From IMG/VR virus record IMGVR_UViG_3300009034_000007, positions 1-64,000 of that record: DNA of 64,000 bases, one strand, 5' to 3'. The position numbers were made by a program, and so were the translations under genes. This stretch comes from a virus. Below the pieces are notes generated by a model, which was not told the origin of the DNA, made no database searches, and saw only the letters and a program-made list of their open reading frames with translations. The first letter of the stretch is position 1. Every line of letters begins with the position of its first letter. Below, piece by piece: positions 1-64,000 of the stretch.

Positions 1-405
1 ATAATTATAACTTAATTCACGACCTCTATATTTACTCGGTATAGGCATCACTTTATATTTACGCCATTCACGTAAAAAATTATAAGCAAAATCACGATAG
101 ATATTTATATCTTGTACGTACTTACTATTCTTTTTATTAAACCTAAATATGACTACTGCAAAAGACCAACTACGATTAAGCGTTTTATGCATTTGAAAAA
201 ATCCCTGTAGTTTATTTACTACTATTTCTCTACAACCGTGCCAGGAATCTTTAACTGCCACAAGTTTATTATCAAGTATTTGCGTTTCAAAATGATTAAT
301 TGAATTATATTGAGATAAAACATATTCTCTTGCAAGATTAATAAATGATTCCTTTAGATTAAATGTTGCTCTAGGATAAAAATACATCAAATTCATTTCA
401 GTCAT
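1..405 (-). CDS. Unknown protein, partial (C-terminus beyond window)
   Basis: An open frame runs leftward from an ATG at 403-405 to the window edge without a stop, giving about 135 residues. The start overlaps the end of the upstream gene by 8 bases, as is common in this operon. No family is recognised. A stretch with a Cys-Arg-Glu pattern loosely resembles a segment of the next gene upstream (398-1432), so the two could be distant paralogues; that similarity is weak and seen by eye only. Confidence 0.6.
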   Translation of the reverse strand, partial: MTEMNLMYFYPRATFNLKESFINLAREYVLSQYNSINHFETQILDNKLVAVKDSWHGCREIVVNKLQGFFQMHKTLNRSWSFAVVIFRFNKKNSKYVQDINIYRDFAYNFLREWRKYKVMPIPSKYRGRELSYNY

Positions 406-1432
406 TGAATAATTCCTCGTAACTTTTAATTGGTGTTCTTAACTGTCTCCCAAAATTATCAATTAAATCCATAGATGGATAACCTAACTGTTTGAGAATA
501 CGTTTTCTTTTATTCACTCCTCGAATACCTTTTAGTCGCTCTCCAATTAAATTATATACATGTGATATTAAAGATAGAGGTCCATCTGAGTCTAATACAG
601 TTTCATTCCTTGCTTGATTAAATTCTGTAGGTGCAATATAATAATGTATTGGTTTCAATCTAAAATATCCCTTGAATAGATCATTATAATACGAAACGCA
701 CCAGAATAAAAATGACCTATTACATATTGCATCTATCCATATAAATGATTCATAATCATCTTCATAAAGATCATCCATAGGTGCATCATCATAACTTTTT
801 CCACTTATTGTTCCATTCATTATAAAGTCTCTTATACTATTAATTATCCCACGAAAAGTTTTAAATCCAGTAGGTTTTTTTGATATAATTAAAATTGGCT
901 CTCTAAGAAGTAATAAAAAAGCCGACGCACTTGTAAAAGCAGTTATATTATCATGATAAGTAATAACAAATGAATAATAAATATCATTCATATTACAAAA
1001 TCGATCCATTAATTCAGTAGGAATATTTGAGTGTTTAAAATAATCTTTAGCTAATTTTCTATAGTTATCAGGTGTAACAAAACTTCTAGAAGTCTCAGAA
1101 ATTTTATATACTTCTCGATAATATGAATCATTTAGAGTATATAAAAATTCATCACTTTTAATAAAAATAATTATATTCTCACAAGGAGGTTTATAATGAT
1201 CTGCCTCGCCACCATAATTAATCCACTCACGTATCAGGCTAACTATTACCTCTCTACATTCTATATTAAAACTAGTACGAACCTTAATATTAAAACGTTC
1301 TTCTAACTCTTTATAATTAGAGTCATCATAAAACGTATGCTGACTGTTAAAAAAGTGATCATATAATGTCTTCAAAGCTGGACAATCATAATTAATTTCA
1401 TCGTTAAATTTTATACCTAGCATACTAATCAT
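398..1432 (-). CDS. Unknown protein, 344 aa
   Basis: No domain is recognised. The protein is rich in aromatic and charged residues and has no signal peptide or clear membrane span. The ATG at 1432 is preceded by AAGGAG at good spacing and overlaps the stop of the upstream gene (TAATG), so translation is probably coupled. It is the second-to-last visible gene of the leftward accessory operon that carries the amidoligases, and its role is presumably tied to that operon, but nothing in the sequence shows how. Confidence 0.7.
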   Translation of the reverse strand: MISMLGIKFNDEINYDCPALKTLYDHFFNSQHTFYDDSNYKELEERFNIKVRTSFNIECREVIVSLIREWINYGGEADHYKPPCENIIIFIKSDEFLYTLNDSYYREVYKISETSRSFVTPDNYRKLAKDYFKHSNIPTELMDRFCNMNDIYYSFVITYHDNITAFTSASAFLLLLREPILIISKKPTGFKTFRGIINSIRDFIMNGTISGKSYDDAPMDDLYEDDYESFIWIDAICNRSFLFWCVSYYNDLFKGYFRLKPIHYYIAPTEFNQARNETVLDSDGPLSLISHVYNLIGERLKGIRGVNKRKRILKQLGYPSMDLIDNFGRQLRTPIKSYEELFND

Positions 1433-2217
1433 TAAAATCTCCTTCGTATATTTTCAAATTCATCTATCATTTTTTCCGTGATAGTAGATACATTAAATTC
1501 TTTAGCTTTTTCTAACGCGTCAGAAAATGAATTTCTACGATTGAGAATCGATGTTATCATTTCTAGATCAGATTTAACTGATCGAGGTAGTTCAAAATGA
1601 TAATCTGTTGGACTTCTTCTTTCGCGTCTTTCGCGATTATTATTACTTTCATTATTTTTTATGGCAAGGAATTTAAGTAATTTAGCCATTCCATCGTGAA
1701 TAAAAAAACCAGGCTCAAAAGCAGAAATACAACATTCCTTCAGTAAAAAATAAACGTAATATGCTATAGTTAAATCATCATTACTTTGTGCTATGTGGAG
1801 AGATTTCGCGGGACAAGATGGGTAATCTATTAAACAAATTACACGAAGCGTATAAAAAATTAAATAGGAAAGTAATTTATCAGACCAAACTGTAGGTTTT
1901 AATAGTCTGAATTCTGCATTATAAGCACTGCATAAAAATCTAGTATCATCATCTATTAATCTAATAGATTCATTAATAAGCGTAACCTCATAATTATAAA
2001 TACGCCCCAAATTAGATAGGAAAAAATGTTCAACCATCCAACTTTCCAATGTAGTTCTTATTATTATTTGAAAAGATTCAATTGGAAAGTTAAAAAGATG
2101 CATCATTTCTTCTACTGACTCTACCTCAAAAATTTCATCACCATATCCTATATACTTACACTTAGGATTAGTATAAAGAACTTGATCAAGACATTCACTT
2201 TCATCATAAATTTTCAT
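1432..2217 (-). CDS. Unknown protein, 261 aa
   Basis: A soluble protein without recognised motifs. Around residue 195-205 there is a short Arg/Asn-rich low-complexity segment, followed by a helical, charged C-terminus. The start ATG at 2217 has GGAG eight bases upstream and overlaps the amidoligase stop by four bases (ATGA). Position directly downstream of the amidoligase suggests membership of the same functional module. Confidence 0.7.
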   Translation of the reverse strand: MKIYDESECLDQVLYTNPKCKYIGYGDEIFEVESVEEMMHLFNFPIESFQIIIRTTLESWMVEHFFLSNLGRIYNYEVTLINESIRLIDDDTRFLCSAYNAEFRLLKPTVWSDKLLSYLIFYTLRVICLIDYPSCPAKSLHIAQSNDDLTIAYYVYFLLKECCISAFEPGFFIHDGMAKLLKFLAIKNNESNNNRERRERRSPTDYHFELPRSVKSDLEMITSILNRRNSFSDALEKAKEFNVSTITEKMIDEFENIRRRF

Positions 2218-3143
2218 GTTATTAGCTCCAATATATTAACATAATCGTCATAATTAATATATCTCAAATGAGCAAGTCGATCCATTATATAATGAGCTGT
2301 TGATTTAGCACGTTTAGTATCAAAAGTTAATATATTTTTAGGAATATTATCTACATCTCCACTATTCAATATTTCACTAGCGTCACTAGGATTTAAGCAT
2401 AAATTATAGACACTGTTCATTAGCGTTAATAATGCATTACCTATCTTATCGTCAGTGATCCAAAAATTACTCGGAACACGATATTCAATACCTCGTAAAT
2501 TATTACCATAGTCCTGTAGTCTTATCTTTCCAGGTCTACCGTAGTATTTTAATCTACTTTTTTCAGCCTCAACCCAATCATTACTAGGTCTATTAATTGC
2601 TACACCAGTATTACCTACTAAAATATCCATTAATCTAGTAGCATGATAAAAAATTTCCTCAAATAGTGTTGGATTATTTAATGGAGCTTGCATATGTATA
2701 TGACCACCACCATATCTCTCAGGAATTTTACTTGAATCCGTTTCTACACTATATTCTCCTGAGTAAATATCCAGATCAGGATCACATCCAAAACGCACAC
2801 AATCTCTGAAATTTTCACCACGCTTTTGCCAGTATTTTTTCAGATCAAAAGGCACAGTGGGATAGACAACAGCTTTTAATTTAAATGATTCTGCTAGTTT
2901 TTGAACAGCATTATAAGCTCTACCGAGCCTATCAAAAATTTCACTAACATTATCAGACGGGGCGATATTAATTTCAGTAGCCGCCCCGTCTTCAATAATT
3001 TTCCAGTCTTCATCCTCAAGAAGCGTTTTAGCTCTTAAATAATCTAAATTATAATCTTCCTTTAATGCTACTGGTGGAATACACCAACCACCATCATTAA
3101 CAATAAAAACCTCTGGATCAGTTCCAAAAACTGTGTCAAACAT
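2214..3143 (-). CDS. phiEco32-type COOH-NH2 ligase (amidoligase)
   Basis: Predicted ATP-dependent ligase that forms an amide bond between a carboxyl and an amine, with the glutamine-synthetase/GCS fold. Visible family signatures are GTDPEVF near the N-terminus, a downstream acidic patch ending in EIN, the Gly-Gly-Gly-His-Ile-His-Met motif in the middle, and a GIEYRVPS segment near residue 225. These match the COOH-NH2 ligase family first noted in phage phiEco32-like genomes. The substrate is unknown. I place the start at the ATG at 3143 rather than three codons earlier because GGAG then has 9-base spacing. A second amidoligase of another subfamily lies at 7519-8688, with an ATP-grasp ligase and a glutamine amidotransferase between them. 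Confidence 0.85.
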   Translation of the reverse strand: MFDTVFGTDPEVFIVNDGGWCIPPVALKEDYNLDYLRAKTLLEDEDWKIIEDGAATEINIAPSDNVSEIFDRLGRAYNAVQKLAESFKLKAVVYPTVPFDLKKYWQKRGENFRDCVRFGCDPDLDIYSGEYSVETDSSKIPERYGGGHIHMQAPLNNPTLFEEIFYHATRLMDILVGNTGVAINRPSNDWVEAEKSRLKYYGRPGKIRLQDYGNNLRGIEYRVPSNFWITDDKIGNALLTLMNSVYNLCLNPSDASEILNSGDVDNIPKNILTFDTKRAKSTAHYIMDRLAHLRYINYDDYVNILELIT

Positions 3144-3144
3144 T

Positions 3145-3636
3145 TTATTCATCTCCTACAAACCAAGCATTTTCGGTGCTAAATTGATCATTTTGTGAAA
3201 GAGGCAATGGATTTAATCTAAGCACCCTTCGTGCGTTACTTATTTCAGCCTCGGCAATATTTACTCGTTCGGCTGGTCGCTTATTTCGATCACCAAATAT
3301 GGTAAATTGATCATAAGATGTATCTTTATCTAAACACGCTGGACAAATTACTAATGTCTTTCCCACATGTATTTTTTCACTAAGAGGGGTAATATTTTCG
3401 CAATCATCACACTTAAAATTAGCATTATCAAGATTATTAACTTCATTATGGCATCGAGCACAATAAATTACTGTAGTATCAGTGATTTTATCAAATTGCT
3501 TAAGAAAATCACTTTCCATTATTCGATGTTTAAAAAATGTAGCATTTCCTTCGTTAAAATCAAAAAATGATTCTACTAAAACTTGAATTGAATGACGAAT
3601 AACTAATGCCCCACCACATTCATGATAAAGTCTCAT
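3145..3636 (-). CDS. Zinc-ribbon protein, unknown function
   Basis: 163 residues with three Cys-x2-Cys pairs in the middle (CARC, CDDC, CPAC), consistent with one or two structural zinc sites. No enzyme motif is visible. The start has a strong GGAGG and overlaps the stop of the upstream gene by four bases. It sits between the unknown 3633-4799 gene and the amidoligase, so it may act as an adaptor in that system, but this is only positional inference. Confidence 0.7.
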   Translation of the reverse strand: MRLYHECGGALVIRHSIQVLVESFFDFNEGNATFFKHRIMESDFLKQFDKITDTTVIYCARCHNEVNNLDNANFKCDDCENITPLSEKIHVGKTLVICPACLDKDTSYDQFTIFGDRNKRPAERVNIAEAEISNARRVLRLNPLPLSQNDQFSTENAWFVGDE

Positions 3637-4799
3637 TGTTTTACCTCCGTATACGAGAATTTAACATTGGTAATGCTTAAGAATTTTGAACAGTAATCGG
3701 AAATATTTTTAATCATTTCTGGAGGAGCACTTTTTCCTTTAAATTTAATTTCAAGAGAATTTTTAAATTGTAGTAAAGTAAAAGCTGGTCCGAAATATTT
3801 AATCCCCGCAATTATTGGTGAATAAAAAACTATTTTGCCTTCAGGATTTAACACAACTTCATCCTCTCCTAAAACAATATTACATTGTGTGTTGAATAAA
3901 CCTTTACAGTGATAAAAAACAACAAATGATACTTTTGCCATTTCTGTTGGTTTTTCAGTCATTTCAATATCAGTAAGAACATCCTCATTGTAAATATTAT
4001 ATACTTTGCCATCTCTATTAGTAGGATGTATAGGTTCTCTAGATACTCCTACACTTTTAGGTAAATTTTTAATCTGTTCTTTAGACAATTCGACACCTAC
4101 ACAAATATCTTTTATAACTTCTGGATTAAGTCTATAATTATTATCAGTGGGAAGCGTAATATTAATTGCATTAGCTCTACTACCTATAGAATTTAAAAAT
4201 AACTGAAACATTAGTTTAAGAATTTTTGAATCGAATTCTGATCCTTCATGTGATAATAAACCTGGATATTTAAGCTCTATCCAGTCATCAAAAAACGGTA
4301 AATATAACTTTGCTTCATATGTTGTAGATATATATTTAGCATCGTTATCTAAAGTAATTAAACAAATTTTATCTCTAATATCATTTTTGTGTTTATCTAT
4401 TAAAGCATTTAATCCTTCAATAGTAACTACAGGTAATTTGCTATAAATTTCTTCACAGCAAGACATACAAGATTTATCACCAACAAACCATTCTCTATAT
4501 TTATCGTCAAGTATTATAATAACATCTTCGTTAGGAAGATAATACTTATTAGCTATTTCAATAATTTTATTTTTAGGTAGAGTTTTTCCTGTTGAGTAAA
4601 CAAACTTAGCCTCATGCACTTTAATAGTAGATTTATCCTTTTTTGATAACTCCACTTTATAACGTACATCAGGATACGGCATTAACCTAAATGGATGTTG
4701 AAAAGCCTCTGTTGGTGCAAAAGTTAATGTAGCAGGTGGAGTTAATTTTACTGAGCTAGTAATATAACTTACACATGTTGAATAAGAGTAAGCGGCCAC
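3633..4799 (-). CDS. Unknown protein, 388 aa
   Basis: A large soluble protein with no family I recognise. It contains a short CMSCC cysteine cluster near residue 110 and a mixed alpha/beta pattern. The predicted start is a GTG at 4799 with an AGGAAG ribosome site; it overlaps the end of the AAA+ ATPase gene by 31 bases. The overlap and the operon position suggest co-expression with the AAA+ ATPase, possibly as its partner or substrate. Confidence 0.65.
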   Translation of the reverse strand: MAAYSYSTCVSYITSSVKLTPPATLTFAPTEAFQHPFRLMPYPDVRYKVELSKKDKSTIKVHEAKFVYSTGKTLPKNKIIEIANKYYLPNEDVIIILDDKYREWFVGDKSCMSCCEEIYSKLPVVTIEGLNALIDKHKNDIRDKICLITLDNDAKYISTTYEAKLYLPFFDDWIELKYPGLLSHEGSEFDSKILKLMFQLFLNSIGSRANAINITLPTDNNYRLNPEVIKDICVGVELSKEQIKNLPKSVGVSREPIHPTNRDGKVYNIYNEDVLTDIEMTEKPTEMAKVSFVVFYHCKGLFNTQCNIVLGEDEVVLNPEGKIVFYSPIIAGIKYFGPAFTLLQFKNSLEIKFKGKSAPPEMIKNISDYCSKFLSITNVKFSYTEVKQ

Positions 4800-5578
4800 T
4801 TTAAAAACTTCCTTCCTCTTGGGGTAATTGCTATGTTGCCATTTTCAATTAACCAAGGCTCGATTTCTTTCATTAGTGTATTCCGATCTATTTGCAATGC
4901 TCTTGATAAATTAGTTAAACTAGATATTTCAATATCTCTCAAAAATGTAAGATAACGTACATCTTCTCTAGTATATCCTTCATCATGAATCCCCAATTGA
5001 TTTAACACTTCATGGACGTATTCAAAAGTAGAAGGATAACCATAATAAGTTAGCATCATTTTTACACGATCAAACCTTTGTTTAACTAATCGCGGACTAC
5101 CTCTTGATGCTTCAGCCAGTAATAAATAACTCTCAGTATCTTTAAGAATAAAGCGTCTTCGCTGAGAGTAATCTTTGGCAATCTTAGCCAATTCTTTAAT
5201 AGAATAGGGTTCAAAAGTTAATCTAATGCAACGTGTTAAAAATGGATCAGGAACATTACCATATTCAGTAGTGCAAAAAAGAAAGACTTTTTCTTTACTA
5301 TCCATATAGGGATAAAGAGGCTCATGATGTCTTAATTCATGAATTTCATCAATAAAGTTAACCCTCTTCTTTTTTATCCAGGATATATTTATCTTTCCCT
5401 TGTCAGGAATTTGAAAACAGTAGTATTTATCAATACGTTTAGCAATTAAAGTAGCTAGAGTAGTTTTACCACAACCAGCACTACCTTGTAATAATAAATT
5501 AACTGAGCCTCCCTCTTTAAGAGAGGCTATTAATGGAGCAACTTCGTTCATTATTGTTTTTTGACCTATGAAAGACAT
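4769..5578 (-). CDS. RuvB-like AAA+ ATPase
   Basis: AAA+ ATPase of 269 residues. Walker A is GSAGCGKT at residues 32-39 and Walker B is NFIDEIH at 74-80. The C-terminal third looks like the winged helix of RuvB, ending with a TPRGR motif as RuvB does. RuvB drives Holliday-junction branch migration, but the domain is shorter than bacterial RuvB (about 330 residues), no RuvA is seen, and the neighbours are amide-bond-forming enzymes. It may therefore act as a motor for another process, for example remodelling proteins. The start has GGGAGG upstream. It overlaps the ATP-grasp gene by 62 bases. Confidence 0.8.
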   Translation of the reverse strand: MSFIGQKTIMNEVAPLIASLKEGGSVNLLLQGSAGCGKTTLATLIAKRIDKYYCFQIPDKGKINISWIKKKRVNFIDEIHELRHHEPLYPYMDSKEKVFLFCTTEYGNVPDPFLTRCIRLTFEPYSIKELAKIAKDYSQRRRFILKDTESYLLLAEASRGSPRLVKQRFDRVKMMLTYYGYPSTFEYVHEVLNQLGIHDEGYTREDVRYLTFLRDIEISSLTNLSRALQIDRNTLMKEIEPWLIENGNIAITPRGRKFLKWPLTLIQHV

Positions 5579-6347
5579 TTGTTGCCTCCCTGTTCTCTTG
5601 GAAAAAGTTTCTAAACAACTCTGCGTATAATTCCAGAGAGGAGCTATTTAGTGATGGAGCTGAATTAACTTCCCAAATTATCCATCTATTCAGCTCTTTT
5701 TTAATTGACCACGCCATATCAATTCCACAGAATACTACGCCAAGAATATCAGCTACTTTAACAGCCGTTTTTATTAATGATTTAGCACACAATACTTTAC
5801 TTAAATTAGATCGAACGTATTTCCATCCATGATGGGATGATCTAATAAGCGGATCCGCATTATCATCAATAGGATATTTTCTAAACACCTTTACTACTTC
5901 TCCATTAAACACATGAACACGATATTCTCTAGAGGTAGGATAAATATCTACTAAATAATTTGCATCTGAAGGAATATCATCATATTTATTACATATTACA
6001 ATATCATTTCCTGCTTTATGATGACGTTTTCTAGCCATAACAGGAAAAGTTAAATTATTTGGTAATATGTTATTATAACAATATGGATAATAAATCGGTG
6101 ATAGTAACTCTGGATCAACTGCTAAAAATTTCGATAACAAATGTTTAGCCGAGCATTTTAAAATAGCATCCACGGAATTAATACAAGTATCTTTAACTAT
6201 CCTACCAGAGTCCTGATAATTACCGTATCTAATTAAAATTTCACTTTGATCTTTAATTTTATTCACATTACTGTGAAATTTTAAGTTGAGTAACTTAGCA
6301 AGTGCTTTGCCTGAATTAAAACCTGCTTTAGATGCTAGTAAGTACAC
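5517..6347 (-). CDS. ATP-grasp ligase (RimK/YheC-like)
   Basis: ATP-grasp fold protein of 276 residues. Diagnostic features are the REYRVHVF strand near residue 142, a basic ATP-binding lysine/arginine region, and the magnesium-binding EVNSAPSLNS motif near residue 232. ATP-grasp enzymes activate a carboxylate as acyl-phosphate and join it to an amine or thiol. The substrate is unknown. The start is a GTG with AAAGGA upstream, overlapping the glutamine amidotransferase end by 20 bases. Its position between two amidoligases and a glutamine amidotransferase supports a peptide or amino-acid ligation pathway. Confidence 0.8.
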   Translation of the reverse strand: MYLLASKAGFNSGKALAKLLNLKFHSNVNKIKDQSEILIRYGNYQDSGRIVKDTCINSVDAILKCSAKHLLSKFLAVDPELLSPIYYPYCYNNILPNNLTFPVMARKRHHKAGNDIVICNKYDDIPSDANYLVDIYPTSREYRVHVFNGEVVKVFRKYPIDDNADPLIRSSHHGWKYVRSNLSKVLCAKSLIKTAVKVADILGVVFCGIDMAWSIKKELNRWIIWEVNSAPSLNSSSLELYAELFRNFFQENREATNVFHRSKNNNERSCSINSLS

Positions 6348-7518
6348 GTTTTAATCCTTTTTTAGATTCCATAAACCACGGAAATTGTAATTTTAATTCA
6401 TCATAAATTTTCATGTGAGTAGCGTCAGCATGTTTACCATAATAACCTTTTACTAAAGCTTCCCATGTCCCAAGTTTTTTCTGACCTTTTGTATTTTTAT
6501 AAATATTTGAAAGTTGTGTTAAAACTTGCTCGATAAATGTTGCTAATTCGCTACTATATTTAATATCAAATAAGCTTTTGCCGAAAGTTATGTAATACAA
6601 GTAATTCAATTCCTCAAAAGTTAAGTGCATTTCTTTAGCATGAGATACAACGTTAAATATTACAGTTTCGCTATAATCTACGCGTGAGTAATAACCTCTA
6701 CCTGTTCTATGTGTGCTATAATACCAATCATCATCATAAATAGTAATAGCAGTGCGTTCTATAATCTCGGTTGAGCTTTTAGAAAGTTTAGCGTTATTAA
6801 TGTTAAATAGATAAATACTATCATCATCTAATGATTTAGGCTGTTCGATTGTTAATTTACCCAAACCAAGTGACCTTATAAAATATGGTAAAACCATATT
6901 TGTAATATTCTCAGGTACAGTATTGATTACATGACATATTACATTCTTTTTATCATCTAAAATTCTGGTTTTAACTAATTCAGGAGTTTTTCCTTTTACA
7001 ATAAAGATATGGTCTTTTTGCAGTTTATCATAAATTAAAAAAGCAAATTTTCCTGAAAATTTTTCATATGCTTTAACAATATGTTTAGCTGTTAACTTTT
7101 TACTGTTCACAATAGTTGCTAAGTGAGCCGCAAACCAAAAACTATCAATTTTATCTTTAATTCTTAATTCTTTCTCATCTGTATCTAAAGTTCCATTATG
7201 CATCAGTAAAATATTATCAATTACATGAGGATGAGAATTATCTACAGATATTACTTTAAAACCTGTGCTTGCTAATCTTGTATGAGCTAATAATGTAACT
7301 TTATTTAACCCCTCGCACATATCATCTAAAGCATCTAAAAATCTATCCGTATAAATAGCATCATGAGCATCCTGAGATGTTTTAAAAAGTTTACCGTTAT
7401 CGACACAAAATACACCAAATCCATCTTTATTACCAGACTGAGCGTTTAATGTACACATATTAATTAAAATGGATTTAGCAATTTTAGTCTCACCGTGTAT
7501 TAATGATAATGTACACAT
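6328..7518 (-). CDS. Class II glutamine amidotransferase (Ntn hydrolase)
   Basis: N-terminal nucleophile glutaminase of 396 residues. The catalytic cysteine would be Cys2, exposed after Met removal. The glutamine-binding signatures HTRLAS (near residue 79) and HNGTL (near 108) are both present, as in GlmS/PurF-type domains. The domain hydrolyses glutamine to ammonia and glutamate. The C-terminal 200 residues are not a known synthetase domain and are rich in Lys and Tyr. The start has GGAGG. Ammonia from this enzyme could feed an amidoligase or ATP-grasp partner, a combination described for predicted peptide-modification systems in phages. Confidence 0.85.
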   Translation of the reverse strand: MCTLSLIHGETKIAKSILINMCTLNAQSGNKDGFGVFCVDNGKLFKTSQDAHDAIYTDRFLDALDDMCEGLNKVTLLAHTRLASTGFKVISVDNSHPHVIDNILLMHNGTLDTDEKELRIKDKIDSFWFAAHLATIVNSKKLTAKHIVKAYEKFSGKFAFLIYDKLQKDHIFIVKGKTPELVKTRILDDKKNVICHVINTVPENITNMVLPYFIRSLGLGKLTIEQPKSLDDDSIYLFNINNAKLSKSSTEIIERTAITIYDDDWYYSTHRTGRGYYSRVDYSETVIFNVVSHAKEMHLTFEELNYLYYITFGKSLFDIKYSSELATFIEQVLTQLSNIYKNTKGQKKLGTWEALVKGYYGKHADATHMKIYDELKLQFPWFMESKKGLKRVLTSI

Positions 7519-8688
7519 TTAATCCTCCTCTGGATATACTGACATTCCCATGTTGTTTAAAACATGAATATCAATATAATTTGGCTTACGCACTAATTTA
7601 AACTCTTTACGTGTTAGTATTGATGGAAAGAAATCTGAATAATCATTATTATGAAAAATATGATAGCCATTAGTTAAATGACACATAATTGGGAAGTCAT
7701 CATATTCAGGATCAGGACTTCTATTCCAAATTTTTCGTAATAATAATGAAGCTCTAATTGGGATGCCAAAAAAATTAATCATTTCTTCAAAATGAGCATC
7801 CTGATCTATTATTCCATCGGCTAAAGAATTTACATGTCTTTTTAATTTAGATAATACTTTAGGAGTCGAATATTCATAACAACTTTTAACAAATGCCTTA
7901 CATAATTCTATAATAGCATACAAATAATCCCATCGCATTGTTTTATTAAATAAGCGAAATTCTAAGTCTGGTCGTTCTTTATTATATAAATTACGAAAGT
8001 TAATCCAACAATATCTGCATGGATGATAACGCCCCTCCGAGGCATAAATATCTCCACAACGAACAAAAAATTCATTATGCGTTTTACTTCCCAAAACTTC
8101 ATCATAAACTAATAAAGGTCTGTAAAAACCTCTACCATCTTTAACAATATGAGGTCCATTATCAGTTATTGGACGATAATAAATATAATCCATGTTAATA
8201 CCACGATGTTCTCTACCCATTCCACCAAGTTTAAAAAACGCCCATTCAAAATAACCTGCCATCATCCAGGCACGTCTTAAAATACCTACTGTATGTCTAC
8301 TTCTTCTTAAGTAATCTTGGGGCATATTAACATGAACATGAATACTACCACGCGTTGTTTTGGAACGCTCACCAGCTCTTTTAAGTAAAGAGAATATATC
8401 ATCAAATAAAGATATATATCTATCATCTGAGGTATTAATAATTGGACTAACAATCTCTCCACCAATAGTCTTTACATTTTTTAATAATGCATTTACCGTT
8501 CTATCTAAAGACGCTCCTTTAATTGGTAAATCTTTTAATGTTGGACATGGAGATTCTACTGACGCATCATGAGTAACTTGAAAATCATTTCCACATAAAA
8601 AATTCATTAATTCTTCATGTCTACGTGGAATAATATCAGTATATTCTATCTCTATACCAACATGATTCCAAGGTTCTTTTTTACTCAT
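7519..8688 (-). CDS. Amidoligase, Amidoligase_2-like
   Basis: Glutamine-synthetase-fold amidoligase of 389 residues. The family pattern is clear: GIEIEY at the N-terminus (metal/ATP-binding acids), HDASVESP near residue 40, GGEIVSP near 77, the IHVHVNM histidine motif near 115, and LEFRLFN near 243. A four-cysteine-like CRYC patch lies in the middle. It is predicted to join a carboxyl and an amino group using ATP. The ATG overlaps the upstream stop (TAATG) and has only a weak ribosome site, so translation is probably coupled. Together with 2214-8688 it forms the amidoligase module. Confidence 0.85.
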   Translation of the reverse strand: MSKKEPWNHVGIEIEYTDIIPRRHEELMNFLCGNDFQVTHDASVESPCPTLKDLPIKGASLDRTVNALLKNVKTIGGEIVSPIINTSDDRYISLFDDIFSLLKRAGERSKTTRGSIHVHVNMPQDYLRRSRHTVGILRRAWMMAGYFEWAFFKLGGMGREHRGINMDYIYYRPITDNGPHIVKDGRGFYRPLLVYDEVLGSKTHNEFFVRCGDIYASEGRYHPCRYCWINFRNLYNKERPDLEFRLFNKTMRWDYLYAIIELCKAFVKSCYEYSTPKVLSKLKRHVNSLADGIIDQDAHFEEMINFFGIPIRASLLLRKIWNRSPDPEYDDFPIMCHLTNGYHIFHNNDYSDFFPSILTRKEFKLVRKPNYIDIHVLNNMGMSVYPEED

Positions 8689-8897
8689 TATGTAATTTCT
8701 TTATCTGCTACAAGCCACATTACTCTAGAAAGTAATGTAAGTAATTGAGCTAAATAAAACTGTTTTTCTACTAATCCACAGTTTTTCCAATTTACAATGG
8801 CTGTTTCAGCATACATAGATAAATCCCATAAAATTTGATATTGATTTGCTTTTAATAATTTATCATTATCTATAATCCCCTGTCTTATTGTATACAT
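8688..8897 (-). CDS. Small unknown protein, 69 aa
   Basis: A small mostly helical protein with a hydrophobic C-terminal half, preceded by a good AAGGAG ribosome site. No family is recognised. It overlaps the amidoligase start by one base. Confidence 0.6.
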   Translation of the reverse strand: MYTIRQGIIDNDKLLKANQYQILWDLSMYAETAIVNWKNCGLVEKQFYLAQLLTLLSRVMWLVADKEIT

Positions 8898-8902
8898 TTT
8901 TA

Positions 8903-9106
8903 TTACTCCTTTTCGGTTTTTCGATTATTAGCAACAGCAATTACAATATGTGCGTCACTTAATGCAGACCCAAAACAATCAAAACAAATATTTGCATTTA
9001 AAATATTTGGGTCATTACTAATTTCTGGCGTAAATTCATATGGTGCTGGTAATATATAAGTAAAAACCATTTCTGAATCATTTTTTAAACATACTTCGCA
9101 TTTCAT
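8903..9106 (-). CDS. Small zinc-binding protein
   Basis: 67 residues with a CEVC pair near the N-terminus and a second pair CFDC about 35 residues later, a spacing typical of a single zinc knuckle or treble-clef finger. The start has TAGGAG seven bases upstream. Function is unknown; small zinc-finger proteins are abundant in this genome. Confidence 0.6.
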   Translation of the reverse strand: MKCEVCLKNDSEMVFTYILPAPYEFTPEISNDPNILNANICFDCFGSALSDAHIVIAVANNRKTEKE

Positions 9107-9115
9107 TTGTTTCTC

Positions 9116-9469
9116 CTATTGTATTAAATCATCTTGCGAACGTGCTTCATCTAAATATTTAAGATATCTTTCGTCCGCTTCTTTAAGAAGTTCAGGTGTA
9201 AGTTCTTTAACTTTTAGATAAGCTTTATCTATGCAGTCTATAATTACTTTTTTCTTTTCCTCTTCGTCCAAAATATAGATAGCCTTACCACATTTATTGC
9301 ACATAGCAACTACTAAAACTAATCCAGGATGATCATCACTAAAAGCTACAAAAGGTGTGCGATTTTCAACATTAGTTTTTTCATCACAATGAATGCACGG
9401 TAAATCTTGATTCCTTGTTCTTATAATAAAATCAGTAATCATATTTTGAACTACGGTCTGGAAGGTCAT
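9116..9469 (-). CDS. Zinc-finger protein, first gene of accessory operon
   Basis: 117 residues. Two Cys-x2-Cys pairs (CIHC and CNKC, about 45 residues apart) suggest one zinc site; the C-terminus is a charged helix. It is the first gene after the 610-base intergenic region and is preceded by an AGAGGTG ribosome site and, about 120 bases further upstream, a candidate promoter. As leading gene of the operon it could be a regulator, but no DNA-binding fold is identified. Confidence 0.65.
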   Translation of the reverse strand: MTFQTVVQNMITDFIIRTRNQDLPCIHCDEKTNVENRTPFVAFSDDHPGLVLVVAMCNKCGKAIYILDEEEKKKVIIDCIDKAYLKVKELTPELLKEADERYLKYLDEARSQDDLIQ

Positions 9470-9504
9470 TATTTTTCACCTCTTTTTTAAATAAAAAATA
9501 CCCA

Positions 9505-9535
9505 AAATTAAATCAAGTTTCAATTAATTTAATTT
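9505..9535 (-). promoter_or_regulatory. Leader hairpin upstream of accessory operon
   Basis: A perfect inverted repeat with arms AAATTAAAT (9505-9513) and ATTTAATTT (9527-9535) lies in the presumed leader of the 9469-to-1 operon. It is all A/T, so the structure is weak. It is directly followed by the GAGTACTC palindrome at 9538-9545. Confidence 0.3.
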
Positions 9536-9537
9536 TT

Positions 9538-9545
9538 GAGTACTC
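9538..9545. promoter_or_regulatory. GAGTACTC palindrome, possible operator
   Basis: A perfect 8-base palindrome embedded in TTTTTGAGTAC (9533-9543); the same 11-base string recurs at 9912-9922. AGTACT-centred palindromes also occur in the leader of the DNA polymerase operon (30967-31000). A shared binding site for a phage regulator is possible. Confidence 0.3.
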
Positions 9546-9589
9546 TTTTTTAATAAAATAGTGGCTTGTGAAGCGTTTATGTACACCTT

Positions 9590-9618
9590 ATTCTACCATA
9601 GATTCAGGAGTACCACAA
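9590..9618 (-). promoter_or_regulatory. Candidate leftward promoter of accessory operon
   Basis: On the minus strand, TTGTGG, a 17-base spacer and TAGAAT, with a TATGG extension just before the -10. The -10 region differs from the divergent promoters at 31056 and 31134 by one base. It lies about 120 bases upstream of the first accessory gene. The -35 is poor, so the extended -10 would have to carry the recognition. Confidence 0.45.
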
Positions 9619-9719
9619 CCGAGTAGCCAAAGTGAGTTGTTGCCACATTTCCATGTACATGCACAAATGTACTCTCAGAAAAAATGCTACGCTAATGAGT
9701 AAAAGTTCTACGCCAATCA

Positions 9720-9800
9720 CAGTTATCACAGTTATCCAAGTTATCGTGGTTATCCGAGTTATCACAGTTATTAAAGTTGTATCAGTTATCTGAGTTGTAC
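9720..9800. repeat. Nine 9-base tandem direct repeats (iteron-like)
   Basis: Nine consecutive 9-base units fit the pattern NAGTTATCN (for example CAGTTATCA, CAGTTATCC, AAGTTATCG), with substitutions in individual units such as AAGTTGTAT and GAGTTGTAC. The array is exact in period over 81 bases. It is directly followed by a GC-rich inverted repeat. The setting resembles iterons of replication origins or a protein-binding array; the units are not exact DnaA boxes. Confidence 0.75.
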
Positions 9801-9807
9801 TACGCGT

Positions 9808-9823
9808 GTACGCGTGCGCGTAC
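9808..9823. repeat. GC-rich perfect inverted repeat
   Basis: GTACGCG and CGCGTAC flank a 2-base centre (TG), immediately next to the 9-base repeat array. Such CG-rich sequence stands out in an AT-rich region. A cruciform or protein-binding site is possible. Confidence 0.6.
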
Positions 9824-9840
9824 GTTAATTAAAAGGAAAG

Positions 9841-9889
9841 ACCCAAATCCAAGCATAGTACAGAGTACTTGCATAGAACTTGGGTTTTT
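9841..9889. terminator. Terminator-like hairpin, probably bidirectional
   Basis: Outer arms ACCCAA (9841-9846) and TTGGGT (9880-9885) with an alternative CCAAG/CTTGG pairing enclose a smaller GTAC-AGA-GTAC hairpin. On the plus strand a run of five T follows; on the minus strand the sequence after the stem is T-rich (CTTTCCTTTT). It is placed to end leftward transcription from the 10080-30882 operon. Confidence 0.5.
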
Positions 9890-10079
9890 GGTACTTCTAA
9901 ATAGAACTCCGTTTTTGAGTACCCGCTACTTATACATTTAGGTACTTAGTAATTTGTACAATGTAGATGGTTCTTATCCACTATATTCCCCAAATAAGGT
10001 CTAATTAGTCCGAATATTTCGGCGTTTTTCAATTCCATCCAAAACTCGTATGTAACAGGCCAATGGTCAAAATTGAAAA

Positions 10080-10685
10080 TTAGGCCATAAATTCAAGTTG
10101 ATTAATAAAATCTTCCCAATCCGTATTCAGTAAGTTGATACAAAGACAGTTATTTCCCTCCCTTGCTAGTATCTTGGTAGAAGTACCAGGAATGTTATCT
10201 CCTTTCTTTCGATACTCACACTTTTTCATTAGATTATCATGATCAATAAAGCCACTTATGTCAAACTCAACATCGTTTTTAAGCCATTTTAAACTTTGCT
10301 TATAATTTGAGGGTAGGTTTAATCTAGAACAAATGTACAAATCAGAGGTACATTGACTAGGATATAATAATAAACTTCTAGCATTATATCTAACAGATTT
10401 TATATTAACAATTTGCTTTACATTTTTAATATCCCGTCCATCATCAGCACGATTAACATAAATATCAAAATCCAATTCGATTTCTATTCCGAATAGAGAC
10501 CGTAGGAAATTTTGAAAAGCTAATTCACCCAATTTTCCCATAGCAACATCAGCTAATTTTTTAGTGAGAGGTCTTTGTAAATCATCTCTACAAAAATCTC
10601 TACCATCTTTTTTATTCTCCCAAAATTTTAAGGCGAATTCAAAAGCTTTTTTTCTATCGTCTAGGGATAACACGTTATTCATCAT
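10080..10685 (-). CDS. Putative PD-(D/E)XK-like nuclease, 201 aa
   Basis: The protein has an N-terminal GELAF motif (Glu54), an acidic DDGRDI segment at 81-86 and an NIKS strand with Lys96. This is the order expected of a PD-(D/E)XK nuclease core (E, D, then x-K). The rest is unrecognised. Last gene of the leftward metabolism operon, separated by one base from the zinc-ribbon gene upstream; the ribosome site is poor, so coupled translation is likely. The nuclease call rests on motif spacing only. Confidence 0.5.
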   Translation of the reverse strand: MMNNVLSLDDRKKAFEFALKFWENKKDGRDFCRDDLQRPLTKKLADVAMGKLGELAFQNFLRSLFGIEIELDFDIYVNRADDGRDIKNVKQIVNIKSVRYNARSLLLYPSQCTSDLYICSRLNLPSNYKQSLKWLKNDVEFDISGFIDHDNLMKKCEYRKKGDNIPGTSTKILAREGNNCLCINLLNTDWEDFINQLEFMA

Positions 10686-10907
10686 TTAAGTCCGATTTAA
10701 TGGCTGGTATTTACCATCATATACTGCTCCAACTATCTTCATCATATCCTCACCTAAGTAAACTACGGTAGCACATGTAGGACAATTCGTTTTATACCAC
10801 GCCCTACCAATCTTATCAGTTGATTTCCACATTCTTCCACTCAATAGTGTATTACAACGTGGGCATCTTGGTCTTACACTAACTATATGTTCGCTACCTT
10901 TTCCCAT
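10686..10907 (-). CDS. Small zinc-ribbon protein
   Basis: 73 residues from the ATG at 10907, which has AAAGGAAG upstream; a longer reading from 10973 would lie fully inside the deaminase gene. CPRC near residue 14 and CPTC about 30 residues later form a zinc ribbon. It overlaps the end of the cytidine deaminase by 25 bases. Function unknown. Confidence 0.6.
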   Translation of the reverse strand: MGKGSEHIVSVRPRCPRCNTLLSGRMWKSTDKIGRAWYKTNCPTCATVVYLGEDMMKIVGAVYDGKYQPLNRT

Positions 10908-11338
10908 TTCACACTTCCTTTGCCTAAACTTGCTGGACCAAAAGCACAAGGTAGAAGGTCTTTTAGTAACCATCTATTTTTTATCTCACCAGTTTCATCG
11001 ATGGCCATAATATCCATACGAGGTCCACCAAATTCATACTCAACCTGCCGACAAGCCCCACAAGATGTGACATCCCCTTTATTTCCCTCTGTACAAATAA
11101 CCATTGTCTCAATCCAAGTATACCCGTTACTCACAGCTTTAAAAATTGCTACTCTCTCAGCACATATTGTCAATCCATAGGAAGCATTTTCAATATTACA
11201 TCCTGAGTATACCGCCCTTTTTCGTGTGTCTGGATTAATAGCAATAACAGCACAACCCACTTTATACTTAGAGTATGGGGCATAAGCAAACTTTCTTGAT
11301 CTTAAGGCCATACCAATAGCCATACTTAGTTGATCCAT
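10883..11338 (-). CDS. cdd: Cytidine deaminase
   Basis: Zinc-dependent deaminase converting (deoxy)cytidine to (deoxy)uridine. The catalytic CAE triad is Cys59-Ala-Glu61 and the remaining zinc ligands are Cys93 and Cys96 in SCGACRQ. An N-terminal APYSKYKVG segment and GCNIENASY are typical of homotetrameric Cdd. The length, 151 residues from the ATG at 11338, is close to the family's usual 130-150. That ATG has AGGAG at ideal spacing, whereas a TTG ten codons upstream lacks one. The gene fits a nucleotide-pool module with the dUTPase-like and RNR-like neighbours. Confidence 0.9.
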   Translation of the reverse strand: MDQLSMAIGMALRSRKFAYAPYSKYKVGCAVIAINPDTRKRAVYSGCNIENASYGLTICAERVAIFKAVSNGYTWIETMVICTEGNKGDVTSCGACRQVEYEFGGPRMDIMAIDETGEIKNRWLLKDLLPCAFGPASLGKGSVKWEKVANI

Positions 11339-11364
11339 TATTGACTCCTTTCTATCCTTAAAAT

Positions 11365-11820
11365 TCAATCTCGGCTACAGGTGTACGTTTCATATCCTAT
11401 CTCCGCTAGATATAGAGCCTTCTCGATCTTTAGAGGCCATAGATTTGTGGGAGTAACAAAAGTTCCATTTCCTCGTGTGTCAGTAATCCACCAGAACTCC
11501 TGTAAGGCTTCATGTAACGCTCTGTACCCTGAACACCCATCTACCCCTAGATTATCATCCAAGACTGATGCACGTTTCTCAATAGTTCTCATGACAAAAA
11601 ATTGATCAGCATCTTCGATATCATCCATCACTAATGCGACAGCCTCATCAAGAAGATCGGCTATCTTTCCTTCCATAAAGGCTTCATAATCAGCCCATGC
11701 ATCGGGTGTTGGCTCTACAAAATTAGCATTAAGAACTTGATTACGACCTGCCACAAAACCAGTCACAAAACCTATTATTGTCCAAATCAAGACAGCTATT
11801 AACAACCTCGTACTCTTCAT
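11365..11820 (-). CDS. Membrane-anchored unknown protein, 151 aa
   Basis: An N-terminal hydrophobic segment (about residues 5-24) after two positive charges looks like a signal anchor. The remaining 125 residues are acidic and probably extracytoplasmic, with three cysteines including one pair near the C-terminus. No family recognised. Good GGAGG ribosome site; overlaps the RNR-like gene end by four bases. Confidence 0.65.
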   Translation of the reverse strand: MKSTRLLIAVLIWTIIGFVTGFVAGRNQVLNANFVEPTPDAWADYEAFMEGKIADLLDEAVALVMDDIEDADQFFVMRTIEKRASVLDDNLGVDGCSGYRALHEALQEFWWITDTRGNGTFVTPTNLWPLKIEKALYLAEIGYETYTCSRD

Positions 11821-12569
11821 TGTATATCCTCCATCCTTAGAATTCGTATCTCCATTTCATCCGCGTATTCCTTTACATCAATATATTTTTCCTCTGGAAT
11901 GTCAAAGACTGTACACTCTACTGGCCCATCAATCCAATTCTGCCACGCGGCACACATGTTAATTTTTTCCAGATAATGTATACCAACATGGCTCTTTGGC
12001 TCGATACCAGGAGTTGCCTCAGCTATGTCAGCAATCTCTAAATCAGGTTTAATATAAGTAATCTCACTAAAACGAATAGGTCTACGTCTTATTTTAAACT
12101 TATCAATAAAATCCCAATCTATATTATCTGAGTAACCTACATACGGACCTCGCTCATTAGCCAAATCCATAGCGGCTTTCCATGACATCCAACCTATATT
12201 AAACGCTACATCGTCACCAAAGTCTACACTTTTATCAGCTATATATTTCATTTTTAGAACTTCTAACATATCAGCAAAACCAAGAACATTGACACGTAAA
12301 CCCGAACTTCTATCGTTTTTCTGTAGTTTAAGGTTGTCTAAAGCCCTTATTCCTACACGGAGGACAGCTTCCATGTAGTCCCAATCGATTGTATACTCAT
12401 CATAAGTAAAACCTGCCAAGTTTAGATAACCTCTACCCTCATGAATGATAAATGCCTTCTCACCCATGATTTTTGTAACTTGTTTGATTACTTCCTCCTG
12501 AGTAGCACTATTGACTTCGTTCTTGGCTACTTGGATTGCTGTCTGTGCTGAGTGCCTTAACCAATTCAT
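11817..12569 (-). CDS. RNR large-subunit-like protein, C-terminal half only
   Basis: 250 residues resembling the C-terminal part of ribonucleotide reductase catalytic subunits. The alignable landmarks, in order, are a degenerate CNLGSINL-like strand, IDW...LDN helix, NVLGFADML (RNR: GLGVMGFADML), ANERGPY (RNR: LAKERGPF), ATPGIEP (RNR: GTSSGIEP) and a C-terminal AAWQNWIDGPVE...FDIPE segment. The finger-loop cysteine region and the NPCGE motif of active RNR are absent. It is either half of a split enzyme whose other half is outside the window, or a non-catalytic paralogue. It overlaps the dUTPase-like gene by 62 bases. Confidence 0.7.
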   Translation of the reverse strand: MNWLRHSAQTAIQVAKNEVNSATQEEVIKQVTKIMGEKAFIIHEGRGYLNLAGFTYDEYTIDWDYMEAVLRVGIRALDNLKLQKNDRSSGLRVNVLGFADMLEVLKMKYIADKSVDFGDDVAFNIGWMSWKAAMDLANERGPYVGYSDNIDWDFIDKFKIRRRPIRFSEITYIKPDLEIADIAEATPGIEPKSHVGIHYLEKINMCAAWQNWIDGPVECTVFDIPEEKYIDVKEYADEMEIRILRMEDIQ

Positions 12570-12981
12570 CGTCTACCCTCACTAAACGTTGTGGTAATGA
12601 CATCGGAATAATATGTAGCGTAGCTACCGTGGCTCCTATTGGCATGATAACCCGATCATCGGTAGAATTCATTAAAAATAAACGAACTTCAAGATCGATA
12701 TCAGGAAACATAAGCCCATCTCCCATCAATACTGTTAATTCATGATTTGGCTTAAAAAGACCTAAGTATCCTGGAGGTATGTAAAATTTCAAACCAGGAA
12801 ATATCACTTTCCAGTCTCCAGATTTTATGAAAATATCATGAAACGTCCGAATTAAAATACTATCCTGAAGTATAATCGGATCAAAAGCACGTTCGTCAGT
12901 CTTTACGTAAGTTATTTCTTCAATTGTTGGCCATACAGTAAAATTAATATTGCCACCAAAATACTGCGGCTTGTTATCCAT
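12508..12981 (-). CDS. dUTPase/dCTP-deaminase-fold protein, possibly inactive
   Basis: 157 residues. The middle reads like trimeric dUTPase: GLKFYIPPGYLGLFKP, then an acidic GD..FPDIDLEVR segment, a LFLMNS strand, and IGATVATLHIIP. However, the dUTPase motif with RSG/RSS is replaced by KPNHEL, and the C-terminal Gly-rich P-loop-like motif is not seen. It may bind a nucleotide without hydrolysing it, or serve a structural or regulatory role. GGAGG precedes the ATG. Neighbours are nucleotide-metabolism genes. Confidence 0.6.
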   Translation of the reverse strand: MDNKPQYFGGNINFTVWPTIEEITYVKTDERAFDPIILQDSILIRTFHDIFIKSGDWKVIFPGLKFYIPPGYLGLFKPNHELTVLMGDGLMFPDIDLEVRLFLMNSTDDRVIMPIGATVATLHIIPMSLPQRLVRVDDELVKALSTDSNPSSQERSQ

Positions 12982-12982
12982 T

Positions 12983-13183
12983 TTATTCCTCCACTTTACC
13001 GATCCTGACTTTTGCTACCTTATCAACAGGTAAAAATTCCTCCTCGTCCAAAAGGCTACCAGGAACTTTATACCATAACCCTTCCATAACAATACGTTTA
13101 GCATACTCCCTGGCTTTTTCAACGGTTACTACTGTCCATTCAAATGTAGTATTCCATATTGTATACGCCCTCACATAAAACAT
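12983..13183 (-). CDS. Small unknown protein, 66 aa
   Basis: A short protein with an N-terminal beta-rich half and a charged C-terminus. It has a good AAAGGAG ribosome site and tight spacing in the operon. No family recognised. Confidence 0.6.
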   Translation of the reverse strand: MFYVRAYTIWNTTFEWTVVTVEKAREYAKRIVMEGLWYKVPGSLLDEEEFLPVDKVAKVRIGKVEE

Positions 13184-13184
13184 T

Positions 13185-13517
13185 TTATTTCTCCTTTAAC
13201 AATTCATACAGATATCCTTGTGCGTTGAAAATTATGGCGCATAAAATTTTTTCCAAGTCCTGTTCTACAGCCTTCTTAGAAAAACCTCGATGATGTAACC
13301 ATAAATCTAAAACATGTCGCAACTCAGATTTCATGTATTGATCTTTTGGTATTCCTTTTTGCCAGTTGTCACTATCTCTTAATCCTCCATCAGTTTGCAA
13401 CCGATGTTCATGCATGTACTCTCCAAATCTTTCTACTACTAATGGAGAATAAAAGCCCTCATAATCATATTTATCCAGATCATCATCACGTGTTGCACCA
13501 GTTTCAAATTTTCTCAT
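13185..13517 (-). CDS. dATP/dGTP diphosphohydrolase N-terminal-domain-like protein
   Basis: 110 residues strongly resembling the phage family annotated as dATP/dGTP diphosphohydrolase N-terminal (DUF5664). The characteristic run is FETGATRD at the start, then YEGFYSP, a HRLQTDG segment, RDSDNWQKGIP and a helix ending in LHHRGF. Related proteins occur in phages that remodel purine deoxynucleotide pools. No PurZ (adenylosuccinate-synthetase-like) or DatZ gene is seen here, so a diaminopurine genome cannot be claimed. Strong GGAGAG ribosome site. Confidence 0.7.
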   Translation of the reverse strand: MRKFETGATRDDDLDKYDYEGFYSPLVVERFGEYMHEHRLQTDGGLRDSDNWQKGIPKDQYMKSELRHVLDLWLHHRGFSKKAVEQDLEKILCAIIFNAQGYLYELLKEK

Positions 13518-13526
13518 GAATCTCTC

Positions 13527-14090
13527 CTATTTAATTATGTCCAGTAATTGTTTTATATTTTCAATTCTAATTACATCATCATCATAATAATCTACACTCC
13601 ACTCTCTTACTAGATGAATCATTTGGGTAATATCTTTTAATTCTTCTATAACTCCCACTCGATCATCTACATAATATGACGGTTTCAAAAGTGATATTAT
13701 ATCACGCTTCCCACCATTTGTAGTAAAAATACGATCTGGCGTGTTACTTGGAAGCTCTGACCATGCAAACCAATCGTATGTGGTTGGAATAAGATCATCT
13801 TTTCGGGCTGTTAAATAGAAAATATCACAATATTCCGCAAGTTTCCACAGAACATCATAGGCATCTGGAAGTAGCTCTTCAACCGCATAAAGAGTTCGTT
13901 TTCCTACCAACATTTCTTTGAAAGGCTCAGAGCAACCATAAAAGAATCCCTCTGGCCAGCCCCAAAATTGTGACATTGTGAAATCCTCTGGCACTAAATT
14001 AGCATCTTTAGCAAACGCCAAGACTAGTTCATGCCAGCCGTATATCACTCCGTCAACATCAAATCCGACTTTAAACCTTTGTTCAACCAT
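13527..14090 (-). CDS. HAD-superfamily 5'(3')-deoxyribonucleotidase-like
   Basis: 187 residues with the HAD catalytic motif DVDGV at 11-15, a LTARKD segment near residue 93 (motif II), a conserved lysine near 128, and YVDDR near 139 (motif III acids). This arrangement matches the NT5C-type deoxyribonucleotidases that dephosphorylate dNMPs. It would act with the cytidine deaminase and other pool enzymes. It overlaps the following small gene's end by 46 bases. Confidence 0.75.
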   Translation of the reverse strand: MVEQRFKVGFDVDGVIYGWHELVLAFAKDANLVPEDFTMSQFWGWPEGFFYGCSEPFKEMLVGKRTLYAVEELLPDAYDVLWKLAEYCDIFYLTARKDDLIPTTYDWFAWSELPSNTPDRIFTTNGGKRDIISLLKPSYYVDDRVGVIEELKDITQMIHLVREWSVDYYDDDVIRIENIKQLLDIIK

Positions 14091-14269
14091 TCGTTCAATA
14101 CCCTCGTTACAGTAATCTCTATACTTTCCTCTACTTGCGTACTTAATATCTCTATCGGCTCGTCACCATCTTGCAAAAAAAGTACAAGCATTTCATCAGT
14201 TACATCACTAACTATTTCTTCAATAACCTGATCTATAGTTTCTTCAAGATATGTCTGCAACATCTTCAT
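14045..14269 (-). CDS. Small acidic unknown protein
   Basis: About 74 residues, very acidic and helical. Two closely spaced ATGs follow a GGAG; the second (14263) has better spacing, so the start is uncertain by two codons. It overlaps genes on both sides (46 and 26 bases). No family recognised. Confidence 0.5.
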   Translation of the reverse strand: MKMLQTYLEETIDQVIEEIVSDVTDEMLVLFLQDGDEPIEILSTQVEESIEITVTRVLNEWLNKGLKSDLMLTE

Positions 14270-14555
14270 CTTCTCCAGTGGGTAAAATTGTTTGACCTTT
14301 TTCCCAATCTGCCCAATAGGTTTCTCCTGTCATTATATGAAGTGGTGGCTTATAATCTCCTTCACCACCATACTTATAATCAGGGAAGAAAATACGATAT
14401 TCTAGATCAATTTCAGGTTGTTTCAAAAGCCAATCAAGCAATCTATCAAATTTCGGAGGGGCTAAATCATCAGTGACACTCTCATGAATAAGTTCACCAT
14501 TAATATAGACCTCTTCCCAATCATCAACTCCTCTGAATAAAACTTGCATCTTCAT
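14244..14555 (-). CDS. Unknown protein, 103 aa
   Basis: An acidic, aromatic-rich protein with no recognised domain. Strong AAGGAGG six bases before the ATG supports the start. It lies between nucleotide-metabolism genes and a small membrane protein. Confidence 0.6.
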   Translation of the reverse strand: MKMQVLFRGVDDWEEVYINGELIHESVTDDLAPPKFDRLLDWLLKQPEIDLEYRIFFPDYKYGGEGDYKPPLHIMTGETYWADWEKGQTILPTGEDEDVADIS

Positions 14556-14566
14556 TTCCGACCTCC

Positions 14567-14782
14567 TTATATTGAGCTTCCTATTACAGCAGGATTAAAG
14601 TATTCATATAATTTATTAAACCATAACAACCACTCCCAACCACCATAAATAAAATCGCTAATTGTCGATAGAAGTATTCCAAACGTAAATAACGCTAATA
14701 TCAAATACCCAATAAATCTAACAAATTTACGTTTACGACCAGTAAGAAATAATCCCCAAAGTATCACGACAATTTCCTTCAT
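14567..14782 (-). CDS. Small membrane protein, 71 aa
   Basis: One hydrophobic segment at about residues 3-14 and a longer one at about 22-44, separated by a basic loop, suggest one or two membrane spans. TAGGAGG precedes the ATG. Function unknown; a lysis role (holin) cannot be excluded, but nothing specific supports it. Confidence 0.55.
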   Translation of the reverse strand: MKEIVVILWGLFLTGRKRKFVRFIGYLILALFTFGILLSTISDFIYGGWEWLLWFNKLYEYFNPAVIGSSI

Positions 14783-14791
14783 TCTAACCTC

Positions 14792-15160
14792 CTAGTGTCC
14801 TAGCTTTTGTTTGATATACTTGTTTGGCATATAACCTAATTCAAAGTAATCAAACTGTGCTACAAGATCAATTGCTTTAGCGTGCAACAACCTCAATATT
14901 CTATCTCTGCACTCTGAATCTCCATTTACTTGATCAATTGTTAACTTTGAATCCATCATCACAACAATATTTAACATGTTACGATTCAAACACCATGTCA
15001 AAGCCATAAGCAAAGATCGATATTCGGCCTGATTGCTTGTACCCAAGCCAAAGATATGTTGTTTATGTCCCACTAAATTTCCTCTGTCATCATACACTTT
15101 AAATGAGCCATAAGCTAATCCATCTCGCTTACCACCATCAGCTATTACTAGATGATACAT
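14792..15160 (-). CDS. Ribonuclease HI-like protein
   Basis: 122 residues with an RNase H fold pattern: Asp8 on the first strand (IADGG), Glu46 in QAEYRSLL and Asp70 in MMDSKL with the following QVNG. These are three of the four catalytic positions; the final Asp/His region is reduced to a short basic tail. It probably cleaves RNA in RNA-DNA hybrids, for example Okazaki primers. The start overlaps the methyltransferase end by 23 bases. Confidence 0.75.
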   Translation of the reverse strand: MYHLVIADGGKRDGLAYGSFKVYDDRGNLVGHKQHIFGLGTSNQAEYRSLLMALTWCLNRNMLNIVVMMDSKLTIDQVNGDSECRDRILRLLHAKAIDLVAQFDYFELGYMPNKYIKQKLGH

Positions 15161-15959
15161 CCTCTAATACCTTTCTAGCCTCATCTACATATGCCTCGTT
15201 TATATCGAAGCCCAAATAATTTCTCCCTAACTTCTTTGCCTCAACTAGCGTTGTTCCTATTCCACACATCGGGTCTAATACCAAGTCATCCTCTCGACTG
15301 TACGCTCTTATGGCCCAATTAGCTAAACCATGTGCCATAGGTGCTGGATGATCTCTTTTAGTATCCTTATTTAAAATCAAGTAATTTGGTGGAACTTTCC
15401 CATCAGGATGAGGCGTAACCATCTTCCTCTCAGGAAACTCACCATCTTCCGTTGCTTGCATCTTATTGATTGGATACTTCATTCGTTTCAAACTTGATTC
15501 AGCATAAGATGTACGTACAGCATCCCGATAAAACTGTACAAGTTTTGGGTCACGACCAAAGACGAGATTATGTTCATACGCCGCGGGCGGTCGATTTTGA
15601 AACGCCTTTGGTAGATAAGAAGTCTTAAGCCACGGAAAATCCTCAATCAGAAATAAACTTTCATCAGCCTCTAATGCTAAAATTAGTTTATAGATGACGG
15701 TCATCTTTCTACCATCTTTATAACCTGACCCCGTATTCCACCAAATAACGCCTGTATCCTTCAACACAAATGATAAAGTCATAAGCATTGATATACAAAA
15801 TTCATACCAATCTTTCGGTGATTTAAAATAATCCCAAGCCTTTCCATATTTTCTAGCGTTATAATACGGAGGCGAGGTTACAACAAGATCGACGGCTTCA
15901 ACATTAGGAAATATAGTTAGCCAATCTTCAACATAAACATTATTAAGTTTGTACGCCAT
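15138..15959 (-). CDS. DNA N4-cytosine/N6-adenine methyltransferase 1
   Basis: 273 residues from the ATG at 15959 (AAAGGA upstream); an earlier ATG lies far inside the previous gene. Motif IV TSPPYY is at 28-33 and the SAM-binding motif I DPMCGIGTT lies near the C-terminus, so the order is the permuted beta class. The SPPY form suggests N4-cytosine or N6-adenine methylation. No cognate nuclease is adjacent. It is one of four DNA methyltransferases between 15138 and 20413. Confidence 0.85.
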   Translation of the reverse strand: MAYKLNNVYVEDWLTIFPNVEAVDLVVTSPPYYNARKYGKAWDYFKSPKDWYEFCISMLMTLSFVLKDTGVIWWNTGSGYKDGRKMTVIYKLILALEADESLFLIEDFPWLKTSYLPKAFQNRPPAAYEHNLVFGRDPKLVQFYRDAVRTSYAESSLKRMKYPINKMQATEDGEFPERKMVTPHPDGKVPPNYLILNKDTKRDHPAPMAHGLANWAIRAYSREDDLVLDPMCGIGTTLVEAKKLGRNYLGFDINEAYVDEARKVLEDVSSSNS

Positions 15960-16968
15960 AGTGCTTAATCCTTTCCGTTGCGTATTCAATTTGTTCTTCT
16001 GATGCATCAAACCCCATCCAGTCTACTCCATATTTTATAGCTGATACCGCTGTTGTTCCACTACCCATAAATGGGTCTAGGACTAAACCTGGATTCAACC
16101 AAAAATCCCAATGTCCTGACGGTGTTGGATGTTCACAGTGAGAAAAACTTTTAAAGTGTGGTAACATAGGTCTAGGTTTTCCGCACACAGGACAAACAAA
16201 TCGTGGACATGCCGCTTTAATCACCATATCAGTTAAACTTACAGGATATACAGCGAAGTTCTTTCTCCCATAAGACTTCATAAACGGCTCTGCCCCTTTA
16301 GGTGGAATAATAAACCATACATTCGCTCCCATCTTCGTCCCACTTCTAGTCTTAGCAGGTATCTTAGCCTCTTTATGATTGAAATAACCATATTTATCTT
16401 TAGTCATAAGATAAAGATATTCCCAAGATGTCATATATCTGTCTAGAATGGGTGACGGAGTCGCACCACCCATTGAATCCCCATCAGGCATTTGAATACC
16501 CTTAGCCCATATAATTTTGTCTCGAATAATAAATCCTTCATCCATAGCCAGAAACATCATCATTTCTGGAATACCAATAAAACTTTTTGGTGGCACGTCA
16601 ACATCCACATCAATAAACGCGAGATCACCATCCCAATCAGCATAACCACCAAAATTCGGTCCCTTGTTACTATCTAATGTATCCCGCCTCCCACGCTGTC
16701 GCCTCTTACCTTGTGAACGGCAGTCTCCAATGTTAAACCAAAAACTCCCTGTTGGTTTCATCACCCTCTTTATTCCTCTAAAAATAGGACGAAATTTCTC
16801 TACATAATCACGCGGCGATTTCTCAAACCCAAGATCAGAAACAAAATCATAATCTCTAGCTTGCCAATATGGGGGTGATGTAACGATAACATCAACCGAA
16901 TTGTCAGCTAATTCAGCCAAGCCATCTAAGACATCTATGCGGTAAAAATTATTCCGTTCTAAAGTCAT
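15943..16968 (-). CDS. DNA N4-cytosine/N6-adenine methyltransferase 2
   Basis: 341 residues. Motif IV TSPPYW is at 30-35 and motif I DPFMGSGTT is near residue 300. Between them is a long target-recognition region with an Arg-rich KRRQRGRRD stretch and, near residue 262, CPVC plus a later Cys/His pair that may bind zinc. The gene overlaps its downstream methyltransferase partner by 17 bases, and both are similar in motif order, so they may have arisen by duplication. Start with GGGAG upstream. Confidence 0.88.
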   Translation of the reverse strand: MTLERNNFYRIDVLDGLAELADNSVDVIVTSPPYWQARDYDFVSDLGFEKSPRDYVEKFRPIFRGIKRVMKPTGSFWFNIGDCRSQGKRRQRGRRDTLDSNKGPNFGGYADWDGDLAFIDVDVDVPPKSFIGIPEMMMFLAMDEGFIIRDKIIWAKGIQMPDGDSMGGATPSPILDRYMTSWEYLYLMTKDKYGYFNHKEAKIPAKTRSGTKMGANVWFIIPPKGAEPFMKSYGRKNFAVYPVSLTDMVIKAACPRFVCPVCGKPRPMLPHFKSFSHCEHPTPSGHWDFWLNPGLVLDPFMGSGTTAVSAIKYGVDWMGFDASEEQIEYATERIKHYGVQT

Positions 16969-17338
16969 TCAACTTCTCCCTAATTTCGGCAGTTTGCTTC
17001 TTTGAAAGCTGTCGCCATGTGGGATGGGGTGCATAAATGTGTTCGAGTTTAGCATCCACTAGACCAGCGTGTGCTACTGTTCCGCAAGCTAGTATCACAT
17101 CGGGTTTGATTCTGTAATACCATCTTTTGATATGTGCTGGATCAGCAGGAAAAGTAGCATTAGCATGATTACCAGTCTGAGGACTAGCATTTATTACACA
17201 TACCTCCATATCGTCAGGAATCATTTCGGCTAAACGTCTACCAGTCTGTGAATTCCATAAATCTTTCAGCCAACGCTTCCTCTTTCTAGGTTGCCCATCC
17301 CTATACCATGCACATTGAAGCACAACCAAAAGTTTCAT
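16949..17338 (-). CDS. Uracil-DNA-glycosylase-fold-like protein
   Basis: 129 residues. The pattern of an N-terminal VVLQCAW strand, an INASP segment near residue 48, KPDVILACGTVA near residue 80, and HPTWR near 104 resembles the uracil-DNA-glycosylase superfamily, where a C-terminal HPS-type loop contacts DNA. The canonical GEAPG catalytic loop is not visible, so activity is doubtful. Context (methyltransferases, dUTPase-like, cytidine deaminase) would fit a DNA-base role. Overlaps methyltransferase 2 by 20 bases. Confidence 0.45.
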   Translation of the reverse strand: MKLLVVLQCAWYRDGQPRKRKRWLKDLWNSQTGRRLAEMIPDDMEVCVINASPQTGNHANATFPADPAHIKRWYYRIKPDVILACGTVAHAGLVDAKLEHIYAPHPTWRQLSKKQTAEIREKLNDFRTE

Positions 17339-17472
17339 TTTTCTTTTCTTCCCTTCTTACCTATAGTCCGAAGTATTGTAAAGATAGAACGTCCATCAAT
17401 CACCATTCTATCCCATGATTTTCGTTTCCTGTCACGTCGTTGCCAGCGTTTCTTGTCACGTTTTCTCGGCAT
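17335..17472 (-). CDS. Small highly basic protein, 45 aa
   Basis: A small frame between two larger genes, starting at the ATG at 17472 and ending with a stop that overlaps the next ATG (ATGA). The first 20 residues are almost half Arg or Lys (for example MPRKRDKKRWQRRD), suggesting nucleic-acid binding. It fills an otherwise empty 117-base gap and overlaps the upstream methyltransferase by 17 bases, like its neighbours. Confidence 0.6.
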   Translation of the reverse strand: MPRKRDKKRWQRRDRKRKSWDRMVIDGRSIFTILRTIGKKGRKEK

Positions 17473-18178
17473 ATAAAATTTCTACTCTCTCTACTGCTAT
17501 ATTATAAATATCTTGATCAATCTCACTCCCAATAAATAGTCGATTGGTCTTGATACAAACTGCGGCAGTTGTCCCACTACCCATAAAAGGATCAAATACT
17601 AAATCGCCTTCCTCTGTGGTAGCTAAGACAATTCTTCGTATAAGTCTTTCGGGTTTTTGCCACTTAACCTCGCTAATTCGTTCAGACGACATAGTATGAA
17701 AATTGCCGATGTCGGTCCAAACATCCGTGGGCAACTTCTTACCCGTACCCTTAACATCAAGAGCCGTTCCAGCAGTTTTCTTTGGAATTTCGACATTTGT
17801 GGGATAAAATTTATAAGACTTAGCTTTTGCATACCAAAGAACATCATCGTGTTTCCTTCCGAAAGCATTTTTAGGCCTCCCGCCCCAATCATAGGGCCAG
17901 ATTATCCAGTTAATAAATTTATCTCTACCGAACAAATGATCCATATATAATTTCAATTCGGCTACACTTCGTTGATCAGTCTGAACAAAGATACTACCAG
18001 TATCAGATAAATTGTCTCGACATAAGGGTAGCCATCGTGCAAAATCGAAATCATCATACACCATATCAGCATAAATAGTATCGGCTGATCTAAACCACCT
18101 TTCATTCATTATCTTAAGAAGATCGATACAATCAGCCCTATATAATTCTATTTCTGGTCTTACCCATACTTGAGTCAT
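17456..18178 (-). CDS. DNA methyltransferase 3 with altered motif IV
   Basis: 240 residues from the ATG at 18178 (TAATG overlap with the primase stop). The SAM motif I DPFMGSGTT near residue 200 is intact and a GKKLPTDVW segment is typical of type II/III DNA methyltransferases. The catalytic motif IV, normally DPPY, reads DMVY at 38-41. Loss of both prolines may reduce activity or alter specificity. It is downstream of an intragenic consensus promoter at 18470. Confidence 0.8.
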   Translation of the reverse strand: MTQVWVRPEIELYRADCIDLLKIMNERWFRSADTIYADMVYDDFDFARWLPLCRDNLSDTGSIFVQTDQRSVAELKLYMDHLFGRDKFINWIIWPYDWGGRPKNAFGRKHDDVLWYAKAKSYKFYPTNVEIPKKTAGTALDVKGTGKKLPTDVWTDIGNFHTMSSERISEVKWQKPERLIRRIVLATTEEGDLVFDPFMGSGTTAAVCIKTNRLFIGSEIDQDIYNIAVERVEILYAEKT

Positions 18179-19035
18179 TATACAACTATCCTTGCTTTCT
18201 CTTGAAGTAAATCCATAAACTCCTCTTTTGTCCATCCAGCCTTGAAGAAATCACTGACATCATATCCCTCGTCAAATCCTTCAAAAGTATAGCCTCGAAT
18301 TAAAAAGCCTAAAATCTTACCAATTCGCCGTAAACCCTGTCTACCTCCAGCATCATTATCAAAGACGACATACATTCGGTCCAAGTGCATAAGCTTATGC
18401 ATCCAGAGAGGGTTGAAATGTCCTGCCCCCACACTAGAGGCTATAGCTGGAATGTTATTCTGTATACACATTATAGCATCTACTGGTCCTTCTGTCAAGA
18501 CCGTCCAATTAGTATTTTTGATACCATCCAAGTTGAAGGGAAGATTACCCAACCCACGATACCAATATTTCACCCTTTTTACACCATCTACAATTTTCCT
18601 ACATTGAAAGTTAGCTAACTTCCCTTCAACAATAATCGGGATGGTATACCACTCCCCCGTATAGCCTAGTTTAAACATATCAACTGTGCTATGAGTATAA
18701 CCCCTATTAGTAATCCAGTAATCTCGATGCTGTTTACCCAATTCGTAGAAAGAATCTAGTAATTGTCTACTGATTACATGGTGACGAACAGGAGGACGAT
18801 CAATATATAATCGTCTAGCAATAGGCTGACCTAAAATTTTTCTAGCCTCACCATATGACAATTCTTTAACTTTCGTCAACCATGTAAAAGCGTCACCATA
18901 AATACCTTTTGAATTCCAATAAAAGATATTTCTTTCGATATCAATAACTAAACTATCATGTTCAATAGTTTTAAGATATCGACCAGACCCCGTAATCGTA
19001 AAGTCCTCGGCAACAAGATCAATCACATCAACCAT
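18178..19035 (-). CDS. DnaG-like primase with TOPRIM domain
   Basis: 285 residues from the ATG at 19035 (GAGGAC upstream). The TOPRIM motifs are present: LTEGPVDAI at about 180-188 and FDNDAGG at about 225-231. An upstream KLGYTGEWYTIPI stretch matches the DnaG N-terminal subdomain. The N-terminus aligns with the CHC2 zinc domain (the NIFYWNSKGIYGDAFTWL pattern) but lacks the zinc ligands. It would synthesise RNA primers with the DnaB helicase at 25140. The absence of zinc ligands is unusual. Confidence 0.85.
   Translation of the reverse strand: MVDVIDLVAEDFTITGSGRYLKTIEHDSLVIDIERNIFYWNSKGIYGDAFTWLTKVKELSYGEARKILGQPIARRLYIDRPPVRHHVISRQLLDSFYELGKQHRDYWITNRGYTHSTVDMFKLGYTGEWYTIPIIVEGKLANFQCRKIVDGVKRVKYWYRGLGNLPFNLDGIKNTNWTVLTEGPVDAIMCIQNNIPAIASSVGAGHFNPLWMHKLMHLDRMYVVFDNDAGGRQGLRRIGKILGFLIRGYTFEGFDEGYDVSDFFKAGWTKEEFMDLLQEKARIVV
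18470..18498 (-). promoter_or_regulatory. Perfect consensus promoter inside primase gene
   Basis: On the minus strand, TTGACA, a 17-base spacer and TATAAT, with TGC before the -10 (extended -10). It coincides with the codons for the LTEGPVDAIM motif, so part of the match may be constrained by the protein. It would drive methyltransferase 3 and downstream genes. Confidence 0.45.
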
Positions 19036-19318
19036 TACTGTCCTCTTTCTCAAGAATGTATTCTGCAAGTGTTATCCACATCAATAACCAGCCAGCTTTT
19101 TGACTACCGACTTCAACACGAACAGCCACACCGCTCCCTTCATGTATGACAATACCACATGCGTCCTTAGATAAACCTTTACCGAGCGCACGATAAAGTG
19201 TAACAAGTTTCTCTCGTATTTCCCACCAGCGAGGGACTGCTACCTTTTTACGGGCCTCGTATTCTTCCTTCTCTTTAAGAAGGTCTTCCTTAATGATGCC
19301 ATCCATCGCAAGTCCCAT
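19028..19318 (-). CDS. Unknown protein, 96 aa
   Basis: A charged N-terminal helix followed by an alpha/beta segment (GIVIHEGSG). I chose the ATG at 19318 because GGAG lies five bases before it; an ATG eight codons earlier lacks a ribosome site. No family recognised. Overlaps both neighbours. Confidence 0.55.
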   Translation of the reverse strand: MGLAMDGIIKEDLLKEKEEYEARKKVAVPRWWEIREKLVTLYRALGKGLSKDACGIVIHEGSGVAVRVEVGSQKAGWLLMWITLAEYILEKEDSNG

Positions 19319-19835
19319 CCTCGCTCCAATAATCCCATTCATGGTTAGCGTGACCGTTATTGTACTTCACTGGATGACAATTCTTCCTATCCTCTGCACC
19401 CTCGCCTTCTCCCTGTTCACAATGACAAAATACCGCCTCCACTGTTGGAGTTGGCGGTATTAATGTATTAGTAGGAACAACAACTGTTACTGTCGGTGTC
19501 GGCGTCGCCTCGACTGGTGGCGTGACCGTCCCTTTCGGGGTCGGACTCGGCCCTTGTTCTGTTTCCGTAGCCGTCGGTCCTTCCGTAACTGTCGGTGTTT
19601 GCGTAGGGACTTCGCCATCACATACACACTCCTTAATTTCTACTAGTAATTTAATAATTTCAAGATGGGTATGTTGTGCAATAGTATCTTTTAATGTATC
19701 ACAACTACCCGAACATAATTTATAATCAACAACGTAAGCATTTTTCTTTGTTGCTAGATTGTAACCCATACCAAACATCCCACCAGCAAAAAGTATTACA
19801 ATCACTGCTCCAGCAATTATCCTTAAAATCTTCAT
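19290..19835 (-). CDS. Membrane-anchored Pro/Thr-rich surface protein
   Basis: 181 residues. A hydrophobic N-terminal anchor (about 5-24) is followed by a cysteine-containing stalk (near 41-72), a roughly 60-residue Pro/Thr/Val-rich linker with TPTPTV-type repeats (about 76-133), and a short Cys/His-rich C-terminal knob. The protein probably sits outside the cytoplasmic membrane. Such TP-rich linkers are very common in Chloroflexota exported proteins, a hint about the host. Function unknown; it could modify superinfection or the envelope. Its linker DNA is noticeably GC-richer than its neighbours. Confidence 0.65.
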   Translation of the reverse strand: MKILRIIAGAVIVILFAGGMFGMGYNLATKKNAYVVDYKLCSGSCDTLKDTIAQHTHLEIIKLLVEIKECVCDGEVPTQTPTVTEGPTATETEQGPSPTPKGTVTPPVEATPTPTVTVVVPTNTLIPPTPTVEAVFCHCEQGEGEGAEDRKNCHPVKYNNGHANHEWDYWSEDGTCDGWHH

Positions 19836-20413
19836 TTCCTTGCCTCCAATTCTATGTCTGATTGGACTTCATTCCCCCAAGAATCCCAACCGCTTACTTT
19901 TTGTCTTGCGAATAATTCAACCCTCGGTAAATCACCAAATAGTTGCACGATTCTGTCTCTGACCTCTCCAGGTTTTTCAGAATGGCGACCTCTTGGTGTG
20001 ATAACCAAATTTCTAACGCTTCTATCAAGTCTTTCCAGTATTTTTCCTCGTGTTCCGAGGAGACAGATTTCAGGGTTTGCACGCGTATAATATCCCAGGC
20101 CCATATGAAAATCTTTATCGAGATTAACTATTGGACCTCGTGATTTAGGCCACAGCTTTACCCATGTAAAAGCTACAGTCTTATATTTGAATTTCCACGC
20201 TTTCATAACTTTCAAAGCGTCTAATAAATTTGGATACGTAGCCCACAAGAATAGCATAGCATTATCAGCCGCAATATCCTTGATGGGTAGTTTACAAATA
20301 TCCTCTACATTCATAGTAGGATATTTATGGCTGACGTGTCGATCCGACTTAGCTACATTCCAGACTGAGAAGTGCCAGGGCGGGTCTGCGTAGATGATGT
20401 TGTACATTCCCAT
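19832..20413 (-). CDS. MT-A70 family N6-adenine methyltransferase
   Basis: 193 residues with the hallmark DPPW at 10-13, directly after the first beta strand as in phage MT-A70 proteins. A later ANPEICLLGTRG segment and RGRHSEKP are also typical of the family. It is predicted to methylate adenine in DNA (or RNA) using SAM. It is the fourth methyltransferase in the cluster and shares no obvious partner nuclease. The start overlaps a zinc-ribbon gene by 61 bases. Confidence 0.9.
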   Translation of the reverse strand: MGMYNIIYADPPWHFSVWNVAKSDRHVSHKYPTMNVEDICKLPIKDIAADNAMLFLWATYPNLLDALKVMKAWKFKYKTVAFTWVKLWPKSRGPIVNLDKDFHMGLGYYTRANPEICLLGTRGKILERLDRSVRNLVITPRGRHSEKPGEVRDRIVQLFGDLPRVELFARQKVSGWDSWGNEVQSDIELEARK

Positions 20414-20544
20414 ATTCCTTTCCGCGAGTCAAAATACCACGCCTTCTTACAGAACTCGCAATAATATAGATTAGGTCTTCGTCCGTCTAGTAATGCTATT
20501 CGACCACGAATTTTTGTACATCCATTACAATCAGGACATCTCAT
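20353..20544 (-). CDS. Small zinc-ribbon protein, 63 aa
   Basis: CPDC at residues 3-6 and CEFC near residue 29 form a zinc ribbon. The C-terminal tail is Ser/Thr-rich and is encoded by DNA that overlaps the MT-A70 gene. The ATG overlaps the stop of the small membrane protein upstream (ATGA), so translation is coupled. Confidence 0.55.
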   Translation of the reverse strand: MRCPDCNGCTKIRGRIALLDGRRPNLYYCEFCKKAWYFDSRKGIWECTTSSTQTRPGTSQSGM

Positions 20545-20645
20545 GGTAGTTTACTCATTGTAACTAGAAAATAAACTATCCAGGCAGTTATCAAGAAGAT
20601 AACAGCATTAATCATTGCCCTTCGTAATTTCTTTTCCTCATCCAT
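20541..20645 (-). CDS. 34-residue single-span membrane protein
   Basis: A short frame with start ATG at 20645 and stop overlapping the next ATG. A charged N-terminus (MDEEKKLRR) is followed by one hydrophobic span of about 20 residues. GGAAAGG lies upstream. It occupies a 160-base gap that otherwise has no gene. The next gene upstream is also a membrane protein, so a role in lysis or membrane stress is possible but unproven. Confidence 0.5.
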   Translation of the reverse strand: MDEEKKLRRAMINAVIFLITAWIVYFLVTMSKLP

Positions 20646-20706
20646 ATTATACCTTTCCGCACCCTCTCCGCCCACCCCTACCGTTGGCCGTAGTCACCGT
20701 AATAAT

Positions 20707-21009
20707 CTAAGGTGTACTTAGATCGATACCTAATTTATCAAAGAAAGGTTTAGCAATATAGTTATAGAATAATCCCGCGGTCATTACACCTAAGAACATC
20801 TGATTCACTTTGACAATGTAAGGTGCAACCACAGGGAATAATTCACTTGCTAACCAGCCTAACCCAAACACTGCGGCAATTGCTACAGCCGCCTTCGGTG
20901 CGGATTCACTATCAACGAACTTGAATACTTTCAAGCCTTGTACACCAAGTAAAACGTTTACTGCGATAGGAATTCCACCAAGCAATAATACAAGAACTTC
21001 CTCTTCCAT
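20707..21009 (-). CDS. Membrane protein, three spans, holin-like
   Basis: 100 residues with three hydrophobic segments (about 4-24, 40-60 and 68-86), the first starting right after an acidic N-terminus. Size and topology are compatible with a holin, but no endolysin is nearby and no family is recognised. GGAGG precedes the ATG. Confidence 0.55.
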   Translation of the reverse strand: MEEEVLVLLLGGIPIAVNVLLGVQGLKVFKFVDSESAPKAAVAIAAVFGLGWLASELFPVVAPYIVKVNQMFLGVMTAGLFYNYIAKPFFDKLGIDLSTP

Positions 21010-21019
21010 CGTACGCCTC

Positions 21020-21349
21020 CTATGCGTCTAAGTTACGGGGCGGTTTTAGCCCTCGTTGTTCATACCACTGATCACTTCTAGCTGGCCCTGGAGTATCATC
21101 CTCTGCTACAGCTTCTTCCTCATCTATAAAATCAAACGAAGAAACAAATTCAACACTCGCTCTCTCTGGAAGTGAAGGCTGTGCTAACACATCCTTCTCA
21201 GCCTCAGCCTCTAGAAGCTGTCTCACGGCCTCTCTTAAAGTACGGATGGGAATATATCCGCCTCCAAGATTACTTAACTTGTAACCGTGTACATTGGTAT
21301 AAAGTTCTATTAATTCCTTCCGTGTCATCTCGTCAACTAATTTTTCCAT
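21020..21349 (-). CDS. Unknown protein with SAP/LEM-like N-terminus
   Basis: 109 residues. The first 45 residues contain the pattern MTRKELIELYTNVHGYKL followed by a second helix, resembling a short helix-extension-helix nucleic-acid-binding module. The C-terminal half is acidic and disordered, ending with a short basic tail. Strong GAGGGAG ribosome site. The domain assignment is tentative. Confidence 0.5.
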   Translation of the reverse strand: MEKLVDEMTRKELIELYTNVHGYKLSNLGGGYIPIRTLREAVRQLLEAEAEKDVLAQPSLPERASVEFVSSFDFIDEEEAVAEDDTPGPARSDQWYEQRGLKPPRNLDA

Positions 21350-21359
21350 TGTACTCCCT

Positions 21360-21557
21360 CTAACATGTATTTATATCCTCCAATACTCCTTCAATAATCT
21401 TCGGAGAAATATATCCTTCTTTAAGCATAGCAAAAAGAATTTGTATAAAGATATCTCTGTCAAAAATTACAGCATCCTTTGTTGTCAGAAAAGCCTTATC
21501 CTTCCCCTTGATAATAATAGAATTAACAACGGGAAGAAATGTGACAGAAATCTCCAT
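21360..21557 (-). CDS. Small unknown protein, 65 aa
   Basis: A beta-rich N-terminus and helical C-terminus. AAAGG precedes the ATG. No family recognised. Confidence 0.55.
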   Translation of the reverse strand: MEISVTFLPVVNSIIIKGKDKAFLTTKDAVIFDRDIFIQILFAMLKEGYISPKIIEGVLEDINTC

Positions 21558-21922
21558 TAATTAACCTTTGCACCTGCGTTAAGAATTTCCTCAAAGTCAT
21601 CTTCAAAAATCATATCACCGAATTCCATAGGAATTGAATTCATATGCATCAAAATTGATGCAATAGCATTTTCCTCTGTATCATCAAGAATCATCAGTGA
21701 GAAATCCTTTTCAATCCATGATTCGGGGTCGTCTGGTGTTTCGCTAACAGCTACGCACAATTTTCCAACTACTTTGTACAGACTATCATCCTCATTTTGT
21801 GACATAGATTCAATACTAACCGTCATCCTACGACCTCGATAGTTACGCTCTTGTGATCTTTGAAGAATTTCTTCTACTTTAAGTTCTAACTCAGTCTTTT
21901 CTAATTCCTTTTTCTTACCCAT
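21557..21922 (-). CDS. Unknown acidic protein, 121 aa
   Basis: The ATG at 21922 overlaps the exonuclease stop (TAATG) and has GGAG upstream; an earlier GTG is inside the exonuclease gene. The N-terminus is a Lys/Glu coiled-coil-like helix, the remainder mixed. No family recognised. Confidence 0.6.
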   Translation of the reverse strand: MGKKKELEKTELELKVEEILQRSQERNYRGRRMTVSIESMSQNEDDSLYKVVGKLCVAVSETPDDPESWIEKDFSLMILDDTEENAIASILMHMNSIPMEFGDMIFEDDFEEILNAGAKVN

Positions 21923-22647
21923 TATATTGATCTCCTTGTCCACTTTGAGAACGGCTCTAAAATAGTAAACAAATCTTCTAGAATTTCTACATCAGCTATA
22001 TTATGGTCTAATACTTCCTTTAATATTTTTGCATCTCCATATCTAGCGGCAAACCATTCGTCTATGTGAAGATGTGTCTTACCATCTATTCCCAAGAAAC
22101 GAGTCACAGCGTCTAAGGTGTTTTTATGAATTTGCAACAATGCCCTGGCTCTATAATATGCATCAAAATGATATATAGACCCATAAGCAGGGAATATGTA
22201 TCCCCAATACAACGCTCTACTCCGCATATATGGAACATCAAACCGCGTCCCATAGTAAGTGACAATAATATCTAAATTATGTAACTCGTTTATTAATTCT
22301 CGAACAAGCCTCTTATCAAATGTTCCATTTAAAATTTCCCGCCGAGTAATTACGGCTGACTTGACTGGACCATTACGATATTTGATTGCCCAAGAAGTCA
22401 TAAAACCAGCATTAGCTTTGAAATCCGAAGTTTCAATATCTATAAAACCCATCGTCAAACCTTCATACCAAAGCTGTTGGTTTTTTAGTAAGAATTTCTC
22501 GCCCCGTCTAAAGCAATTCGGGTGCGTCTTCTTCGTATGTCGGTGGATGCATCTTTCTTCGCCGCGACGTTTTATTGATGCCTGAATTTCGCGACCTTTT
22601 GGCCCCTTTAATGCATCCTTGACTTCCTTTAATAATTTGATTCTCAT
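21922..22647 (-). CDS. DEDD-family 3'-5' exonuclease (RNase H-like)
   Basis: 241 residues from the ATG at 22647 (GGAG four bases upstream). DIETSDF near residue 70 carries the first two acids, YYGTRFDVPYM supplies the middle Asp, and a C-terminal HNIADVEILEDLF the last, matching exonucleases related to the PolB proofreading domain. An N-terminal Cys-x-His-x4-HPNC pattern could bind zinc. It may process DNA ends or degrade host DNA. The N-terminus overlaps the zinc-finger gene 22508-22735 by 140 bases. Confidence 0.75.
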   Translation of the reverse strand: MRIKLLKEVKDALKGPKGREIQASIKRRGEERCIHRHTKKTHPNCFRRGEKFLLKNQQLWYEGLTMGFIDIETSDFKANAGFMTSWAIKYRNGPVKSAVITRREILNGTFDKRLVRELINELHNLDIIVTYYGTRFDVPYMRSRALYWGYIFPAYGSIYHFDAYYRARALLQIHKNTLDAVTRFLGIDGKTHLHIDEWFAARYGDAKILKEVLDHNIADVEILEDLFTILEPFSKWTRRSI

Positions 22648-22735
22648 AACACTCCTCGCAGTTTGCACAAATCTCGATTTCGTCGTCTGTTAATTCCTCA
22701 AAACAAAATGCACAAATTCTAATTCTAACTGTCAT
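22508..22735 (-). CDS. Small zinc-finger protein overlapping exonuclease
   Basis: 75 residues. CAFC at residues 8-11 and CANCEEC near residue 23 give four to five potential zinc ligands; the C-terminal half is basic then acidic. The ATG overlaps the upstream stop (TAATG), which supports real translation. The 140-base out-of-frame overlap with the exonuclease gene is long for this genome, so either this C-terminus or the exonuclease N-terminus is under dual coding. Confidence 0.5.
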   Translation of the reverse strand: MTVRIRICAFCFEELTDDEIEICANCEECYENQIIKGSQGCIKGAKRSRNSGINKTSRRRKMHPPTYEEDAPELL

Positions 22736-23115
22736 TATCGTTTCCTTGCTAAAAACTTATCAAGTTTTGCAATTGCTTTTTCACTCAGTAGACGTTTTGA
22801 TGCTACGTCATATGCAAAACCTACGTCTGTAAATTTTCCTCCTAATATGTAGCCTAGTATTCCACAAGTTTTCTTGAATTTCTTGGCTACACGTTTTCGA
22901 GTTACGTTCATCATATCTCCTACTTCCGCAAAACTGTAGCCTGAAGCAATTTTGTCGATAATAGTTACCTCCTCATTTGAAATCAATCCTTCCCCATATA
23001 ATCGCTTTATAAGTATCTGAATACTCAAAGCGTTGTTATACACATCGTTATTGATGTCTCCAGATTCTAGTATAATGTATAGTGACCTAACATATTCTTC
23101 AACGATTCTAGACAT
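22735..23115 (-). CDS. HTH DNA-binding protein (sigma region 4-like)
   Basis: 126 residues. The central part, from EEVTIIDKIASGYSFAEVG to RKRVAKKF, looks like a helix-turn-helix of sigma-70 region 4 or LuxR type: a pattern of conserved Gly, hydrophobic positions and a basic recognition helix. The N-terminal 50 residues are helical. It could be a transcription regulator for the phage programme. It begins directly after the nuclease gene and lies downstream of an intragenic promoter at 23227. Confidence 0.65.
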   Translation of the reverse strand: MSRIVEEYVRSLYIILESGDINNDVYNNALSIQILIKRLYGEGLISNEEVTIIDKIASGYSFAEVGDMMNVTRKRVAKKFKKTCGILGYILGGKFTDVGFAYDVASKRLLSEKAIAKLDKFLARKR

Positions 23116-23877
23116 CTAAATTTCCCTATCACATATTCCTCGATAAATACAATTTTCGCACTTTCCCCACCCACCTATTCTACCAAACTCCTTACTGATA
23201 CTTGCTTCATCTTCCTTGTTTCTCATATTATACACTATTTCTGCTGTTTTGTCAAGTATCAATTCTGCATCCCGTAACAAGGTTTCCCTCATATCTATAT
23301 TATAACACGTTCCGCTTAGTAAATGGCCAAAATAGATTCCATCTGGATCAGTATCAAACAGTTTCCTGTAAGCCCACCAGTAAAGCATAAACTGAATATC
23401 TCGTAACTCCCAACGACTAGGAGGCTTTTGACTTGTCTTCCAGTCATAGACAATATTACTATCAATTCGGTCCATTTTACCTATAAGATACACATCATTT
23501 CCATTCACAGGATCATATACCACAGGAATTCTGAATGAATGTTCTATCAAAACCTGTTCTGATAGGTCTAATCGAGGACGTATCTTCTCAATATAATTAG
23601 TCATCAACTTGACGATACTCTTAGGAGGATGCTTCGATTTCCATCGTTTTGATAGAAATTTTGTTCTACGATACCAATCTTCATTAGCCCAATCTATTAT
23701 TTCATCTAGAGGAATCTCATTTTTATCCAGTTTTTCAATAGCTTTATGAATAACTGTCCCTAAGATCATATGTTCTGAGGGAATCGAAGCCTTTGAGTGA
23801 TAGACGCGATAATAGTATCGTCGCGGACACGCCCAAAAATCCTTAATGCTTGATGCTGATAACAGTATTTTTCCCAT
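23116..23877 (-). CDS. PD-(D/E)XK nuclease, Cas4/RecB-like
   Basis: 253 residues from the ATG at 23877 (TAATG overlap). The order of motifs is a SASSIKDFWACPRRYYY start, GTVIHKAIE, then GKMDRID and VYDWKTS (the D and D-x-K of the active site), QFMLYWWAY, and a C-terminal CENCIYRGIC. Together with the N-terminal cysteine, the last three cysteines fit a 4Fe-4S cluster as in AddB/Cas4 nucleases. It probably acts on DNA ends during recombination-dependent replication. Confidence 0.88.
   Translation of the reverse strand: MGKILLSASSIKDFWACPRRYYYRVYHSKASIPSEHMILGTVIHKAIEKLDKNEIPLDEIIDWANEDWYRRTKFLSKRWKSKHPPKSIVKLMTNYIEKIRPRLDLSEQVLIEHSFRIPVVYDPVNGNDVYLIGKMDRIDSNIVYDWKTSQKPPSRWELRDIQFMLYWWAYRKLFDTDPDGIYFGHLLSGTCYNIDMRETLLRDAELILDKTAEIVYNMRNKEDEASISKEFGRIGGWGKCENCIYRGICDREI
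23227..23255 (-). promoter_or_regulatory. Perfect consensus promoter inside nuclease gene
   Basis: Minus-strand TTGACA, 17-base spacer, TATAAT, located in the C-terminal third of the PD-(D/E)XK gene. It would drive the HTH protein gene at 22735 and the genes beyond. The -35 is followed by AAAACA, like the divergent promoters. Confidence 0.5.
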
Positions 23878-24260
23878 TAGTATTCCGTCATATTCCGATT
23901 GAATTGTTTTGTCTTCCATACATCTATCATATCACGCATTACTTGAAATGTTAACTTAAGTTGTTCAAGTCTTCCCAACTTTACCGATATATGATTTCGG
24001 ATATGATTAAGTTGTTCATAGGTTTCATCATCATAACCAACCTTATGATAAGTTGATTCGATAAAATTAAACGCAGGAGGTTTGAAGTTCCCCTTGCTGT
24101 CTGGTCCAACCCAATAATCCTCAACTTTCATAACCACGCCCGTAATTTTAGCTTGAACTTCGCTTAGGGCATTTTTATATACCGCTACTTCGGTAGTCAA
24201 TACTCCAACCTCATTAGCAATCTTCAACATTTCCTCGAAGTCTGGTAAGTTATCCGTCAT
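23877..24260 (-). CDS. Unknown helical protein, 127 aa
   Basis: Mostly helical with a short Gly/Pro-rich loop (residues 50-63). No recognised family. It is located between a nuclease and other recombination genes, and overlaps the downstream nuclease start by one base (TAATG). Confidence 0.6.
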   Translation of the reverse strand: MTDNLPDFEEMLKIANEVGVLTTEVAVYKNALSEVQAKITGVVMKVEDYWVGPDSKGNFKPPAFNFIESTYHKVGYDDETYEQLNHIRNHISVKLGRLEQLKLTFQVMRDMIDVWKTKQFNRNMTEY

Positions 24261-24723
24261 GTTGTTCCTCCTTGTAATCTAAATAATCTCTAATCTGTAT
24301 GTATTTCTCGACATTTGCTAGGCTCTTAGCCAATACATCATCATCTGGCATCATAGAATTTAAGATAGGTTGTAGCTTTCTCCTAAGATCATCCACAGTC
24401 ATTCCCTCCGTATAAGTCTCCACAGGATCAAAATCTAAAGTCTCATCAAATAAATGAATACCCCACAATGTACATATAGACTGAATAACAATGGGAGAAG
24501 TTTCCTGTACATCACTGATATATTGTACACTATAACCCTTGGTAGCCATTTCAACAATAGGGAAATCCGAAAGAATATAAACACAGGCCCGTTCCACGTT
24601 AGATTTACGGCACAAAAGTTCTACAATAACATCCCATAACGTAGCATTCGGATTCTTGTTATATACTTCCTCTGCTATCTCAGCCAATTCTTCATCGTGT
24701 TCAAATAAATTATTCATTCGCAT
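24250..24723 (-). CDS. Unknown protein, 157 aa
   Basis: A helical protein; a segment near residues 58-85 resembles a weak helix-turn-helix. Two ATGs lie at the start; the first (24723) has GGGAG eight bases upstream. No family recognised. It overlaps both neighbours, as expected for a tightly packed operon. Confidence 0.6.
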   Translation of the reverse strand: MRMNNLFEHDEELAEIAEEVYNKNPNATLWDVIVELLCRKSNVERACVYILSDFPIVEMATKGYSVQYISDVQETSPIVIQSICTLWGIHLFDETLDFDPVETYTEGMTVDDLRRKLQPILNSMMPDDDVLAKSLANVEKYIQIRDYLDYKEEQHDG

Positions 24724-25147
24724 TTAACTTCTCCCGTAAATCTATGTTCTCTCGATCTAAATCCTCCATTTCCTGTAATAAGCTATGAAAAGCGTCAAAA
24801 TCAAAAACTATAAAATATCGAACATCTGTTCTAGACCCTGAAAATTTACATATCAAACAAGGAATATCATTAAAATTAGCCTCTGCCTCTTCCCGAATTT
24901 TCTCCAGCCACTCCCTTTTTAATGCCAGTTGAGTAGCACCACCATACCCTGTCTTTGCGTCGGCTCGTAATCGTCTAGATAGAAAACGATATACACCAAT
25001 CAAGTCTCCTCGTAGATTATCCCAATCCATAATTGTTCCAAGAGAACCTGATCCTGGTATCCTTCTCCAAGATTCGGGATATTTTTTATTTAGGATTTTT
25101 ATGGCATCATTTTCCCAACGTATACCTTTATCTTTTGATCTAACCAT
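24710..25147 (-). CDS. PD-(D/E)XK endonuclease, Holliday-resolvase-like
   Basis: 145 residues from the ATG at 25147. Catalytic pattern is Glu12 in the first helix, Asp48 in RGDLIG, and Asp63-Ala-Lys65 in ADAKTG, the classic E-D-DxK of Holliday-junction resolvases and related phage nucleases. A basic GSGSLG loop sits between. The C-terminus is a short coiled coil (QEMEDLDREN region). It would resolve recombination or replication intermediates. It overlaps the helicase gene end by 8 bases. Confidence 0.7.
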   Translation of the reverse strand: MVRSKDKGIRWENDAIKILNKKYPESWRRIPGSGSLGTIMDWDNLRGDLIGVYRFLSRRLRADAKTGYGGATQLALKREWLEKIREEAEANFNDIPCLICKFSGSRTDVRYFIVFDFDAFHSLLQEMEDLDRENIDLREKLNANE

Positions 25148-26504
25148 TTTTATAGTCAACCTTCTTGAAATCGATACTTTCAGGATTGGTATTATCGATG
25201 ATACAAAATGTGCTACTGTCTACTCTAAATTGTAAACGTGCTGTTGGTCCATTTCTCTGTTTCAAAATATGCATCTCAAGTGGTGGACGGACTTTTTCAC
25301 TATCAGGAAGCAATTCATATTGATCTGGACGATAAAGCCCTAGCACTACATCAGCATCTTCTTCGATATTTCCACTCTGCCGAATATCAGACAGAATAGG
25401 TCGTTTATCTTCACGATCTTCTACCTTCCTATTTAACTGTGATGCTATCAGCATCGTAATATCTAAGTCAACAGCCAATAATTTCAACATACGTGAAATC
25501 CTACCAAGTTCTGCTGTTTGATCATCGGACCTTTCAGCAAGAAGCTGAATATAATCAATAACAACTACAGCCAGTTGTGGAAATTGACGTTTATATTTCC
25601 GTATGATACCAGCCGCATAATAAATATCACCAGTAATATTTGTATCAAACCACATTGGTAGCTCGGATAAAGTCTTCTTAGCACGTTTCAAATCGTTAAT
25701 TTTACCTGCTAAATTTCCAAATTTGATATCAGTGTGATCTATTTCAGCTAAGTGAGCAAACATGCGTTCTATAACATTTTGTAGACTCATTTCTTTCTGG
25801 AAAAATAAAACTCCATGTCCTTCCTTGGCTACTGCAAGACCCATCTGACTCATTGTAGCGGATTTACCGTGTCCTGGTCTGGACATCACAATCCACGACT
25901 CACCACCAAACATACCACCAGTATGATAATCCAATAACGGTAAACCAGTAGCAAGTCCAGGTTGTTTCTTATCATCTTGTCTAAAACGTTCGTCAACTAC
26001 CTTATAAGCTTGTTCTGCCGCCTCTGCCGCACTTACTACACCGTTAGTAGAAACTTTACCCTCAATATTATCAACTTCTTCTCGTACTTTATTTAGCAAG
26101 TCCTCGGTATTAGAAAATGAACCCAACCAACCAGGGATTTGCTCTCCAATACGGATTACCTGACTCGCTCTATAAGCATCAATAACGGCTTTACGATAAA
26201 GTTCAAAACTGGCATTTATTTGAAATTCTTTCAAGCGAGTAATATACGATTCTCCGCCTGAAAAATCTAATTTATTTGTAGCACTAAGACGCCTCAACAC
26301 AGCTTCGGCTGTTACAATAGGCTCATTTTCTTCGCGAACAACGCCAAGCATAGCCTCATAAATATTTCTATGTAGACCCGATGAAAGCATATAGGGTCTA
26401 ACTGTTACTTGTGCCGATTCAAAATTCTCAGGTTGTTGAATAATAAGTGCTAAAAAATTAAATTCATTATCATGACTAAATCTTTCAACGTGAGCCACAT
26501 CCAT
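25140..26504 (-). CDS. dnaB: Replicative DNA helicase, DnaB family
   Basis: 454 residues, the normal length of DnaB. N-terminal all-helical domain (about 1-150), linker, then a RecA-fold motor: Walker A SRPGHGKS at 208-215, a QKEMS motif near 236-240, Walker B VVVIDYIQLL with Asp317 and a C-terminal DIRQSGNIEEDAD segment (about 380). It would unwind DNA 5' to 3' at the fork together with the primase at 18178 and PolA at 28972. GGAG lies upstream of the ATG. Confidence 0.95.
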   Translation of the reverse strand: MDVAHVERFSHDNEFNFLALIIQQPENFESAQVTVRPYMLSSGLHRNIYEAMLGVVREENEPIVTAEAVLRRLSATNKLDFSGGESYITRLKEFQINASFELYRKAVIDAYRASQVIRIGEQIPGWLGSFSNTEDLLNKVREEVDNIEGKVSTNGVVSAAEAAEQAYKVVDERFRQDDKKQPGLATGLPLLDYHTGGMFGGESWIVMSRPGHGKSATMSQMGLAVAKEGHGVLFFQKEMSLQNVIERMFAHLAEIDHTDIKFGNLAGKINDLKRAKKTLSELPMWFDTNITGDIYYAAGIIRKYKRQFPQLAVVVIDYIQLLAERSDDQTAELGRISRMLKLLAVDLDITMLIASQLNRKVEDREDKRPILSDIRQSGNIEEDADVVLGLYRPDQYELLPDSEKVRPPLEMHILKQRNGPTARLQFRVDSSTFCIIDNTNPESIDFKKVDYKNG

Positions 26505-26626
26505 GTCTTACTCCATAATTGTAAGAATTTAACACCATTACATTTTCGACGGAAAGGATACCAGTATACTATGAAAAAGTCTGAAGGATTCTCAACGCCA
26601 TGCAAGAAACCGACAGTCTCAGCCAT
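26450..26626 (-). CDS. Possible small protein between tRNA and dnaB
   Basis: A frame of 58 codons from the ATG at 26626, with an aromatic-rich sequence (segments VYWYPFRRK and LQLWSK). It ends inside the helicase gene. A longer version of this frame would run through the tRNA and is not credible. The ribosome site is poor. It may be a real small protein or chance; the region otherwise contains only the dnaB ribosome-binding site. Confidence 0.3.
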   Translation of the reverse strand: MAETVGFLHGVENPSDFFIVYWYPFRRKCNGVKFLQLWSKTWMWLTLKDLVMIMNLIF

Positions 26627-26674
26627 AGTCCCAAGGAAACGTAACCAACCGTTCTCTAAAACAATAGCGTCAAA

Positions 26675-26745
26675 CAGGGGTTGAGAGGCTCGAACTCCCG
26701 AATACAGTTTTGGAGACTGCTGTTTTTCCACTAAACTAAACCCCT
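26675..26745 (-). tRNA. tRNA-Trp (CCA anticodon)
   Basis: A 71-base cloverleaf: acceptor stem AGGGGTT paired perfectly with AACCCCT, U8-A9, D stem GTTT/AAAC, anticodon stem GCAGT/ACTGT enclosing loop CTCCAAA (anticodon CCA, Trp), variable loop ATTC, T stem GGGAG/CTCTC with TTCGAGC, and discriminator G as expected for Trp. The anticodon and T arms are nearly identical to bacterial tRNA-Trp. No 3' CCA is encoded. It is embedded between the SSB and helicase genes on the same strand, so it is probably processed from the operon transcript. Confidence 0.93.
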
Positions 26746-26756
26746 GTTATGAAGGT

Positions 26757-27623
26757 CTACTCTGCTGATCCTTCATGAGTAAATAAGTCTTGCACCAATT
26801 CACCTGCCGTATCACTTAAAGCTTCCTGAAGTTCGGACGAAATTTCAGCTTCCTCTTGTGCTCGTCTGGCCGCAAAAATATCAGCCAACGACACCCCTTC
26901 TGTAGCCCTTACCATTTCTTCAGGACTTAACTGAACGCCAATACTGGACAAGACGTATTTCTCCAATTCAAACTCATCTAAAATTGGAGTTATATCATCA
27001 ACATTCTGATACAACGGAACAACCGATATGGTCATACTCTGCTTTTTGCCAAGCGTTACCAGTTTAATATCAAACGTATTGATACCACCTGATTCCTCAC
27101 CAGTGTCATCATCAATAGCCAAAGATTCTAGATGGAACGTCTTGATTAACTCAAATAGTCGTTTTCCACGTTCAAGAACTTTGATCGTATTGGATGGTGC
27201 TGGTTGCTGATCAACCAAGCTTCGTAAACCATCAGATGTTACAGTCGGAAATGTTACTGCCTTACCAGAAACCACTCCATAATATTCCTCTCCAGTCTCA
27301 GGGTCTTTTACTACTGGAGTACGATCTAGAACATTAACCATCCAACGATACTGTCGAGGGAGATAACCCTTGACATCACCAAAATCGTCAGGATATTGTG
27401 CTCGAATTTCTGCATTCTTTTTACAAATTGGGCATTCATCACCTAGACACATAATAGGAAATGGTTTCCCTATTCTAATCCAGTGTCGCATGATGCCATA
27501 AGCATTTTCATCTAGAATTCGGACGATTCGAGGAGAACCTTCAAGAAACGATACAAATTTGGGTCTTTTATAAGGAATGAAATCCTCACTAAACCCTTCT
27601 GGAAATGTTACAAAATCACCCAT
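26757..27623 (-). CDS. Phage single-stranded DNA-binding protein
   Basis: 288 residues with the layout of T4 gp32-like proteins of phages: an N-terminal region, a zinc site formed by candidates His47, Cys59, Cys64 and Cys67 (CLGDECPICKK), a YRWMVNVLDR strand of the OB-fold core near residue 92-101, and an acidic C-terminal tail. It would coat single-stranded DNA and recruit replication and recombination partners. Strong AGGAGG ribosome site. It is located in the expected set with RecA, PolA and helicase. Confidence 0.8.
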   Translation of the reverse strand: MGDFVTFPEGFSEDFIPYKRPKFVSFLEGSPRIVRILDENAYGIMRHWIRIGKPFPIMCLGDECPICKKNAEIRAQYPDDFGDVKGYLPRQYRWMVNVLDRTPVVKDPETGEEYYGVVSGKAVTFPTVTSDGLRSLVDQQPAPSNTIKVLERGKRLFELIKTFHLESLAIDDDTGEESGGINTFDIKLVTLGKKQSMTISVVPLYQNVDDITPILDEFELEKYVLSSIGVQLSPEEMVRATEGVSLADIFAARRAQEEAEISSELQEALSDTAGELVQDLFTHEGSAE

Positions 27624-27624
27624 T

Positions 27625-27933
27625 TTAAACCTCCTGTTCTGAGTCTTCTAAGTCGCCATTCAAGAGCTGTTGTAGTTCATCGTAGGCATCTGATCGGATT
27701 TGCTGTAAAGCCCCTATAGCTTCTCCGAGATTAAACCCATGAAGACGAGTATTAAGCTCAATGTATTTGCGATATTCTAGCTCTATAGTTACCATGAGAA
27801 TATAGTACAACTTTGCTATGATGTCTGGATTTGTAGCATGTTCCTCTGGCACTTCTAGAAACCGATCCGCGAAACGAATATTCTTAAACTCACCTAGAAA
27901 GTACAACCTATCAATCCCTATTTCTCTTTTCAT
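27625..27933 (-). CDS. Unknown protein, 102 aa
   Basis: A helical acidic protein between SSB and RecA. The start overlaps the RecA stop (ATGA) and has GGAGG. No family is recognised. The position suggests a recombination accessory factor (mediator), inferred from context only. Confidence 0.6.
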   Translation of the reverse strand: MKREIGIDRLYFLGEFKNIRFADRFLEVPEEHATNPDIIAKLYYILMVTIELEYRKYIELNTRLHGFNLGEAIGALQQIRSDAYDELQQLLNGDLEDSEQEV

Positions 27934-28970
27934 TCGGCCTCCTTTTCTTCTTTTTCCTCGTTTTCGTCCTGCCCAATTAAAGGCAGAGGTCTAACACCGA
28001 CTACATTATAACACATTTCTATGATTTTGTCAAGTACTTCTTTGTTGGCTTTCAAGTACTCAATAGACTTCAATATACCCTGACCAAGTGTTTCATCCTT
28101 AAAGACTTTGTAAGCCCCTCGGCTCTTTACAATACCCAACGAACCTGCAAATATAATTATATCTCTATAGTAATCTATTCCTTCACCCCAAATTATCGGA
28201 AATTTTGCAGAACGATATGGAATTCCAATCTTGGATTTTTGGATAGAAAAATTAACCATATTACCAATTTTTGTATCATCATTAGTTTTAATATAAGAGG
28301 ATTTAAATAATGAAATACCAATAGAGGAGTAATGTTTTAAAGCATGACCCCCTGGCATTTCATATTCTTTAATGAAACTGCCGATCTTTGCACGTACCTG
28401 ATTCAAGAACAAGAATGCCACCTTGTTTACTCGGACCGCAAACGCATTTCGTTTCAAGAAACGTGTTAATACTCGCGATAAAGGTGCGTAGTGTTGATCT
28501 TCAAAATCAGCTTCAAGTTCTGTATCAGTTACCAATGCTCCAACCGAGTCAAAAATAACTAGATCAATGTCCTTACTACGGACAGCCATTTCTGCAATCT
28601 TGAAAGAATCCTCAGCCACTTCAGGTCTAATTATAATGAAATCTCTAGAGTTTATTCTAGTCTTGCCTAAAATACTAGTTAGCAATACACTATCCAATGT
28701 TTGTTCTATATCTATATATAAAACTTTACCCTTACGATCTAAACATTCCCTGGCAATATGAATTCCTAATGTTGTTTTTCCACTTGACTCTGGTCCCCAT
28801 ATGTGTGAGTATCTAGCCATAGGAATTCCTCCAATGGTTGTTGATACATCCAGAGAAAAAGAGCCTGTAGGAATAACACTCGGAATTTCTGCCGTCGTTT
28901 CTAGCACATCATCACCAAATTCTTTTGTAATTTGTGCTACAATCTCTGATTCAGTTTTTTTCTTTGCCAT
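27930..28970 (-). CDS. recA: RecA-family recombinase
   Basis: 346 residues, the usual size of RecA. Walker A GPESSGKT is at 59-66 and Walker B LVIFDSVGAL at about 136-145. A LNQVRAKIG segment and a GGHALKHYSS loop (L2 region) follow, as in RecA. It would catalyse strand exchange for recombination and repair. Note that the C-terminus has an extremely charged EEKEEKE tail. An internal promoter lies in its last 25 codons. Confidence 0.95.
   Translation of the reverse strand: MAKKKTESEIVAQITKEFGDDVLETTAEIPSVIPTGSFSLDVSTTIGGIPMARYSHIWGPESSGKTTLGIHIARECLDRKGKVLYIDIEQTLDSVLLTSILGKTRINSRDFIIIRPEVAEDSFKIAEMAVRSKDIDLVIFDSVGALVTDTELEADFEDQHYAPLSRVLTRFLKRNAFAVRVNKVAFLFLNQVRAKIGSFIKEYEMPGGHALKHYSSIGISLFKSSYIKTNDDTKIGNMVNFSIQKSKIGIPYRSAKFPIIWGEGIDYYRDIIIFAGSLGIVKSRGAYKVFKDETLGQGILKSIEYLKANKEVLDKIIEMCYNVVGVRPLPLIGQDENEEKEEKEAE
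28005..28033 (-). promoter_or_regulatory. Perfect consensus promoter in end of recA
   Basis: Minus-strand TTGACA, 17-base spacer, TATAAT, with TGT before the -10. It would give a separate transcript for 27625 and the SSB gene, matching the high SSB amounts expected in infection. Confidence 0.55.
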
Positions 28971-28971
28971 A

Positions 28972-30882
28972 TTATTTACTCCAATAAGATGAAACAGTAG
29001 TGTTTACTTTAACAGGTATGCTTCTAATAAATCTCTCACCAGCCTCTATCATCCTGGCTTCCACAAACTTAGCCGCCTCCTCTGAAACGCTCTTGTGCGC
29101 CTCATACACAACTTCGTCATGAACGGTCAAAATAATTCTTAGTAAATCCCCAAAAGGATTTTTATTACTAATATCAATCATGGCTAATTTAATCATGTCC
29201 GCGGATCCGCCTTGGATAATATGATTAAAACCTTCTCGCCAAATTTTAAATTTCTCTTGAATATTATGTGCCTCAAAAAATGGTCTACCATGTAGAGCAG
29301 GTATTCTAAAATAACGCTTACGCCCAAACGGAGTAATAGAATAACCTCGTTTAATTATCTCACTTTTGACAGCTTCAATAAAATACATTAATTGAGGATA
29401 AGTATCACCAAAATCTTTAAGCATCTGCAATCCCTCTGAATGAGGGATACCAAAGTTATAAGCAAGACCTTTGGCTGATGTGCCATATAGAATAGCATAG
29501 TTAGCAGACTTTCCTTTTGTAATAGTATCCAAATCAAGTTCATCAATGGGCATATGAAAAATTCTCGATGCTGTCAACTCATGTAGCTCAATATCATTAA
29601 GGAAGGCATCCCGCATTGTTGGGTCTTGGCTGGCCTCGGCTACAATTCGTAACTCAATTTGTGAGTAGTCTGCTGTGATCAAATCCCATCCTTCGGGTGC
29701 GATAAAACAATTACGATAACCGCCGCCGCGAAGAATGTTTTGAAGATTTGGGTCACGTGACGCAAACCTACCTGAGTTTGTAGCCAGTTGATCAAACGTA
29801 CCAAATATTCTTCCCGTAGCAGGGTCTACTTCCTCAAGAAAATTCTCACCAAACGATGTAACTTTCTTTGTCCACTCTCGATACTCAATCAAAGTCTTGA
29901 CAAATGGATGTTCTCTAAATTCTCGTTTCAAATACTTAGAATTTGTATTATCTACAGGAAGCCCCATCAAAAAAAGCAAACGTTTCATTTGATGTGGGCT
30001 ATTTAGATTCACATTTACCTTGAAAATCTCCATCCATTCTTCCAAAGTTATAGCTTCTTCACACATGCGTTTGTAAGCTACTTTCTTATCCCTACACTTG
30101 ACCAAATAAAAATCCATCATTTCTATAGCATTAGCAAATGACGATTCATTTAGTTTATTGAAATGCTCTGCTATCTTATAAACATCCTCCAACATTAAAC
30201 TGTAGTAGTTCATCTGGTTTTCTTCGGCCAGGATGACCAATTCTTTCCATTTATCCTTATCCAATAGAACGCCATTAAGTTCCATCTCTATGACGACAGG
30301 TAGAAGGTCCATTTCCATATCAAAAATATGAAGTAATCGATTATTCTTTAAATGAATTAGTTGTTCTGCACTAAGATACGCCAAATACTTCACATCATTT
30401 ACTGCGTATTCTAAAATATCATCAGTAACAATGATGTCGGGGTTATCGACAAATGTTTTTCCTGTTTCCTTCTCTAAACTAAAACCATAATACTTATCAA
30501 CCAGCTTTATTAATGAAAGATAATGTGACTCCAGACCATTAGATATAATTACCTCTGCCAACATAGTATCATGGAACTTCGTTGGCAAAAAATCATAATG
30601 ATGCTTTAAGAACTTAAAATCGAACTTCGCGTTATGAGCAACTAGCTTCTTAGACGAGATAACATCTAATAGCTGGTCAATCAACTCCATTGAGAGGTAT
30701 CTAACGTCATAGACGTTTACCCACTCTAGCTCCCCAATACTCAATAGAGTTATTTGATCATTTTTTGAATCTAGACCAGTTGTTTCAATATCTATACCAA
30801 GAACTTCGATATCATCTTTGATTCTTTTTAAGTTGTCAAAAAAAGTATGCTCGCTCGCTATATATGAAACCTCAACTTCCAT
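28972..30882 (-). CDS. polA: DNA polymerase I family, 3'-5' exonuclease plus polymerase
   Basis: 636 residues. The proofreading domain begins at residue 31 with DIETTGLD; polymerase motif A DYSQIELR starts at 405, the O-helix KGKSANYAILYG at about 456, and motif C HDE at 588. There is no N-terminal 5'-nuclease domain. It resembles replicative PolA enzymes of phages. First gene of the leftward operon, with AAGGAG and a 166-base leader carrying AGTACT-type palindromes behind a consensus promoter. Confidence 0.96.
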   Translation of the reverse strand: MEVEVSYIASEHTFFDNLKRIKDDIEVLGIDIETTGLDSKNDQITLLSIGELEWVNVYDVRYLSMELIDQLLDVISSKKLVAHNAKFDFKFLKHHYDFLPTKFHDTMLAEVIISNGLESHYLSLIKLVDKYYGFSLEKETGKTFVDNPDIIVTDDILEYAVNDVKYLAYLSAEQLIHLKNNRLLHIFDMEMDLLPVVIEMELNGVLLDKDKWKELVILAEENQMNYYSLMLEDVYKIAEHFNKLNESSFANAIEMMDFYLVKCRDKKVAYKRMCEEAITLEEWMEIFKVNVNLNSPHQMKRLLFLMGLPVDNTNSKYLKREFREHPFVKTLIEYREWTKKVTSFGENFLEEVDPATGRIFGTFDQLATNSGRFASRDPNLQNILRGGGYRNCFIAPEGWDLITADYSQIELRIVAEASQDPTMRDAFLNDIELHELTASRIFHMPIDELDLDTITKGKSANYAILYGTSAKGLAYNFGIPHSEGLQMLKDFGDTYPQLMYFIEAVKSEIIKRGYSITPFGRKRYFRIPALHGRPFFEAHNIQEKFKIWREGFNHIIQGGSADMIKLAMIDISNKNPFGDLLRIILTVHDEVVYEAHKSVSEEAAKFVEARMIEAGERFIRSIPVKVNTTVSSYWSK

Positions 30883-31055
30883 TTGATTCTCCTTTAATGA
30901 ATCTATTTCATTTAATTCATAAGAACTTTATAATACTGAATTAACTTTTACAATTAAGTAGTACTATTAAGTACTTAAACAGAGTGTACTTAATTAAGTA
31001 TTGTTAAAGGAAGAAGAATTTCTCTGAGAAGGAAAGACTTCTACCAACTTGTTAC
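30883..31055 (-). promoter_or_regulatory. Long leader of polA operon with palindromes
   Basis: Between the -10 at 31056 and the polA start there are no genes. The region contains two perfect palindromes, TTAAGTACTTAA at 30967-30978 and TACTTAATTAAGTA at 30987-31000, plus a GTAGTACTATTAAG stretch. These AGTAC/TTAAG sites may bind a regulator downstream of the promoter. Confidence 0.45.
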
Positions 31056-31084
31056 ATTATACCATAAAAACGAGTGTTTGTCAA
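31056..31084 (-). promoter_or_regulatory. Leftward consensus promoter for the replication operon
   Basis: Minus-strand TTGACA (31079-31084), a 17-base spacer and TATAAT (31056-31061), with TGG before the -10 (extended -10). It is back to back with the rightward promoter at 31111-31139 and shares its TTGACAAA and TATGGTATAAT parts. Confidence 0.9.
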
Positions 31085-31110
31085 TAGAGCAAGTGTTCTA
31101 AATTTGGGGC

Positions 31111-31139
31111 TTGACAAAAACTCAAAAGTATGGTATAAT
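31111..31139 (+). promoter_or_regulatory. Rightward consensus promoter
   Basis: TTGACA (31111-31116), 17-base spacer and TATAAT (31134-31139), with an extended -10 (TGG). It reads the three small genes at 31161-31774, which are therefore likely expressed early. Confidence 0.9.
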
Positions 31140-31160
31140 ATAGCAAGATTGGAGGTAGAT

Positions 31161-31352
31161 ATGACCAACCTAACATTGTTAGACGATCTTAGACGTTATC
31201 TAAAAGTCTTGGAAGATCGGCGTACGTATGATGAAGAAATTGCTGTTACATTGCACCAGCCTGACGTTGAAACTTTTCTGGCTAGAATTGATCTTTTAGA
31301 TAACATTATACCAGAAATTCGGGATATTGTCAAGAGGTATTCGGATGGCTAA
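31161..31352 (+). CDS. Small unknown protein, 63 aa
   Basis: First gene of the rightward early transcript. The ATG at 31161 has GGAGG four bases before it; an earlier in-frame start would lie upstream of the promoter. The protein is helical and charged. Function unknown. Confidence 0.65.
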   Translation: MTNLTLLDDLRRYLKVLEDRRTYDEEIAVTLHQPDVETFLARIDLLDNIIPEIRDIVKRYSDG

Positions 31353-31602
31353 AGTTATACGATGCATTTATTGTGAGAAGCAATTTAAGACTCAAACCGA
31401 GGCTAGGAAATGTAGGGACAGTCACAATCTGCTTTATGTTCCATTTGCACCAGAAGATTTAAATCGAATAGTAAACTATATGTATAATCCTGATATGAGA
31501 ATACTACAAGGTACTCCTATTGTTAGAGTACTTCAACGATACCTGAGGGTAGCTTATGAGAAAGCGCGGAAGACCTCGGAAGAAGATATGTCTAATTTGT
31601 GA
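31345..31602 (+). CDS. Small zinc-finger-like protein, possible regulator
   Basis: 85 residues from the ATG at 31345 (AAGAGG upstream), overlapping the previous stop by eight bases. CIYC near the N-terminus followed by a C-x-x-x-H pattern (CRDSH) about 15 residues later matches a C2H2-type zinc finger. The remainder is helical. Expressed from the early rightward promoter, just before the late promoter, so it might regulate transcription; inference. Confidence 0.6.
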   Translation: MAKVIRCIYCEKQFKTQTEARKCRDSHNLLYVPFAPEDLNRIVNYMYNPDMRILQGTPIVRVLQRYLRVAYEKARKTSEEDMSNL

Positions 31603-31774
31603 CAAAGAAATCCGAAAAGGACAGCCTCAACGTTTAATCCCTCTTGATAGACCATATGGTAACTTAATAGCCCATCGAAAATGCTGGAATGAATTCGATA
31701 TAATTAAGGCTATAGACGATAAAAAAGATGCAATTTTAAGCGGAAAATATGGAATTTTAACGTTTTTTGATTAA
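31556..31774 (+). CDS. AT-hook/zinc-type small protein, possible regulator
   Basis: 72 residues. The N-terminus MRKRGRPRKK contains an AT-hook (RGRP) flanked by basics, followed by CLICD and later HRKCW, suggesting a zinc finger. Such proteins bind AT-rich DNA. GAGGG lies before the ATG and the gene overlaps the preceding one by 47 bases. It could contribute to the switch to late transcription at 31780; inference. Confidence 0.6.
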   Translation: MRKRGRPRKKICLICDKEIRKGQPQRLIPLDRPYGNLIAHRKCWNEFDIIKAIDDKKDAILSGKYGILTFFD

Positions 31775-31779
31775 AAACG

Positions 31780-31810
31780 CCCATTTTTCTGTCATTTGTG
31801 GTATAATTAA
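31780..31810 (+). promoter_or_regulatory. Late-type promoter element, copy 1
   Basis: CCCAT (31780-31784), 17 bases, TATAATTAAG (31802-31811), with CTGTCATTTGTGG before the -10. The same arrangement, with CTGTTGTTTATGG, recurs at 54045. No TTGACA -35 is present. The pair probably defines a phage late promoter class. Confidence 0.7.
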
Positions 31811-31830
31811 GTTAAATAATGGAGGATTGC

Positions 31831-32499
31831 GTGAGTAAGACTCGGATGTACGGTCATAACAAGAAACAATTACGAAACCTCAAGCAGTTTGCTGATATGA
31901 CTGATGAGGAGTTTGAGGAATATTGGAATGAACAAGGGGAAGAAGTTTTTATAGATTTACAAGTTATTGATGAGGAGATTGACAAGAAATGGGTGGAGTT
32001 TGAGGAAGATTATGATCTATCTGATCTTAAGATCAATGATAGATTAGTGCTTCGGAATCTCATTCGGGCAATTATATCCCTCGAAGAGCTTGAGAATGAC
32101 TTCTATTTTTTAAGACAACAAATATCAGATGGGAACATTCTCCTTTTAGATAGGCTATCAAAGGTTATGAATAATCTCCGTAAAGATATTTCGGAGATGC
32201 AAAACGATCTGAAACTTACTAGACGAATTCGTAAGGATAGTCAAGAGGAGAATTTTGCTACCTATCTAAATAACATTCAAGAAAAAGCTAGGAAATTTTA
32301 TAAAGAAAAGATGGTGTATGTTTTCTGTCCTAAGTGCCGTATGTTGTTAGCTACAATATGGTTGCTCTACTCAGGAGATGAAACAGCCAATCTTCATTTA
32401 ACCTGTAATCGTGAGAAATGTGGTTACAGTTTCACCACTAACCTAATTAAACTTTATAGTACTGACAATAGAAATTTACAAGATGTAAAATTACCGTAG
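31831..32499 (+). CDS. Unknown protein with C-terminal zinc motif (first late gene)
   Basis: 222 residues. The GTG at 31831 is preferred over an ATG four codons earlier, because GGAGG is then five bases upstream and the -10 lies at proper distance. The N-terminal two-thirds is acidic and helical, possibly coiled coil; the C-terminal part has CPKC near residue 164 and CNREKC near residue 190, a likely zinc ribbon. Similar proteins are seen near terminases in other phages, but I do not name it. Confidence 0.6.
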   Translation: MSKTRMYGHNKKQLRNLKQFADMTDEEFEEYWNEQGEEVFIDLQVIDEEIDKKWVEFEEDYDLSDLKINDRLVLRNLIRAIISLEELENDFYFLRQQISDGNILLLDRLSKVMNNLRKDISEMQNDLKLTRRIRKDSQEENFATYLNNIQEKARKFYKEKMVYVFCPKCRMLLATIWLLYSGDETANLHLTCNREKCGYSFTTNLIKLYSTDNRNLQDVKLP

Positions 32500-32508
32500 G
32501 AGGTAAAA

Positions 32509-32829
32509 ATGACGCAGAGATTTGAAAATGAAGGCCCTCCAGTTTTACTTTATACTGATTATCTTAGACCTGTAACGGGCCATCATGACGGAACAACCAT
32601 TACATCTGCTACAATATTAACTCCACCCGCAGGAGCAACGAAACTTCTCATGCAAGCTATAGGTCAAGATATACGTTATACACTTGATGGGACTACACCT
32701 ACAGCTACCTGCGGGTTTCAGCTTAAGGCTGATGATCCCCCTCTGTTGATATTGGTTGCTGACGATATGGTTATTACTGTAATTGAAGAAGCCGCTACTG
32801 CTGATATTCAATATCAATGGGGCAAATAA
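32509..32829 (+). CDS. Small virion structural protein, 106 aa
   Basis: A beta-rich protein of the type found in phage structural operons: a DIRYTLDGTTPT motif near residue 55 and a FQLKADDPPLLI segment, then VIEEAATADIQYQW at the C-terminus. It may be a head decoration or tail accessory protein. AGGAGG ribosome site. The family is not certain. Confidence 0.6.
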   Translation: MTQRFENEGPPVLLYTDYLRPVTGHHDGTTITSATILTPPAGATKLLMQAIGQDIRYTLDGTTPTATCGFQLKADDPPLLILVADDMVITVIEEAATADIQYQWGK

Positions 32830-32830
32830 A

Positions 32831-33466
32831 ATGTCTTGGATTAAATTTGGTCGTTTAGGTACATTTAGAGTCAAAAAGGGAGGCCAAGATATATACGCCG
32901 CTTACGCGGCTTTTGATTCATTTATCGATGATGATGATACGATTATCACAGCCCATGTGCCAGAGAAGGGTGGTGCATGGATTCAAGGTGGGGCTGGATC
33001 AAACATTACAATTCAAAGTAATGAGGCTGATCTTGATGGCGCTAGTGAGAAGCACGCTTTATTAACTTCGAGTTATCATGTCCAGGCTAATGTAAAGGGA
33101 CAGAGTGCAGGGGCTTATGGTGGAATGGGTCTTCTCTTTCGAGGCGACTCCTCAGTTGGTAATGGTCTGATAGTAGCACTGTGTAAAGGGGCAAAATCTC
33201 AAGATGTACTTGTTACTAGGGTGACTAATTGGGCCAACGTAGCGGGTGGACTTGCTATGTCAGCCGTTACATTACCTGCGGCGGGTACATGGGTTAAGAT
33301 CGAAGTTATTTACACTGATACCCATATAACTGTTAAAATAGACGATGCTACTGCCATCGATAATGTACCAGAAACTACTTATGGAGGACAGACGGAAATT
33401 GGCATTGGTCATTATTTATGGGGTGATACAACTAGTATACAATGGGATGACTTACGTGCATGGTAA
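32831..33466 (+). CDS. Virion/adhesion protein with lectin-like fold
   Basis: 211 residues from the ATG at 32831. The protein is rich in beta strands and Gly, Ala and Thr. Its pattern (WIQGGAGSNITIQSNEADL, LLFRGDSSVGNGLIVALC, WVKIEVIYTDTHITVKID) resembles concanavalin-A/LamG-like domains in phage fibre proteins. It likely binds a glycan. It follows the small structural gene directly. Confidence 0.6.
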   Translation: MSWIKFGRLGTFRVKKGGQDIYAAYAAFDSFIDDDDTIITAHVPEKGGAWIQGGAGSNITIQSNEADLDGASEKHALLTSSYHVQANVKGQSAGAYGGMGLLFRGDSSVGNGLIVALCKGAKSQDVLVTRVTNWANVAGGLAMSAVTLPAAGTWVKIEVIYTDTHITVKIDDATAIDNVPETTYGGQTEIGIGHYLWGDTTSIQWDDLRAW

Positions 33467-33666
33467 TTCGCAAGGGCAAATGTAATCGGTGTGGTAAATG
33501 TTGTGATTATGGGGGTAAATGGCCGTGTGAATATTTAAGATTTGATGGGGATATTGCTATATGTAATATCTATGAAAATCGACCTAAAGTGTGTAGATTA
33601 TATCCACAAAGACTCGAAGATGTGTTTGAAGGGTGCGGATTTTATTTTGAAGAGGAGGGTATATGA
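33460..33666 (+). CDS. YkgJ-like CxxCxxCC protein, copy 1
   Basis: 68 residues with eight cysteines: CNRCGKCC at the N-terminus, then PCEYL, a middle Cys, VCRLYP and a C-terminal GCGFYF. This is the zinc/iron-chelating YkgJ family pattern. A paralogue lies at 38281-38547 with the same eight-cysteine order. The two bracket the sugar-dehydratase/FtsH block. Function unknown; it may bind a metal cluster. It overlaps the neighbouring start and stop. Confidence 0.75.
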
Positions 33667-34721
33667 GTAAGATAGCTTTGATTACTGGTATAACGGGTCA
33701 GGATGGTAGTTATTTAGCTGAGTTACTGCTTCACAAAGGATATGAAGTTCATGGCGTGATGCGTAGGTCTAGTACTTTTAGCACGGAACGTATTGAACAT
33801 ATATTTCCGAAACTAAAGTTACATTATGGTGATCTGTCAGACGGGACCAATTTAGTTAATCTATTAAATAATATTATGCCTGATGAGATTTATCATCTAG
33901 GTGCTATGTCTCATGTCAGAGCATCATTTGATATTCCTGTCTATACTGGCGAAATCACAGGTTTGGGTACGACTAGGCTTCTGGAGGCTATTAGACATAT
34001 TGGATTTCGTCCTCGTTTCTATCAAGCTTCAAGTTCGGAAATGTTTGGGGCTAGTCCTCCACCACAGGATGAAGAAACTCCATTTCGTCCTCAAAGTCCA
34101 TATGCCGTAGCAAAAGTGTATGCTTATTGGACTGCTAGAAACTATCGTGATGGCTATGGATTGTACATTACCAATGGAATATTATTCAATCATGAAAGTC
34201 CACGTAGAGGAAAAACTTTTGTAACTCGAAAGATTACAAGAGCTGTAGCACGAATTAAAGCAGGGTTTCAAAAGGATTTATACTTAGGTAATTTAGATTC
34301 TAAACGCGATTGGGGATATACTCCAGAGTATGTTGAAGCTATGTGGAAAATGGTGCAAGAAGATATTCCAGATGACTATGTACTAGGGACAGGAGAAACT
34401 CATACTGTAAGAGAGTTTGTACGAGAAGCTTTTAGCTACGCCGAATTAGATTGGAAGAAGTATGTAAAGTTTGATAAGCGATATCTGCGACCCACAGAAG
34501 TTGATGTTTTACAGGCTAATCCTACTAAGGCTAAGTATAAGTTAGGTTGGGAGCCTCAAATTAGTTTTTATGATCTTGTGAAAATTATGGTTGACGCTGA
34601 TCTACAAGCCACTGGTCTAAATCCCATAGGTAAAGGTGTGGACATTGTTGATGGGCGATTTAAATTTGGTTGGCATACATGGGATAATAGCGTGACAGCC
34701 TTATTAAGGGAGGCACGATAA
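33663..34721 (+). CDS. gmd: GDP-mannose 4,6-dehydratase
   Basis: 352 residues, the normal length of Gmd. The Rossmann NAD(P)-binding [10 protein letters not shown] is at 8-17 and the catalytic YAVAK motif near residue 150 follows SSEMFG (Ser/Glu). It makes GDP-4-keto-6-deoxymannose from GDP-mannose. With the aminotransferase at 47640 it gives a route to GDP-perosamine. GAGGAGG ribosome site. Its AT content resembles that of neighbouring genes. Confidence 0.95.
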
Positions 34722-34722
34722 T

Positions 34723-36663
34723 ATGTGTATCGTTATCTTCGGACATGTCATTTGTATAGAGTGGCCAGTTTTAATTGCTGTTATATCCTTTGTTCTAAGT
34801 GCATGGGGCTACGTAAAAATGAAGTCCCAAAAAGTATTGAATAAAGGTAGTACTATGGTTGGACGGTTGATTGACAGAATAACAGCACCACCTAAGAAAT
34901 TGATTGACAAAATTACCATGCCACTTATTAAGCTAACTGCTTTTTTCCTTTGGCAATGGGAATTCATGCGAAGGCATAAAATACTTAGATGGATATTTTT
35001 AAGTATAGCTATAATCGTAGCCCTAATTTATAAGGCGGCAGGTGGCGAGGCAGTTCTTCAAGTGGCTATGATGGTTTTGCAATTATTGTACGGTCTTGCT
35101 TTCATGTTAATGCAGTTTATTGGACTATTCTGGTTTTTGGCTAAACCGAAAACTATTGAAATTTTACCAATTGATAAAAATGTGACTACGTGGGATGACT
35201 ATTGGGGTCAACCACAAGTAGTTGAACTTATTACACAATGGGGCGAACTTATTAAAGGTCGGAAAGATTTTGATGAAATGGGAGGCGAAGCTGTAAGAGG
35301 TATTCTACTTATTGGTCCTCCAGGAACGGGGAAAACTCATCTTGCTCGATGTATGGCTGGTTCAACTGGTGTAGCATTTTATGGTATGGATGGTTCTGGT
35401 TTTAGAGCTATGTTTTGGGGTGTAGATATTCTTCGTATGATGGCCTTCGTTAATAAAGGAAGGAAATTAGCAAAAGAGTGGGGTGCTTGCTGGCTCTACA
35501 TTGATGAAGTTGACGCTTTAGGTAGTAGAGGAGCACCTGGACAAGCAGGAATGGGCATGTTTGGTGGTCGAATGATGGGACAAGGTGCATTAAATCGACT
35601 ACTAACGGAAATGGATGGTATTACCAAAATTTCTCTTTATGATGAATGTCAAAATAGAATACGTAGAAAGTTAGGTTATTCTGATATTGATCAGGGTACA
35701 GTAATGTTTGTAGCCGCCACAAATCAACCAGATTTACTTGATCCAGCTTTGCGGCGAGCGGGACGTTTCGATAAGACTATTGAAGTCGGTATGCCAGATA
35801 AAGCAAGTCGGCGTGCTGTGATTGAAGGTTATCTCGGTAAAATTCATGTAAAAGCTCAGAAGTGTCCATATTGCGATACTACAATTCTTGACAGAACTTA
35901 TCGTGATCGACGGGGAAATTGTGGAGCGTGTGGTGGTATGCTAACCGATATAGATATAGATGCTCTTGTACAAGATACCGCGGGACGTACGCCAGCCGAT
36001 ATCGAATCTGCTATTGTTTCTGATGCATGTAGATTAGCCTATTTTGATAACCGTAATACTGTCACCTTTATGGATATAGAAAACGCAATCCAGGAACAAA
36101 TGCTTGGGCTTCAAAATCCAATTTCTGATTTTGAACCTGAACAAAGACGTACAGTGGCAATACATGAAGCTGGACATGCACTTGTTCAGCACTTCTTGAT
36201 GGATGATGTTCGTTTAGTAAGAGTATCAATTATTCGTCGTGGTGATTCTTTGGGTTACTTAGACGCAAGAGCCAAAGAAGATATCTATGTTATACCTTTG
36301 GATAAACTTGTACGATCTATTAAAGTGGCTTTGGCTGGACATGTGGCTGTTGCTCTTGTGACTGGTGAAGAGTGGAGTGGTGCATTAAGTGATTTTGCTG
36401 GTATTCACAACAGGCTCATGGCGTTAGCGGCTCATGGTTATTTTGGTGTTTTTCCAATGGGGCCTGAAATTTGGAAAGACCACAAGATGAATGAAAGAAT
36501 TCAAAAGAAGGTGCGGCAATGGATTAATGAAACTTCAGAGTTATTGTATGAACACGGAGAAGCATTGGAAGCGTTAGTTAATGCTCTCTTAGAACATGAG
36601 GATATATCAGGCAAAGACGCTGTGGCTATCATTGAGGCACATGAAAAAGGCGGTGTCGAATGA
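34723..36663 (+). CDS. ftsH: FtsH-like AAA+ membrane metalloprotease
   Basis: 646 residues, the size of FtsH. Several N-terminal hydrophobic segments (about 14-30, 89-104 and 110-141) anchor it. The AAA+ module has Walker A GPPGTGKT at 198-205, Walker B WLYIDE at 257-262 and the second region of homology around 339-350. The protease motif HEAGH is at 481-485, with a conserved Asp near 566 as likely third zinc ligand. A zinc ribbon (Cys381, Cys384, Cys400, Cys403) is inserted in the AAA lid, a region without such an insert in bacterial FtsH. It degrades membrane or cytoplasmic proteins; targets here are unknown. It is translationally coupled to a thioredoxin-like protein. Confidence 0.95.
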   Translation: MCIVIFGHVICIEWPVLIAVISFVLSAWGYVKMKSQKVLNKGSTMVGRLIDRITAPPKKLIDKITMPLIKLTAFFLWQWEFMRRHKILRWIFLSIAIIVALIYKAAGGEAVLQVAMMVLQLLYGLAFMLMQFIGLFWFLAKPKTIEILPIDKNVTTWDDYWGQPQVVELITQWGELIKGRKDFDEMGGEAVRGILLIGPPGTGKTHLARCMAGSTGVAFYGMDGSGFRAMFWGVDILRMMAFVNKGRKLAKEWGACWLYIDEVDALGSRGAPGQAGMGMFGGRMMGQGALNRLLTEMDGITKISLYDECQNRIRRKLGYSDIDQGTVMFVAATNQPDLLDPALRRAGRFDKTIEVGMPDKASRRAVIEGYLGKIHVKAQKCPYCDTTILDRTYRDRRGNCGACGGMLTDIDIDALVQDTAGRTPADIESAIVSDACRLAYFDNRNTVTFMDIENAIQEQMLGLQNPISDFEPEQRRTVAIHEAGHALVQHFLMDDVRLVRVSIIRRGDSLGYLDARAKEDIYVIPLDKLVRSIKVALAGHVAVALVTGEEWSGALSDFAGIHNRLMALAAHGYFGVFPMGPEIWKDHKMNERIQKKVRQWINETSELLYEHGEALEALVNALLEHEDISGKDAVAIIEAHEKGGVE

Positions 36664-37205
36664 GAAAATTTTATTTTTTACGTATAATGTTTATTCTAGT
36701 ATGGGCTATGATTTTTTACTTTGGTTATATAATAGGTGATAAAGTCATGGATAATATAGCGGCTTCTCAGGTTCCAATGATACCACATGAATTATCTACT
36801 GGAATAAATGTTTCTGCTGTTGGTGATGTTGTAGACCCTAGTACAGTGCTTGTCTTTGAAGTTATTTTCAATACAAAGTGTAAAGGATGTGTGTCTCAAT
36901 TGACATTTATGAAAGGAATTCATAATCCACCAGAAATTTTTGTAGTAGGGGTGAACTATGGGGAGAGTGATGAAGCTGTACAAAAACTGGTAAATAAATT
37001 AGATTTAGAATATCCCATCATCACGGGAATTGAAGAAGGCACTTTGAGTGTATCAAGTATTCCATATACCACTGTTTATGTTCCAAATCTCGACACAGGA
37101 CAATGGATGGTATTTGATGAATGGCCTGGATTTACTGGAGGACTTAGTAGTAAGAGTCAAGGTGCGTTAGATCGTTTACATGCTTATTTGGAGGAGCAAA
37201 AATGA
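36660..37205 (+). CDS. Membrane-anchored thioredoxin/TlpA-like protein
   Basis: 181 residues. An N-terminal span (about 5-26) precedes a thioredoxin fold with CKGC at residues 74-77 and a cis-Pro motif SIPYTT near residue 133. It is predicted to be a membrane-tethered disulfide reductase or oxidase facing outside the membrane. The start overlaps the FtsH stop (ATGA), so the two are made together. It may reduce substrates of FtsH or assist folding of cysteine-rich neighbours; inference. Confidence 0.75.
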   Translation: MRKFYFLRIMFILVWAMIFYFGYIIGDKVMDNIAASQVPMIPHELSTGINVSAVGDVVDPSTVLVFEVIFNTKCKGCVSQLTFMKGIHNPPEIFVVGVNYGESDEAVQKLVNKLDLEYPIITGIEEGTLSVSSIPYTTVYVPNLDTGQWMVFDEWPGFTGGLSSKSQGALDRLHAYLEEQK

Positions 37206-37849
37206 AAAGATTAAAGGTTTATGTAAGAGCTGTATTGGTTTTACTTATTGCTGGTGTTGTTGGTGTAGGAATTTGGCCTCTGTCACAACCTTGGTTTAAA
37301 TCTGAGTTTCATCAAGACCTTGTAAAATGGGGTGACTCTAATTTCTACGTAGCTGAAGGTCTTGGCTGTGATTATTTTGGTGACGTTTTCCAGGATGCTG
37401 TGGAAAAAGGGGAGCCAGAATTGTGTCTTGACCCTGGATTTATTTATGCCTATGCAGGTGGTTATGATTGGGATGATCCGTTTTTTATGATGGCGTTGAA
37501 GTTTGAAAGAGATCATCCAGAATGGGACATTCTACATATTGAAAGAGAGCCATTTGATATTAGGGCTGAACCAGATGATGAGCTACATAGCGAGGACTTC
37601 CTGATTGTTGTCTTCAATGTAGAAGGGCTAAAGCGACTCGAAATCACGGAGTACATTCAGGAATGGGGAGCCAATCAAAATGATTATGTTATCCTGCTAT
37701 GGGCCGAATACTCCGCACAGAAGGGGTACTGGGTCATGAGATACTACATGGAATATTGGGTTTCTGATGGAGTGTGGTATGAAGCATTCTTGAGCACTCC
37801 TCTGAAGAGTATATTTGCAAAGTGGGTTGGAAATCCCTACGCAGACTAA
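37202..37849 (+). CDS. Signal-anchored unknown protein, 215 aa
   Basis: N-terminal hydrophobic anchor (about 8-26) followed by an acidic, aromatic-rich domain that probably lies outside the membrane. No family recognised. Coupled to the thioredoxin-like gene (ATGA) and to the next membrane gene (TAATG). Confidence 0.65.
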   Translation: MKRLKVYVRAVLVLLIAGVVGVGIWPLSQPWFKSEFHQDLVKWGDSNFYVAEGLGCDYFGDVFQDAVEKGEPELCLDPGFIYAYAGGYDWDDPFFMMALKFERDHPEWDILHIEREPFDIRAEPDDELHSEDFLIVVFNVEGLKRLEITEYIQEWGANQNDYVILLWAEYSAQKGYWVMRYYMEYWVSDGVWYEAFLSTPLKSIFAKWVGNPYAD

Positions 37850-38085
37850 TGAAAGTAGGAACAACGAATTGGTTATTTGTTATAGGATTCTTCCTGTCTT
37901 TAATAGGATTCATCCTATTGATAATGGGAATGGGTGGTATGTCGTTGCCAGTTTTGGGTACTGCTGATAACGTAGTAATTTGTGGAATTTTTGTACTGGT
38001 GTATGCTACAATGTTTGTTTGGTCAAGTAATTACGTAATAGTAATTTGCCCCAAATGCGGCTTTAAAGGAGATATAAACGGATGA
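37849..38085 (+). CDS. Small membrane protein with zinc knuckle
   Basis: 78 residues from the ATG at 37849, which overlaps the preceding stop. Two hydrophobic spans (about 8-28 and 39-60) and a cytoplasmic CPKCGFKG tail, suggesting a zinc site. Function unknown. Part of the membrane module 34723-38085. Confidence 0.6.
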   Translation: MKVGTTNWLFVIGFFLSLIGFILLIMGMGGMSLPVLGTADNVVICGIFVLVYATMFVWSSNYVIVICPKCGFKGDING

Positions 38086-38288
38086 TCAAAATTATTGATG
38101 TTAATGGAAAAGAAAGAAATATTCTTTCGTATAAGCGAATTCTTCATGCTTCGCAGAATGGTATCACTGGCGAGGCTATTGATGAAGAATACGTAGAGGT
38201 CATGATTAAAGGAAAGTCAGGACGGGAGTGGAAAGAATGGTATCCGCTCTCAGATTTTGTTGAGAAAAATCCTGGTTTAGATGTCTAA
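38082..38288 (+). CDS. Small unknown protein, 68 aa
   Basis: A beta-rich small protein without recognised domain. It overlaps the previous gene by four bases and the next by eight. Confidence 0.55.
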   Translation: MIKIIDVNGKERNILSYKRILHASQNGITGEAIDEEYVEVMIKGKSGREWKEWYPLSDFVEKNPGLDV

Positions 38289-38547
38289 ATTACGTTATAA
38301 GAGACAAGGACAATGTATTAGATGTGGCGTATGTTGTTTAACAGAAGGTAAAGATGGGGGGCCTTGTAAATATTTGAAACTGGCTGGTGGTGGTAAGCAA
38401 GCTAGTTGTTTACTTATCAATCATCCAGAACGTCCTCAAAAATGCAAAATATTCCCTCAAGCACCCCCAATATTAATAGATACCTGTGGCTATTATTTTC
38501 TTGATACGTGGGAAGAAGATAGAATAGTCAGAGTGAGGGAAGTCTAA
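38281..38547 (+). CDS. YkgJ-like CxxCxxCC protein, copy 2
   Basis: 88 residues with the same eight-cysteine order as 33460-33666: CIRCGVCC, PCKYL, a mid Cys, KCKIFP and TCGYYF. It is a paralogue of copy 1. The two bracket the gmd/FtsH/thioredoxin block. The gene precedes a large fibre-like gene, as copy 1 follows a lectin-like one. Confidence 0.75.
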   Translation: MSKLRYKRQGQCIRCGVCCLTEGKDGGPCKYLKLAGGGKQASCLLINHPERPQKCKIFPQAPPILIDTCGYYFLDTWEEDRIVRVREV

Positions 38548-38548
38548 T

Positions 38549-40102
38549 ATGACAGTTACAGCAAGTGTTGATGGTTATAATTTTATAAATGGTTGTGAAG
38601 CGGCGGCAGATTGGACAGGTGAATCTCCTGCCGATGTAGCAGATTTCTTTAAATATGGAACTCAATGTGTAGGATTTGTATTTCGTGGTGTCGGTGATAA
38701 TGATTCATATATTACTGTTGCTGAGGATTTATCAGGAACAGCTCATCTTCGTTTTTGGTTTATGACAACTGCTATAAATGAACTAAATACGGACGCTAAT
38801 GGTGGAATTCAGGTTTATCTTAGTGATGGAGCTAATACTGGTTATTGGTATGTAGGCGGTAGTACGACTTATCCTGGTGGTTGGTATAATATTGTTGTTG
38901 ATTTATCAAGAGATGTAGATTCTGGTACTAAACCTACCATGACTGCTATTACTACTCTTGGGATTAGAATTAATCAAACAGCGGCTCCTAAAAACGTTCA
39001 AAATACCTGGATTGATCATATCTATGCAGGTAACGGTATTATATCTTACGGAGATGATGGGGGAAGTGCATATGATCTTGATGATATCTTAGCAATTGAT
39101 CAAAATACAACCTACGGATGGGGAATACTTAGAAAAATTAGTGGTATTTACTATCTCAATGGTAAGCTTATTTTTGGAGATGCGTCTGGTACAAATTCAT
39201 GTGAGTTTGCTGATGCAAGTGAAATTATTATTTTTGAAGATCGTAAGGTTAATGATGCTTTATATTCAATTACGGTGGTAGGAAATGGTACTGGTACAAC
39301 TAATTTTAAATTAGGGACTAAAGCAGGTACGGCTGGTGTTGAGGGATGTGTTATTAAAGCTGAAGGAACAAAAAAATACGATGTAATTTGTACGGATACT
39401 GATGTAGCTTATTTCAAACTGTACGGTTGTACATTCTTGGATGCCGATGTAATTCAATTACCGTTATATAGTTCTGGTAATCGAGAGATGTTAAACTGTA
39501 ACGTTGAAGCTTCGGCTCAGATTGAAGCATCGACATGTACAATTACAAATTTAAATATTATTACTGCGGATACGCGTGGAGTTCTTATTACGGGTGAAAC
39601 GTTCTATATGACGGATTCTGCATTAATAAACTGTCCGTCAGGAATTCACATTAATACATCAGGTACTTTTAATCTCGATGCCATACAATTTATTAACTGT
39701 GTGTGGGATATCGAAAATTCAAGTGCTGGTAATGTAATTATCAATAACTTACCTGGTTCTAATGCCAGTACTTATGTAAATACAGGTGGGGGTACAGTAA
39801 CAATTCAAACATCCGTTTATATTACTATCGATGTGGAAGATACGGATGGAAATCCGATTGTAAGTGGAAGGGTAGCAGTTTATAAAACTTCTGACGACTC
39901 TGAATTAATGCGGGAGTATACAACTGCGGCTGGACAGGCTCAAGAAGTATTTAATTATGTTGAAGATACAGATATCTATGTACGAATTCGGAAATCATCT
40001 GTAGGGGAAACGAGATATTATCCTTATAATACAACGGGTGAAATAACAGATGGTGGATATACCTTGACAGCCGTAATGATTGAAGATACAATCGTACAAT
40101 AA
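38549..40102 (+). CDS. Large virion fibre-like protein, 517 aa
   Basis: An N-terminal jelly-roll-like part (residues about 1-170) is followed by a central Asn/Thr/Ile-rich stretch with the spacing of a right-handed beta-helix (about 190-400), then a C-terminal Ig-like/CarboxypepD-type domain (DTDGNPIVSGRVAVY). It resembles tail fibre or appendage proteins. The final 45 residues share a motif (VRIRK...G...T.TA..I.D.I) with the next gene's C-terminus. GGGAAG precedes the ATG. Confidence 0.65.
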   Translation: MTVTASVDGYNFINGCEAAADWTGESPADVADFFKYGTQCVGFVFRGVGDNDSYITVAEDLSGTAHLRFWFMTTAINELNTDANGGIQVYLSDGANTGYWYVGGSTTYPGGWYNIVVDLSRDVDSGTKPTMTAITTLGIRINQTAAPKNVQNTWIDHIYAGNGIISYGDDGGSAYDLDDILAIDQNTTYGWGILRKISGIYYLNGKLIFGDASGTNSCEFADASEIIIFEDRKVNDALYSITVVGNGTGTTNFKLGTKAGTAGVEGCVIKAEGTKKYDVICTDTDVAYFKLYGCTFLDADVIQLPLYSSGNREMLNCNVEASAQIEASTCTITNLNIITADTRGVLITGETFYMTDSALINCPSGIHINTSGTFNLDAIQFINCVWDIENSSAGNVIINNLPGSNASTYVNTGGGTVTIQTSVYITIDVEDTDGNPIVSGRVAVYKTSDDSELMREYTTAAGQAQEVFNYVEDTDIYVRIRKSSVGETRYYPYNTTGEITDGGYTLTAVMIEDTIVQ

Positions 40103-40118
40103 TTAGGAGAAAAGAAAT

Positions 40119-41804
40119 ATGGCAATACAAGATGATTTTTCTATTGATTATGTGAATCTTAGAATTCACCACTCAGCGGGAGCTACTGTTTATACAAGTA
40201 ACCAGTTATATTCTTGGCTAATGAATGAATTCGATGAACTTGATCAAATGGATGATGTTGTTCCTATGAGTGCGGCTACTCCAACTGCTTACTCACTAAT
40301 CAATGGATGGTTCCTTGATTATGGAGATGGTAGTGAAGCACATAAATACCTAAGTGGTGGTGCTATTGAGTCCGTAGGTTGGAACAATGTTATTCTTCGT
40401 CTAGAGCTACAGTCAGGTGGCTATGTTAACTGTACATCTGGTGATAGAGGTAAAGAAGTAACCGACGATGCCGTGGCTGTTGGACCACTCGTAGCCTATG
40501 ATAATACAAACCGTGTTTGGTGGATTCGAGACACTGAAAGTCATGGGCAGATTGCTGATACATCAACTATGGATATTCCAACAGGTGATGGTAGTGGTAC
40601 TGCGGATGAGAACTCAGAGACAGGTGAAAACCTCTGGACAAACCTCTATACCCTTGGTACTCTTGAAGATAATCCAACGCTCTATATTACCAGGGATGAT
40701 ACCCGTATTACGGGTTGGTGGGGTGCAGATCAGATTGACATTATTATGCTTATCAAAGAAGCTGGTGTAGAACTTGGTGATAAACTGGCTGGTGGAGACA
40801 CTGGTTGGGTACAAGTTTTTGACCGTCAATGGACTGATCTTTGGGACTGGTTTGAAGTTGATCTCGGTCCTGGTGGTCGTCAGGCTGTACCTATGGCTAC
40901 GTTTGAGGACTTGAATAATACTACCGCAGAAGGTACTGTTGCTGGATGGACAGATGTTGTAATTAGTGTGGCTGGTCCATATTCCAAAGATATTGGTGAT
41001 GGTGGCGGCGCACAAAACTATGATTATAGTATTAACTGTGGTGGTCGTATTCTTAGTCAAGTTTATGAGCGTCTAAAGTATGTTACCAGAGATGGGGAAA
41101 CAACTCTTATCGATGGAGTTCAAGGTCAGCAATACGTGACTGTTGCTGGACAAGAAGGTACATATGCTCCAGTGAAACAGGCTCCGTTTGGAACCTTTGC
41201 TGGTGGTATTTTCTTCGGTGCAAGAGGTATTTGGATTGAAAATATGTCTGGTGGTGATACCGAGAATTATCAGTTGATTGATAGTAACGGCGTTACCCGA
41301 AGTCCTCCAACCCAAGCACCGATTACAGTTGTGTCCATTGTAGCTGGAGATCGAGTTCTAGTCGCCGAATCTACTGGTGAAGGTTTGACAGCAATTAAGA
41401 AAGACCAATATACAGTATCAGGGACAATTATAACTGGCTCGAACTTTATTCATATTACTGTACCAATTCCAGCCGATACTCCTGCATCTGGTTTCATTCG
41501 CGTAGTTGATGTGGGTGTTAGTGAAGAACGCTATCAATACTCTGGTTGGGCAAATTGGACTTTTGGTTTGCTTGAAAACACAACGAAAGAATACGTTGGT
41601 CCAATAGACACATGTTATGTTCCATATGTTGATAATGAAGCCATAAGTACAACTATAGTTCAGTCTCTTACCTATGATGATAACGCGTGGCTCGTTGCAC
41701 GAGTACGCAAATACGGTATTATTCCGTGGGAAGGTACTGGACAGCTAGTAACTGGTGGAGTAACCATCACAGCAAGTCGCATAACTGACTCTATAGCTGA
41801 ATAA
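40119..41804 (+). CDS. Large virion structural protein, 561 aa
   Basis: A beta-rich, Gly/Thr/Asp-rich protein typical of phage structural operons, with few lysines and a low cysteine count. No catalytic motif is seen. Its C-terminus shares a short element with the preceding fibre-like protein. Likely an appendage or fibre component. AGGAG ribosome site. Confidence 0.65.
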   Translation: MAIQDDFSIDYVNLRIHHSAGATVYTSNQLYSWLMNEFDELDQMDDVVPMSAATPTAYSLINGWFLDYGDGSEAHKYLSGGAIESVGWNNVILRLELQSGGYVNCTSGDRGKEVTDDAVAVGPLVAYDNTNRVWWIRDTESHGQIADTSTMDIPTGDGSGTADENSETGENLWTNLYTLGTLEDNPTLYITRDDTRITGWWGADQIDIIMLIKEAGVELGDKLAGGDTGWVQVFDRQWTDLWDWFEVDLGPGGRQAVPMATFEDLNNTTAEGTVAGWTDVVISVAGPYSKDIGDGGGAQNYDYSINCGGRILSQVYERLKYVTRDGETTLIDGVQGQQYVTVAGQEGTYAPVKQAPFGTFAGGIFFGARGIWIENMSGGDTENYQLIDSNGVTRSPPTQAPITVVSIVAGDRVLVAESTGEGLTAIKKDQYTVSGTIITGSNFIHITVPIPADTPASGFIRVVDVGVSEERYQYSGWANWTFGLLENTTKEYVGPIDTCYVPYVDNEAISTTIVQSLTYDDNAWLVARVRKYGIIPWEGTGQLVTGGVTITASRITDSIAE

Positions 41805-41827
41805 TATTCTGAGAAGGGAGGAAAATC

Positions 41828-42535
41828 ATGGCTCTTAGTTTTGACTTCCAGAATACTATCATTGATATTAGTTCTCCGCAAGTTGAACTTGATGTTCAAG
41901 ACTTAGTAAATGCAATAAGAACTGTTGAAGCAACAGTTGAAGGTATTGCTTACCCTCACATACTCAATGCCTCTGGAAAAGAGGTTCTTGCAGACCCCGC
42001 TGGTGGGACTGTGAGGGTAAGTATTACCGCTGATATCCAGGGCGATTGGCAATTAAGATTTTGGGTAGGAGACTATACCGCAACCATTTATGGTGGAAAC
42101 TTGGTTGGTGGTCTTGGTGATGACCCTGTTGCTTATAGTGCTGGTGTTCAAGTTTTGCTAATTCAGTCGGCGTATGCTACTCTTGTTTCAACAGGTGAAA
42201 GTGGTTTGACTAGTGAAGAAAGTACGAAATTGTTATCGCTCGATACAAGTGGTATTGCTTCAGTTCAATCTGATGTGACAGATGTACTAACGGATATTGC
42301 GGCCTTGCAAGTTGACATAGATGCTCTGATAGTTTCTATTGAAGATGCTCTTGGTTTGATTGGTGAAAATGTTAAATGGAGTGGTATGGCATTTGACTCA
42401 AATAAAAACTTGATCTCGGCTGTCATAACACAGTATACGGATAACACATTAGTTACACCGCGTAAAGTATGGCAATTAACAGCTACATATGATGGTCAAA
42501 GTCGTATAACAAGTTATCAACTGAAGGAATACTAA
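41828..42535 (+). CDS. Virion structural protein, 235 aa
   Basis: N-terminal beta-rich part, then a coiled-coil-like middle (residues about 135-180) and a C-terminal beta domain. The arrangement suggests a trimeric fibre or baseplate component. GGGAGG ribosome site. No family recognised. Confidence 0.6.
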   Translation: MALSFDFQNTIIDISSPQVELDVQDLVNAIRTVEATVEGIAYPHILNASGKEVLADPAGGTVRVSITADIQGDWQLRFWVGDYTATIYGGNLVGGLGDDPVAYSAGVQVLLIQSAYATLVSTGESGLTSEESTKLLSLDTSGIASVQSDVTDVLTDIAALQVDIDALIVSIEDALGLIGENVKWSGMAFDSNKNLISAVITQYTDNTLVTPRKVWQLTATYDGQSRITSYQLKEY

Positions 42536-42708
42536 TGACCAGAGCAGATAATATTGCATCACATGGTCGAATTGGACGAGCCTCAGCCGTGACAATAATT
42601 TCATTTGGACGGCTCATTGAATCATGGCGAATAACTGTCATTGTTGAAGTTATGAGGCTTATGTCAGAAATTAAACGAACAATGGAACTTGTATCAAGGA
42701 TCAAATAA
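42535..42708 (+). CDS. 57-residue basic protein
   Basis: A small frame in a gap between larger genes. The ATG overlaps the preceding stop (TAATG). The protein is basic (12 Arg/Lys) and hydrophobic. The next gene encodes an equally long, strongly acidic protein. It may be a small structural protein. Confidence 0.55.
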   Translation: MTRADNIASHGRIGRASAVTIISFGRLIESWRITVIVEVMRLMSEIKRTMELVSRIK

Positions 42709-42881
42709 TGGAACCTGAAGTTTTAGAAATGATATCACAGATAGATTTCACTATCGCAGGGCTATCAGCAGTAGACATGGAAATAGATGGGATGTCACAA
42801 ATTGACTCTCAGATTAACCTTGTCAGTAGTGTTGATACAACTGTTGAAATAGAATCTAGACTGGATTTGGAAGAGGTTTAA
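42708..42881 (+). CDS. 57-residue acidic protein
   Basis: Starts one base inside the preceding stop, with AAGGA upstream. It is very acidic and shows a repeated short pattern (SQID..I..LS.VD..ID), like short trimeric beta fibres. It matches the preceding gene in length but is opposite in charge. Confidence 0.55.
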   Translation: MEPEVLEMISQIDFTIAGLSAVDMEIDGMSQIDSQINLVSSVDTTVEIESRLDLEEV

Positions 42882-43160
42882 ATGAGCAAATTTTATGTAG
42901 GAGATGAACCACTTATCTATATCGATTGTGTAAATGATATCTCTGCGGCCAGCGAAGTCAAGATTCGGTATGAACGTTCTGATGGAACATCGGGTTATTG
43001 GGATGGTACTCCATTAGGTGCAACTCATATTACATATCAATGTCTAGCTACTGATCTTGACATAGGTGGTACGTGGAAATTCCAGGCTTATGTTGTAGTT
43101 GGTGGTCGAGTTTATCATGGAGATACAGTTGAACAACTGATAAGTACATTAGGCAAGTAA
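42882..43160 (+). CDS. Small virion structural protein, 92 aa
   Basis: A beta-sandwich-like small protein (YVGDEPLIYIDC, VKIRYERSDGT, WKFQAYVVVGG). Similar proteins occur in baseplate and fibre regions of phages. GAGG upstream. Last structural gene before the glycan module. Confidence 0.55.
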   Translation: MSKFYVGDEPLIYIDCVNDISAASEVKIRYERSDGTSGYWDGTPLGATHITYQCLATDLDIGGTWKFQAYVVVGGRVYHGDTVEQLISTLGK

Positions 43161-43170
43161 AGGAGGACGT

Positions 43171-44082
43171 ATGAACGTTCTATTTGTGGGCGGGGGTAGA
43201 AGGATTGAATTAGCCAAACGATTCATAGCAAGGGGCTACAAGATATTTGCTTATGAGTTACATTCCAATGTTCCTATTAGTTCTGTTGCACGAATCGTTG
43301 AAGGTTGCAAATGGACAGATGAAGGACTTTCCGATCATCTTCTTGCAACTATACAAGAACATAATATTGATTTAGTGTTTCCCCTACAAGATGAAGCTAT
43401 TAGACTTTGTGCTGAATTATCTGATGTAGGAGCTAAAGTTGTAGCATCCAATCCTGAAACGGCTGATATCTGTTTTGATAAATTTGAATTTGAAGACTTT
43501 ATAATGGGAGTTCTTCCTAATGTCTATCCAGTAGATATTAGCCAGTATCCAAAGATTATAAAACCTCGGTTTGGCTTTGGGTCGCGAAATGTAAGAATTG
43601 CCAACAGTCTTACGGATATTATGAGATGGGAAAAGGAGTTAGGAGATAGATTATACCTTGATAATGTTATTCAAAGAAAAATAGAGGGCGTGGAATATTC
43701 GGTAGATTCATATTTTGATCGTGATTGTAAATGGGTACAATCTGTTCCTAGAACTAGAATACGAGTGGGAAGCGGAGAAGTAATTACTAGTAAAACAGTT
43801 TACAATCCAAAATTAAGATCGCTTACAGCACTGGTTGGTGAAAAATTAGGAATTCGTGGACCATCAAATACGCAATGGATTGTTGATAAACACGGACATC
43901 CATATATTGTAGAGGTAAATGCGAGATTTGGTGGTGGATACACACTCAGCATGGAAGCAGGCATGGATACAATTTCCTTTATTGAGTATGATTATTTTGG
44001 AATAGGAAAATCTAGAGTTATTCATCCAATTACCTATAATCTGCTCTTAGAAAGGAGCTATAGGGATCATTATTATGGATAA
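43171..44082 (+). CDS. ATP-grasp ligase (carbamoyl-phosphate-synthase-like)
   Basis: 303 residues. An N-terminal Rossmann-like VLFVGGGRR start, an ATP-binding KPRFGFGSRNV segment near residue 131, and the magnesium motif VEVNARFGGG near residue 247 identify an ATP-grasp enzyme of the CarB/PylC type. In surface-glycan clusters such enzymes can attach amino acids or other acids to amino sugars. With perosamine-type chemistry nearby, N-acylation of a sugar is a plausible role. Confidence 0.75.
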   Translation: MNVLFVGGGRRIELAKRFIARGYKIFAYELHSNVPISSVARIVEGCKWTDEGLSDHLLATIQEHNIDLVFPLQDEAIRLCAELSDVGAKVVASNPETADICFDKFEFEDFIMGVLPNVYPVDISQYPKIIKPRFGFGSRNVRIANSLTDIMRWEKELGDRLYLDNVIQRKIEGVEYSVDSYFDRDCKWVQSVPRTRIRVGSGEVITSKTVYNPKLRSLTALVGEKLGIRGPSNTQWIVDKHGHPYIVEVNARFGGGYTLSMEAGMDTISFIEYDYFGIGKSRVIHPITYNLLLERSYRDHYYG

Positions 44083-44368
44083 TAAAAGGGTTGTATTTGA
44101 TATGGATGGAGTAATTTGTGAGGAAGTTCCTACATTTGATCGATCACTAGCTGAACCAAATTGGAATGTGATACATAAGATGCAGGACTTACGAGAGGCG
44201 GGATGGTTTATCATCATTTATACAGGCAGAGGATGGGCTGAATATAATATGACACAGGATTGGTTAGCTTGTCATGGTGTGCCGTATGATCTGTTGATAT
44301 GTGGAAAACCGCTTTATGATTATTGGATTGATGATCGAGCGTTTAGACCAAAGGATTTAACTTTATGA
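44075..44368 (+). CDS. HAD-superfamily phosphatase, short
   Basis: 97 residues. DMDGVIC at 9-15 is the HAD motif I, IIIYTGRG near residue 48 is motif II, and YWIDDR near residue 87 is motif III. It resembles short capsule-biosynthesis phosphatases. It probably dephosphorylates a sugar phosphate. Overlaps neighbours by 8 and 4 bases. Confidence 0.75.
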   Translation: MDNKRVVFDMDGVICEEVPTFDRSLAEPNWNVIHKMQDLREAGWFIIIYTGRGWAEYNMTQDWLACHGVPYDLLICGKPLYDYWIDDRAFRPKDLTL

Positions 44369-44883
44369 CGAGTCAGGAAAAAATACGGGAGATATTATTG
44401 GAAATTCTACCAATCTTGAACTTTAACAATATTAAATATTGGGTTGATTGTGGTACTTTACTAGGTATTATACGAGATGGTGATATCATTGAGTGGGATG
44501 ATGATGCTGATCTTGGTGTTTTGTACACTTCTGAGAATTGGAAAAAATTATTAATATGTATCAAATCTATTGATAAATTTATATTTGCACCAATGAACGG
44601 TATTCGTCCACGATTTTATTATACTGAACCTCGTTCACATGAGCCGTGGATAGATTTCTATGGATGGGTAGATAAAGAAACAGCAAACATGCAAGGACGA
44701 TATTCTAGTATAGAAACTGGTTTTCATCGAGGATTGTGGCCTTATAAAAACCATATAGGAACACCAGTAAAAATTCAGTGGAAAGGAATAGACATATTTA
44801 TACCACAAAATCCTGAAGAACGATTGATTCATTTATATGGCAAAAGCTGGAAAAATCCTATAAAAAAGATTCCTTACTGGTGA
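44365..44883 (+). CDS. LicD-family phosphotransferase-like protein
   Basis: 172 residues. GTLLG at 30-34, RDGD soon after, and WDDDADLG at 44-51 form the nucleotidyltransferase-fold signature of LicD/fukutin proteins. LicD adds phosphocholine (or related alcohols) to surface glycans. The size is shorter than typical LicD (about 270), so it is a minimal version. Strong link to the glycan module. Confidence 0.8.
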   Translation: MTSQEKIREILLEILPILNFNNIKYWVDCGTLLGIIRDGDIIEWDDDADLGVLYTSENWKKLLICIKSIDKFIFAPMNGIRPRFYYTEPRSHEPWIDFYGWVDKETANMQGRYSSIETGFHRGLWPYKNHIGTPVKIQWKGIDIFIPQNPEERLIHLYGKSWKNPIKKIPYW

Positions 44884-44887
44884 TTAC

Positions 44888-46168
44888 ATGGATAATTGGC
44901 AAGAGCATGTCAAAATTTTAACTGTCAATAAAACCTATCAAGTTCCTACACGTGGGGAATCCATTCTAGACCCTGCTGGTCGTGTATTTGAATTTGAAGA
45001 CGGAATTTATCGAGCTATTACGAAAGGATATGTTCCAACCGCTAAAGCTATTTTAGCTTCACCTGTGATAGATAAAATATTTGAGGTAGGATTAATTGAA
45101 ACTGAATTTTGTGACTTACAAGTAGACGGTTACGCCGCAGTTTTGAAGCATCGGAAGATTGATTTTCAATCACTTTCTTACGAGTGGTCGCCTTCTACGA
45201 TTAGGGATGGAGCTAAAATGGTAGCCGCTTTAGGGCGGATCCTCTATGAAAATGGATATAGTTATCGAGATGGGAATATGCCCAATGTTTTAATTGATTA
45301 TACTAATCCTAAATTTATAGATTTCACATCACTTTTAGCCATTGGAAGTCTTCCTAACAGTAGACGCTTAGAACCTCTAGATTTTCCGTGGGAATTCAGT
45401 GGAATTTATATTCACAATTGGTTTAGTTTACTATCAAAATATACATCAAACATAACAAAAGATGGAGCCTACTCTATACGAAAAGATTATATAAATGACG
45501 CTCTTAGTTTTTTTGACGCTATTGTTGATTATCTAGATAGTGCTGAATTTGAATATGAAACTACGGAGTGGCGAGGATATGGAGGAAGCAAATTTAATTT
45601 TCAAGATTTGAACCCAAAGCATCAAGCTTTTTATGATTTTCTTGTTACAATACAATCTGATCATGTTAATACTTTATTGGATATAGGAGGGAATAAGGGA
45701 TTATATAGTCTTGTGGCACAAGACTTAGGTTGGAAAGTGGTAAATTTTGATATTGATATTTATTCAATTATGCAGTTATATGAATATCTTAAAGGAACAG
45801 ATAAACAAATTTTACCGCTGGTTATAAATTTTCTAAGTCCAATGAAACGCATACGAGGGCTTCCATCCGCTGTCGAGCGATTAAAGTGTGATGTAACTGT
45901 ATTCTTAGCTCTAATACATCATCTATGTTTACGGCAAGGTATTATATTTGAGCAGATTATTGATCAACTTGATGCGTTTACTAAATACTATTGTATAGTA
46001 GAGTTTATTCCGCTTGGCGATAAGCATGTAGGGAACTGGGCTAAACCAAGTTGGTATCGGCAACAAAATTTTGTTGTAAAAATGAAGGAACGGGGATTTC
46101 AATTGATCAACCAAGCACCATCGTCACCATCACCACGAACAATGTTATTATTTGCAAGGAGTATATAA
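44888..46168 (+). CDS. Kinase-like domain fused to SAM methyltransferase
   Basis: 426 residues. The N-terminal half has a protein-kinase-like catalytic loop RDGNMPN (127-133) and a DFT motif at 145-147, the places of HRD..N and DFG. The C-terminal half starts with LLDIGGNKGLYS near residue 263, the SAM-binding motif I of class I methyltransferases. It may modify a sugar or its lipid carrier. A fusion of these two folds is known in nodulation- and glycan-related proteins. Start has no strong ribosome site. Confidence 0.7.
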   Translation: MDNWQEHVKILTVNKTYQVPTRGESILDPAGRVFEFEDGIYRAITKGYVPTAKAILASPVIDKIFEVGLIETEFCDLQVDGYAAVLKHRKIDFQSLSYEWSPSTIRDGAKMVAALGRILYENGYSYRDGNMPNVLIDYTNPKFIDFTSLLAIGSLPNSRRLEPLDFPWEFSGIYIHNWFSLLSKYTSNITKDGAYSIRKDYINDALSFFDAIVDYLDSAEFEYETTEWRGYGGSKFNFQDLNPKHQAFYDFLVTIQSDHVNTLLDIGGNKGLYSLVAQDLGWKVVNFDIDIYSIMQLYEYLKGTDKQILPLVINFLSPMKRIRGLPSAVERLKCDVTVFLALIHHLCLRQGIIFEQIIDQLDAFTKYYCIVEFIPLGDKHVGNWAKPSWYRQQNFVVKMKERGFQLINQAPSSPSPRTMLLFARSI

Positions 46169-46467
46169 TGGATACGATAGGCGGGCTAATCGATAAGTTG
46201 ATTACAGTCGATATGAAAACGTGGTATGCTCAAGAGGATTTTTATAAAATCCGAAAGATGTCATACGATGAATTTAGAAATATTTATTTCAATGAAAAGG
46301 GAATGAAGGAATTATGGGAACAATTCCAAACAGGGATTGATCTCAATCTTCAACGTAATGTTATCATCGATGAGCTTGATCAAACTTTACATGAAATGAT
46401 GAAGGCCGTAAAGGAAGGAAAGCAGGTTGAGGGTAAATTCATTCAAAAGAAACATAAAACATACTAG
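46168..46467 (+). CDS. Small helical protein in the glycan module, 99 aa
   Basis: The ATG at 46168 overlaps the preceding stop (TAATG), so the start is well supported; the longer frame upstream is overlap only. The protein begins with a TIGGLIDKL segment and is helical, with a Lys-rich C-terminus ending in KHKTY. I recall similar proteins next to nucleotide-sugar genes but cannot name the family. Confidence 0.55.
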   Translation: MDTIGGLIDKLITVDMKTWYAQEDFYKIRKMSYDEFRNIYFNEKGMKELWEQFQTGIDLNLQRNVIIDELDQTLHEMMKAVKEGKQVEGKFIQKKHKTY

Positions 46468-46478
46468 GAGAGGTAATT

Positions 46479-47042
46479 ATGTCACTGAGCTTAACTGCGG
46501 AAAATTTAAAAAATCACGTCCACACTCGAATTTTCTTTGAGACTGGAACTTTTACAGGGGGAGGAGTATCCGTTGCTAGGGCGGTAGGTTTTGAGAGGAT
46601 CATCAGTATAGAAATATACGAGCCTTATCAAAAAGCTAACATAAAACGATTTGCGGGTCTTCCTGGTATAGAGTTACATACTGGAGATTCTGAAGAACTT
46701 TTATGGCCTATTATAAAAGATATTAATGAACCAATTACGTTTTTTTTGGACAGTCATATAGTTGTACAAACAGGAAATGTGTCAGGTATTAGGGAGATTC
46801 CGTTACTTCAAGAACTTGAAATAATTAGCCGACACCCAATAAAATCACATGTCCTTTTGATCGATGATCGTAGAATGATGGGACATGAGACACATCCTGG
46901 TGGCTGGATTTCGCAGGAATGGACGGATATTTTGGAGGAGCATGTTATGAAATCTATTTATACCATTAATCCTGATTATAATATTTATTATGAGGATACG
47001 GTAAACGGTAAACAAGATTTGATAATTGCTAAAGTTCAATGA
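46479..47042 (+). CDS. SAM-dependent methyltransferase
   Basis: 187 residues. The motif I region FFETGTFTGGG at residues about 19-29, followed by an acidic strand end (SIEIYEPY) and a GDSEELL loop, resembles class I small-molecule methyltransferases. A LLIDDRR segment near residue 127 follows. It may methylate a sugar. AGGAGAGG ribosome site. Confidence 0.65.
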   Translation: MSLSLTAENLKNHVHTRIFFETGTFTGGGVSVARAVGFERIISIEIYEPYQKANIKRFAGLPGIELHTGDSEELLWPIIKDINEPITFFLDSHIVVQTGNVSGIREIPLLQELEIISRHPIKSHVLLIDDRRMMGHETHPGGWISQEWTDILEEHVMKSIYTINPDYNIYYEDTVNGKQDLIIAKVQ

Positions 47043-47671
47043 AACGAGCATACTTTGTGGTAGGACCAGAGAGTGCGGGAAATCGTATGATGACTCAAGC
47101 ACTTCTTGAAGCTAAAGATTTTGGGGCTGGAGGAATACCAATTGAACATTATGAAGATGGTAACATAGCCTATGAGTGGAATCCTTGGTGGGTAAAGAAA
47201 ACCGAAGAAGGATTTGTACAGGATATATTAAATAGCTTACTAACAGCTCCCGACGAAATTATTTTCTTTTTGAGTGTACCAAGAAAAGCTTGGCCTAACA
47301 AGGAATGGGTTCCAATAGCTCAAATTGTTCAGGCTATGCTGGATAAGAGTTATAAAGTTTATCCAATTGTAATGTCACGATTTTGGAAGTATGTAGCACG
47401 ATCACAGGTTACTAGAGGCCATGTTCCTACTTATGATTTAGCTAAAAGGTATGTCCGTAGAGCTTATCGTTATATACTTGATGAATTAGATTTAGTTAAT
47501 GTACCAATGTATTTAGTGGAGTACGAACAATTTGTTACAGAACCCGATTATCGTAGAGCTGTACTAAAAACGCTTGATGTTGATGGAGAACCACAAATGG
47601 AGTTCTTCAATGCAAATCTGAAGTATAAGGAAGGCGAGGATGATATCAATATACAGACCATATCTACCTAA
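47039..47671 (+). CDS. P-loop sulfotransferase-like protein
   Basis: 210 residues. GPESAGNRMM at residues 9-18 is the 5'-phosphosulfate loop of sulfotransferase folds, and VEYEQFVTEP near residue 160 corresponds to the typical C-terminal part. It could transfer sulfate from PAPS to a glycan. The start overlaps the methyltransferase stop and the end overlaps the aminotransferase start by 32 bases. Confidence 0.65.
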   Translation: MKRAYFVVGPESAGNRMMTQALLEAKDFGAGGIPIEHYEDGNIAYEWNPWWVKKTEEGFVQDILNSLLTAPDEIIFFLSVPRKAWPNKEWVPIAQIVQAMLDKSYKVYPIVMSRFWKYVARSQVTRGHVPTYDLAKRYVRRAYRYILDELDLVNVPMYLVEYEQFVTEPDYRRAVLKTLDVDGEPQMEFFNANLKYKEGEDDINIQTIST

Positions 47672-48749
47672 AGGTATGTTTAAATATGCTTATGATGCGT
47701 TGGAATCTACATGGATTTCATCACAAGGTAAGTATATGAACCAAGTACCAGAAATGTTAGAAGAGGCATTGGGAGTAAAATATGCCTTGCTATGCAATAA
47801 TGGTACATCAGCTATGCATCTTGTAGCAAGAACCTTAAAATATAAATATCCTGATATCAAGGGAATCCTAGTTCCAAATAATGTATATGTTGCGGCATGG
47901 AACGCTTTTCTGTTTGATAAAGAATTTACTTTATATCCGATTGATGCTGATGTTTACACATGGAATGTAGACATATCAAAATTACAAGCTAATGCTGATA
48001 AGGCATATGCGATCTTATGGGTACATAATCTAGGAAATACAATCGATGCTCCACAAATGCGACGGTATTTTCCTGAACATGTGTTTGTTGAGGATGCATG
48101 TGAGGCTTTTGGTGGAACTTATCTAAATCGAGCGCTCCATGCAGGAACAGCATCATTCTGTTCAGGGTTATCATTTTTTGCCAATAAAAACATAACTTGT
48201 GGTGAAGGTGGAGCCTTTCTTACTAATAGTTTAGAGGCATATAAATATGCTAGATTGTTATGGGGGCAGGGTCAGTCGGCTACAAAGTTTATTCATGATG
48301 ATCTTGGTTACAATTATAGAATGACAAACGTACAAGCGGCAATTTTGCGTGGTCAGTTGGAATATGCTGTTGAGATCATGGAGATGAAAACCGAGGTTTT
48401 TAATCGATACTTTGAAGCATTTACGAAAGAACCTACTCTGCGAGTACAACAGACAATTGATGGTGGTACTCATTCATTATGGATGTATGGGGTGCGGATA
48501 CCTGGAAATCCTGGATATGATCGAGCTAAGGAGTTCTTTGACCGACATCATATTGAAACACGACCAATGTTCTATCCAATTACGCGTCATAAACATCTTA
48601 GTCACATTGAATGTGAAACGGACGTAGCAGAACTTCTAGCTCAGGAATGTATTGTTATCCCATCATATCCAGAACTTGCAATGGAAAAAGAAATACAAGA
48701 TTATATCATTAAAAAGGTGATAGAATATAGTAGGGAGGGATGGAGATGA
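47640..48749 (+). CDS. DegT/DnrJ-family sugar aminotransferase
   Basis: 369 residues, the family's normal length. The PLP lysine is Lys183 in FFANKNITCGEGG, with EDACEAFG at 151-158 and NNGTSAMH at 53-60. Such enzymes convert 4-keto sugars to 4-amino sugars. With Gmd at 33663 the natural product is GDP-perosamine, but dTDP- or UDP-sugars cannot be ruled out by sequence. GGAAGG upstream. Confidence 0.88.
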   Translation: MISIYRPYLPKGMFKYAYDALESTWISSQGKYMNQVPEMLEEALGVKYALLCNNGTSAMHLVARTLKYKYPDIKGILVPNNVYVAAWNAFLFDKEFTLYPIDADVYTWNVDISKLQANADKAYAILWVHNLGNTIDAPQMRRYFPEHVFVEDACEAFGGTYLNRALHAGTASFCSGLSFFANKNITCGEGGAFLTNSLEAYKYARLLWGQGQSATKFIHDDLGYNYRMTNVQAAILRGQLEYAVEIMEMKTEVFNRYFEAFTKEPTLRVQQTIDGGTHSLWMYGVRIPGNPGYDRAKEFFDRHHIETRPMFYPITRHKHLSHIECETDVAELLAQECIVIPSYPELAMEKEIQDYIIKKVIEYSREGWR

Positions 48750-48916
48750 CTCAAGAGGAAAAAATAGAAATTGTGGAAGCAAAACTACCTGTGTATAGAT
48801 GGAAAGTTAGGGTTTTACCTGCAATTGATATTTGTACAGAAAAACGACCTAGTAGATGGGTACGGTTTTGGCAACGATTTTTTTTGAATTGGGTATGGGA
48901 GGAACTGGATGTTTAG
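48746..48916 (+). CDS. Small Trp/Arg-rich protein, 56 aa
   Basis: The ATG overlaps the aminotransferase stop and the end overlaps the next ATG. The C-terminal half is Trp/Arg/Phe-rich (RWVRFWQRFF), suggesting membrane association. GGGAGGG precedes it. No family recognised. Confidence 0.55.
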   Translation: MTQEEKIEIVEAKLPVYRWKVRVLPAIDICTEKRPSRWVRFWQRFFLNWVWEELDV

Positions 48917-49808
48917 GAGATGTGTCTTCTATAACTGGTATGGAAACGGCGATCTGTTCAATTCTAGAGAATTCGTCAAAGATATCATGATGCAATTTCG
49001 TGATTTAGGTGTCAATGAATTTTATTATGCACATGGTAAAGTGCCACGATTTTTTGAGGATATCGATGACCTACAGTATATGCGTATCAATGAATTTTGT
49101 GATAACTCAAAACATTACAATTTTGCTGGTACAGATGCGTATGTGGATATATATATTAATACATGGATTGGCTTAGAAGCTAAATATGTCTTACCTGGAA
49201 TTGGGTGTACTATTCGTAAGAATCGTGAAATGTACAATGATATGTTTGCTGAGATGAACCTTTCCATTCATCTAGATAAAGATTATCTGGATTATCTCCC
49301 ACAAATTGATTTTTCCAAGATTAATCCAGACGCTATTAATCGAATGAACCTGTGGTTGTCTCAGCATCTAACTAAGAAAATTATAATTGCCAATGGACCA
49401 GTTCATTCAGGGCAAGCTGAAAACTTTGATATGAATCCGATTGTAGATATGATAGCGACTGAGTATCCAAATCGTTTGATTTTATATACTCAACGATTTG
49501 ATGCTGTACAGAAAAACGCAATTTATACAGGGGATATTACTCAAACTGAGGATGATTTTGACCTAAATGAGATTGCTTATCTGAGTTTAAATGCTGAGGC
49601 TGTGATTAGTCGAGCATCTGGACCTGCTACTTTTACTCAAGTTAAAGAAAATTGTCTAGATAAGCACATGAAATACATAGTATTTTCATACGGTCCCGCA
49701 GTTACATATTTTGCGTATCCTGACCATATACCAGCACAAATTCATTGGTCGGAGGCTACGGATAAGGATGAAATTATGGAAGTGATAAGGGAGGTATTAG
49801 ATGAGTAA
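48909..49808 (+). CDS. Glycosyltransferase-like protein (GT-B type)
   Basis: 299 residues. The start resembles GT9-type heptosyltransferases (YNWYGNGDLFNS), and a IIIANGP segment opens the second Rossmann half at about residue 157. The C-terminal part has RASGPATF, compatible with a sugar-nucleotide site. GGAGG is properly placed upstream. Likely transfers a sugar in the glycan pathway; donor unknown. Confidence 0.6.
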   Translation: MFRRCVFYNWYGNGDLFNSREFVKDIMMQFRDLGVNEFYYAHGKVPRFFEDIDDLQYMRINEFCDNSKHYNFAGTDAYVDIYINTWIGLEAKYVLPGIGCTIRKNREMYNDMFAEMNLSIHLDKDYLDYLPQIDFSKINPDAINRMNLWLSQHLTKKIIIANGPVHSGQAENFDMNPIVDMIATEYPNRLILYTQRFDAVQKNAIYTGDITQTEDDFDLNEIAYLSLNAEAVISRASGPATFTQVKENCLDKHMKYIVFSYGPAVTYFAYPDHIPAQIHWSEATDKDEIMEVIREVLDE

Positions 49809-50700
49809 AACAGTTGTTGGTATAGTGACTTTCGGTAATTTACCTTTTACTAAATTGGCTATTGAGGGAGTACAAGCTACAGTTAAAAAGCCGTATGAAA
49901 TTTTCGTGGTGGTTGGTAAGCCAGGAGATATCGAAACTGCCTCGTACTTAGCGGAAAAAGGAATCAAACATGTTGTTCATGATGAGAATTGGGGATTTCC
50001 ATATTCATTGAATGATATTTATGATTTCACATGGAAGGATAATGATAATGACTATTTGGTTATCATGGGAAATGATGTAATCCCATACCCTAAAGCCATT
50101 GATGCATTGATTGAAACAGCAGATAGTCGGGAGTTTGAATGGGTATGTGCTAGTCAATATGATGTTCGAGACTTGTTGAAAACTCATCCAGAATTTCGAC
50201 CTTATTTCAATGCTAGTTGTAACGTGACAGATTTCAGCCATAGATGTTGGGAAACATTTACAAATTGGGATAGACCCATGAATGTTATTGGGCCTGGAAT
50301 GAGTGATGTTCATAACTTGGCTTTATATAAAAGATCAGTTTTCGAGAAGGTTGGTTATATTGATGTGAATTTCTATCCAGCATATTTTTCGGATAATGAT
50401 TATTGTCGTAGAAGTGCAAATCTTGGTATATCATCGTGTACTTTAACAAATGCTATGTATTTTCACTTCTGGAGTAGAACTATTTATCAAGAAACGGGTG
50501 GTTCAAACCATGAATTTTTTAGGGCAAACGCTTCATTTTATAATATTAAGTGGGGTGGCCCATTTGGAAGTGAACGTTTTACTGTTCCGTTCAATGGTAT
50601 TGAATATCCACTTTGTCCTGGAGTTAATTTGAAACCTGAAACAGAAATTTTTGACAGGGGACGTGAAAAGGATATTATTAAATATTGGATGTATAGATAA
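49801..50700 (+). CDS. Family 2-like glycosyltransferase
   Basis: 299 residues of GT-A type. VVGIVTFGN at the N-terminus, then YLVIMGNDVIP (the acidic catalytic strand) near residue 84 and FYPAYFSDNDYCRR near residue 190 match GT2 organisation. A sugar donor is not evident. Overlaps the preceding gene by eight bases and the terminase by one. Confidence 0.8.
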   Translation: MSKTVVGIVTFGNLPFTKLAIEGVQATVKKPYEIFVVVGKPGDIETASYLAEKGIKHVVHDENWGFPYSLNDIYDFTWKDNDNDYLVIMGNDVIPYPKAIDALIETADSREFEWVCASQYDVRDLLKTHPEFRPYFNASCNVTDFSHRCWETFTNWDRPMNVIGPGMSDVHNLALYKRSVFEKVGYIDVNFYPAYFSDNDYCRRSANLGISSCTLTNAMYFHFWSRTIYQETGGSNHEFFRANASFYNIKWGGPFGSERFTVPFNGIEYPLCPGVNLKPETEIFDRGREKDIIKYWMYR

Positions 50701-52271
50701 TGCCTCCTATTGAAAAAATTACTCATGAAGATTTAATACTCTATGAAATAGTAAGACATCCAGTTCTTTTTGGTGAGTTTTTCAGAAATATTGACTTAAG
50801 ACCGCATGAGGAACCTTGGGAATTTACTATCTACCAAAAGGAATTCATATGTGATTTTGCAAATTATGTGAGTATTTGCTGTGGTCGTACCGTCGGGAAG
50901 ACGGAAGCCCTTGTAAGTGTTCTAATTTGGATTTTGGTAAATAATGTTTATAGAGGTGATTATGTAGTTTACACTGTACCCAATAAAGTCCACCTAGACC
51001 CTGTATGGGATGGCTTAGTAAAGTTCTTTCGAGGTAACTCGATCATATCTCAGTTTGTTGAGAAACGAAGTGGTATCAACTCATCTGATCATAATATTAA
51101 ATGTAACAATTATGCGTCACTTGATTGCCGAATTGCTGGCACGACTGGTACTGGAGCCTCAGTTGTAGGTATGCACACTCCTTTCGAGGTTTTGGATGAG
51201 GCGGGATTCTATCCGTGGGGGACTTGGATTGAATTACAACCTACTTTGAATACATGGGAACAGGGTTATCGACAAGTTGTATCAGGAGTTCCTACGGGTG
51301 TACGAGAGCAAAATGTACTTTACTATACAGATGAGATGGATGATGACTTTACCAAACATCGTATCTCAGCACACCAGAACCCTCGATACACTGAGGAAGA
51401 TGAGGCTAGAAACTTAGAGAAATATGGTGGTGTAGATGGACAAGACTATATCCATCACGTCTTAGGACGGCATGGAACACCTGTTTTTGCTGTATTTGAC
51501 CGAACATTAATGTCAATTGTGGAATATCCTGTATATAAAATTAAGATTGATGGTATCAAAATTACAGATGTGTCAGAAATTTATAGCAAAATCTCAAATG
51601 TTCCTCCGATTGAAAAACGGCATGATTATGTAATAATGGGAATTGACTTAGGTTACACTGACCCAACAGCCATTCATATTTTATATAATTCTGGTGGAAC
51701 TATAAAATATCATGCTCGGATTCAGCTAACAAAGGTTCCCTATCCTTTACAAAAACAAGTAATTAGTTTCATTGATGAACGATTTCAAAGACCTGACGTA
51801 ATTGGTATAGATGCTGGTGGTCCTGGTAAACCTGTTGTTCAGGATTTCTTAGAAGCTGAAGAATTTTTACATAAAGACTTCGTGAAGCGAATGATTCCTG
51901 TAGAGTTTGGTTCACAGCTAATTTTAGGACAGGATAATGATGGAAATGATATCAAGGTACGAATGAAACCATTTGCAGTTTCGTTAACTCAGGAATATGC
52001 AAACTCACATCGGATAGTGTTTTCATCCACAGATTATGAATTTATATCAGAACTAGAACGAACAACTTATACTAAGAATCCGAGTGGGGAAATTGTTTAT
52101 CGAACTCTTACGCCTAAAGGTGGACAGAGAGGTGATGATCACCATACAACTGCACTATTATGTGCAATGATAGCACAGTATCAATTGAAAGATGCTATAA
52201 CAAGACAACAGAAGAAACCGAGATTGTATACACCAACTTGGTTACAGAGGAGTAAGTGGATATATGACTGA
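50700..52271 (+). CDS. terL: Terminase large subunit
   Basis: 523 residues. ATPase domain: Walker A GRTVGKT at 62-68 and Walker B VLDE at 164-167. Nuclease domain: MGIDLGYTDP near residue 313 and IGIDAGGPG near 360, with a C-terminal DDHHTTALLCAM near 485, the RNase H-like catalytic acids. It packages DNA into proheads and cuts concatemers. No small subunit is clearly recognised nearby. Confidence 0.95.
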   Translation: MPPIEKITHEDLILYEIVRHPVLFGEFFRNIDLRPHEEPWEFTIYQKEFICDFANYVSICCGRTVGKTEALVSVLIWILVNNVYRGDYVVYTVPNKVHLDPVWDGLVKFFRGNSIISQFVEKRSGINSSDHNIKCNNYASLDCRIAGTTGTGASVVGMHTPFEVLDEAGFYPWGTWIELQPTLNTWEQGYRQVVSGVPTGVREQNVLYYTDEMDDDFTKHRISAHQNPRYTEEDEARNLEKYGGVDGQDYIHHVLGRHGTPVFAVFDRTLMSIVEYPVYKIKIDGIKITDVSEIYSKISNVPPIEKRHDYVIMGIDLGYTDPTAIHILYNSGGTIKYHARIQLTKVPYPLQKQVISFIDERFQRPDVIGIDAGGPGKPVVQDFLEAEEFLHKDFVKRMIPVEFGSQLILGQDNDGNDIKVRMKPFAVSLTQEYANSHRIVFSSTDYEFISELERTTYTKNPSGEIVYRTLTPKGGQRGDDHHTTALLCAMIAQYQLKDAITRQQKKPRLYTPTWLQRSKWIYD

Positions 52272-53793
52272 AAAAGAAGATAACGTAGTTGTCGAAATGA
52301 CAGCAGAGGAAGAACCAAAAAAGCTTGCTAAAGCCTCGCATCAATATACGATTCTTCAGCCACAAAGGAAAACATCAACTCCGTGGTCCGCACGTGATAT
52401 TGATAAATTAACATTTGATGACAAGAAATGGAAAAATGTTGTTAAGGAATGTAGATATTACTATAAACGTGATCCTTTTGCTTCTACAGTTATCAATAAA
52501 ATGGTCGATTTATCAATTAATAATATTATTGTACGGGAAAAGACAGCACGGAAATCTATTAAGCTTGTTCTGGAGGCCATTAAAGGTGACTTATTGGTAT
52601 TCTTACGGAATGCCGCCTTAGAATATTTGCTTAGTGGATTAGTGGTACCAGAAATTTCGTTTGATGCTTATAACAAGACACAGCTACATGAATTAGGTAT
52701 AAAACGCTTTGAAAGATTAGTGTTACCTTCTGATATGTGGATTCGTGATCCTGGAACTATTGTTGTTAAAGACCCCGTCCTTGGAAGTAAAAAGTCTTAT
52801 TTAGTTGAAATTCCAGATGCATTTAGAACTTTTATTCTAAATAAGGGAGTGTATAGTGATGGTACAAAGGATAAAGAACTTTATAAACAATTAGTACAGG
52901 ATATGCCTGATTTCGTAAAGGCTGTCAGAAAAGGTGAAACAACGCTTCTATTGGATAACCCATTGGTAGTGCAATATCGAACTTTAGCTGGAGAAACATA
53001 TCCAACGCCATATTTATTCTCAGTATTAGAATCTCTAAAACATAAGCGGAATCTTAGGCGAATGGATTATTCTATTGCGGCTCGAATCATTACAGCTATT
53101 ATGCTTGTTCGATTAGGTAATGATGAATATCCTCTAACTGAGGATAACGAAGATCAGTTGGAAGCTTTGAAATTAGAAATGAGATGGCGAGAAACTCAGT
53201 CATCTAGAGAAATGGAACGAATTTTCCAGTTATTCGGAAATCATACATTAGATATTGAATGGGTTTTTCCTGATGTAAAGCCGTTACTTGATGATGTAAA
53301 ATATAAAAATATCAATCAAGATATTGCTGTAGGATTGGGATTTCCTAGAATTTTAATCACTGGAGAAACGGAACGGTCTTTCGCATCTGATCCAGAAATT
53401 GCTACAGTTTCACCAGTTTTAACAATGAATAGGATGCAAGATGCTATTACTCCAATTATGCGACGTATTGTTGATGAAATAGTAGCAGAAAATAATTTTG
53501 GTGGAAATCCAGAAGTAATGTTTGCTCCTATCAATTTAATGGCAGTTTCATCCTTTGTTGAAGGACTTCAAAATCTATATGACACTGGCAACTTATCTAG
53601 GGAAGATTATGCTAGAATATTTGGTTTTGATATATTTGAACAACTACTAAAACGTGAAGTAGAAAATAAACTCCTAGAGAAATTAGATTTAGAGGAGTTT
53701 GCTCCTGTTCCTCATAGTAATGAACCTGAAGTACCAGGAACAAATAAGAGTAAAACTAAACCTAAAAAGAAAAAGAAGAAGGAGGGTGAATAA
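52264..53793 (+). CDS. Portal protein
   Basis: 509 residues, directly downstream of TerL and upstream of the prohead protease, the normal portal position. A DPFASTVINKMVDL segment near residue 75, a SDMWIRDPG region near residue 160 and a Lys-rich C-terminus fit portal proteins. It forms the 12-fold vertex ring for DNA entry. It overlaps TerL by eight bases. Confidence 0.85.
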   Translation: MTEKEDNVVVEMTAEEEPKKLAKASHQYTILQPQRKTSTPWSARDIDKLTFDDKKWKNVVKECRYYYKRDPFASTVINKMVDLSINNIIVREKTARKSIKLVLEAIKGDLLVFLRNAALEYLLSGLVVPEISFDAYNKTQLHELGIKRFERLVLPSDMWIRDPGTIVVKDPVLGSKKSYLVEIPDAFRTFILNKGVYSDGTKDKELYKQLVQDMPDFVKAVRKGETTLLLDNPLVVQYRTLAGETYPTPYLFSVLESLKHKRNLRRMDYSIAARIITAIMLVRLGNDEYPLTEDNEDQLEALKLEMRWRETQSSREMERIFQLFGNHTLDIEWVFPDVKPLLDDVKYKNINQDIAVGLGFPRILITGETERSFASDPEIATVSPVLTMNRMQDAITPIMRRIVDEIVAENNFGGNPEVMFAPINLMAVSSFVEGLQNLYDTGNLSREDYARIFGFDIFEQLLKREVENKLLEKLDLEEFAPVPHSNEPEVPGTNKSKTKPKKKKKKEGE

Positions 53794-54008
53794 TGCCCGC
53801 TGAATACGAAAATTGTGTAAAGAGTTATACAGCTAAAGGGAAGCCATTAAAGGATGCTAAACGGATTTGTGCAATTAGGTATTACAAGCTACATGGTAAA
53901 CGTCCTCAAGATGTACATAGTACTTTAGACCCTGAATCTATTGCTTTATTTGATATGATTGAGGTTATAGATAAAGCGGTAGGGAGTAGGTCTGAAAAAG
54001 AGGACTAA
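53793..54008 (+). CDS. Small head-region protein, 71 aa
   Basis: Starts at the portal stop (TAATG). The pattern ENCVKSYTAKGK...AKRICAIRYYK resembles a short Cys-containing module often found next to, or fused to, prohead proteases. Function unclear. Confidence 0.6.
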   Translation: MPAEYENCVKSYTAKGKPLKDAKRICAIRYYKLHGKRPQDVHSTLDPESIALFDMIEVIDKAVGSRSEKED

Positions 54009-54044
54009 AAAGGTACAAAAAATAGCAAATTTGTTCTAATTTTA

Positions 54045-54075
54045 CCCATGAACCTGTTGTTTATGGTATAATTAA
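54045..54075 (+). promoter_or_regulatory. Late-type promoter element, copy 2
   Basis: CCCAT (54045-54049), 17 bases with CTGTTGTTTATGG, TATAATTAAG (54067-54076). Matches the element at 31780-31811. It lies just upstream of the prohead protease/scaffold gene and would boost expression of the head genes. Confidence 0.7.
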
Positions 54076-54092
54076 GATAATGAGGAAAGTTT

Positions 54093-55175
54093 ATGGAAAA
54101 ATTACAGATTACAACTGATATTTTAGCGTTCTTGGATAAGGATACGGATAACCTCCCGAAGGAGGTTGTCGCGGCTATTTCTCTTAATCCTACCTTACGG
54201 TGGATTAAATTTATCTTAACCGATGATAAACCCAACGCGAATCGACAACGCATCCCTCAAAGTGAATTCGCCAATCTTGTAAAGACTGGTCTACACATGC
54301 CTATTAAAATGGCCCAGGGATTTATTCGCGAAGGACACGAGTTTTCTGTTCCCATCGGTGCTATAACTAGTTTAAATATAAAAGAAGCTCTTGTAGAAGG
54401 TATTGCCGCTTTATGGGGAAAGGAATTTCCTAGTGAAGTCGATCTTCTAAAAGATATGCATACGACAGGTGAAAAACCTCAACTTTCTTGGGAGATTTTA
54501 TATGTAAATTCGGATATAGAAGATGAGACAGGAGTAGAAACATTTCAGGACGTTGCTCTCTCGGCGGCTACCATTGTTGGTATGCCAGCATACGAGGGCA
54601 GAACTCCGATTGTAAGCATGGCCGCGAAGGAAGCTTACAGAATTAAACAGGAGGCTATAGACGAAATGGAAGAGAAAATCAAAGAGCTAGAAGATTTGGT
54701 CAAGACTATGGAAAGTGAGAAGGCCGAACTTCAGATAAGCTTTGATGCTCTTAAAGAGGAACTGGAAGCCCTCAAAATTGAACATGCTGAGTTAACAACC
54801 TTCAAAGAGGAAGTTGAAGCGGCAGAAGCACGAGTAGAGCGCGTAAAAGCTTTGACAGAGTTATTCTCCAATACAGGAGTGCCTCTCCCTGAAGATTTCT
54901 TCGAGGATGAGGAAAAGGCAGAAAAATTACTCTCTATGGACCTCGATCAACTTACGTTTGTGGTTCAAGACCTTGCACTTTTCTCCAAAGATGAAACCAT
55001 CGAAGAAATTGAGGAAGCAAGCGAAGAAGATGATCCAGAAACGGAAGAAGCTGGCAAAAAGCATCTTGGCTCTAAGAACAAAATTCCAAATGTATCGAGC
55101 GAAGATGTAGACGATGAAGATTGGACTCCGTCCCGCATCGCTAAAAAGCTAAAAGAAGACCGTAAAAAGTCTTAA
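54093..55175 (+). CDS. Prohead protease fused to scaffold
   Basis: 360 residues. The N-terminal 190 residues have the look of a Mu-type/HK97-like prohead maturation serine protease region (a FIREGHEFSVPIG segment near 72 and a LSAATIVGMPAYEG region near 164-177). Residues 195-270 form a long coiled coil of the scaffold type, followed by an acidic tail. Catalytic residues cannot be assigned with confidence. AGGAAAG precedes the ATG. Driven by the late element at 54045. Confidence 0.7.
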   Translation: MEKLQITTDILAFLDKDTDNLPKEVVAAISLNPTLRWIKFILTDDKPNANRQRIPQSEFANLVKTGLHMPIKMAQGFIREGHEFSVPIGAITSLNIKEALVEGIAALWGKEFPSEVDLLKDMHTTGEKPQLSWEILYVNSDIEDETGVETFQDVALSAATIVGMPAYEGRTPIVSMAAKEAYRIKQEAIDEMEEKIKELEDLVKTMESEKAELQISFDALKEELEALKIEHAELTTFKEEVEAAEARVERVKALTELFSNTGVPLPEDFFEDEEKAEKLLSMDLDQLTFVVQDLALFSKDETIEEIEEASEEDDPETEEAGKKHLGSKNKIPNVSSEDVDDEDWTPSRIAKKLKEDRKKS

Positions 55176-55205
55176 TAATTGGCAATATTCTAGGAGGAAT
55201 GTTCG

Positions 55206-55784
55206 ATGGAAATCAATAAGATGACCGATGTTAGAGGCGTAGTTGCCGTTCAAGACATCACTGAAGGCCGTTTTGTCATGATTACCCCCAATATTGCGGG
55301 TACTATTGACTTCGGTTCAAGAAGTGATCTTGCTGGCGTGAAACTACCCGCTAATGCAACTGAAGCGGCTTTGGCTAGGTTCATTGTAACGTGGCCAGTT
55401 CCTTATCAGTCATTGCCAATGTATATTCCCACACCCGAACTCGCATTTTCATTGCGACGTGGTGGATTTGATCAAGCAGGAAACTTACCCATGACAGGTA
55501 CTACGATCCACCTGACTTGGCCAGGACAAAAACACGGGATTACGATTCCGTCTGGTTACTTGGCCCTTGCGTTTGGTGGTGGCGTATTTACTCTGCCTTC
55601 GGGCTATTGGGTAGACTCTGCGGACATCAGACTTGCTGGTAATCCGTTCACTATTTCTAACATTGCAGACCACGGTGCAACTGACGCAGGTAAACCACGC
55701 TACTCCGTAACAAACGTTGTGGGATACGTTGAGCGATACGATTCTTCAAACGACGATCTAGAAGTAAGAACTTTAGTTCCCTAA
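55206..55784 (+). CDS. Head decoration-like protein
   Basis: 192 residues, beta-rich, between scaffold and major capsid genes, the usual place of decoration proteins. The end of the protein (EVRTLVP) resembles a stretch inside the capsid protein (EVRTLVPG, near residue 66), which may be chance. TAGGAGG upstream of the ATG. Confidence 0.65.
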   Translation: MEINKMTDVRGVVAVQDITEGRFVMITPNIAGTIDFGSRSDLAGVKLPANATEAALARFIVTWPVPYQSLPMYIPTPELAFSLRRGGFDQAGNLPMTGTTIHLTWPGQKHGITIPSGYLALAFGGGVFTLPSGYWVDSADIRLAGNPFTISNIADHGATDAGKPRYSVTNVVGYVERYDSSNDDLEVRTLVP

Positions 55785-55823
55785 AATTGTGAGCTGAAGT
55801 AATTCGGAGGTTTTAAACTAACC

Positions 55824-56732
55824 ATGAGCGATAAAGAATTTAAGGAAGCCTTGGCGGAATATATGCGTGATCCCGATCAGCGGGACGCGTTTGCTCAGAT
55901 TTTGGTGGAGTTTTTGGAGCCAAGCCATCTTACTACCGAAGTACTTAGCCTACTCTTAGATACACGTTCCTTGGAAGCAGGGGACTTGCTGGTGAAGAAA
56001 GTTCGCAAGGGGATTGAGGTTCGCACCTTAGTTCCTGGTGCTGTCCATTTAGCAAGTGAGATCACGATCTCTGATCGTATCAACTTCATTCTGGACGGTG
56101 CAGATGTGAAAGTCACCTATAATGAGTGGGAACTTGAACGTGGTGAGATTGGTACTGTCGAGAGCATTTCTGAGGAAATGCGAGACAAATTGCGGGATTA
56201 TTTTGTGAATAAAGTTTTCACAGCCCTTACTACAATTTGGAACGCCACTAATACCCCTGACAACTATACGGCTGTTGGTGGGCCTATTACTGGTGCGGCT
56301 CTCGAAAACGCCATTAATCGTATTAACTTAACAAGCCCTGGTGCAAAACTAATCGTAGGCGCACGTGCGTCTGTCACCCCGATTACCAAATTTGGTGCAT
56401 TCTGGAGTGATGGTACGACCACAGGCTACGCAGAAGAGCTAATCATGAAGATTTTCCAAGATGGTTGGCTTGGACGCTACTACGGTGTTCCCGTTCTTGC
56501 GTTAGAGCAGGTTTATGACAACCCTGAAGATTATCAGGCATTGATCCCCACTGACAAAGTGCTAGTGATTGGAGAAAAAGTTGGCGAGTTTATTAATTAC
56601 GGCGACGTAAAGACTAAACAATGGACCGACATGAACCCAACACCGCCACAGTGGTACCTGGAACTCTATCAGCAATTCGGTATGATTATCGATAATGCTA
56701 ATGGGATTTACGTACTAGGCAATATTGGCTAA
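55824..56732 (+). CDS. Major capsid protein
   Basis: 302 residues, downstream of the protease and decoration genes. The N-terminal 60 residues are helical (a possible delta domain), then a mixed alpha/beta region compatible with the HK97 fold. The ribosome site GGAGG is 13 bases from the ATG, longer than usual. A strong hairpin terminator follows, as expected for a highly expressed gene. Confidence 0.85.
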   Translation: MSDKEFKEALAEYMRDPDQRDAFAQILVEFLEPSHLTTEVLSLLLDTRSLEAGDLLVKKVRKGIEVRTLVPGAVHLASEITISDRINFILDGADVKVTYNEWELERGEIGTVESISEEMRDKLRDYFVNKVFTALTTIWNATNTPDNYTAVGGPITGAALENAINRINLTSPGAKLIVGARASVTPITKFGAFWSDGTTTGYAEELIMKIFQDGWLGRYYGVPVLALEQVYDNPEDYQALIPTDKVLVIGEKVGEFINYGDVKTKQWTDMNPTPPQWYLELYQQFGMIIDNANGIYVLGNIG

Positions 56733-56758
56733 AGTTATTAAATAAACAGAGCAATTAC

Positions 56759-56789
56759 GAGGGGGAGAAAATCCCTTCTCCCCCTCTTT
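56759..56789 (+). terminator. Rho-independent terminator after capsid gene
   Basis: A perfect 11-bp stem GAGGGGGAGAA/TTCTCCCCCTC with a 6-base loop, followed by TTTAAAAAA. It is the strongest hairpin in the right arm and lies 26 bases after the capsid stop; the T-run is short, so it may be partial, letting transcription pass to the next genes. Confidence 0.8.
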
Positions 56790-56807
56790 AAAAAATAGGA
56801 GGATATT

Positions 56808-57329
56808 ATGGTTAAGGAAGGTTTGACTCACGAGGTTTATTCAGCAATGCAGGTTGGTAAACCGTTCTGCACATACATTAAAACAATATTGGGTAAGGTC
56901 GCAGTTACGGTATTGAATCCCTTTTCGGGCGTACCAGAAGGGGTTATTCTAGAAGGGAATCCTAACGACCTCGATGCTTTTGAAACAATTACAGTACAAG
57001 TGTGGTCGTTACAAGAGGATGAATTCTTCAAACGTACAAATGCGTCACATTTCAAGTCGGGTAATGTCAGAGTTCTTAAAGAAGTTGAAGTACCAGTAAA
57101 AGAGCGATCTGTCAATGATATTACTGATGAGGAAATCGTGACGGTTTTAAATAAACCATTCCTAGCGTTGAAAAATAAACTCAATGCCTTTACATCAGTG
57201 GCTCCAGTCTATCGAGTGCTGAAACGAGCCGAGGACATGGAGAAATCCGAAAAGATTCTCAATTCTATACGAGCTAGATTAGCTGAATTAGAGCTTGAAG
57301 GAATACCACAACCTGAAGAAAACGAGTAA
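56808..57329 (+). CDS. Head-tail region protein, 173 aa
   Basis: Unknown protein after the capsid gene. An N-terminal beta-rich part is followed by a helical acidic C-terminus (residues 135-173). GGAGG upstream. A connector or head completion role is likely from position. Confidence 0.6.
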   Translation: MVKEGLTHEVYSAMQVGKPFCTYIKTILGKVAVTVLNPFSGVPEGVILEGNPNDLDAFETITVQVWSLQEDEFFKRTNASHFKSGNVRVLKEVEVPVKERSVNDITDEEIVTVLNKPFLALKNKLNAFTSVAPVYRVLKRAEDMEKSEKILNSIRARLAELELEGIPQPEENE

Positions 57330-57332
57330 TAA

Positions 57333-57830
57333 ATGTCAATTACAGGTACTAACCTCAGTTACCTAATTCCGCGATTGCGGTTACATCTAGGCGATTTTAC
57401 TATGCCTTATAGATATTTAGATGAGTGGCTTGAAACCTCTCTAGTGGCGGCTGTTGAACTATTAATGCCCCGATGGAATTATAAATATCTATTGAATGAA
57501 ACTACACATGATGTAGAACGCAATCTAACGATTAGATTTTTATTCCAATCGCCCCCAATTGTGGAGCGAGGGGATATTTGGCCCATTGTGCTACAAGCGG
57601 CTATTATTATCAAGGAAGGTTCATTAGAAGGTCAATCATGGAACTTCGCATCCTGGCGTGACGCTGAAATCGCTTATTCTAACTTAGAATCAGCACGTTC
57701 AAAAGATGCATCTCTACAGCGGGATATCGAACTATTAGATACAATGCTTCCGTGGAGATCAAAGAGACTGGCTTTACCAATTAAAGGTCATTTACCTGGA
57801 TACCTTGATAATTTGTACGAGCATGATTAG
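57333..57830 (+). CDS. Head-tail connector/adaptor-like protein
   Basis: 165 residues. The N-terminal pattern YLIPRLRLHLGD...YLDEWLETSL...AAVELLMPRW resembles phage connector (gp6-like) adaptor proteins that sit under the portal. It follows the head gene directly. Its start has only a weak ribosome site. Confidence 0.65.
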   Translation: MSITGTNLSYLIPRLRLHLGDFTMPYRYLDEWLETSLVAAVELLMPRWNYKYLLNETTHDVERNLTIRFLFQSPPIVERGDIWPIVLQAAIIIKEGSLEGQSWNFASWRDAEIAYSNLESARSKDASLQRDIELLDTMLPWRSKRLALPIKGHLPGYLDNLYEHD

Positions 57831-57928
57831 CAAAAGAGTGTAAAAAGGTTACAAGCGAACGCGGATATTCTCTTTTGCTATGAGGTTCTGAACCTGCCGC
57901 CTCGTATCATATTATAAACCGAGGCGGC
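57830..57928. other. Three perfect inverted repeats in a connector-gene gap
   Basis: In order: GCAAAAGAG/CTCTTTTGC (57830-57838 and 57870-57878), AGGTTC-T-GAACCT (57883-57895), and GCCGCCTCG/CGAGGCGGC (57896-57904 and 57920-57928) with a 15-base loop. None ends in a T-run. They separate the connector gene from the inserted glycosyltransferase. They could be transcript-processing or termination structures or the scar of an insertion. Confidence 0.6.
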
Positions 57929-57955
57929 CATAGAAATTTATAGGGAGAGGATGGT

Positions 57956-59278
57956 ATGGGCAGATCACAAGCAAAAAGGCGTAAGACTGTGGAAGACATA
58001 GAAGACGTGGAAAATAAAGAGCAACCCAAACCAACAATTTTAATTATTGGAGATGGTGTTGCAACAACTGGTTTTGCTAGGGTTTTACATAGTGTATTTC
58101 AACATCTTACTGACCAGTACCACATTCATCACCTTGCCATAAATTACCGAGGCGATCCCCACGGATATGATTGGAAAATCTATCCCGCAATGTTAGGAGG
58201 GGATATCTACGGATTAGGCAGACTTCCAGAGATGATGAACGTTCTAAAACCTGATCTTGTATTTATCTTGAACGATTTATGGGTGCATCCAATGTACCTA
58301 GATAAATTACAAGAATATAAAGATGTAACGAAAGTTATTCTTTATATGCCTATTGATGGTGGACCAGTTGATCCTATATGGGTGAAACAAATCCGTGGGG
58401 CTGATAGATTAATTTTCTATACAAGATTTGGAAAAGGTGTTGTTGAGGATGCTATTGCCAAGCTTCAAGCCGATGAGTGGGAAGAAATAACTGATACTAC
58501 GGCTACAAAAGTTTTACGCAAAAGAAAAGTTCCTTTGCGATTTCCTAAAATCCATATTGTCCCACATGGGATTGATACACGGTTATTTCATCCCGTAGAT
58601 AAAGAAAAAGCAAAAGCAGAAATTTATCCTGAGAATCCAGATTTCAAGGGTGATGCTTTCATTGTATTAAATTCTAATCGAAATCAACCCCGAAAACGAA
58701 TCGATATTACAATGAAAGGGTTTGCTCAATTTGCGGAAGATAAACCATCAAATGTAAAATTATATCTTCACATGGGCGTTGAGGATATGGGTTGGAACGT
58801 TATCAATTTAGCGAAACTCATTGGTATTGAAAATCGATTGGTTTTGTCAAGTACACAAAATACGATTCCAGGTATTCCTGACGATAGACTAAATCTTATT
58901 TACAATGCATGTAATGTCGGTATAAATACATCGGTAGGCGAAGGATGGGGTCTATGTAACTTTGAACATGCCGCGACTTTTGCGGCTCAAATTGTACCCG
59001 ATCATTCGGCATGTAGCGAAGTCTGGAGAATAGATGGGAAAGAAATGGCAGAATTTCTACCCGTTGAGTACTGGCTTACAAATGAACGAGTCTTGACTGA
59101 GGGAGGGATTGTTACGCCTCAAGGGGTTGCAGAGGCTTTAGAACATCTGTACTCAGATCGGGAGTACTTAGATGAAATGGCTCAACGAGCTTTTGATCTG
59201 ACACGATCACCCGAATATCAATGGCAAAGTGTGGCTAAACAATTTAATGACATTTTTATGGATGTATTAGCAGAATGA
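57956..59278 (+). CDS. GT4-like glycosyltransferase inserted among connector genes
   Basis: 440 residues of GT-B fold. IIGDGVATTGFARVL near residue 30 opens the first Rossmann domain, HIVPHGIDTRLFHP near 201 begins the second, and SVGEGWGLCNFEHAA near 322 has the donor-binding E-x7-E. This is the GT4 layout. Its position inside the head-tail connector cluster is unusual and suggests a moron gene. A role in virion glycosylation is possible. GGGAGAGG precedes the ATG. Confidence 0.88.
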   Translation: MGRSQAKRRKTVEDIEDVENKEQPKPTILIIGDGVATTGFARVLHSVFQHLTDQYHIHHLAINYRGDPHGYDWKIYPAMLGGDIYGLGRLPEMMNVLKPDLVFILNDLWVHPMYLDKLQEYKDVTKVILYMPIDGGPVDPIWVKQIRGADRLIFYTRFGKGVVEDAIAKLQADEWEEITDTTATKVLRKRKVPLRFPKIHIVPHGIDTRLFHPVDKEKAKAEIYPENPDFKGDAFIVLNSNRNQPRKRIDITMKGFAQFAEDKPSNVKLYLHMGVEDMGWNVINLAKLIGIENRLVLSSTQNTIPGIPDDRLNLIYNACNVGINTSVGEGWGLCNFEHAATFAAQIVPDHSACSEVWRIDGKEMAEFLPVEYWLTNERVLTEGGIVTPQGVAEALEHLYSDREYLDEMAQRAFDLTRSPEYQWQSVAKQFNDIFMDVLAE

Positions 59279-59721
59279 CTACTATAACTTGGCCAACTAA
59301 CACCGCTGATATAATTGATGATATACGCGGAGCTATTGGTAGAAATATTGCAATTTATATAAATGTATCTGGAATTCCATGTACAGCATCAGGTTGTCTT
59401 TTAGACCCTGTTACTAATTTATCTGTGAATCAGTTTTGTCAAGTTTGTCATGGAGAATATTGGCTTTCAGCAGTTTCAGGAGTGCTGGTCGAAGCCCATG
59501 TAACATGGAAAGGTGCAGATATACCTGTATGGATGCCTGGAGGTCAAGTTCCTGAAGGCGATTGTAGAATACAGATCAAATATACAGTAGCAAATGTTGG
59601 CTATGTAGAAGCCGCTGAATATTATATTGTAGATGGAAAAACGCTTATTCAGGATGATGTAACTTTAAGAGGAGTACCAGAAATTAATAGAATTATTATT
59701 AGTCTGGTTCAAAAGGAGTAG
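59275..59721 (+). CDS. Head-closure-like protein with zinc motif
   Basis: 148 residues. An IPCTASGCLLDPVTN segment near 35 and an NQFCQVCHGEYW segment near 53 carry four cysteines in pairs, as seen in several phage head-tail joining proteins that contain a small zinc site. It overlaps the glycosyltransferase stop by four bases. Its position between connector and tail-completion genes agrees. Confidence 0.7.
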   Translation: MTTITWPTNTADIIDDIRGAIGRNIAIYINVSGIPCTASGCLLDPVTNLSVNQFCQVCHGEYWLSAVSGVLVEAHVTWKGADIPVWMPGGQVPEGDCRIQIKYTVANVGYVEAAEYYIVDGKTLIQDDVTLRGVPEINRIIISLVQKE

Positions 59722-59725
59722 GGAT

Positions 59726-59968
59726 ATGAATGGTGAAAATAGGATGGGGCAGGTAGTAATTGATGGTCTGAATATGTTTGACATCATTACTATCTTAGAT
59801 AAAAAGAAAAGACGCTATATTAAGATAGCATTAGATGATTTGGAACGAATTGTTCCGAATGATTCTGAACAATTTATTCGGGCTAGGAAATTGTTTTTAG
59901 ATACATTTAATGACTATCACCGATCAATTTTGATTACTTTGTTTGGAAATATTGAAGGCTTGTTTTAA
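59726..59968 (+). CDS. Small unknown protein in connector region, 80 aa
   Basis: A helical protein with charged surface, between head-closure and tail-completion genes. Ribosome site GGAGTAGGG. No family recognised. Confidence 0.55.
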   Translation: MNGENRMGQVVIDGLNMFDIITILDKKKRRYIKIALDDLERIVPNDSEQFIRARKLFLDTFNDYHRSILITLFGNIEGLF

Positions 59969-60849
59969 TGGCCGATGATTTCATAACAGATTTAATGTTG
60001 CTAAGTAAAAACGCAACCAAATTAGCACGAAAATTGGGGGAGTTTGAAGGAACACCAGATGCATTTGCCGCTAAAGTTTTAAAAGGCATAGAAGTTGAGG
60101 GGCAAGCGATAATCCAAGGTCATATTACCGAAGCATTATTGTTAGCTAAGGAATATGCTATACCCGAATTTGAAGAACCTTTACGTATGGCTTTCGCTAA
60201 ACCAGACATACTTATAACCAAGCGTGCGGGTATTAAGATTGACGCTGTGAAGAAGGTGGGAAGTTGGGCTGAGTTAGGAGCTGGCATTAAAGCGGCCAGA
60301 TTAGCTCTTGGAATTACAGGTAGGCTTAGTGCAAAAAAGGCATCTGATTTTTGGCGGGAACGTATTTATCGTCCTGCAAGAGAGGGTTTACAACGCCCTA
60401 GAGTATTCAAAAAGCTTTCCAAATGGAGTTATTATAAAGGATATAAAGGTAGGAGAACTCAATCAACATTTGATTATCGAACATACGGTATCAAAAAATA
60501 TTATGAAACTATTCGTACTCGATTGAGAATGTGGCATGGAAAAGCTCCTTATTGGCTTTGGATAGAACATGGAAACCATAGTGGGGAAGGAGGTACATCA
60601 TACCCTGCTTGTGGTCCTACAAATTTTGTGGCACGTGCTGAGGTAAGCTTAAATAGACTTTATGAGCAGAAAATGTTTGCTCTAATAGAACAATTTACAG
60701 AAGCGGTAGGCGAAGAAATAAAAGCATTTTTACAGAATCCACAAGGTTATGAACCAGGAACATACCTTGCTGACTTCGAGTACTTAGGTACTCGCTTCCA
60801 GATATCAGCAGGTAAACAAGGAGAAATAAGCGTAACGAAAGTATCCTAA
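59968..60849 (+). CDS. Tail completion protein-like, 293 aa
   Basis: Position and basic middle region (with YKGYKGRRTQ and a WHGKAPYWLWIEHG segment) resemble HK97-gp10-type tail completion proteins, although it is longer than the usual 130-170 residues. The N-terminal half is helical. Starts at the stop of the preceding gene (TAATG). Confidence 0.6.
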   Translation: MADDFITDLMLLSKNATKLARKLGEFEGTPDAFAAKVLKGIEVEGQAIIQGHITEALLLAKEYAIPEFEEPLRMAFAKPDILITKRAGIKIDAVKKVGSWAELGAGIKAARLALGITGRLSAKKASDFWRERIYRPAREGLQRPRVFKKLSKWSYYKGYKGRRTQSTFDYRTYGIKKYYETIRTRLRMWHGKAPYWLWIEHGNHSGEGGTSYPACGPTNFVARAEVSLNRLYEQKMFALIEQFTEAVGEEIKAFLQNPQGYEPGTYLADFEYLGTRFQISAGKQGEISVTKVS

Positions 60850-60859
60850 AGGGGATAAT

Positions 60860-61309
60860 ATGCATTTACTAAGAAAACAAGATCGAAGTATATTTTACTG
60901 GTTATTGGATTTGTTTAGTGCATATCCCTCAGTTAATGTAGTAGATGGGTTTCCCGACGAAGATATGACACTTCCTACTCTTTCCGTAGAAACTCAAGAC
61001 ATATATCCTTATCCTCTTGAGTTAGGAAATAGATTAGGGGTAAATGATCGTTACTGGACTATTGATATTTTTGCTCTGAATAAAGACATGCGAGATGAAT
61101 TTGCATATCTAATTATGACTCAAATGCAATATACTATTCCAGTGTATGATTATGATGAGGGTTTTCCACCTCATGTGTCTCCGACACATATAGGGACACT
61201 TCATTGTGAAAACATTAATATGTCTCCGATTAGAGTCTTTGGATCAATGCAAGAAAAGCTCTATTGGAGAGCAACAATCTTTTTTAGAACTGACTATCAC
61301 AGTCATTAA
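60860..61309 (+). CDS. Tail terminator-like protein
   Basis: 149 residues between the tail completion and tail tube genes, the place of lambda gpU-type tail terminators. Alpha/beta pattern with an N-terminal helix followed by VNVVDGFPDED and several strands. AAGGGGA precedes the ATG. Confidence 0.65.
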   Translation: MHLLRKQDRSIFYWLLDLFSAYPSVNVVDGFPDEDMTLPTLSVETQDIYPYPLELGNRLGVNDRYWTIDIFALNKDMRDEFAYLIMTQMQYTIPVYDYDEGFPPHVSPTHIGTLHCENINMSPIRVFGSMQEKLYWRATIFFRTDYHSH

Positions 61310-61329
61310 GCTAGGAGGAAAAAGAAATC

Positions 61330-62526
61330 ATGGCGAAGCGATTAGCAATTCCTTCTAAATATGTAGAGCTAGAGATTGTTGGGCCTCTTGGTAGCTATTT
61401 TGCTTCCAGAGTCCAGCGTGTAACAGCTAATGCTGATATGCCAACCAATACGGTTGACGAGTTAGGTAACTCAGATCATGCTGGTACGTCTAAAGATATC
61501 CCGACTGTAACGGTAACGTTTCAGGCAATGGATGTCGGTATTAACCTTATAGCATCCTTAACGGGTGTTAGTCAGGACGCATTTCCAGCCGCAGGGGTGG
61601 AACTGAATACTGAATTAGATAGGGCTATTGATGCCGTCCTCCGAGTTCGGGATGATCAAGTTGCTCAATACGTAAAAGCGTGTCACCTTCGTAGATGCCA
61701 AATTCAGAACTTTACGTTTAACTATTCTGTTGATGGCGATTCTACCGAGGAGTTTACTATCATTGGTTCCGACAAACGTTGGTTTACTAATGACGTAATG
61801 GTTGAGACATTCACTACGGGAACAACTACCTTTGTGATAAGTGAATCCGCTACACAACTTAAGAATGGTGAATGGATTCTGACAGTTGTTTTGGATGAGG
61901 AATACTTGGAAGAAGTAAGTGGTGCTCCTGCTTCTGGTGAATATAGTTTCAACGATGGCACAGACACTATTACAACGAGCGATAGCCGTACAGCTCAACT
62001 TGTAGTCGTTTATCAATCAACGGCTTCGGGTGATGCTTGGTCTGATATTGCCGAATCTGAACAGCCAGCCGCTATTCGCGGTAAAGATGTAGATGTTGAG
62101 ATCGGAGCTAACGATATCCGTCGTGTTCAGTCGATTACCGTCAATGGTACATTCAATCCACAACCCGTTAGGGAAATGGGTACTCGAAAGATCGTTGGTT
62201 ATCAGGGTCAAGTTCTTGAAGTTACTGGTACTGTTACTGTGCTGGATACAGATACCGAGTTAGTAAGATTGTTCACTGGTGCAGAAGTAGGCGACACTGA
62301 GTTTGAGATTGGTGCATGTGCGGCTTCAGGTGTTTCACTTGAAATCACGCTGTTCGATCCTTACGATTGTGCGGCTCCTCTCAATGTGTTGAAGACTGTC
62401 TATCTAGATGAAATCTCAATTACGAGCGAGGGGTATACTTCTAACGTGAACGATAATGCCACACAAACATTTGATTGGAGATCAGATACAGGCTCCATTA
62501 TCATTTATAGTGGTGCAAAGCCCTAA
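61330..62526 (+). CDS. Major tail tube protein
   Basis: 398 residues, beta-rich, with repeated Gly/Thr segments. Its position before the frameshifted chaperone and the hairpin after it fit the tail tube gene. The length exceeds simple tail tube proteins (about 200-250), so an added Ig-like or second tube-like domain is likely. TAGGAGG upstream. Confidence 0.8.
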   Translation: MAKRLAIPSKYVELEIVGPLGSYFASRVQRVTANADMPTNTVDELGNSDHAGTSKDIPTVTVTFQAMDVGINLIASLTGVSQDAFPAAGVELNTELDRAIDAVLRVRDDQVAQYVKACHLRRCQIQNFTFNYSVDGDSTEEFTIIGSDKRWFTNDVMVETFTTGTTTFVISESATQLKNGEWILTVVLDEEYLEEVSGAPASGEYSFNDGTDTITTSDSRTAQLVVVYQSTASGDAWSDIAESEQPAAIRGKDVDVEIGANDIRRVQSITVNGTFNPQPVREMGTRKIVGYQGQVLEVTGTVTVLDTDTELVRLFTGAEVGDTEFEIGACAASGVSLEITLFDPYDCAAPLNVLKTVYLDEISITSEGYTSNVNDNATQTFDWRSDTGSIIIYSGAKP

Positions 62527-62574
62527 TAATAACTAAACAAACTAGCTAGTTTTTGACGAGAAGGATGTAAATAA

Positions 62575-62607
62575 AGGGGTCATACCATGAAATGTGGTGT
62601 GGCCCCT
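62575..62607 (+). terminator. Hairpin after the tail tube gene
   Basis: A 14-bp stem with three G-T wobbles and a GAAAT loop, starting AGGGG and ending CCCCT, followed by ATTTAATTA. It resembles the hairpin after the capsid gene and lies 50 bases after the tail tube stop. It may act as a partial terminator or stabilise the transcript's 3' end. Confidence 0.65.
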
Positions 62608-62629
62608 ATTTAATTATGGAGGGATTACG

Positions 62630-63343
62630 ATGGAAATAGAAAGGAATGATGTTGACCTAAGTTCGTTATTCAAATGGAAAGCTGATGTAAACATCAAAGA
62701 TGACACGGGTGAATCTGTCGCCACTGTGTACATGAGGTTGGTTGGAGATGCTGATATCAACAAAGCCAGAGTTTTTGCCTTGCGGCGAAGCGGGGCTTTA
62801 CGACATCAATTAAGAACGCCTGGAACAAATGAATATGAGGCTTTTGTAGCTCCAATTGATACTATAGAAGACATTCAGAGATTAATAATTGGTATCAAGA
62901 TGTTATTGCTTCCTGAATTGGCAAATAAAGCAAGACAGGACATAGATTTACCGTTGCCAACACCACCAAAATCTGATGCTTCGTTGGAAGAACAGGAAAA
63001 ATACCAAGATGAAATTGATAACTATCCTACAGTTTTCAACGGAATGGTACAGGAAAAAATAACTGATTATTTAGATGCTGAACAACTACGACTGGAAAAA
63101 CTTTCGTTTGAGAAGTTACAAAAGGAATATGTAGAAGCATTGATTGGAAGTACGTGTAATCGAGAAATGCTTCAGGCTTTTCAAGATATGTGTATTTATC
63201 ATGCTACTTTCCAAGATGCAGATTTCACTCAACCAGCATTTAAATCCTTTGAAGACTTTGAAAATGCCTCATTAACTGTGAAGCGACAATTACGTGATGC
63301 TTATTCAGATTTTGAGATTAGTATGGATTCACTAAAAAAATAG
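62630..63343 (+). CDS. Tail-assembly chaperone, upstream frame (G-like)
   Basis: 237 residues from the ATG at 62630, which has GGAGGG seven bases upstream; an earlier frame start lies inside the hairpin and is not credible. The protein is helical and acidic. It lies between the tail tube and the tape measure gene. It ends at the slippery A7 run immediately before its TAG, where part of the ribosomes are expected to shift to -1. Confidence 0.85.
   Translation: MEIERNDVDLSSLFKWKADVNIKDDTGESVATVYMRLVGDADINKARVFALRRSGALRHQLRTPGTNEYEAFVAPIDTIEDIQRLIIGIKMLLLPELANKARQDIDLPLPTPPKSDASLEEQEKYQDEIDNYPTVFNGMVQEKITDYLDAEQLRLEKLSFEKLQKEYVEALIGSTCNREMLQAFQDMCIYHATFQDADFTQPAFKSFEDFENASLTVKRQLRDAYSDFEISMDSLKK
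63334..63340 (+). promoter_or_regulatory. Slippery site for programmed -1 frameshift
   Basis: The heptamer A AAA AAA is in phase with the codons CTA AAA AAA TAG, exactly the X XXY YYZ rule. A candidate stem with arms 63349-63354 (AGCAAC) and 63376-63381 (GTTGCT) begins eight bases downstream. Confidence 0.9.
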
Positions 63344-63633
63344 TCCGTAGCAACGCCGTAGCAAGTGCCTGGGCTGTTGCTGGAGGAGATTGGCACAAGT
63401 TATTTCTTGAGTTTAAAAACTCTTTTGAGCTTCCTTGGCCAATGACTTATTTGGTGAAGAAGCGTCAACAGCTCGATAATCTATTAGAACTACCTAAAGA
63501 AAAGCGACCACCTGATCTAATGATTTGGTGGGGGACACCTGAAGATATAGAAGACTGGTTAGATAAAGTCTACAGTCGCAAACCAAAAGATGATAAAATT
63601 GAATTTATCATTAGAGAAGAGGAAATTGGATAA
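63340..63633 (+). CDS. Tail-assembly chaperone frameshift extension (T-like)
   Basis: In the -1 frame from 63340 the reading is open for 97 residues to the stop at 63631-63633, giving a fused product of about 334 residues with the upstream frame. The first 34 codons have no start or ribosome site of their own, and the frame begins right at the slippery site. The extension has an AWAVAGGDWHK region and an acidic, Pro-rich end. It is expected to bind the tape measure protein. Confidence 0.85.
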   Translation: MVRSNAVASAWAVAGGDWHKLFLEFKNSFELPWPMTYLVKKRQQLDNLLELPKEKRPPDLMIWWGTPEDIEDWLDKVYSRKPKDDKIEFIIREEEIG

Positions 63634-64000
63634 TGGCAGAATTCAGTAAAGGAATTGTAACTACACTTAAAAAAATAAGAGATTTGCTTGAGGATGTTGG
63701 AAGAACATCTAAAACCACAACTGGTGATATGAAAATATTGGCTGAGGCGGCTAATGCGTTATCAAAACACATTGCTATGCAGAGGCCATTAGGACAATAT
63801 TTACGCGCTCTTGCTGAGGTAGGTAAACAATCTACATGGACCTCTCAAGAGCTTGTTAAATTAGCTAAATCTTTGGAGTATTTATATCCACGAGGCGATC
63901 AAGAACGTGGATTACTTATGCTTCGGAAGTATTTTCAAGATATTGGTGGACAAGCTATTTTTACTAGTGATGATATTAATTATCTAAGAACGGCATTTAT
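63633..64000 (+). CDS. Probable tape measure protein, partial
   Basis: Starts at the ATG overlapping the chaperone stop (TAATG) and stays open to the window edge (about 122 residues). The sequence is helical with few glycines, as in the N-terminal part of tape measure proteins, and the position after the frameshifted chaperone is diagnostic. The C-terminal part lies beyond the window. Confidence 0.75.
   Translation, partial: MAEFSKGIVTTLKKIRDLLEDVGRTSKTTTGDMKILAEAANALSKHIAMQRPLGQYLRALAEVGKQSTWTSQELVKLAKSLEYLYPRGDQERGLLMLRKYFQDIGGQAIFTSDDINYLRTAF

Follow-up and report, generated by a model that had tools for sequence, protein, structure and literature searches.

What is an ATPase resembling the RuvB motor doing in a phage operon of enzymes that make amide bonds? 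The question is raised by a 64,000-nt window (positions 1 to 64,000 of the virus record IMGVR_UViG_3300009034_000007), in which seven genes on the minus strand overlap or abut one another from 8688 to 2214. In operon order, these code for an Amidoligase_2 protein, a carboxylate-amine ligase of glutamine synthetase (GS) fold (7519..8688, 389 aa; Pfam PF12224, 3.7e-11); a class II (Ntn) glutamine amidotransferase (6328..7518, 396 aa; GATase_6, 1.1e-7); a RimK-like ATP-grasp ligase (5517..6347, 276 aa; PF08443, 6.6e-6; phrog_2599, 4.6e-26); a RuvB-like AAA+ ATPase with a winged-helix domain (4769..5578, 269 aa; RuvB_C, 9e-11; RuvB_N, 1.1e-7); a fast-evolving protein of 388 aa, here protein U (3633..4799); a zinc-ribbon-like protein (3145..3636, 163 aa; Zn_ribbon_8, 0.0012, below cut-off); and a phiEco32-type COOH-NH2 ligase (2214..3152, 312 aa; phrog_3815, 1.5e-27). 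An earlier note on this DNA had listed the two amidoligases, the ATP-grasp, the glutaminase and the AAA+ protein as consecutive genes, accompanied by three unknown proteins. Family matches place all five where that note had them, on the minus strand and in one operon, but they are not strictly consecutive, since the 388-aa and 163-aa genes lie between AAA+ and COOH-NH2 ligase, and only two unknown proteins fall within 2214-8688. The long overlaps it described are borne out by the open reading frame coordinates, which give 62, 31, 20, 8, 4, 4 and 1 bases along the operon. The AAA+ gene starts inside the 62-base overlap, and the homologue alignment begins at the first residues of its protein.

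The operon extends beyond this region at both ends. Immediately upstream, a 69-aa ORF (8688..8897, minus strand) shares a TAATG stop/start overlap and, judged by that overlap alone, may be a further member. Downstream, also on the minus strand, lie genes for a 261-aa protein (1432..2217; overlapping the COOH-NH2 ligase gene by 4 bases), a 344-aa protein (398..1432; 1-base overlap with the 261-aa gene) and a 351-aa protein, of which the 5' part (1..405) is in the window, so the operon reaches beyond the first position of the window. The record is circular, with a 99-bp end overlap, and this overlap together with translation across the junction puts the end of the 351-aa protein at record position 95979. 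The C26 gene (gamma-glutamyl-hydrolase or class I amidotransferase fold; record 95986-95030, minus strand, outside the window; phrog_7218, 2.9e-25) comes next, and adjoins the operon once the record is circularised. A Cys-Arg-Glu (CRE) motif is present at residue 59 of the 344-aa protein and residue 58 of the 351-aa protein; across downstream cassette proteins it occurs in 12 of 24, against 0.28 expected. Profile comparison does not join the downstream 240-350 aa proteins of different subgroups into one family, and they are linked only by this Cys motif and by paralogy inside subgroups. The 261-aa protein has a weak match (0.005) to a similarly placed protein of L013, one of the relatives described below.

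Most of this gene set is known. Two amidoligases with an ATP-grasp and a glutaminase constitute the 'peptidoglycan modification cassette' described from phages phiEco32, LUZ24 and RIO-1: a seven-gene form with two amidoligases, an ATP-grasp, a glutamine amidotransferase and a gamma-glutamyl cyclotransferase has been reported (PMC5498523), ORFs 21-29 of UFV-P2 are the same kind of cassette (PMC3890496), and the same core set is found in annotated phage records. The earlier suggestion that the set may be undescribed therefore fails for the core enzymes and stands for the AAA+ part: the new element is the presence of a RuvB-like AAA+ in the cassette. As in phiEco32, LUZ24, RIO-1 and CW02, the COOH-NH2 ligase, Amidoligase_2, class II glutaminase, RimK-like ATP-grasp and (often) C26 are closely linked, and proteins of 240-350 aa with no assigned function adjoin the COOH-NH2 ligase. 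In contrast to those cassettes, the window operon adds the AAA+ protein, the zinc-ribbon protein and the 388-aa protein, and its order differs, with Amidoligase_2 first and COOH-NH2 ligase late. It also differs with respect to gamma-glutamyl cyclotransferase, for which no PF06094 match was found in the whole record; as this enzyme, though frequent, is absent from other members too, we do not count it as defining the cassette. We identified 112 loci (about 100, some contigs being counted twice) with both amidoligases, glutaminase and ATP-grasp but without this AAA+ nearby, 82 of which also carry C26.

The catalytic motifs that the earlier note saw in each enzyme are conserved active-site residues in the homologue alignments. 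In Amidoligase_2, E13, E15, E78, H117, H119, E243 and R245 are invariant across 49 homologues, and in the COOH-NH2 ligase, where the Pfam match (0.0012) falls under that family's cut-off, D12, E14, E60, H151, H153, E223 and R225 are invariant across distant phages. An AlphaFold2 model of Amidoligase_2 (pLDDT 83, pTM 0.88), built from an alignment that left out sequences from annotated phage records, has GS-like fold matches: YbdK, which scores above Dop and PafA, gamma-glutamylcysteine synthetase and GS itself. Viral fold matches include the cassette amidoligases of CW02, tf, Vp_R1 and LAh_9. One scan of bacterial genomes turned up nothing related to the Amidoligase_2 protein. Among viral contigs, searches with Amidoligase_2, the COOH-NH2 ligase or protein U (the 388-aa protein) as single queries gave no matches, and relatives there were detected with alignments.

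In the glutaminase, C2, R81, H107-N108-G109 and D125 are invariant in 13 homologues, and a C-terminal part with no assigned function extends beyond the class II domain. The ATP-grasp shares its fold and catalytic residues with RimK and LysX, and its family profile finds RimK, the ribosomal protein S6 glutamate ligase, as best solved relative (2.1e-10), D-Ala-D-Ala ligases matching more weakly (1.1e-6). The Cys-His-Glu of the C26 enzyme is conserved.

The AAA+ protein is close to RuvB, the motor of the RuvAB Holliday-junction complex (profile match to 3pfi, 1.5e-42). Walker A and B, R116 and the winged-helix G255-R256 are invariant, and sensor 1, the arginine finger and the C-terminal winged helix with its Gly-Arg are kept as in RuvB. 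However, the match skips a chain segment at about 133-150, and 23-25 residues separate the Walker B glutamate from sensor 1, against about 47 in 3pfi: the presensor-1 beta-hairpin is missing from all members examined. In RuvB this hairpin binds domain III of RuvA (PMC9477746). No RuvA gene was recognised either (PF01330 had no match in the window phage or in any of ten relatives), although RuvA could possibly be supplied by the host. With the hairpin segment absent and no PF01330 in these eleven phages, we reject an assignment to the RuvA-dependent branch-migration system.

The AAA+ gene lies in the cassette of the window phage and of ten further environmental phages (L012, L013, L014, L015, L016, L017, L019, L086, L177 and L189), mostly 25-40% identical, in line with the earlier expectation that the neighbours would recur in related phages. 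It directly follows the ATP-grasp gene in eight of these ten, and overlaps it or sits within 20 bases of it in all but L019 and L189. Contig-wide searches returned exactly one AAA+ match, within the cassette, in each of nine clade contigs tested, and none in 25 contigs with an ordinary cassette. In a tree of the COOH-NH2 ligase that took in ten of the AAA+ cassettes, these cassettes form one group together with L094 (support 92), with two changes in all. L094 has the cassette without AAA+; conversely, L185 and L188 carry a close AAA+, and neither amidoligase was found on their 40-44 kb contigs, which are perhaps incomplete. In total, the AAA+ is inside a cassette in 11 of the 13 distinct places found. 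One of these, L189, was located via the AAA+ sequence alone. The genes around the cassette are mostly not common to the relatives. The neighbourhood holds replication and nucleotide genes. The AAA+ is thus a conserved, but not obligatory, cassette member in one clade.

Of the two remaining proteins, protein U matches no Pfam family, and tblastn against the phage collection gave no match, though most relatives have a counterpart in the same position; its AlphaFold2 model (pLDDT 31.6, from four sequences) was not used. The zinc-ribbon protein has C7, C59 and C62 invariant in ten cassette members. In the LysW/LysX system, a zinc-ribbon carrier bears a conserved C-terminal glutamate motif, which the cassette protein lacks; a LysW-like carrier role was rejected because the C-termini differ among the ten proteins.

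We consider it likely that the operon is a variant of the known cassette, with a ring ATPase that works independently of RuvA in a pathway of amide or gamma-glutamyl ligation. In such a pathway, the glutaminase would supply ammonia by cleaving glutamine, both GS-fold ligases would activate carboxylates as acyl phosphates and couple them to amines or ammonia, probably yielding gamma-glutamyl or side-chain amide bonds, the ATP-grasp would extend a carboxyl group with an amino acid that is probably glutamate, and the C26 enzyme would trim gamma-glutamyl bonds. The AAA+ protein, uncoupled from RuvA, would form an ATP-driven ring and use it to open or position either the acceptor or the assembled enzymes so that modification can take place; protein U and the zinc-ribbon protein are putative adaptors. 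The acceptor would be intracellular: a protein or peptide chain is our tentative first choice, a peptidoglycan precursor is possible but less probable, a small molecule is unlikely and DNA improbable. PafA and Dop of pupylation, like YbdK and gamma-glutamylcysteine synthetase, resemble Amidoligase_2 in their GS-like fold, but the cassette AAA+ is of RuvB rather than proteasomal Mpa/ARC type, and no Pup-like protein was recognised. DNA hypermodification of the Tet/JBP kind was rejected (no Tet_JBP match), as was a known anti-phage defence system, for which PADLOC returned nothing beyond short matches of P-loop type and a weak one to Cas10. Some observations count against our reading. The winged helix of the AAA+ points to DNA, which neither a wall- nor a protein-directed pathway explains; the AAA+ and the cassette can occur apart, as L094 and L185/L188 attest; and the record has no detectable gamma-glutamyl cyclotransferase.

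Could the AAA+ instead be an ordinary protein of phage replication or recombination, akin to RuvB or to a clamp loader, whose only tie to the amidoligases is a common early operon? Its close kinship to RuvB, the conserved winged helix of DNA-binding type, the replication and nucleotide genes nearby and the AAA+ of L185/L188 are as this would predict. We nevertheless regard it as rather unlikely, given that the AAA+ mostly stays with the cassette, in L189 too, while flanking genes are mostly unshared, that ordinary-cassette contigs have no copy anywhere, and that both a RuvA gene and the hairpin that binds RuvA are missing. A further alternative is a single DNA-loaded machine, in which the amidoligases and a RuvA-free RuvB-like ring, loaded through the winged helix, would tag proteins bound to DNA, or the DNA itself, with amino acids or short peptides under the direction of the AAA+ motor; we deem this very improbable.

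Two further alternatives concern the product. The cassette may modify the stem peptides of peptidoglycan, perhaps amidating them or adding amino acids, and so prevent superinfection, with the AAA+ as accessory. We know of no role in wall synthesis for a RuvB-type ATPase with a winged helix, and the ATP-grasp is nearer to RimK than to the D-Ala-D-Ala ligases, though it does match the latter, and wall peptides suit amide and gamma-glutamyl chemistry. This explanation has been proposed for RIO-1-like phages (PMC5498523) and appears in a passage of PMC10580990 citing Iyer et al. 2009, but we found no experimental test of it in the literature examined; we judge it possible, though not likely. Peptide metabolites often come from linked ligases of this sort (PMC4431377), and the product might be a free peptide or small molecule that is exported or aimed at competitors or host defences. 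We consider this unlikely: none of the cassette proteins was recognised as a carrier protein, transporter or precursor peptide, and no thiolation domain was seen in them.

Many phages carry the amidoligase cassette, well-studied ones of Pseudomonas and Escherichia among them, yet what it acts on has been guesswork since 2009. A form with a RuvB-related, putatively ring-forming ATPase built into the operon was previously unreported, and it extends the RuvB family by an ATPase that no longer has the hairpin for RuvA and now resides among enzyme genes. Phages that diverged deeply have kept this type of ATPase beside the ATP-grasp. This suggests that some mechanical or assembly work is required by the pathway in this branch, and so favours a macromolecule over a free metabolite as acceptor. 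The AAA+ protein is thus a testable clue to what the cassette enzymes act on.

The amidoligase genes lie in a run of eight overlapping or abutting genes on the minus strand, extending from 8897 to 2214 in the window, and the gene set listed in the earlier note proved to be correct. The run opens with a 69-residue open reading frame that starts at 8897, followed by Amidoligase_2 (389 residues), a class II glutaminase (396), a RimK-like ATP-grasp (276), a RuvB-like AAA+ ATPase (269), a protein of no assigned family (388; hereafter U), a zinc-ribbon-like protein (163) and a phiEco32-type COOH-NH2 ligase (312), the last gene, which reaches 2214. Two uncharacterised proteins of 261 and 344 residues follow, down to 398. 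The record that holds the window (96,729 bases) is classed as linear, despite the fact that its ends share exactly 99 bases (window 1-99 against the record end, ignoring one trailing N); the overlap makes a circular genome of 96,629 bases very likely, one that the record probably covers in full. Across the junction, the operon continues with a 351-residue uncharacterised protein and an enzyme of the gamma-glutamyl-hydrolase fold (C26; record 95986-95030).

Other genes in the window deserve brief mention. On the plus strand, within 33663-36663, a full-length GDP-mannose 4,6-dehydratase (Pfam, 1.5e-130) is directly followed by a 646-residue FtsH-like AAA+ protease (M41 peptidase domain, 6.9e-21), both of which seem unusual cargo in a phage. 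On the minus strand, a 250-residue open reading frame (11817-12569) aligns with the ribonucleotide reductase barrel over just some 110 positions, where homologues in related phages have 531-634 residues, and seems to be either a remnant or a gene that has been split. Also on this strand is a cluster of putative DNA methyltransferases (15138-20413), comprising two N6_N4_Mtase genes (15138-16010 and 17456-18235), a homologue of these (15943-16968) and an MT-A70 gene (19832-20413).

The earlier note had suggested that the amidoligase combination might be undescribed. For the core set of two amidoligases, glutaminase and ATP-grasp this does not hold: annotated records of phages RIO-1, CW02, KZY1 and QDWS535 carry all four together, with similar sets in Vp_R1, A24 and the crAss-like cr108_1, and UFV-P2 has the same genes plus a GGCT-like protein (PMC3890496). 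In RIO1-like phages, two amidoligases belong to a described 'peptidoglycan modification cassette' of seven genes, said to be common to phiEco32, LUZ24, PaP3 and others, and proposed to prevent superinfection (PMC5498523), a role also quoted in PMC10580990; our literature search found no experimental test of cassette function. What is new is the variant with the RuvB-like AAA+, of which our searches of annotated phage records returned no example.

When family alignments were run against viral contigs, this variant turned up in ten further phages, so the neighbours named in the earlier note do recur together. Seven (L012-L017 and L086) share the window's order of Amidoligase_2, glutaminase, ATP-grasp, AAA+, U, zinc ribbon and COOH-NH2 ligase (with two shorter reading frames at the position of U in L017 and L086); protein identity is for the most part just 25-40%, and most flanking genes differ between them. 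The other three (L019, L177 and L189) are rearranged, with both amidoligases, glutaminase, ATP-grasp, zinc ribbon and AAA+ all kept. The AAA+ start overlaps, or lies at most 20 bases from, the ATP-grasp end in the window and in eight of the ten relatives; in L189 the overlap is with the glutaminase gene. Contig-wide searches found exactly one such AAA+ in each of nine clade contigs tested, and none in 25 contigs with ordinary cassettes. In the COOH-NH2 ligase tree, all AAA+ cassettes then known form one group (support 92) together with L094, whose cassette has U and the zinc ribbon but lacks the AAA+. This tree requires two changes in AAA+ content, which we read as one gain and one loss.

The association is not absolute. 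Two distinct contigs of 40 and 44 kb, perhaps incomplete, carry a close, short AAA+ (L185:9989-10759, with a near-copy in L186, and L188:3877-4647) and neither amidoligase; the AAA+ tree places both among cassette members. In L188 its neighbours are two weakly M42-peptidase-like proteins and a protein weakly resembling zinc-ribbon or zinc-finger proteins. Either, therefore, the ATPase is able to act independently of the ligases, or these contigs are partial. In a more distant lineage, L113 carries a longer RuvB-like AAA+ (343 residues, hairpin shortened) between glutaminase-like and ATP-grasp genes, adjoined by a weak Amidoligase_2 match (L113:6001-10468), and in L115 a RuvB-like protein lies 2.4 kb away; these may represent separate recruitment.

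Is the AAA+ then a RuvAB motor? Its profile matches RuvB (1.5e-42) in two pieces that leave out 3pfi residues between about 133 and 150, and the Walker-B glutamate is separated from sensor 1 by 23-25 residues in cassette members, against about 47 in RuvB (counted from the 3pfi alignment). The piece absent is the presensor-1 beta-hairpin, by which RuvB binds RuvA domain III (PMC9477746), and no RuvA gene was found in the window phage or in ten relatives. The ATPase motifs, arginine finger and winged-helix Gly-Arg are invariant. The protein therefore descends from RuvB-like ATPases, is likely to have ATPase activity and perhaps binds DNA, but does not qualify as a RuvAB motor.

One to three uncharacterised proteins of about 240-350 residues adjoin the COOH-NH2 ligase in AAA+ and ordinary cassettes alike. 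Often these are clear paralogues within a single phage (for instance 1e-30 in L016, 1e-25 in L086), and profile comparison did not unite them across phages. Half of the 24 clade proteins (12) carry Cys-Arg-Glu at residues 23-66, whereas shuffling the sequences gives an expectation of 0.28 (never more than three in 2000 shuffles), and Cys-Phe/Tyr-small occurs in six of nine ordinary-cassette proteins (1.1 expected); as the cysteine motif was picked by eye, the exact odds are overstated, though the excess is large. The window carriers of Cys-Arg-Glu are the 344-residue (398-1432) and 351-residue (1-405 in the window) proteins, and proteins similarly placed in L086, L017, L015, L019, L177 and L189 have it in their first 70 residues; other subgroups, like the ordinary cassettes, have Cys-Phe/Tyr in its place. 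These neighbours may all belong to a single, rapidly evolving family in which the cysteine is functional.

By sequence, the cassette enzymes are intact. The COOH-NH2 ligase retains the acidic, histidine and E-x-R residues common to distant phages, and E13, E15, E78, H117, H119, E148, E243 and R245 of Amidoligase_2 are invariant among 49 homologues, so the reading survives the check set beforehand on amidoligase catalytic residues. The AlphaFold2 model of Amidoligase_2 (pLDDT 83, pTM 0.88) best matches YbdK, then Dop, gamma-glutamylcysteine synthetase, PafA and glutamine synthetase, with modest TM-scores (about 0.3-0.46) that identify a fold family rather than a substrate. The glutaminase retains Cys2, Arg81, His-Asn-Gly 107-109 and Asp125, C26 its Cys-His-Glu set, and the best solved relative of the ATP-grasp profile is RimK.

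From family knowledge, the glutaminase would supply ammonia, the glutamine synthetase-fold ligases and ATP-grasp would form amide bonds via acyl-phosphate intermediates, and C26 would hydrolyse gamma-glutamyl bonds. The presence of the AAA+ suggests a need to remodel either the acceptor or the enzyme assembly, which favours a macromolecular acceptor. DNA is a very improbable acceptor and a small molecule an unlikely one; a peptidoglycan precursor is somewhat more plausible, and our tentative first choice, by analogy with RimK, would be a protein or peptide.

Follow-up and report, generated by a model that had tools for sequence, protein, structure and literature searches.

A Divergent FtsH-like M41 Protease with a Predicted Membrane Region in Place of the Ectodomain and a Zinc-Ribbon Motif in the AAA Lid, Encoded as Accessory Cargo by an Uncultured Tailed Phage

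Introduction

Phage-encoded FtsH proteases have already been described. The FtsH of the jumbo phage MIJ3 was reported in 2019 as the first of its kind, with keeping the host viable as its proposed role (PMC6892783). An FtsH-type protease is shared by the Pseudomonas jumbo phages MIJ3 and PA5oct. The PA5oct protein is an ordinary FtsH with an ectodomain (PF06480 match), about 28% identical to the protease described here; its gene sits after one annotated as an 'FtsH-interacting' membrane protein, and, according to the record, mass spectrometry of the phage detected the product. The surrounding PA5oct region (170493-181494, locus L003) forms a proteostasis cluster, its genes bearing the annotations ClpX, ClpS, Hsp20 and FtsH-interacting membrane protein.

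In IMG/VR, 156 tblastn-confirmed relatives of the protease query were obtained from two short patterns. In four T4-like contigs (L021, L023, L075 and L082), a complete FtsH was observed in the same place, at approximately 6.5–11.1 kb of each locus, between an SbcD-like (gp47-type) and an SbcC-like (gp46-type) gene, an arrangement that a T4-like clade apparently conserves. These are complete M41 proteases in phages, as is the present one. They differ from it in being ordinary FtsHs with an ectodomain, 50–60% identical to E. coli FtsH, and in their conserved location in the replication module. Several further 'phage' FtsH matches were not counted, as they came from unannotated records or lay in bacterial gene neighborhoods.

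An earlier note on the DNA analyzed here had regarded a phage FtsH as rarely reported, a view not supported in that form, the MIJ3 protein having been published and full-length FtsHs recurring in IMG/VR. What is new in the present protease is a different M41 branch together with a zinc ribbon. The other viral FtsHs examined closely were all ordinary, while this protein belongs to a separate, almost unstudied branch of the family.

Results

The analyzed window comprised bases 1–64000 of a 96,729-base IMG/VR virus record, the source of which is an uncultured tailed phage. Genes for a PolA-type polymerase, DnaB and a RecA-like protein occupy the minus strand up to approximately 30.9 kb, a plus-strand array with the portal and head genes starts at approximately 31 kb, and a GH25 endolysin is encoded in the same record past the end of the window. 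The portal and head genes are distant kin of those of Microcystis phage MaeS and Bacillus Slashvirus, and an alignment search with the portal yielded 39 IMG/VR contigs with portals 36–63% identical. Three 12/12 matches to TTGACA-N17-TATAAT with an extended -10 were observed in both directions at 31056-31333, between the replication and late arrays. On the minus strand at 14792-20413, motifs resembling those of DNA methyltransferases, such as VTSPPYYNARKYG, VTSPPYWQARDYD and YADPPWHF, occur in several clustered proteins. The following features belong to the protease gene and to the head of the plus-strand array.

31111-31139, plus strand: sigma70-type promoter with extended -10 at the head of the plus-strand gene array (12/12 match, consensus scan only)
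34723-36663, plus strand: ectodomain-less FtsH-like AAA+/M41 zinc protease, 646 aa (Pfam, residue alignment, AlphaFold2 model)
34942-35139, plus strand: predicted transmembrane (TM) region replacing the FtsH_ext ectodomain (residues ~74–139; hydrophobic peaks at 87–105 and 121–139)
35863-35931, plus strand: zinc-ribbon motif C381-P-Y-C384...C400-G-A-C403 in the AAA lid (CxxC-x15-CxxC)

The protease matched the Pfam families AAA (PF00004, E=4e-26) and Peptidase_M41 (PF01434, E=7e-21), the latter above the cut-off. A residue-level alignment was made with E. coli FtsH and twelve other proteins; MD-2021a (from the uncounted 'phage' matches) and MaAM05 were kept as alignment rows. Conserved positions were Walker A K204, Walker B D261/E262, the pore loop F231-W-G233, sensor 1 N334, the arginine fingers R345/R348 and the zinc site H481-E482-xx-H485 (HEAGH). 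The claim of a complete AAA+ metalloprotease with intact Walker A, Walker B and HEAGH motifs was thus borne out, with all catalytic residues aligned and the third zinc ligand, D557, now added. The AAA module is complete, and both the HExxH motif and the distal Asp of the M41 AAA+ superfamily are present; the protease is probably active. Hydropathy analysis gave two to three hydrophobic segments where the ectodomain would be, and this region aligns with the Thermomicrobium roseum protein described below. The AlphaFold2 model reached a mean pLDDT of 70, with FtsH and m-AAA proteases as the nearest PDB folds. Among the PADLOC defense families, the protease matched through its AAA core only (IetA/TRIP13/mad8), and none was matched by the three proteins encoded downstream (P2–P4).

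The protease is not a plain FtsH. On the NCBIfam equivalog TIGR01241, the protease scored 247.2 bits, below the cut-off of 600, compared with 349.5 bits for the T. roseum protein and 550.9 bits for PA5oct FtsH. FtsH_ext (PF06480) gave no match at E<=1 in the phage protease, while E. coli and PA5oct FtsH do match. Across the collections searched, the best match came not from another phage but from a hot-spring bacterium: a T. roseum megaplasmid protein (tblastn, 36% identity, 266 bits), annotated 'AAA family ATPase' (WP_012643090.1; megaplasmid NC_011961, L175:5764-7662). The ordinary FtsHs checked did not exceed 199 bits, at about 28% identity. A host ftsH that matched closely and had lost its active site was not found.

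In the maximum-likelihood tree, the phage protease and the T. roseum protein formed a clade with support of 100/99, rising to 100/100 after removal of the other long branches, the exact depth being unsure on account of the long branches in the tree. Pairing of the phage protease with E. coli FtsH was rejected by the AU test (p-AU 0.0003). The phylogeny proposed earlier placed the protein in a T. roseum clade instead of among the ordinary FtsHs. By its sequence, the phage protease is a divergent, ectodomain-less member of an M41 subfamily set apart from plain FtsH.

The T. roseum protein resembles the phage protease in identity (36–37%), in having a TM segment instead of the ectodomain and in its active-site residues. 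Around Walker B and sensor 1, both proteins carry four extra residues ahead of Walker B, a lengthened loop behind it and an insertion of about 20 residues that breaks the DGF motif; in both, the C-terminal segment of M41 is shortened. It differs in being encoded by a bacterial gene and in lacking the zinc ribbon; its gene has no ResA-like neighbor, and an unrelated 206-aa TM protein stands before it. Bacterial FtsH (E. coli; T. thermophilus, 2dhr; T. maritima, 2ce7) shares the AAA and M41 architecture, the catalytic residues and the fold. It departs from the phage protease in that the FtsH_ext periplasmic domain is present, the DGF motif is unbroken, the C-terminal part of M41 is longer and the lid carries no zinc ribbon. 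Because the DGF motif, which serves inter-subunit signaling in FtsH, is split by an insertion in the subfamily, coupling between ATPase and protease may differ.

T. roseum provided the one cellular relative of the subfamily that was found. No further members were seen among the viral FtsHs examined, and an alignment search with the phage and T. roseum proteins returned no viral kin. When the AAA core alone was used as a sub-alignment, all that came back were ordinary FtsHs and other AAA proteins, and single-protein scans of IMG/VR with the protease, P2, P3 and the large terminase gave no matches. A search of genome contigs produced a match at one locus, where the aligned gene proved to be a Lon-type AAA protease, and it was set aside as a chance match.

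The four cysteines of the zinc-ribbon motif, which the earlier note had placed near residues 381–403, were confirmed as C381, C384, C400 and C403. They fall in an insertion of about 30 residues at the start of the AAA lid. The lid stretch measures 130 aa in the phage protease and 98–99 aa in nearly all of approximately 80 other viral FtsHs, one or two rows being excepted because the lid-length marker failed. With the same exception, CxxC pairs were not found in the lid of these viral FtsH ORFs, and none of the other M41 proteins examined, including that of T. roseum, has the zinc ribbon. The motif is real and specific to this protease. The Pfam family Zn_Ribbon_TF was matched at E=0.0096, below the cut-off. 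In the structural model that the earlier note had called for, FtsH was recovered as the top fold overall, while the ribbon itself was modeled at low confidence (pLDDT about 50). Zinc binding by the C381–C403 segment would be expected from its cysteine pattern.

The genomic position of the protease was compared with that in related phages, using the genes below.

31819-32499, plus strand: zinc-finger-like gene, 226 aa, left anchor of the cargo region (conserved in relatives)
33460-33666, plus strand: putative CxxCxxCC zinc/iron-chelating protein, upstream paralogue (Pfam PF03692)
33663-34721, plus strand: GDP-mannose 4,6-dehydratase (TIGR01472, above cut-off), next upstream of the protease with a 1-nt gap
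38281-38547, plus strand: CxxCxxCC protein, downstream paralogue (39% identical to the product of 33460-33666)
50700-52271, plus strand: large terminase, right anchor of the cargo region (PHROG 675, weak; 36–61% identical in relatives)

In relatives, the zinc-finger-like gene and the large terminase are neighbors or have a few sugar-modifying genes between them; the zinc-finger-like gene lies directly 5' of the terminase in L112, L116, L117 and L133, and may encode a small terminase or a late regulator. In the present phage, the gap between the two is a variable region of 18.2 kb, holding the GDP-mannose dehydratase, the protease block, adhesin-like genes, an ATP-grasp protein, a DegT-type aminotransferase and a glycosyltransferase. 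The block formed by the dehydratase and the protease is bracketed by the two CxxCxxCC paralogues. In the related phage locus L121, a homologue of the gene at 38281 stands before the same two downstream adhesin-like genes.

An M41 domain was found in 0/42 related virus records by a search that recovers the phage protease; many of these records are fragments, and the absence carries weight only where the records are long (up to 153 kb). As far as the records extend, related phages thus do not conserve the module, an outcome that the earlier note had named as one that would refute its reading. The result points to accessory cargo, not to a core function, and the protease gene is regarded as such cargo. 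Its GC3 equals that of the phage terminase, which indicates a settled gene and not a fresh import. DNA repeats marking an insertion of the block were looked for and none were found.

Three genes follow the protease.

36660-37205, plus strand: P2, membrane-anchored ResA-like thiol-disulfide protein, predicted extracytoplasmic (weak ResA matches, N-terminal TM)
37202-37849, plus strand: P3, orphan with N-terminal TM and predicted extracytoplasmic domain (exactly two cysteines, 56 and 75)
37849-38085, plus strand: P4, small, predicted to have two or three TM segments, with CPKC at its C-terminus (hydropathy, cysteines)

ATGA overlaps join the protease to P2 (36660-36663) and P2 to P3 (37202-37205). 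P3 and P4 overlap at TAATG, so that P4 probably starts at ATG 37849 and not at GTG 37822. The claimed coupling to a thioredoxin-like membrane protein with CKGC was supported as to the ATGA overlap and the ResA-like character of P2, and the two further membrane-associated proteins were recognized as P3 and P4 with predicted TM segments. The coupling is not special to the block, however, since short overlaps are common throughout the genome, with stop-start overlaps at 11/40 plus-strand junctions; by itself, it argues only faintly for a complex of the protease with P2–P4.

The N-terminus of P2 carries positive charge and leads into one TM segment, and the only two cysteines of the protein lie in CKGC (residues 74–77). 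ResA was matched at E=2.2e-4 and 21.2 bits in NCBIfam, below the curated cut-off of 170 bits. The PDB matches were weak (E 0.04) and nearly all ResA; those from plasmids by tblastn were also weak (0.9), all annotated ResA. Weak as each is, these three independent searches converge on ResA. The single-sequence fold reached a pLDDT of 44. Like ResA/TlpA-type oxidoreductases, P2 combines an N-terminal TM segment, a CxxC motif and weak profile matches; it differs from them in having CKGC, not CEPC, and in falling below the family cut-off. For P3 and P4, no family was recognized by Pfam and NCBIfam profile searches. Database matches of P2–P4 were thus weak or absent, and with no clear homologues it is gene order alone that points to a partnership with the protease.

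The positive-inside rule predicts that P2 and P3 face outward and the protease domains inward. Since the thioredoxin domain would lie outside the membrane and the catalytic part of the protease inside, P2 is unlikely to have a direct redox link to the zinc ribbon. A single redox-protease unit is not compatible with this predicted arrangement.

Discussion

The locus is best explained, with fair probability, as accessory cargo encoding a membrane-anchored, ATP-driven M41 protease with P2–P4 as its partners. The protease is presumably hexameric and zinc-dependent, and its short TM region would keep the AAA ring and the protease at the cytoplasmic side of the membrane, where the ring would draw membrane or membrane-associated proteins through its aromatic pore into the M41 chamber. 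P2–P4, being co-translated, are probable partners. P2 likely maintains thiols or disulfides outside the membrane, perhaps on the two-cysteine P3, while P3 and P4 could serve the protease as adaptors or substrates, much as HflK/HflC or YccA do host FtsH. During infection, the block would probably remove host envelope proteins or police the phage-modified envelope. A stronger form of this reading is considered unlikely: a dedicated viral machine for membrane-protein degradation, in which an ectodomain-less M41 protease acquired a zinc ribbon for docking and was joined to an extracytoplasmic thiol enzyme and membrane adaptors of its own, thereby redirecting proteolysis to selected host envelope proteins.

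Among other readings, a surface-remodeling or superinfection-exclusion cassette is a serious possibility, though short of probable. The protease with P2–P4 would remove envelope proteins such as receptors, and the sugar genes would alter glycans. The cargo region does hold a GDP-mannose dehydratase, a glycosyltransferase, a DegT-type aminotransferase and adhesin-like genes, and exclusion modules typically include small membrane partners. Relatives, however, have no M41 gene in this region although they retain sugar genes there, and no receptor or target is identifiable. Quality control of phage membrane proteins or virion parts, with the host not being the aim, seems rather unlikely: although membrane-protein quality control is the usual role of FtsH, several small membrane proteins are encoded in the genome and PA5oct FtsH was found by mass spectrometry of the phage, related phages of comparable gene content manage without the protease.

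Recent capture of an ordinary host FtsH, adding to the protease dose in infection, is quite improbable for the present protein. Other phages have captured FtsH, as in MIJ3/PA5oct and the T4-like contigs with their 50–60% identity to E. coli FtsH, but here the ectodomain is missing, the equivalog score is 247 bits against 600, identity to FtsHs is about 28%, the protein groups with that of T. roseum and GC3 is equal to that of phage core genes. A redox switch in which P2 would control the zinc ribbon is suggested by the CxxC pairs of both proteins and by their translational coupling. It was nevertheless rejected on predicted topology as highly improbable, since the CKGC of P2 is predicted outside the cell membrane and the lid is cytoplasmic; P3 is also the better placed two-cysteine client of P2.

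For the favored reading of a membrane-anchored protease with partners, the zinc ribbon of the lid is probably a docking site for a substrate or adaptor, or else a structural staple. In ClpX, a zinc-binding unit on an AAA+ unfoldase serves docking. The likeness to the phage protease would be an analogy; the zinc-binding domain is N-terminal in ClpX and the ribbon is an insertion in the lid. The locus opens the questions of how an M41 protease selects its substrates without an ectodomain and whether phages steer membrane proteolysis with adaptors of their own. The combination of a lacking ectodomain with a putative zinc-binding lid insertion makes both substrate choice and phage-own adaptors testable.

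A 66-aa phage protein with CPYC...CPKCGG, encoded at 17461-17661 of locus L090 (81461-81661 of the record), resembles the zinc-ribbon insert of the protease and is, by this resemblance, a possible source of it.
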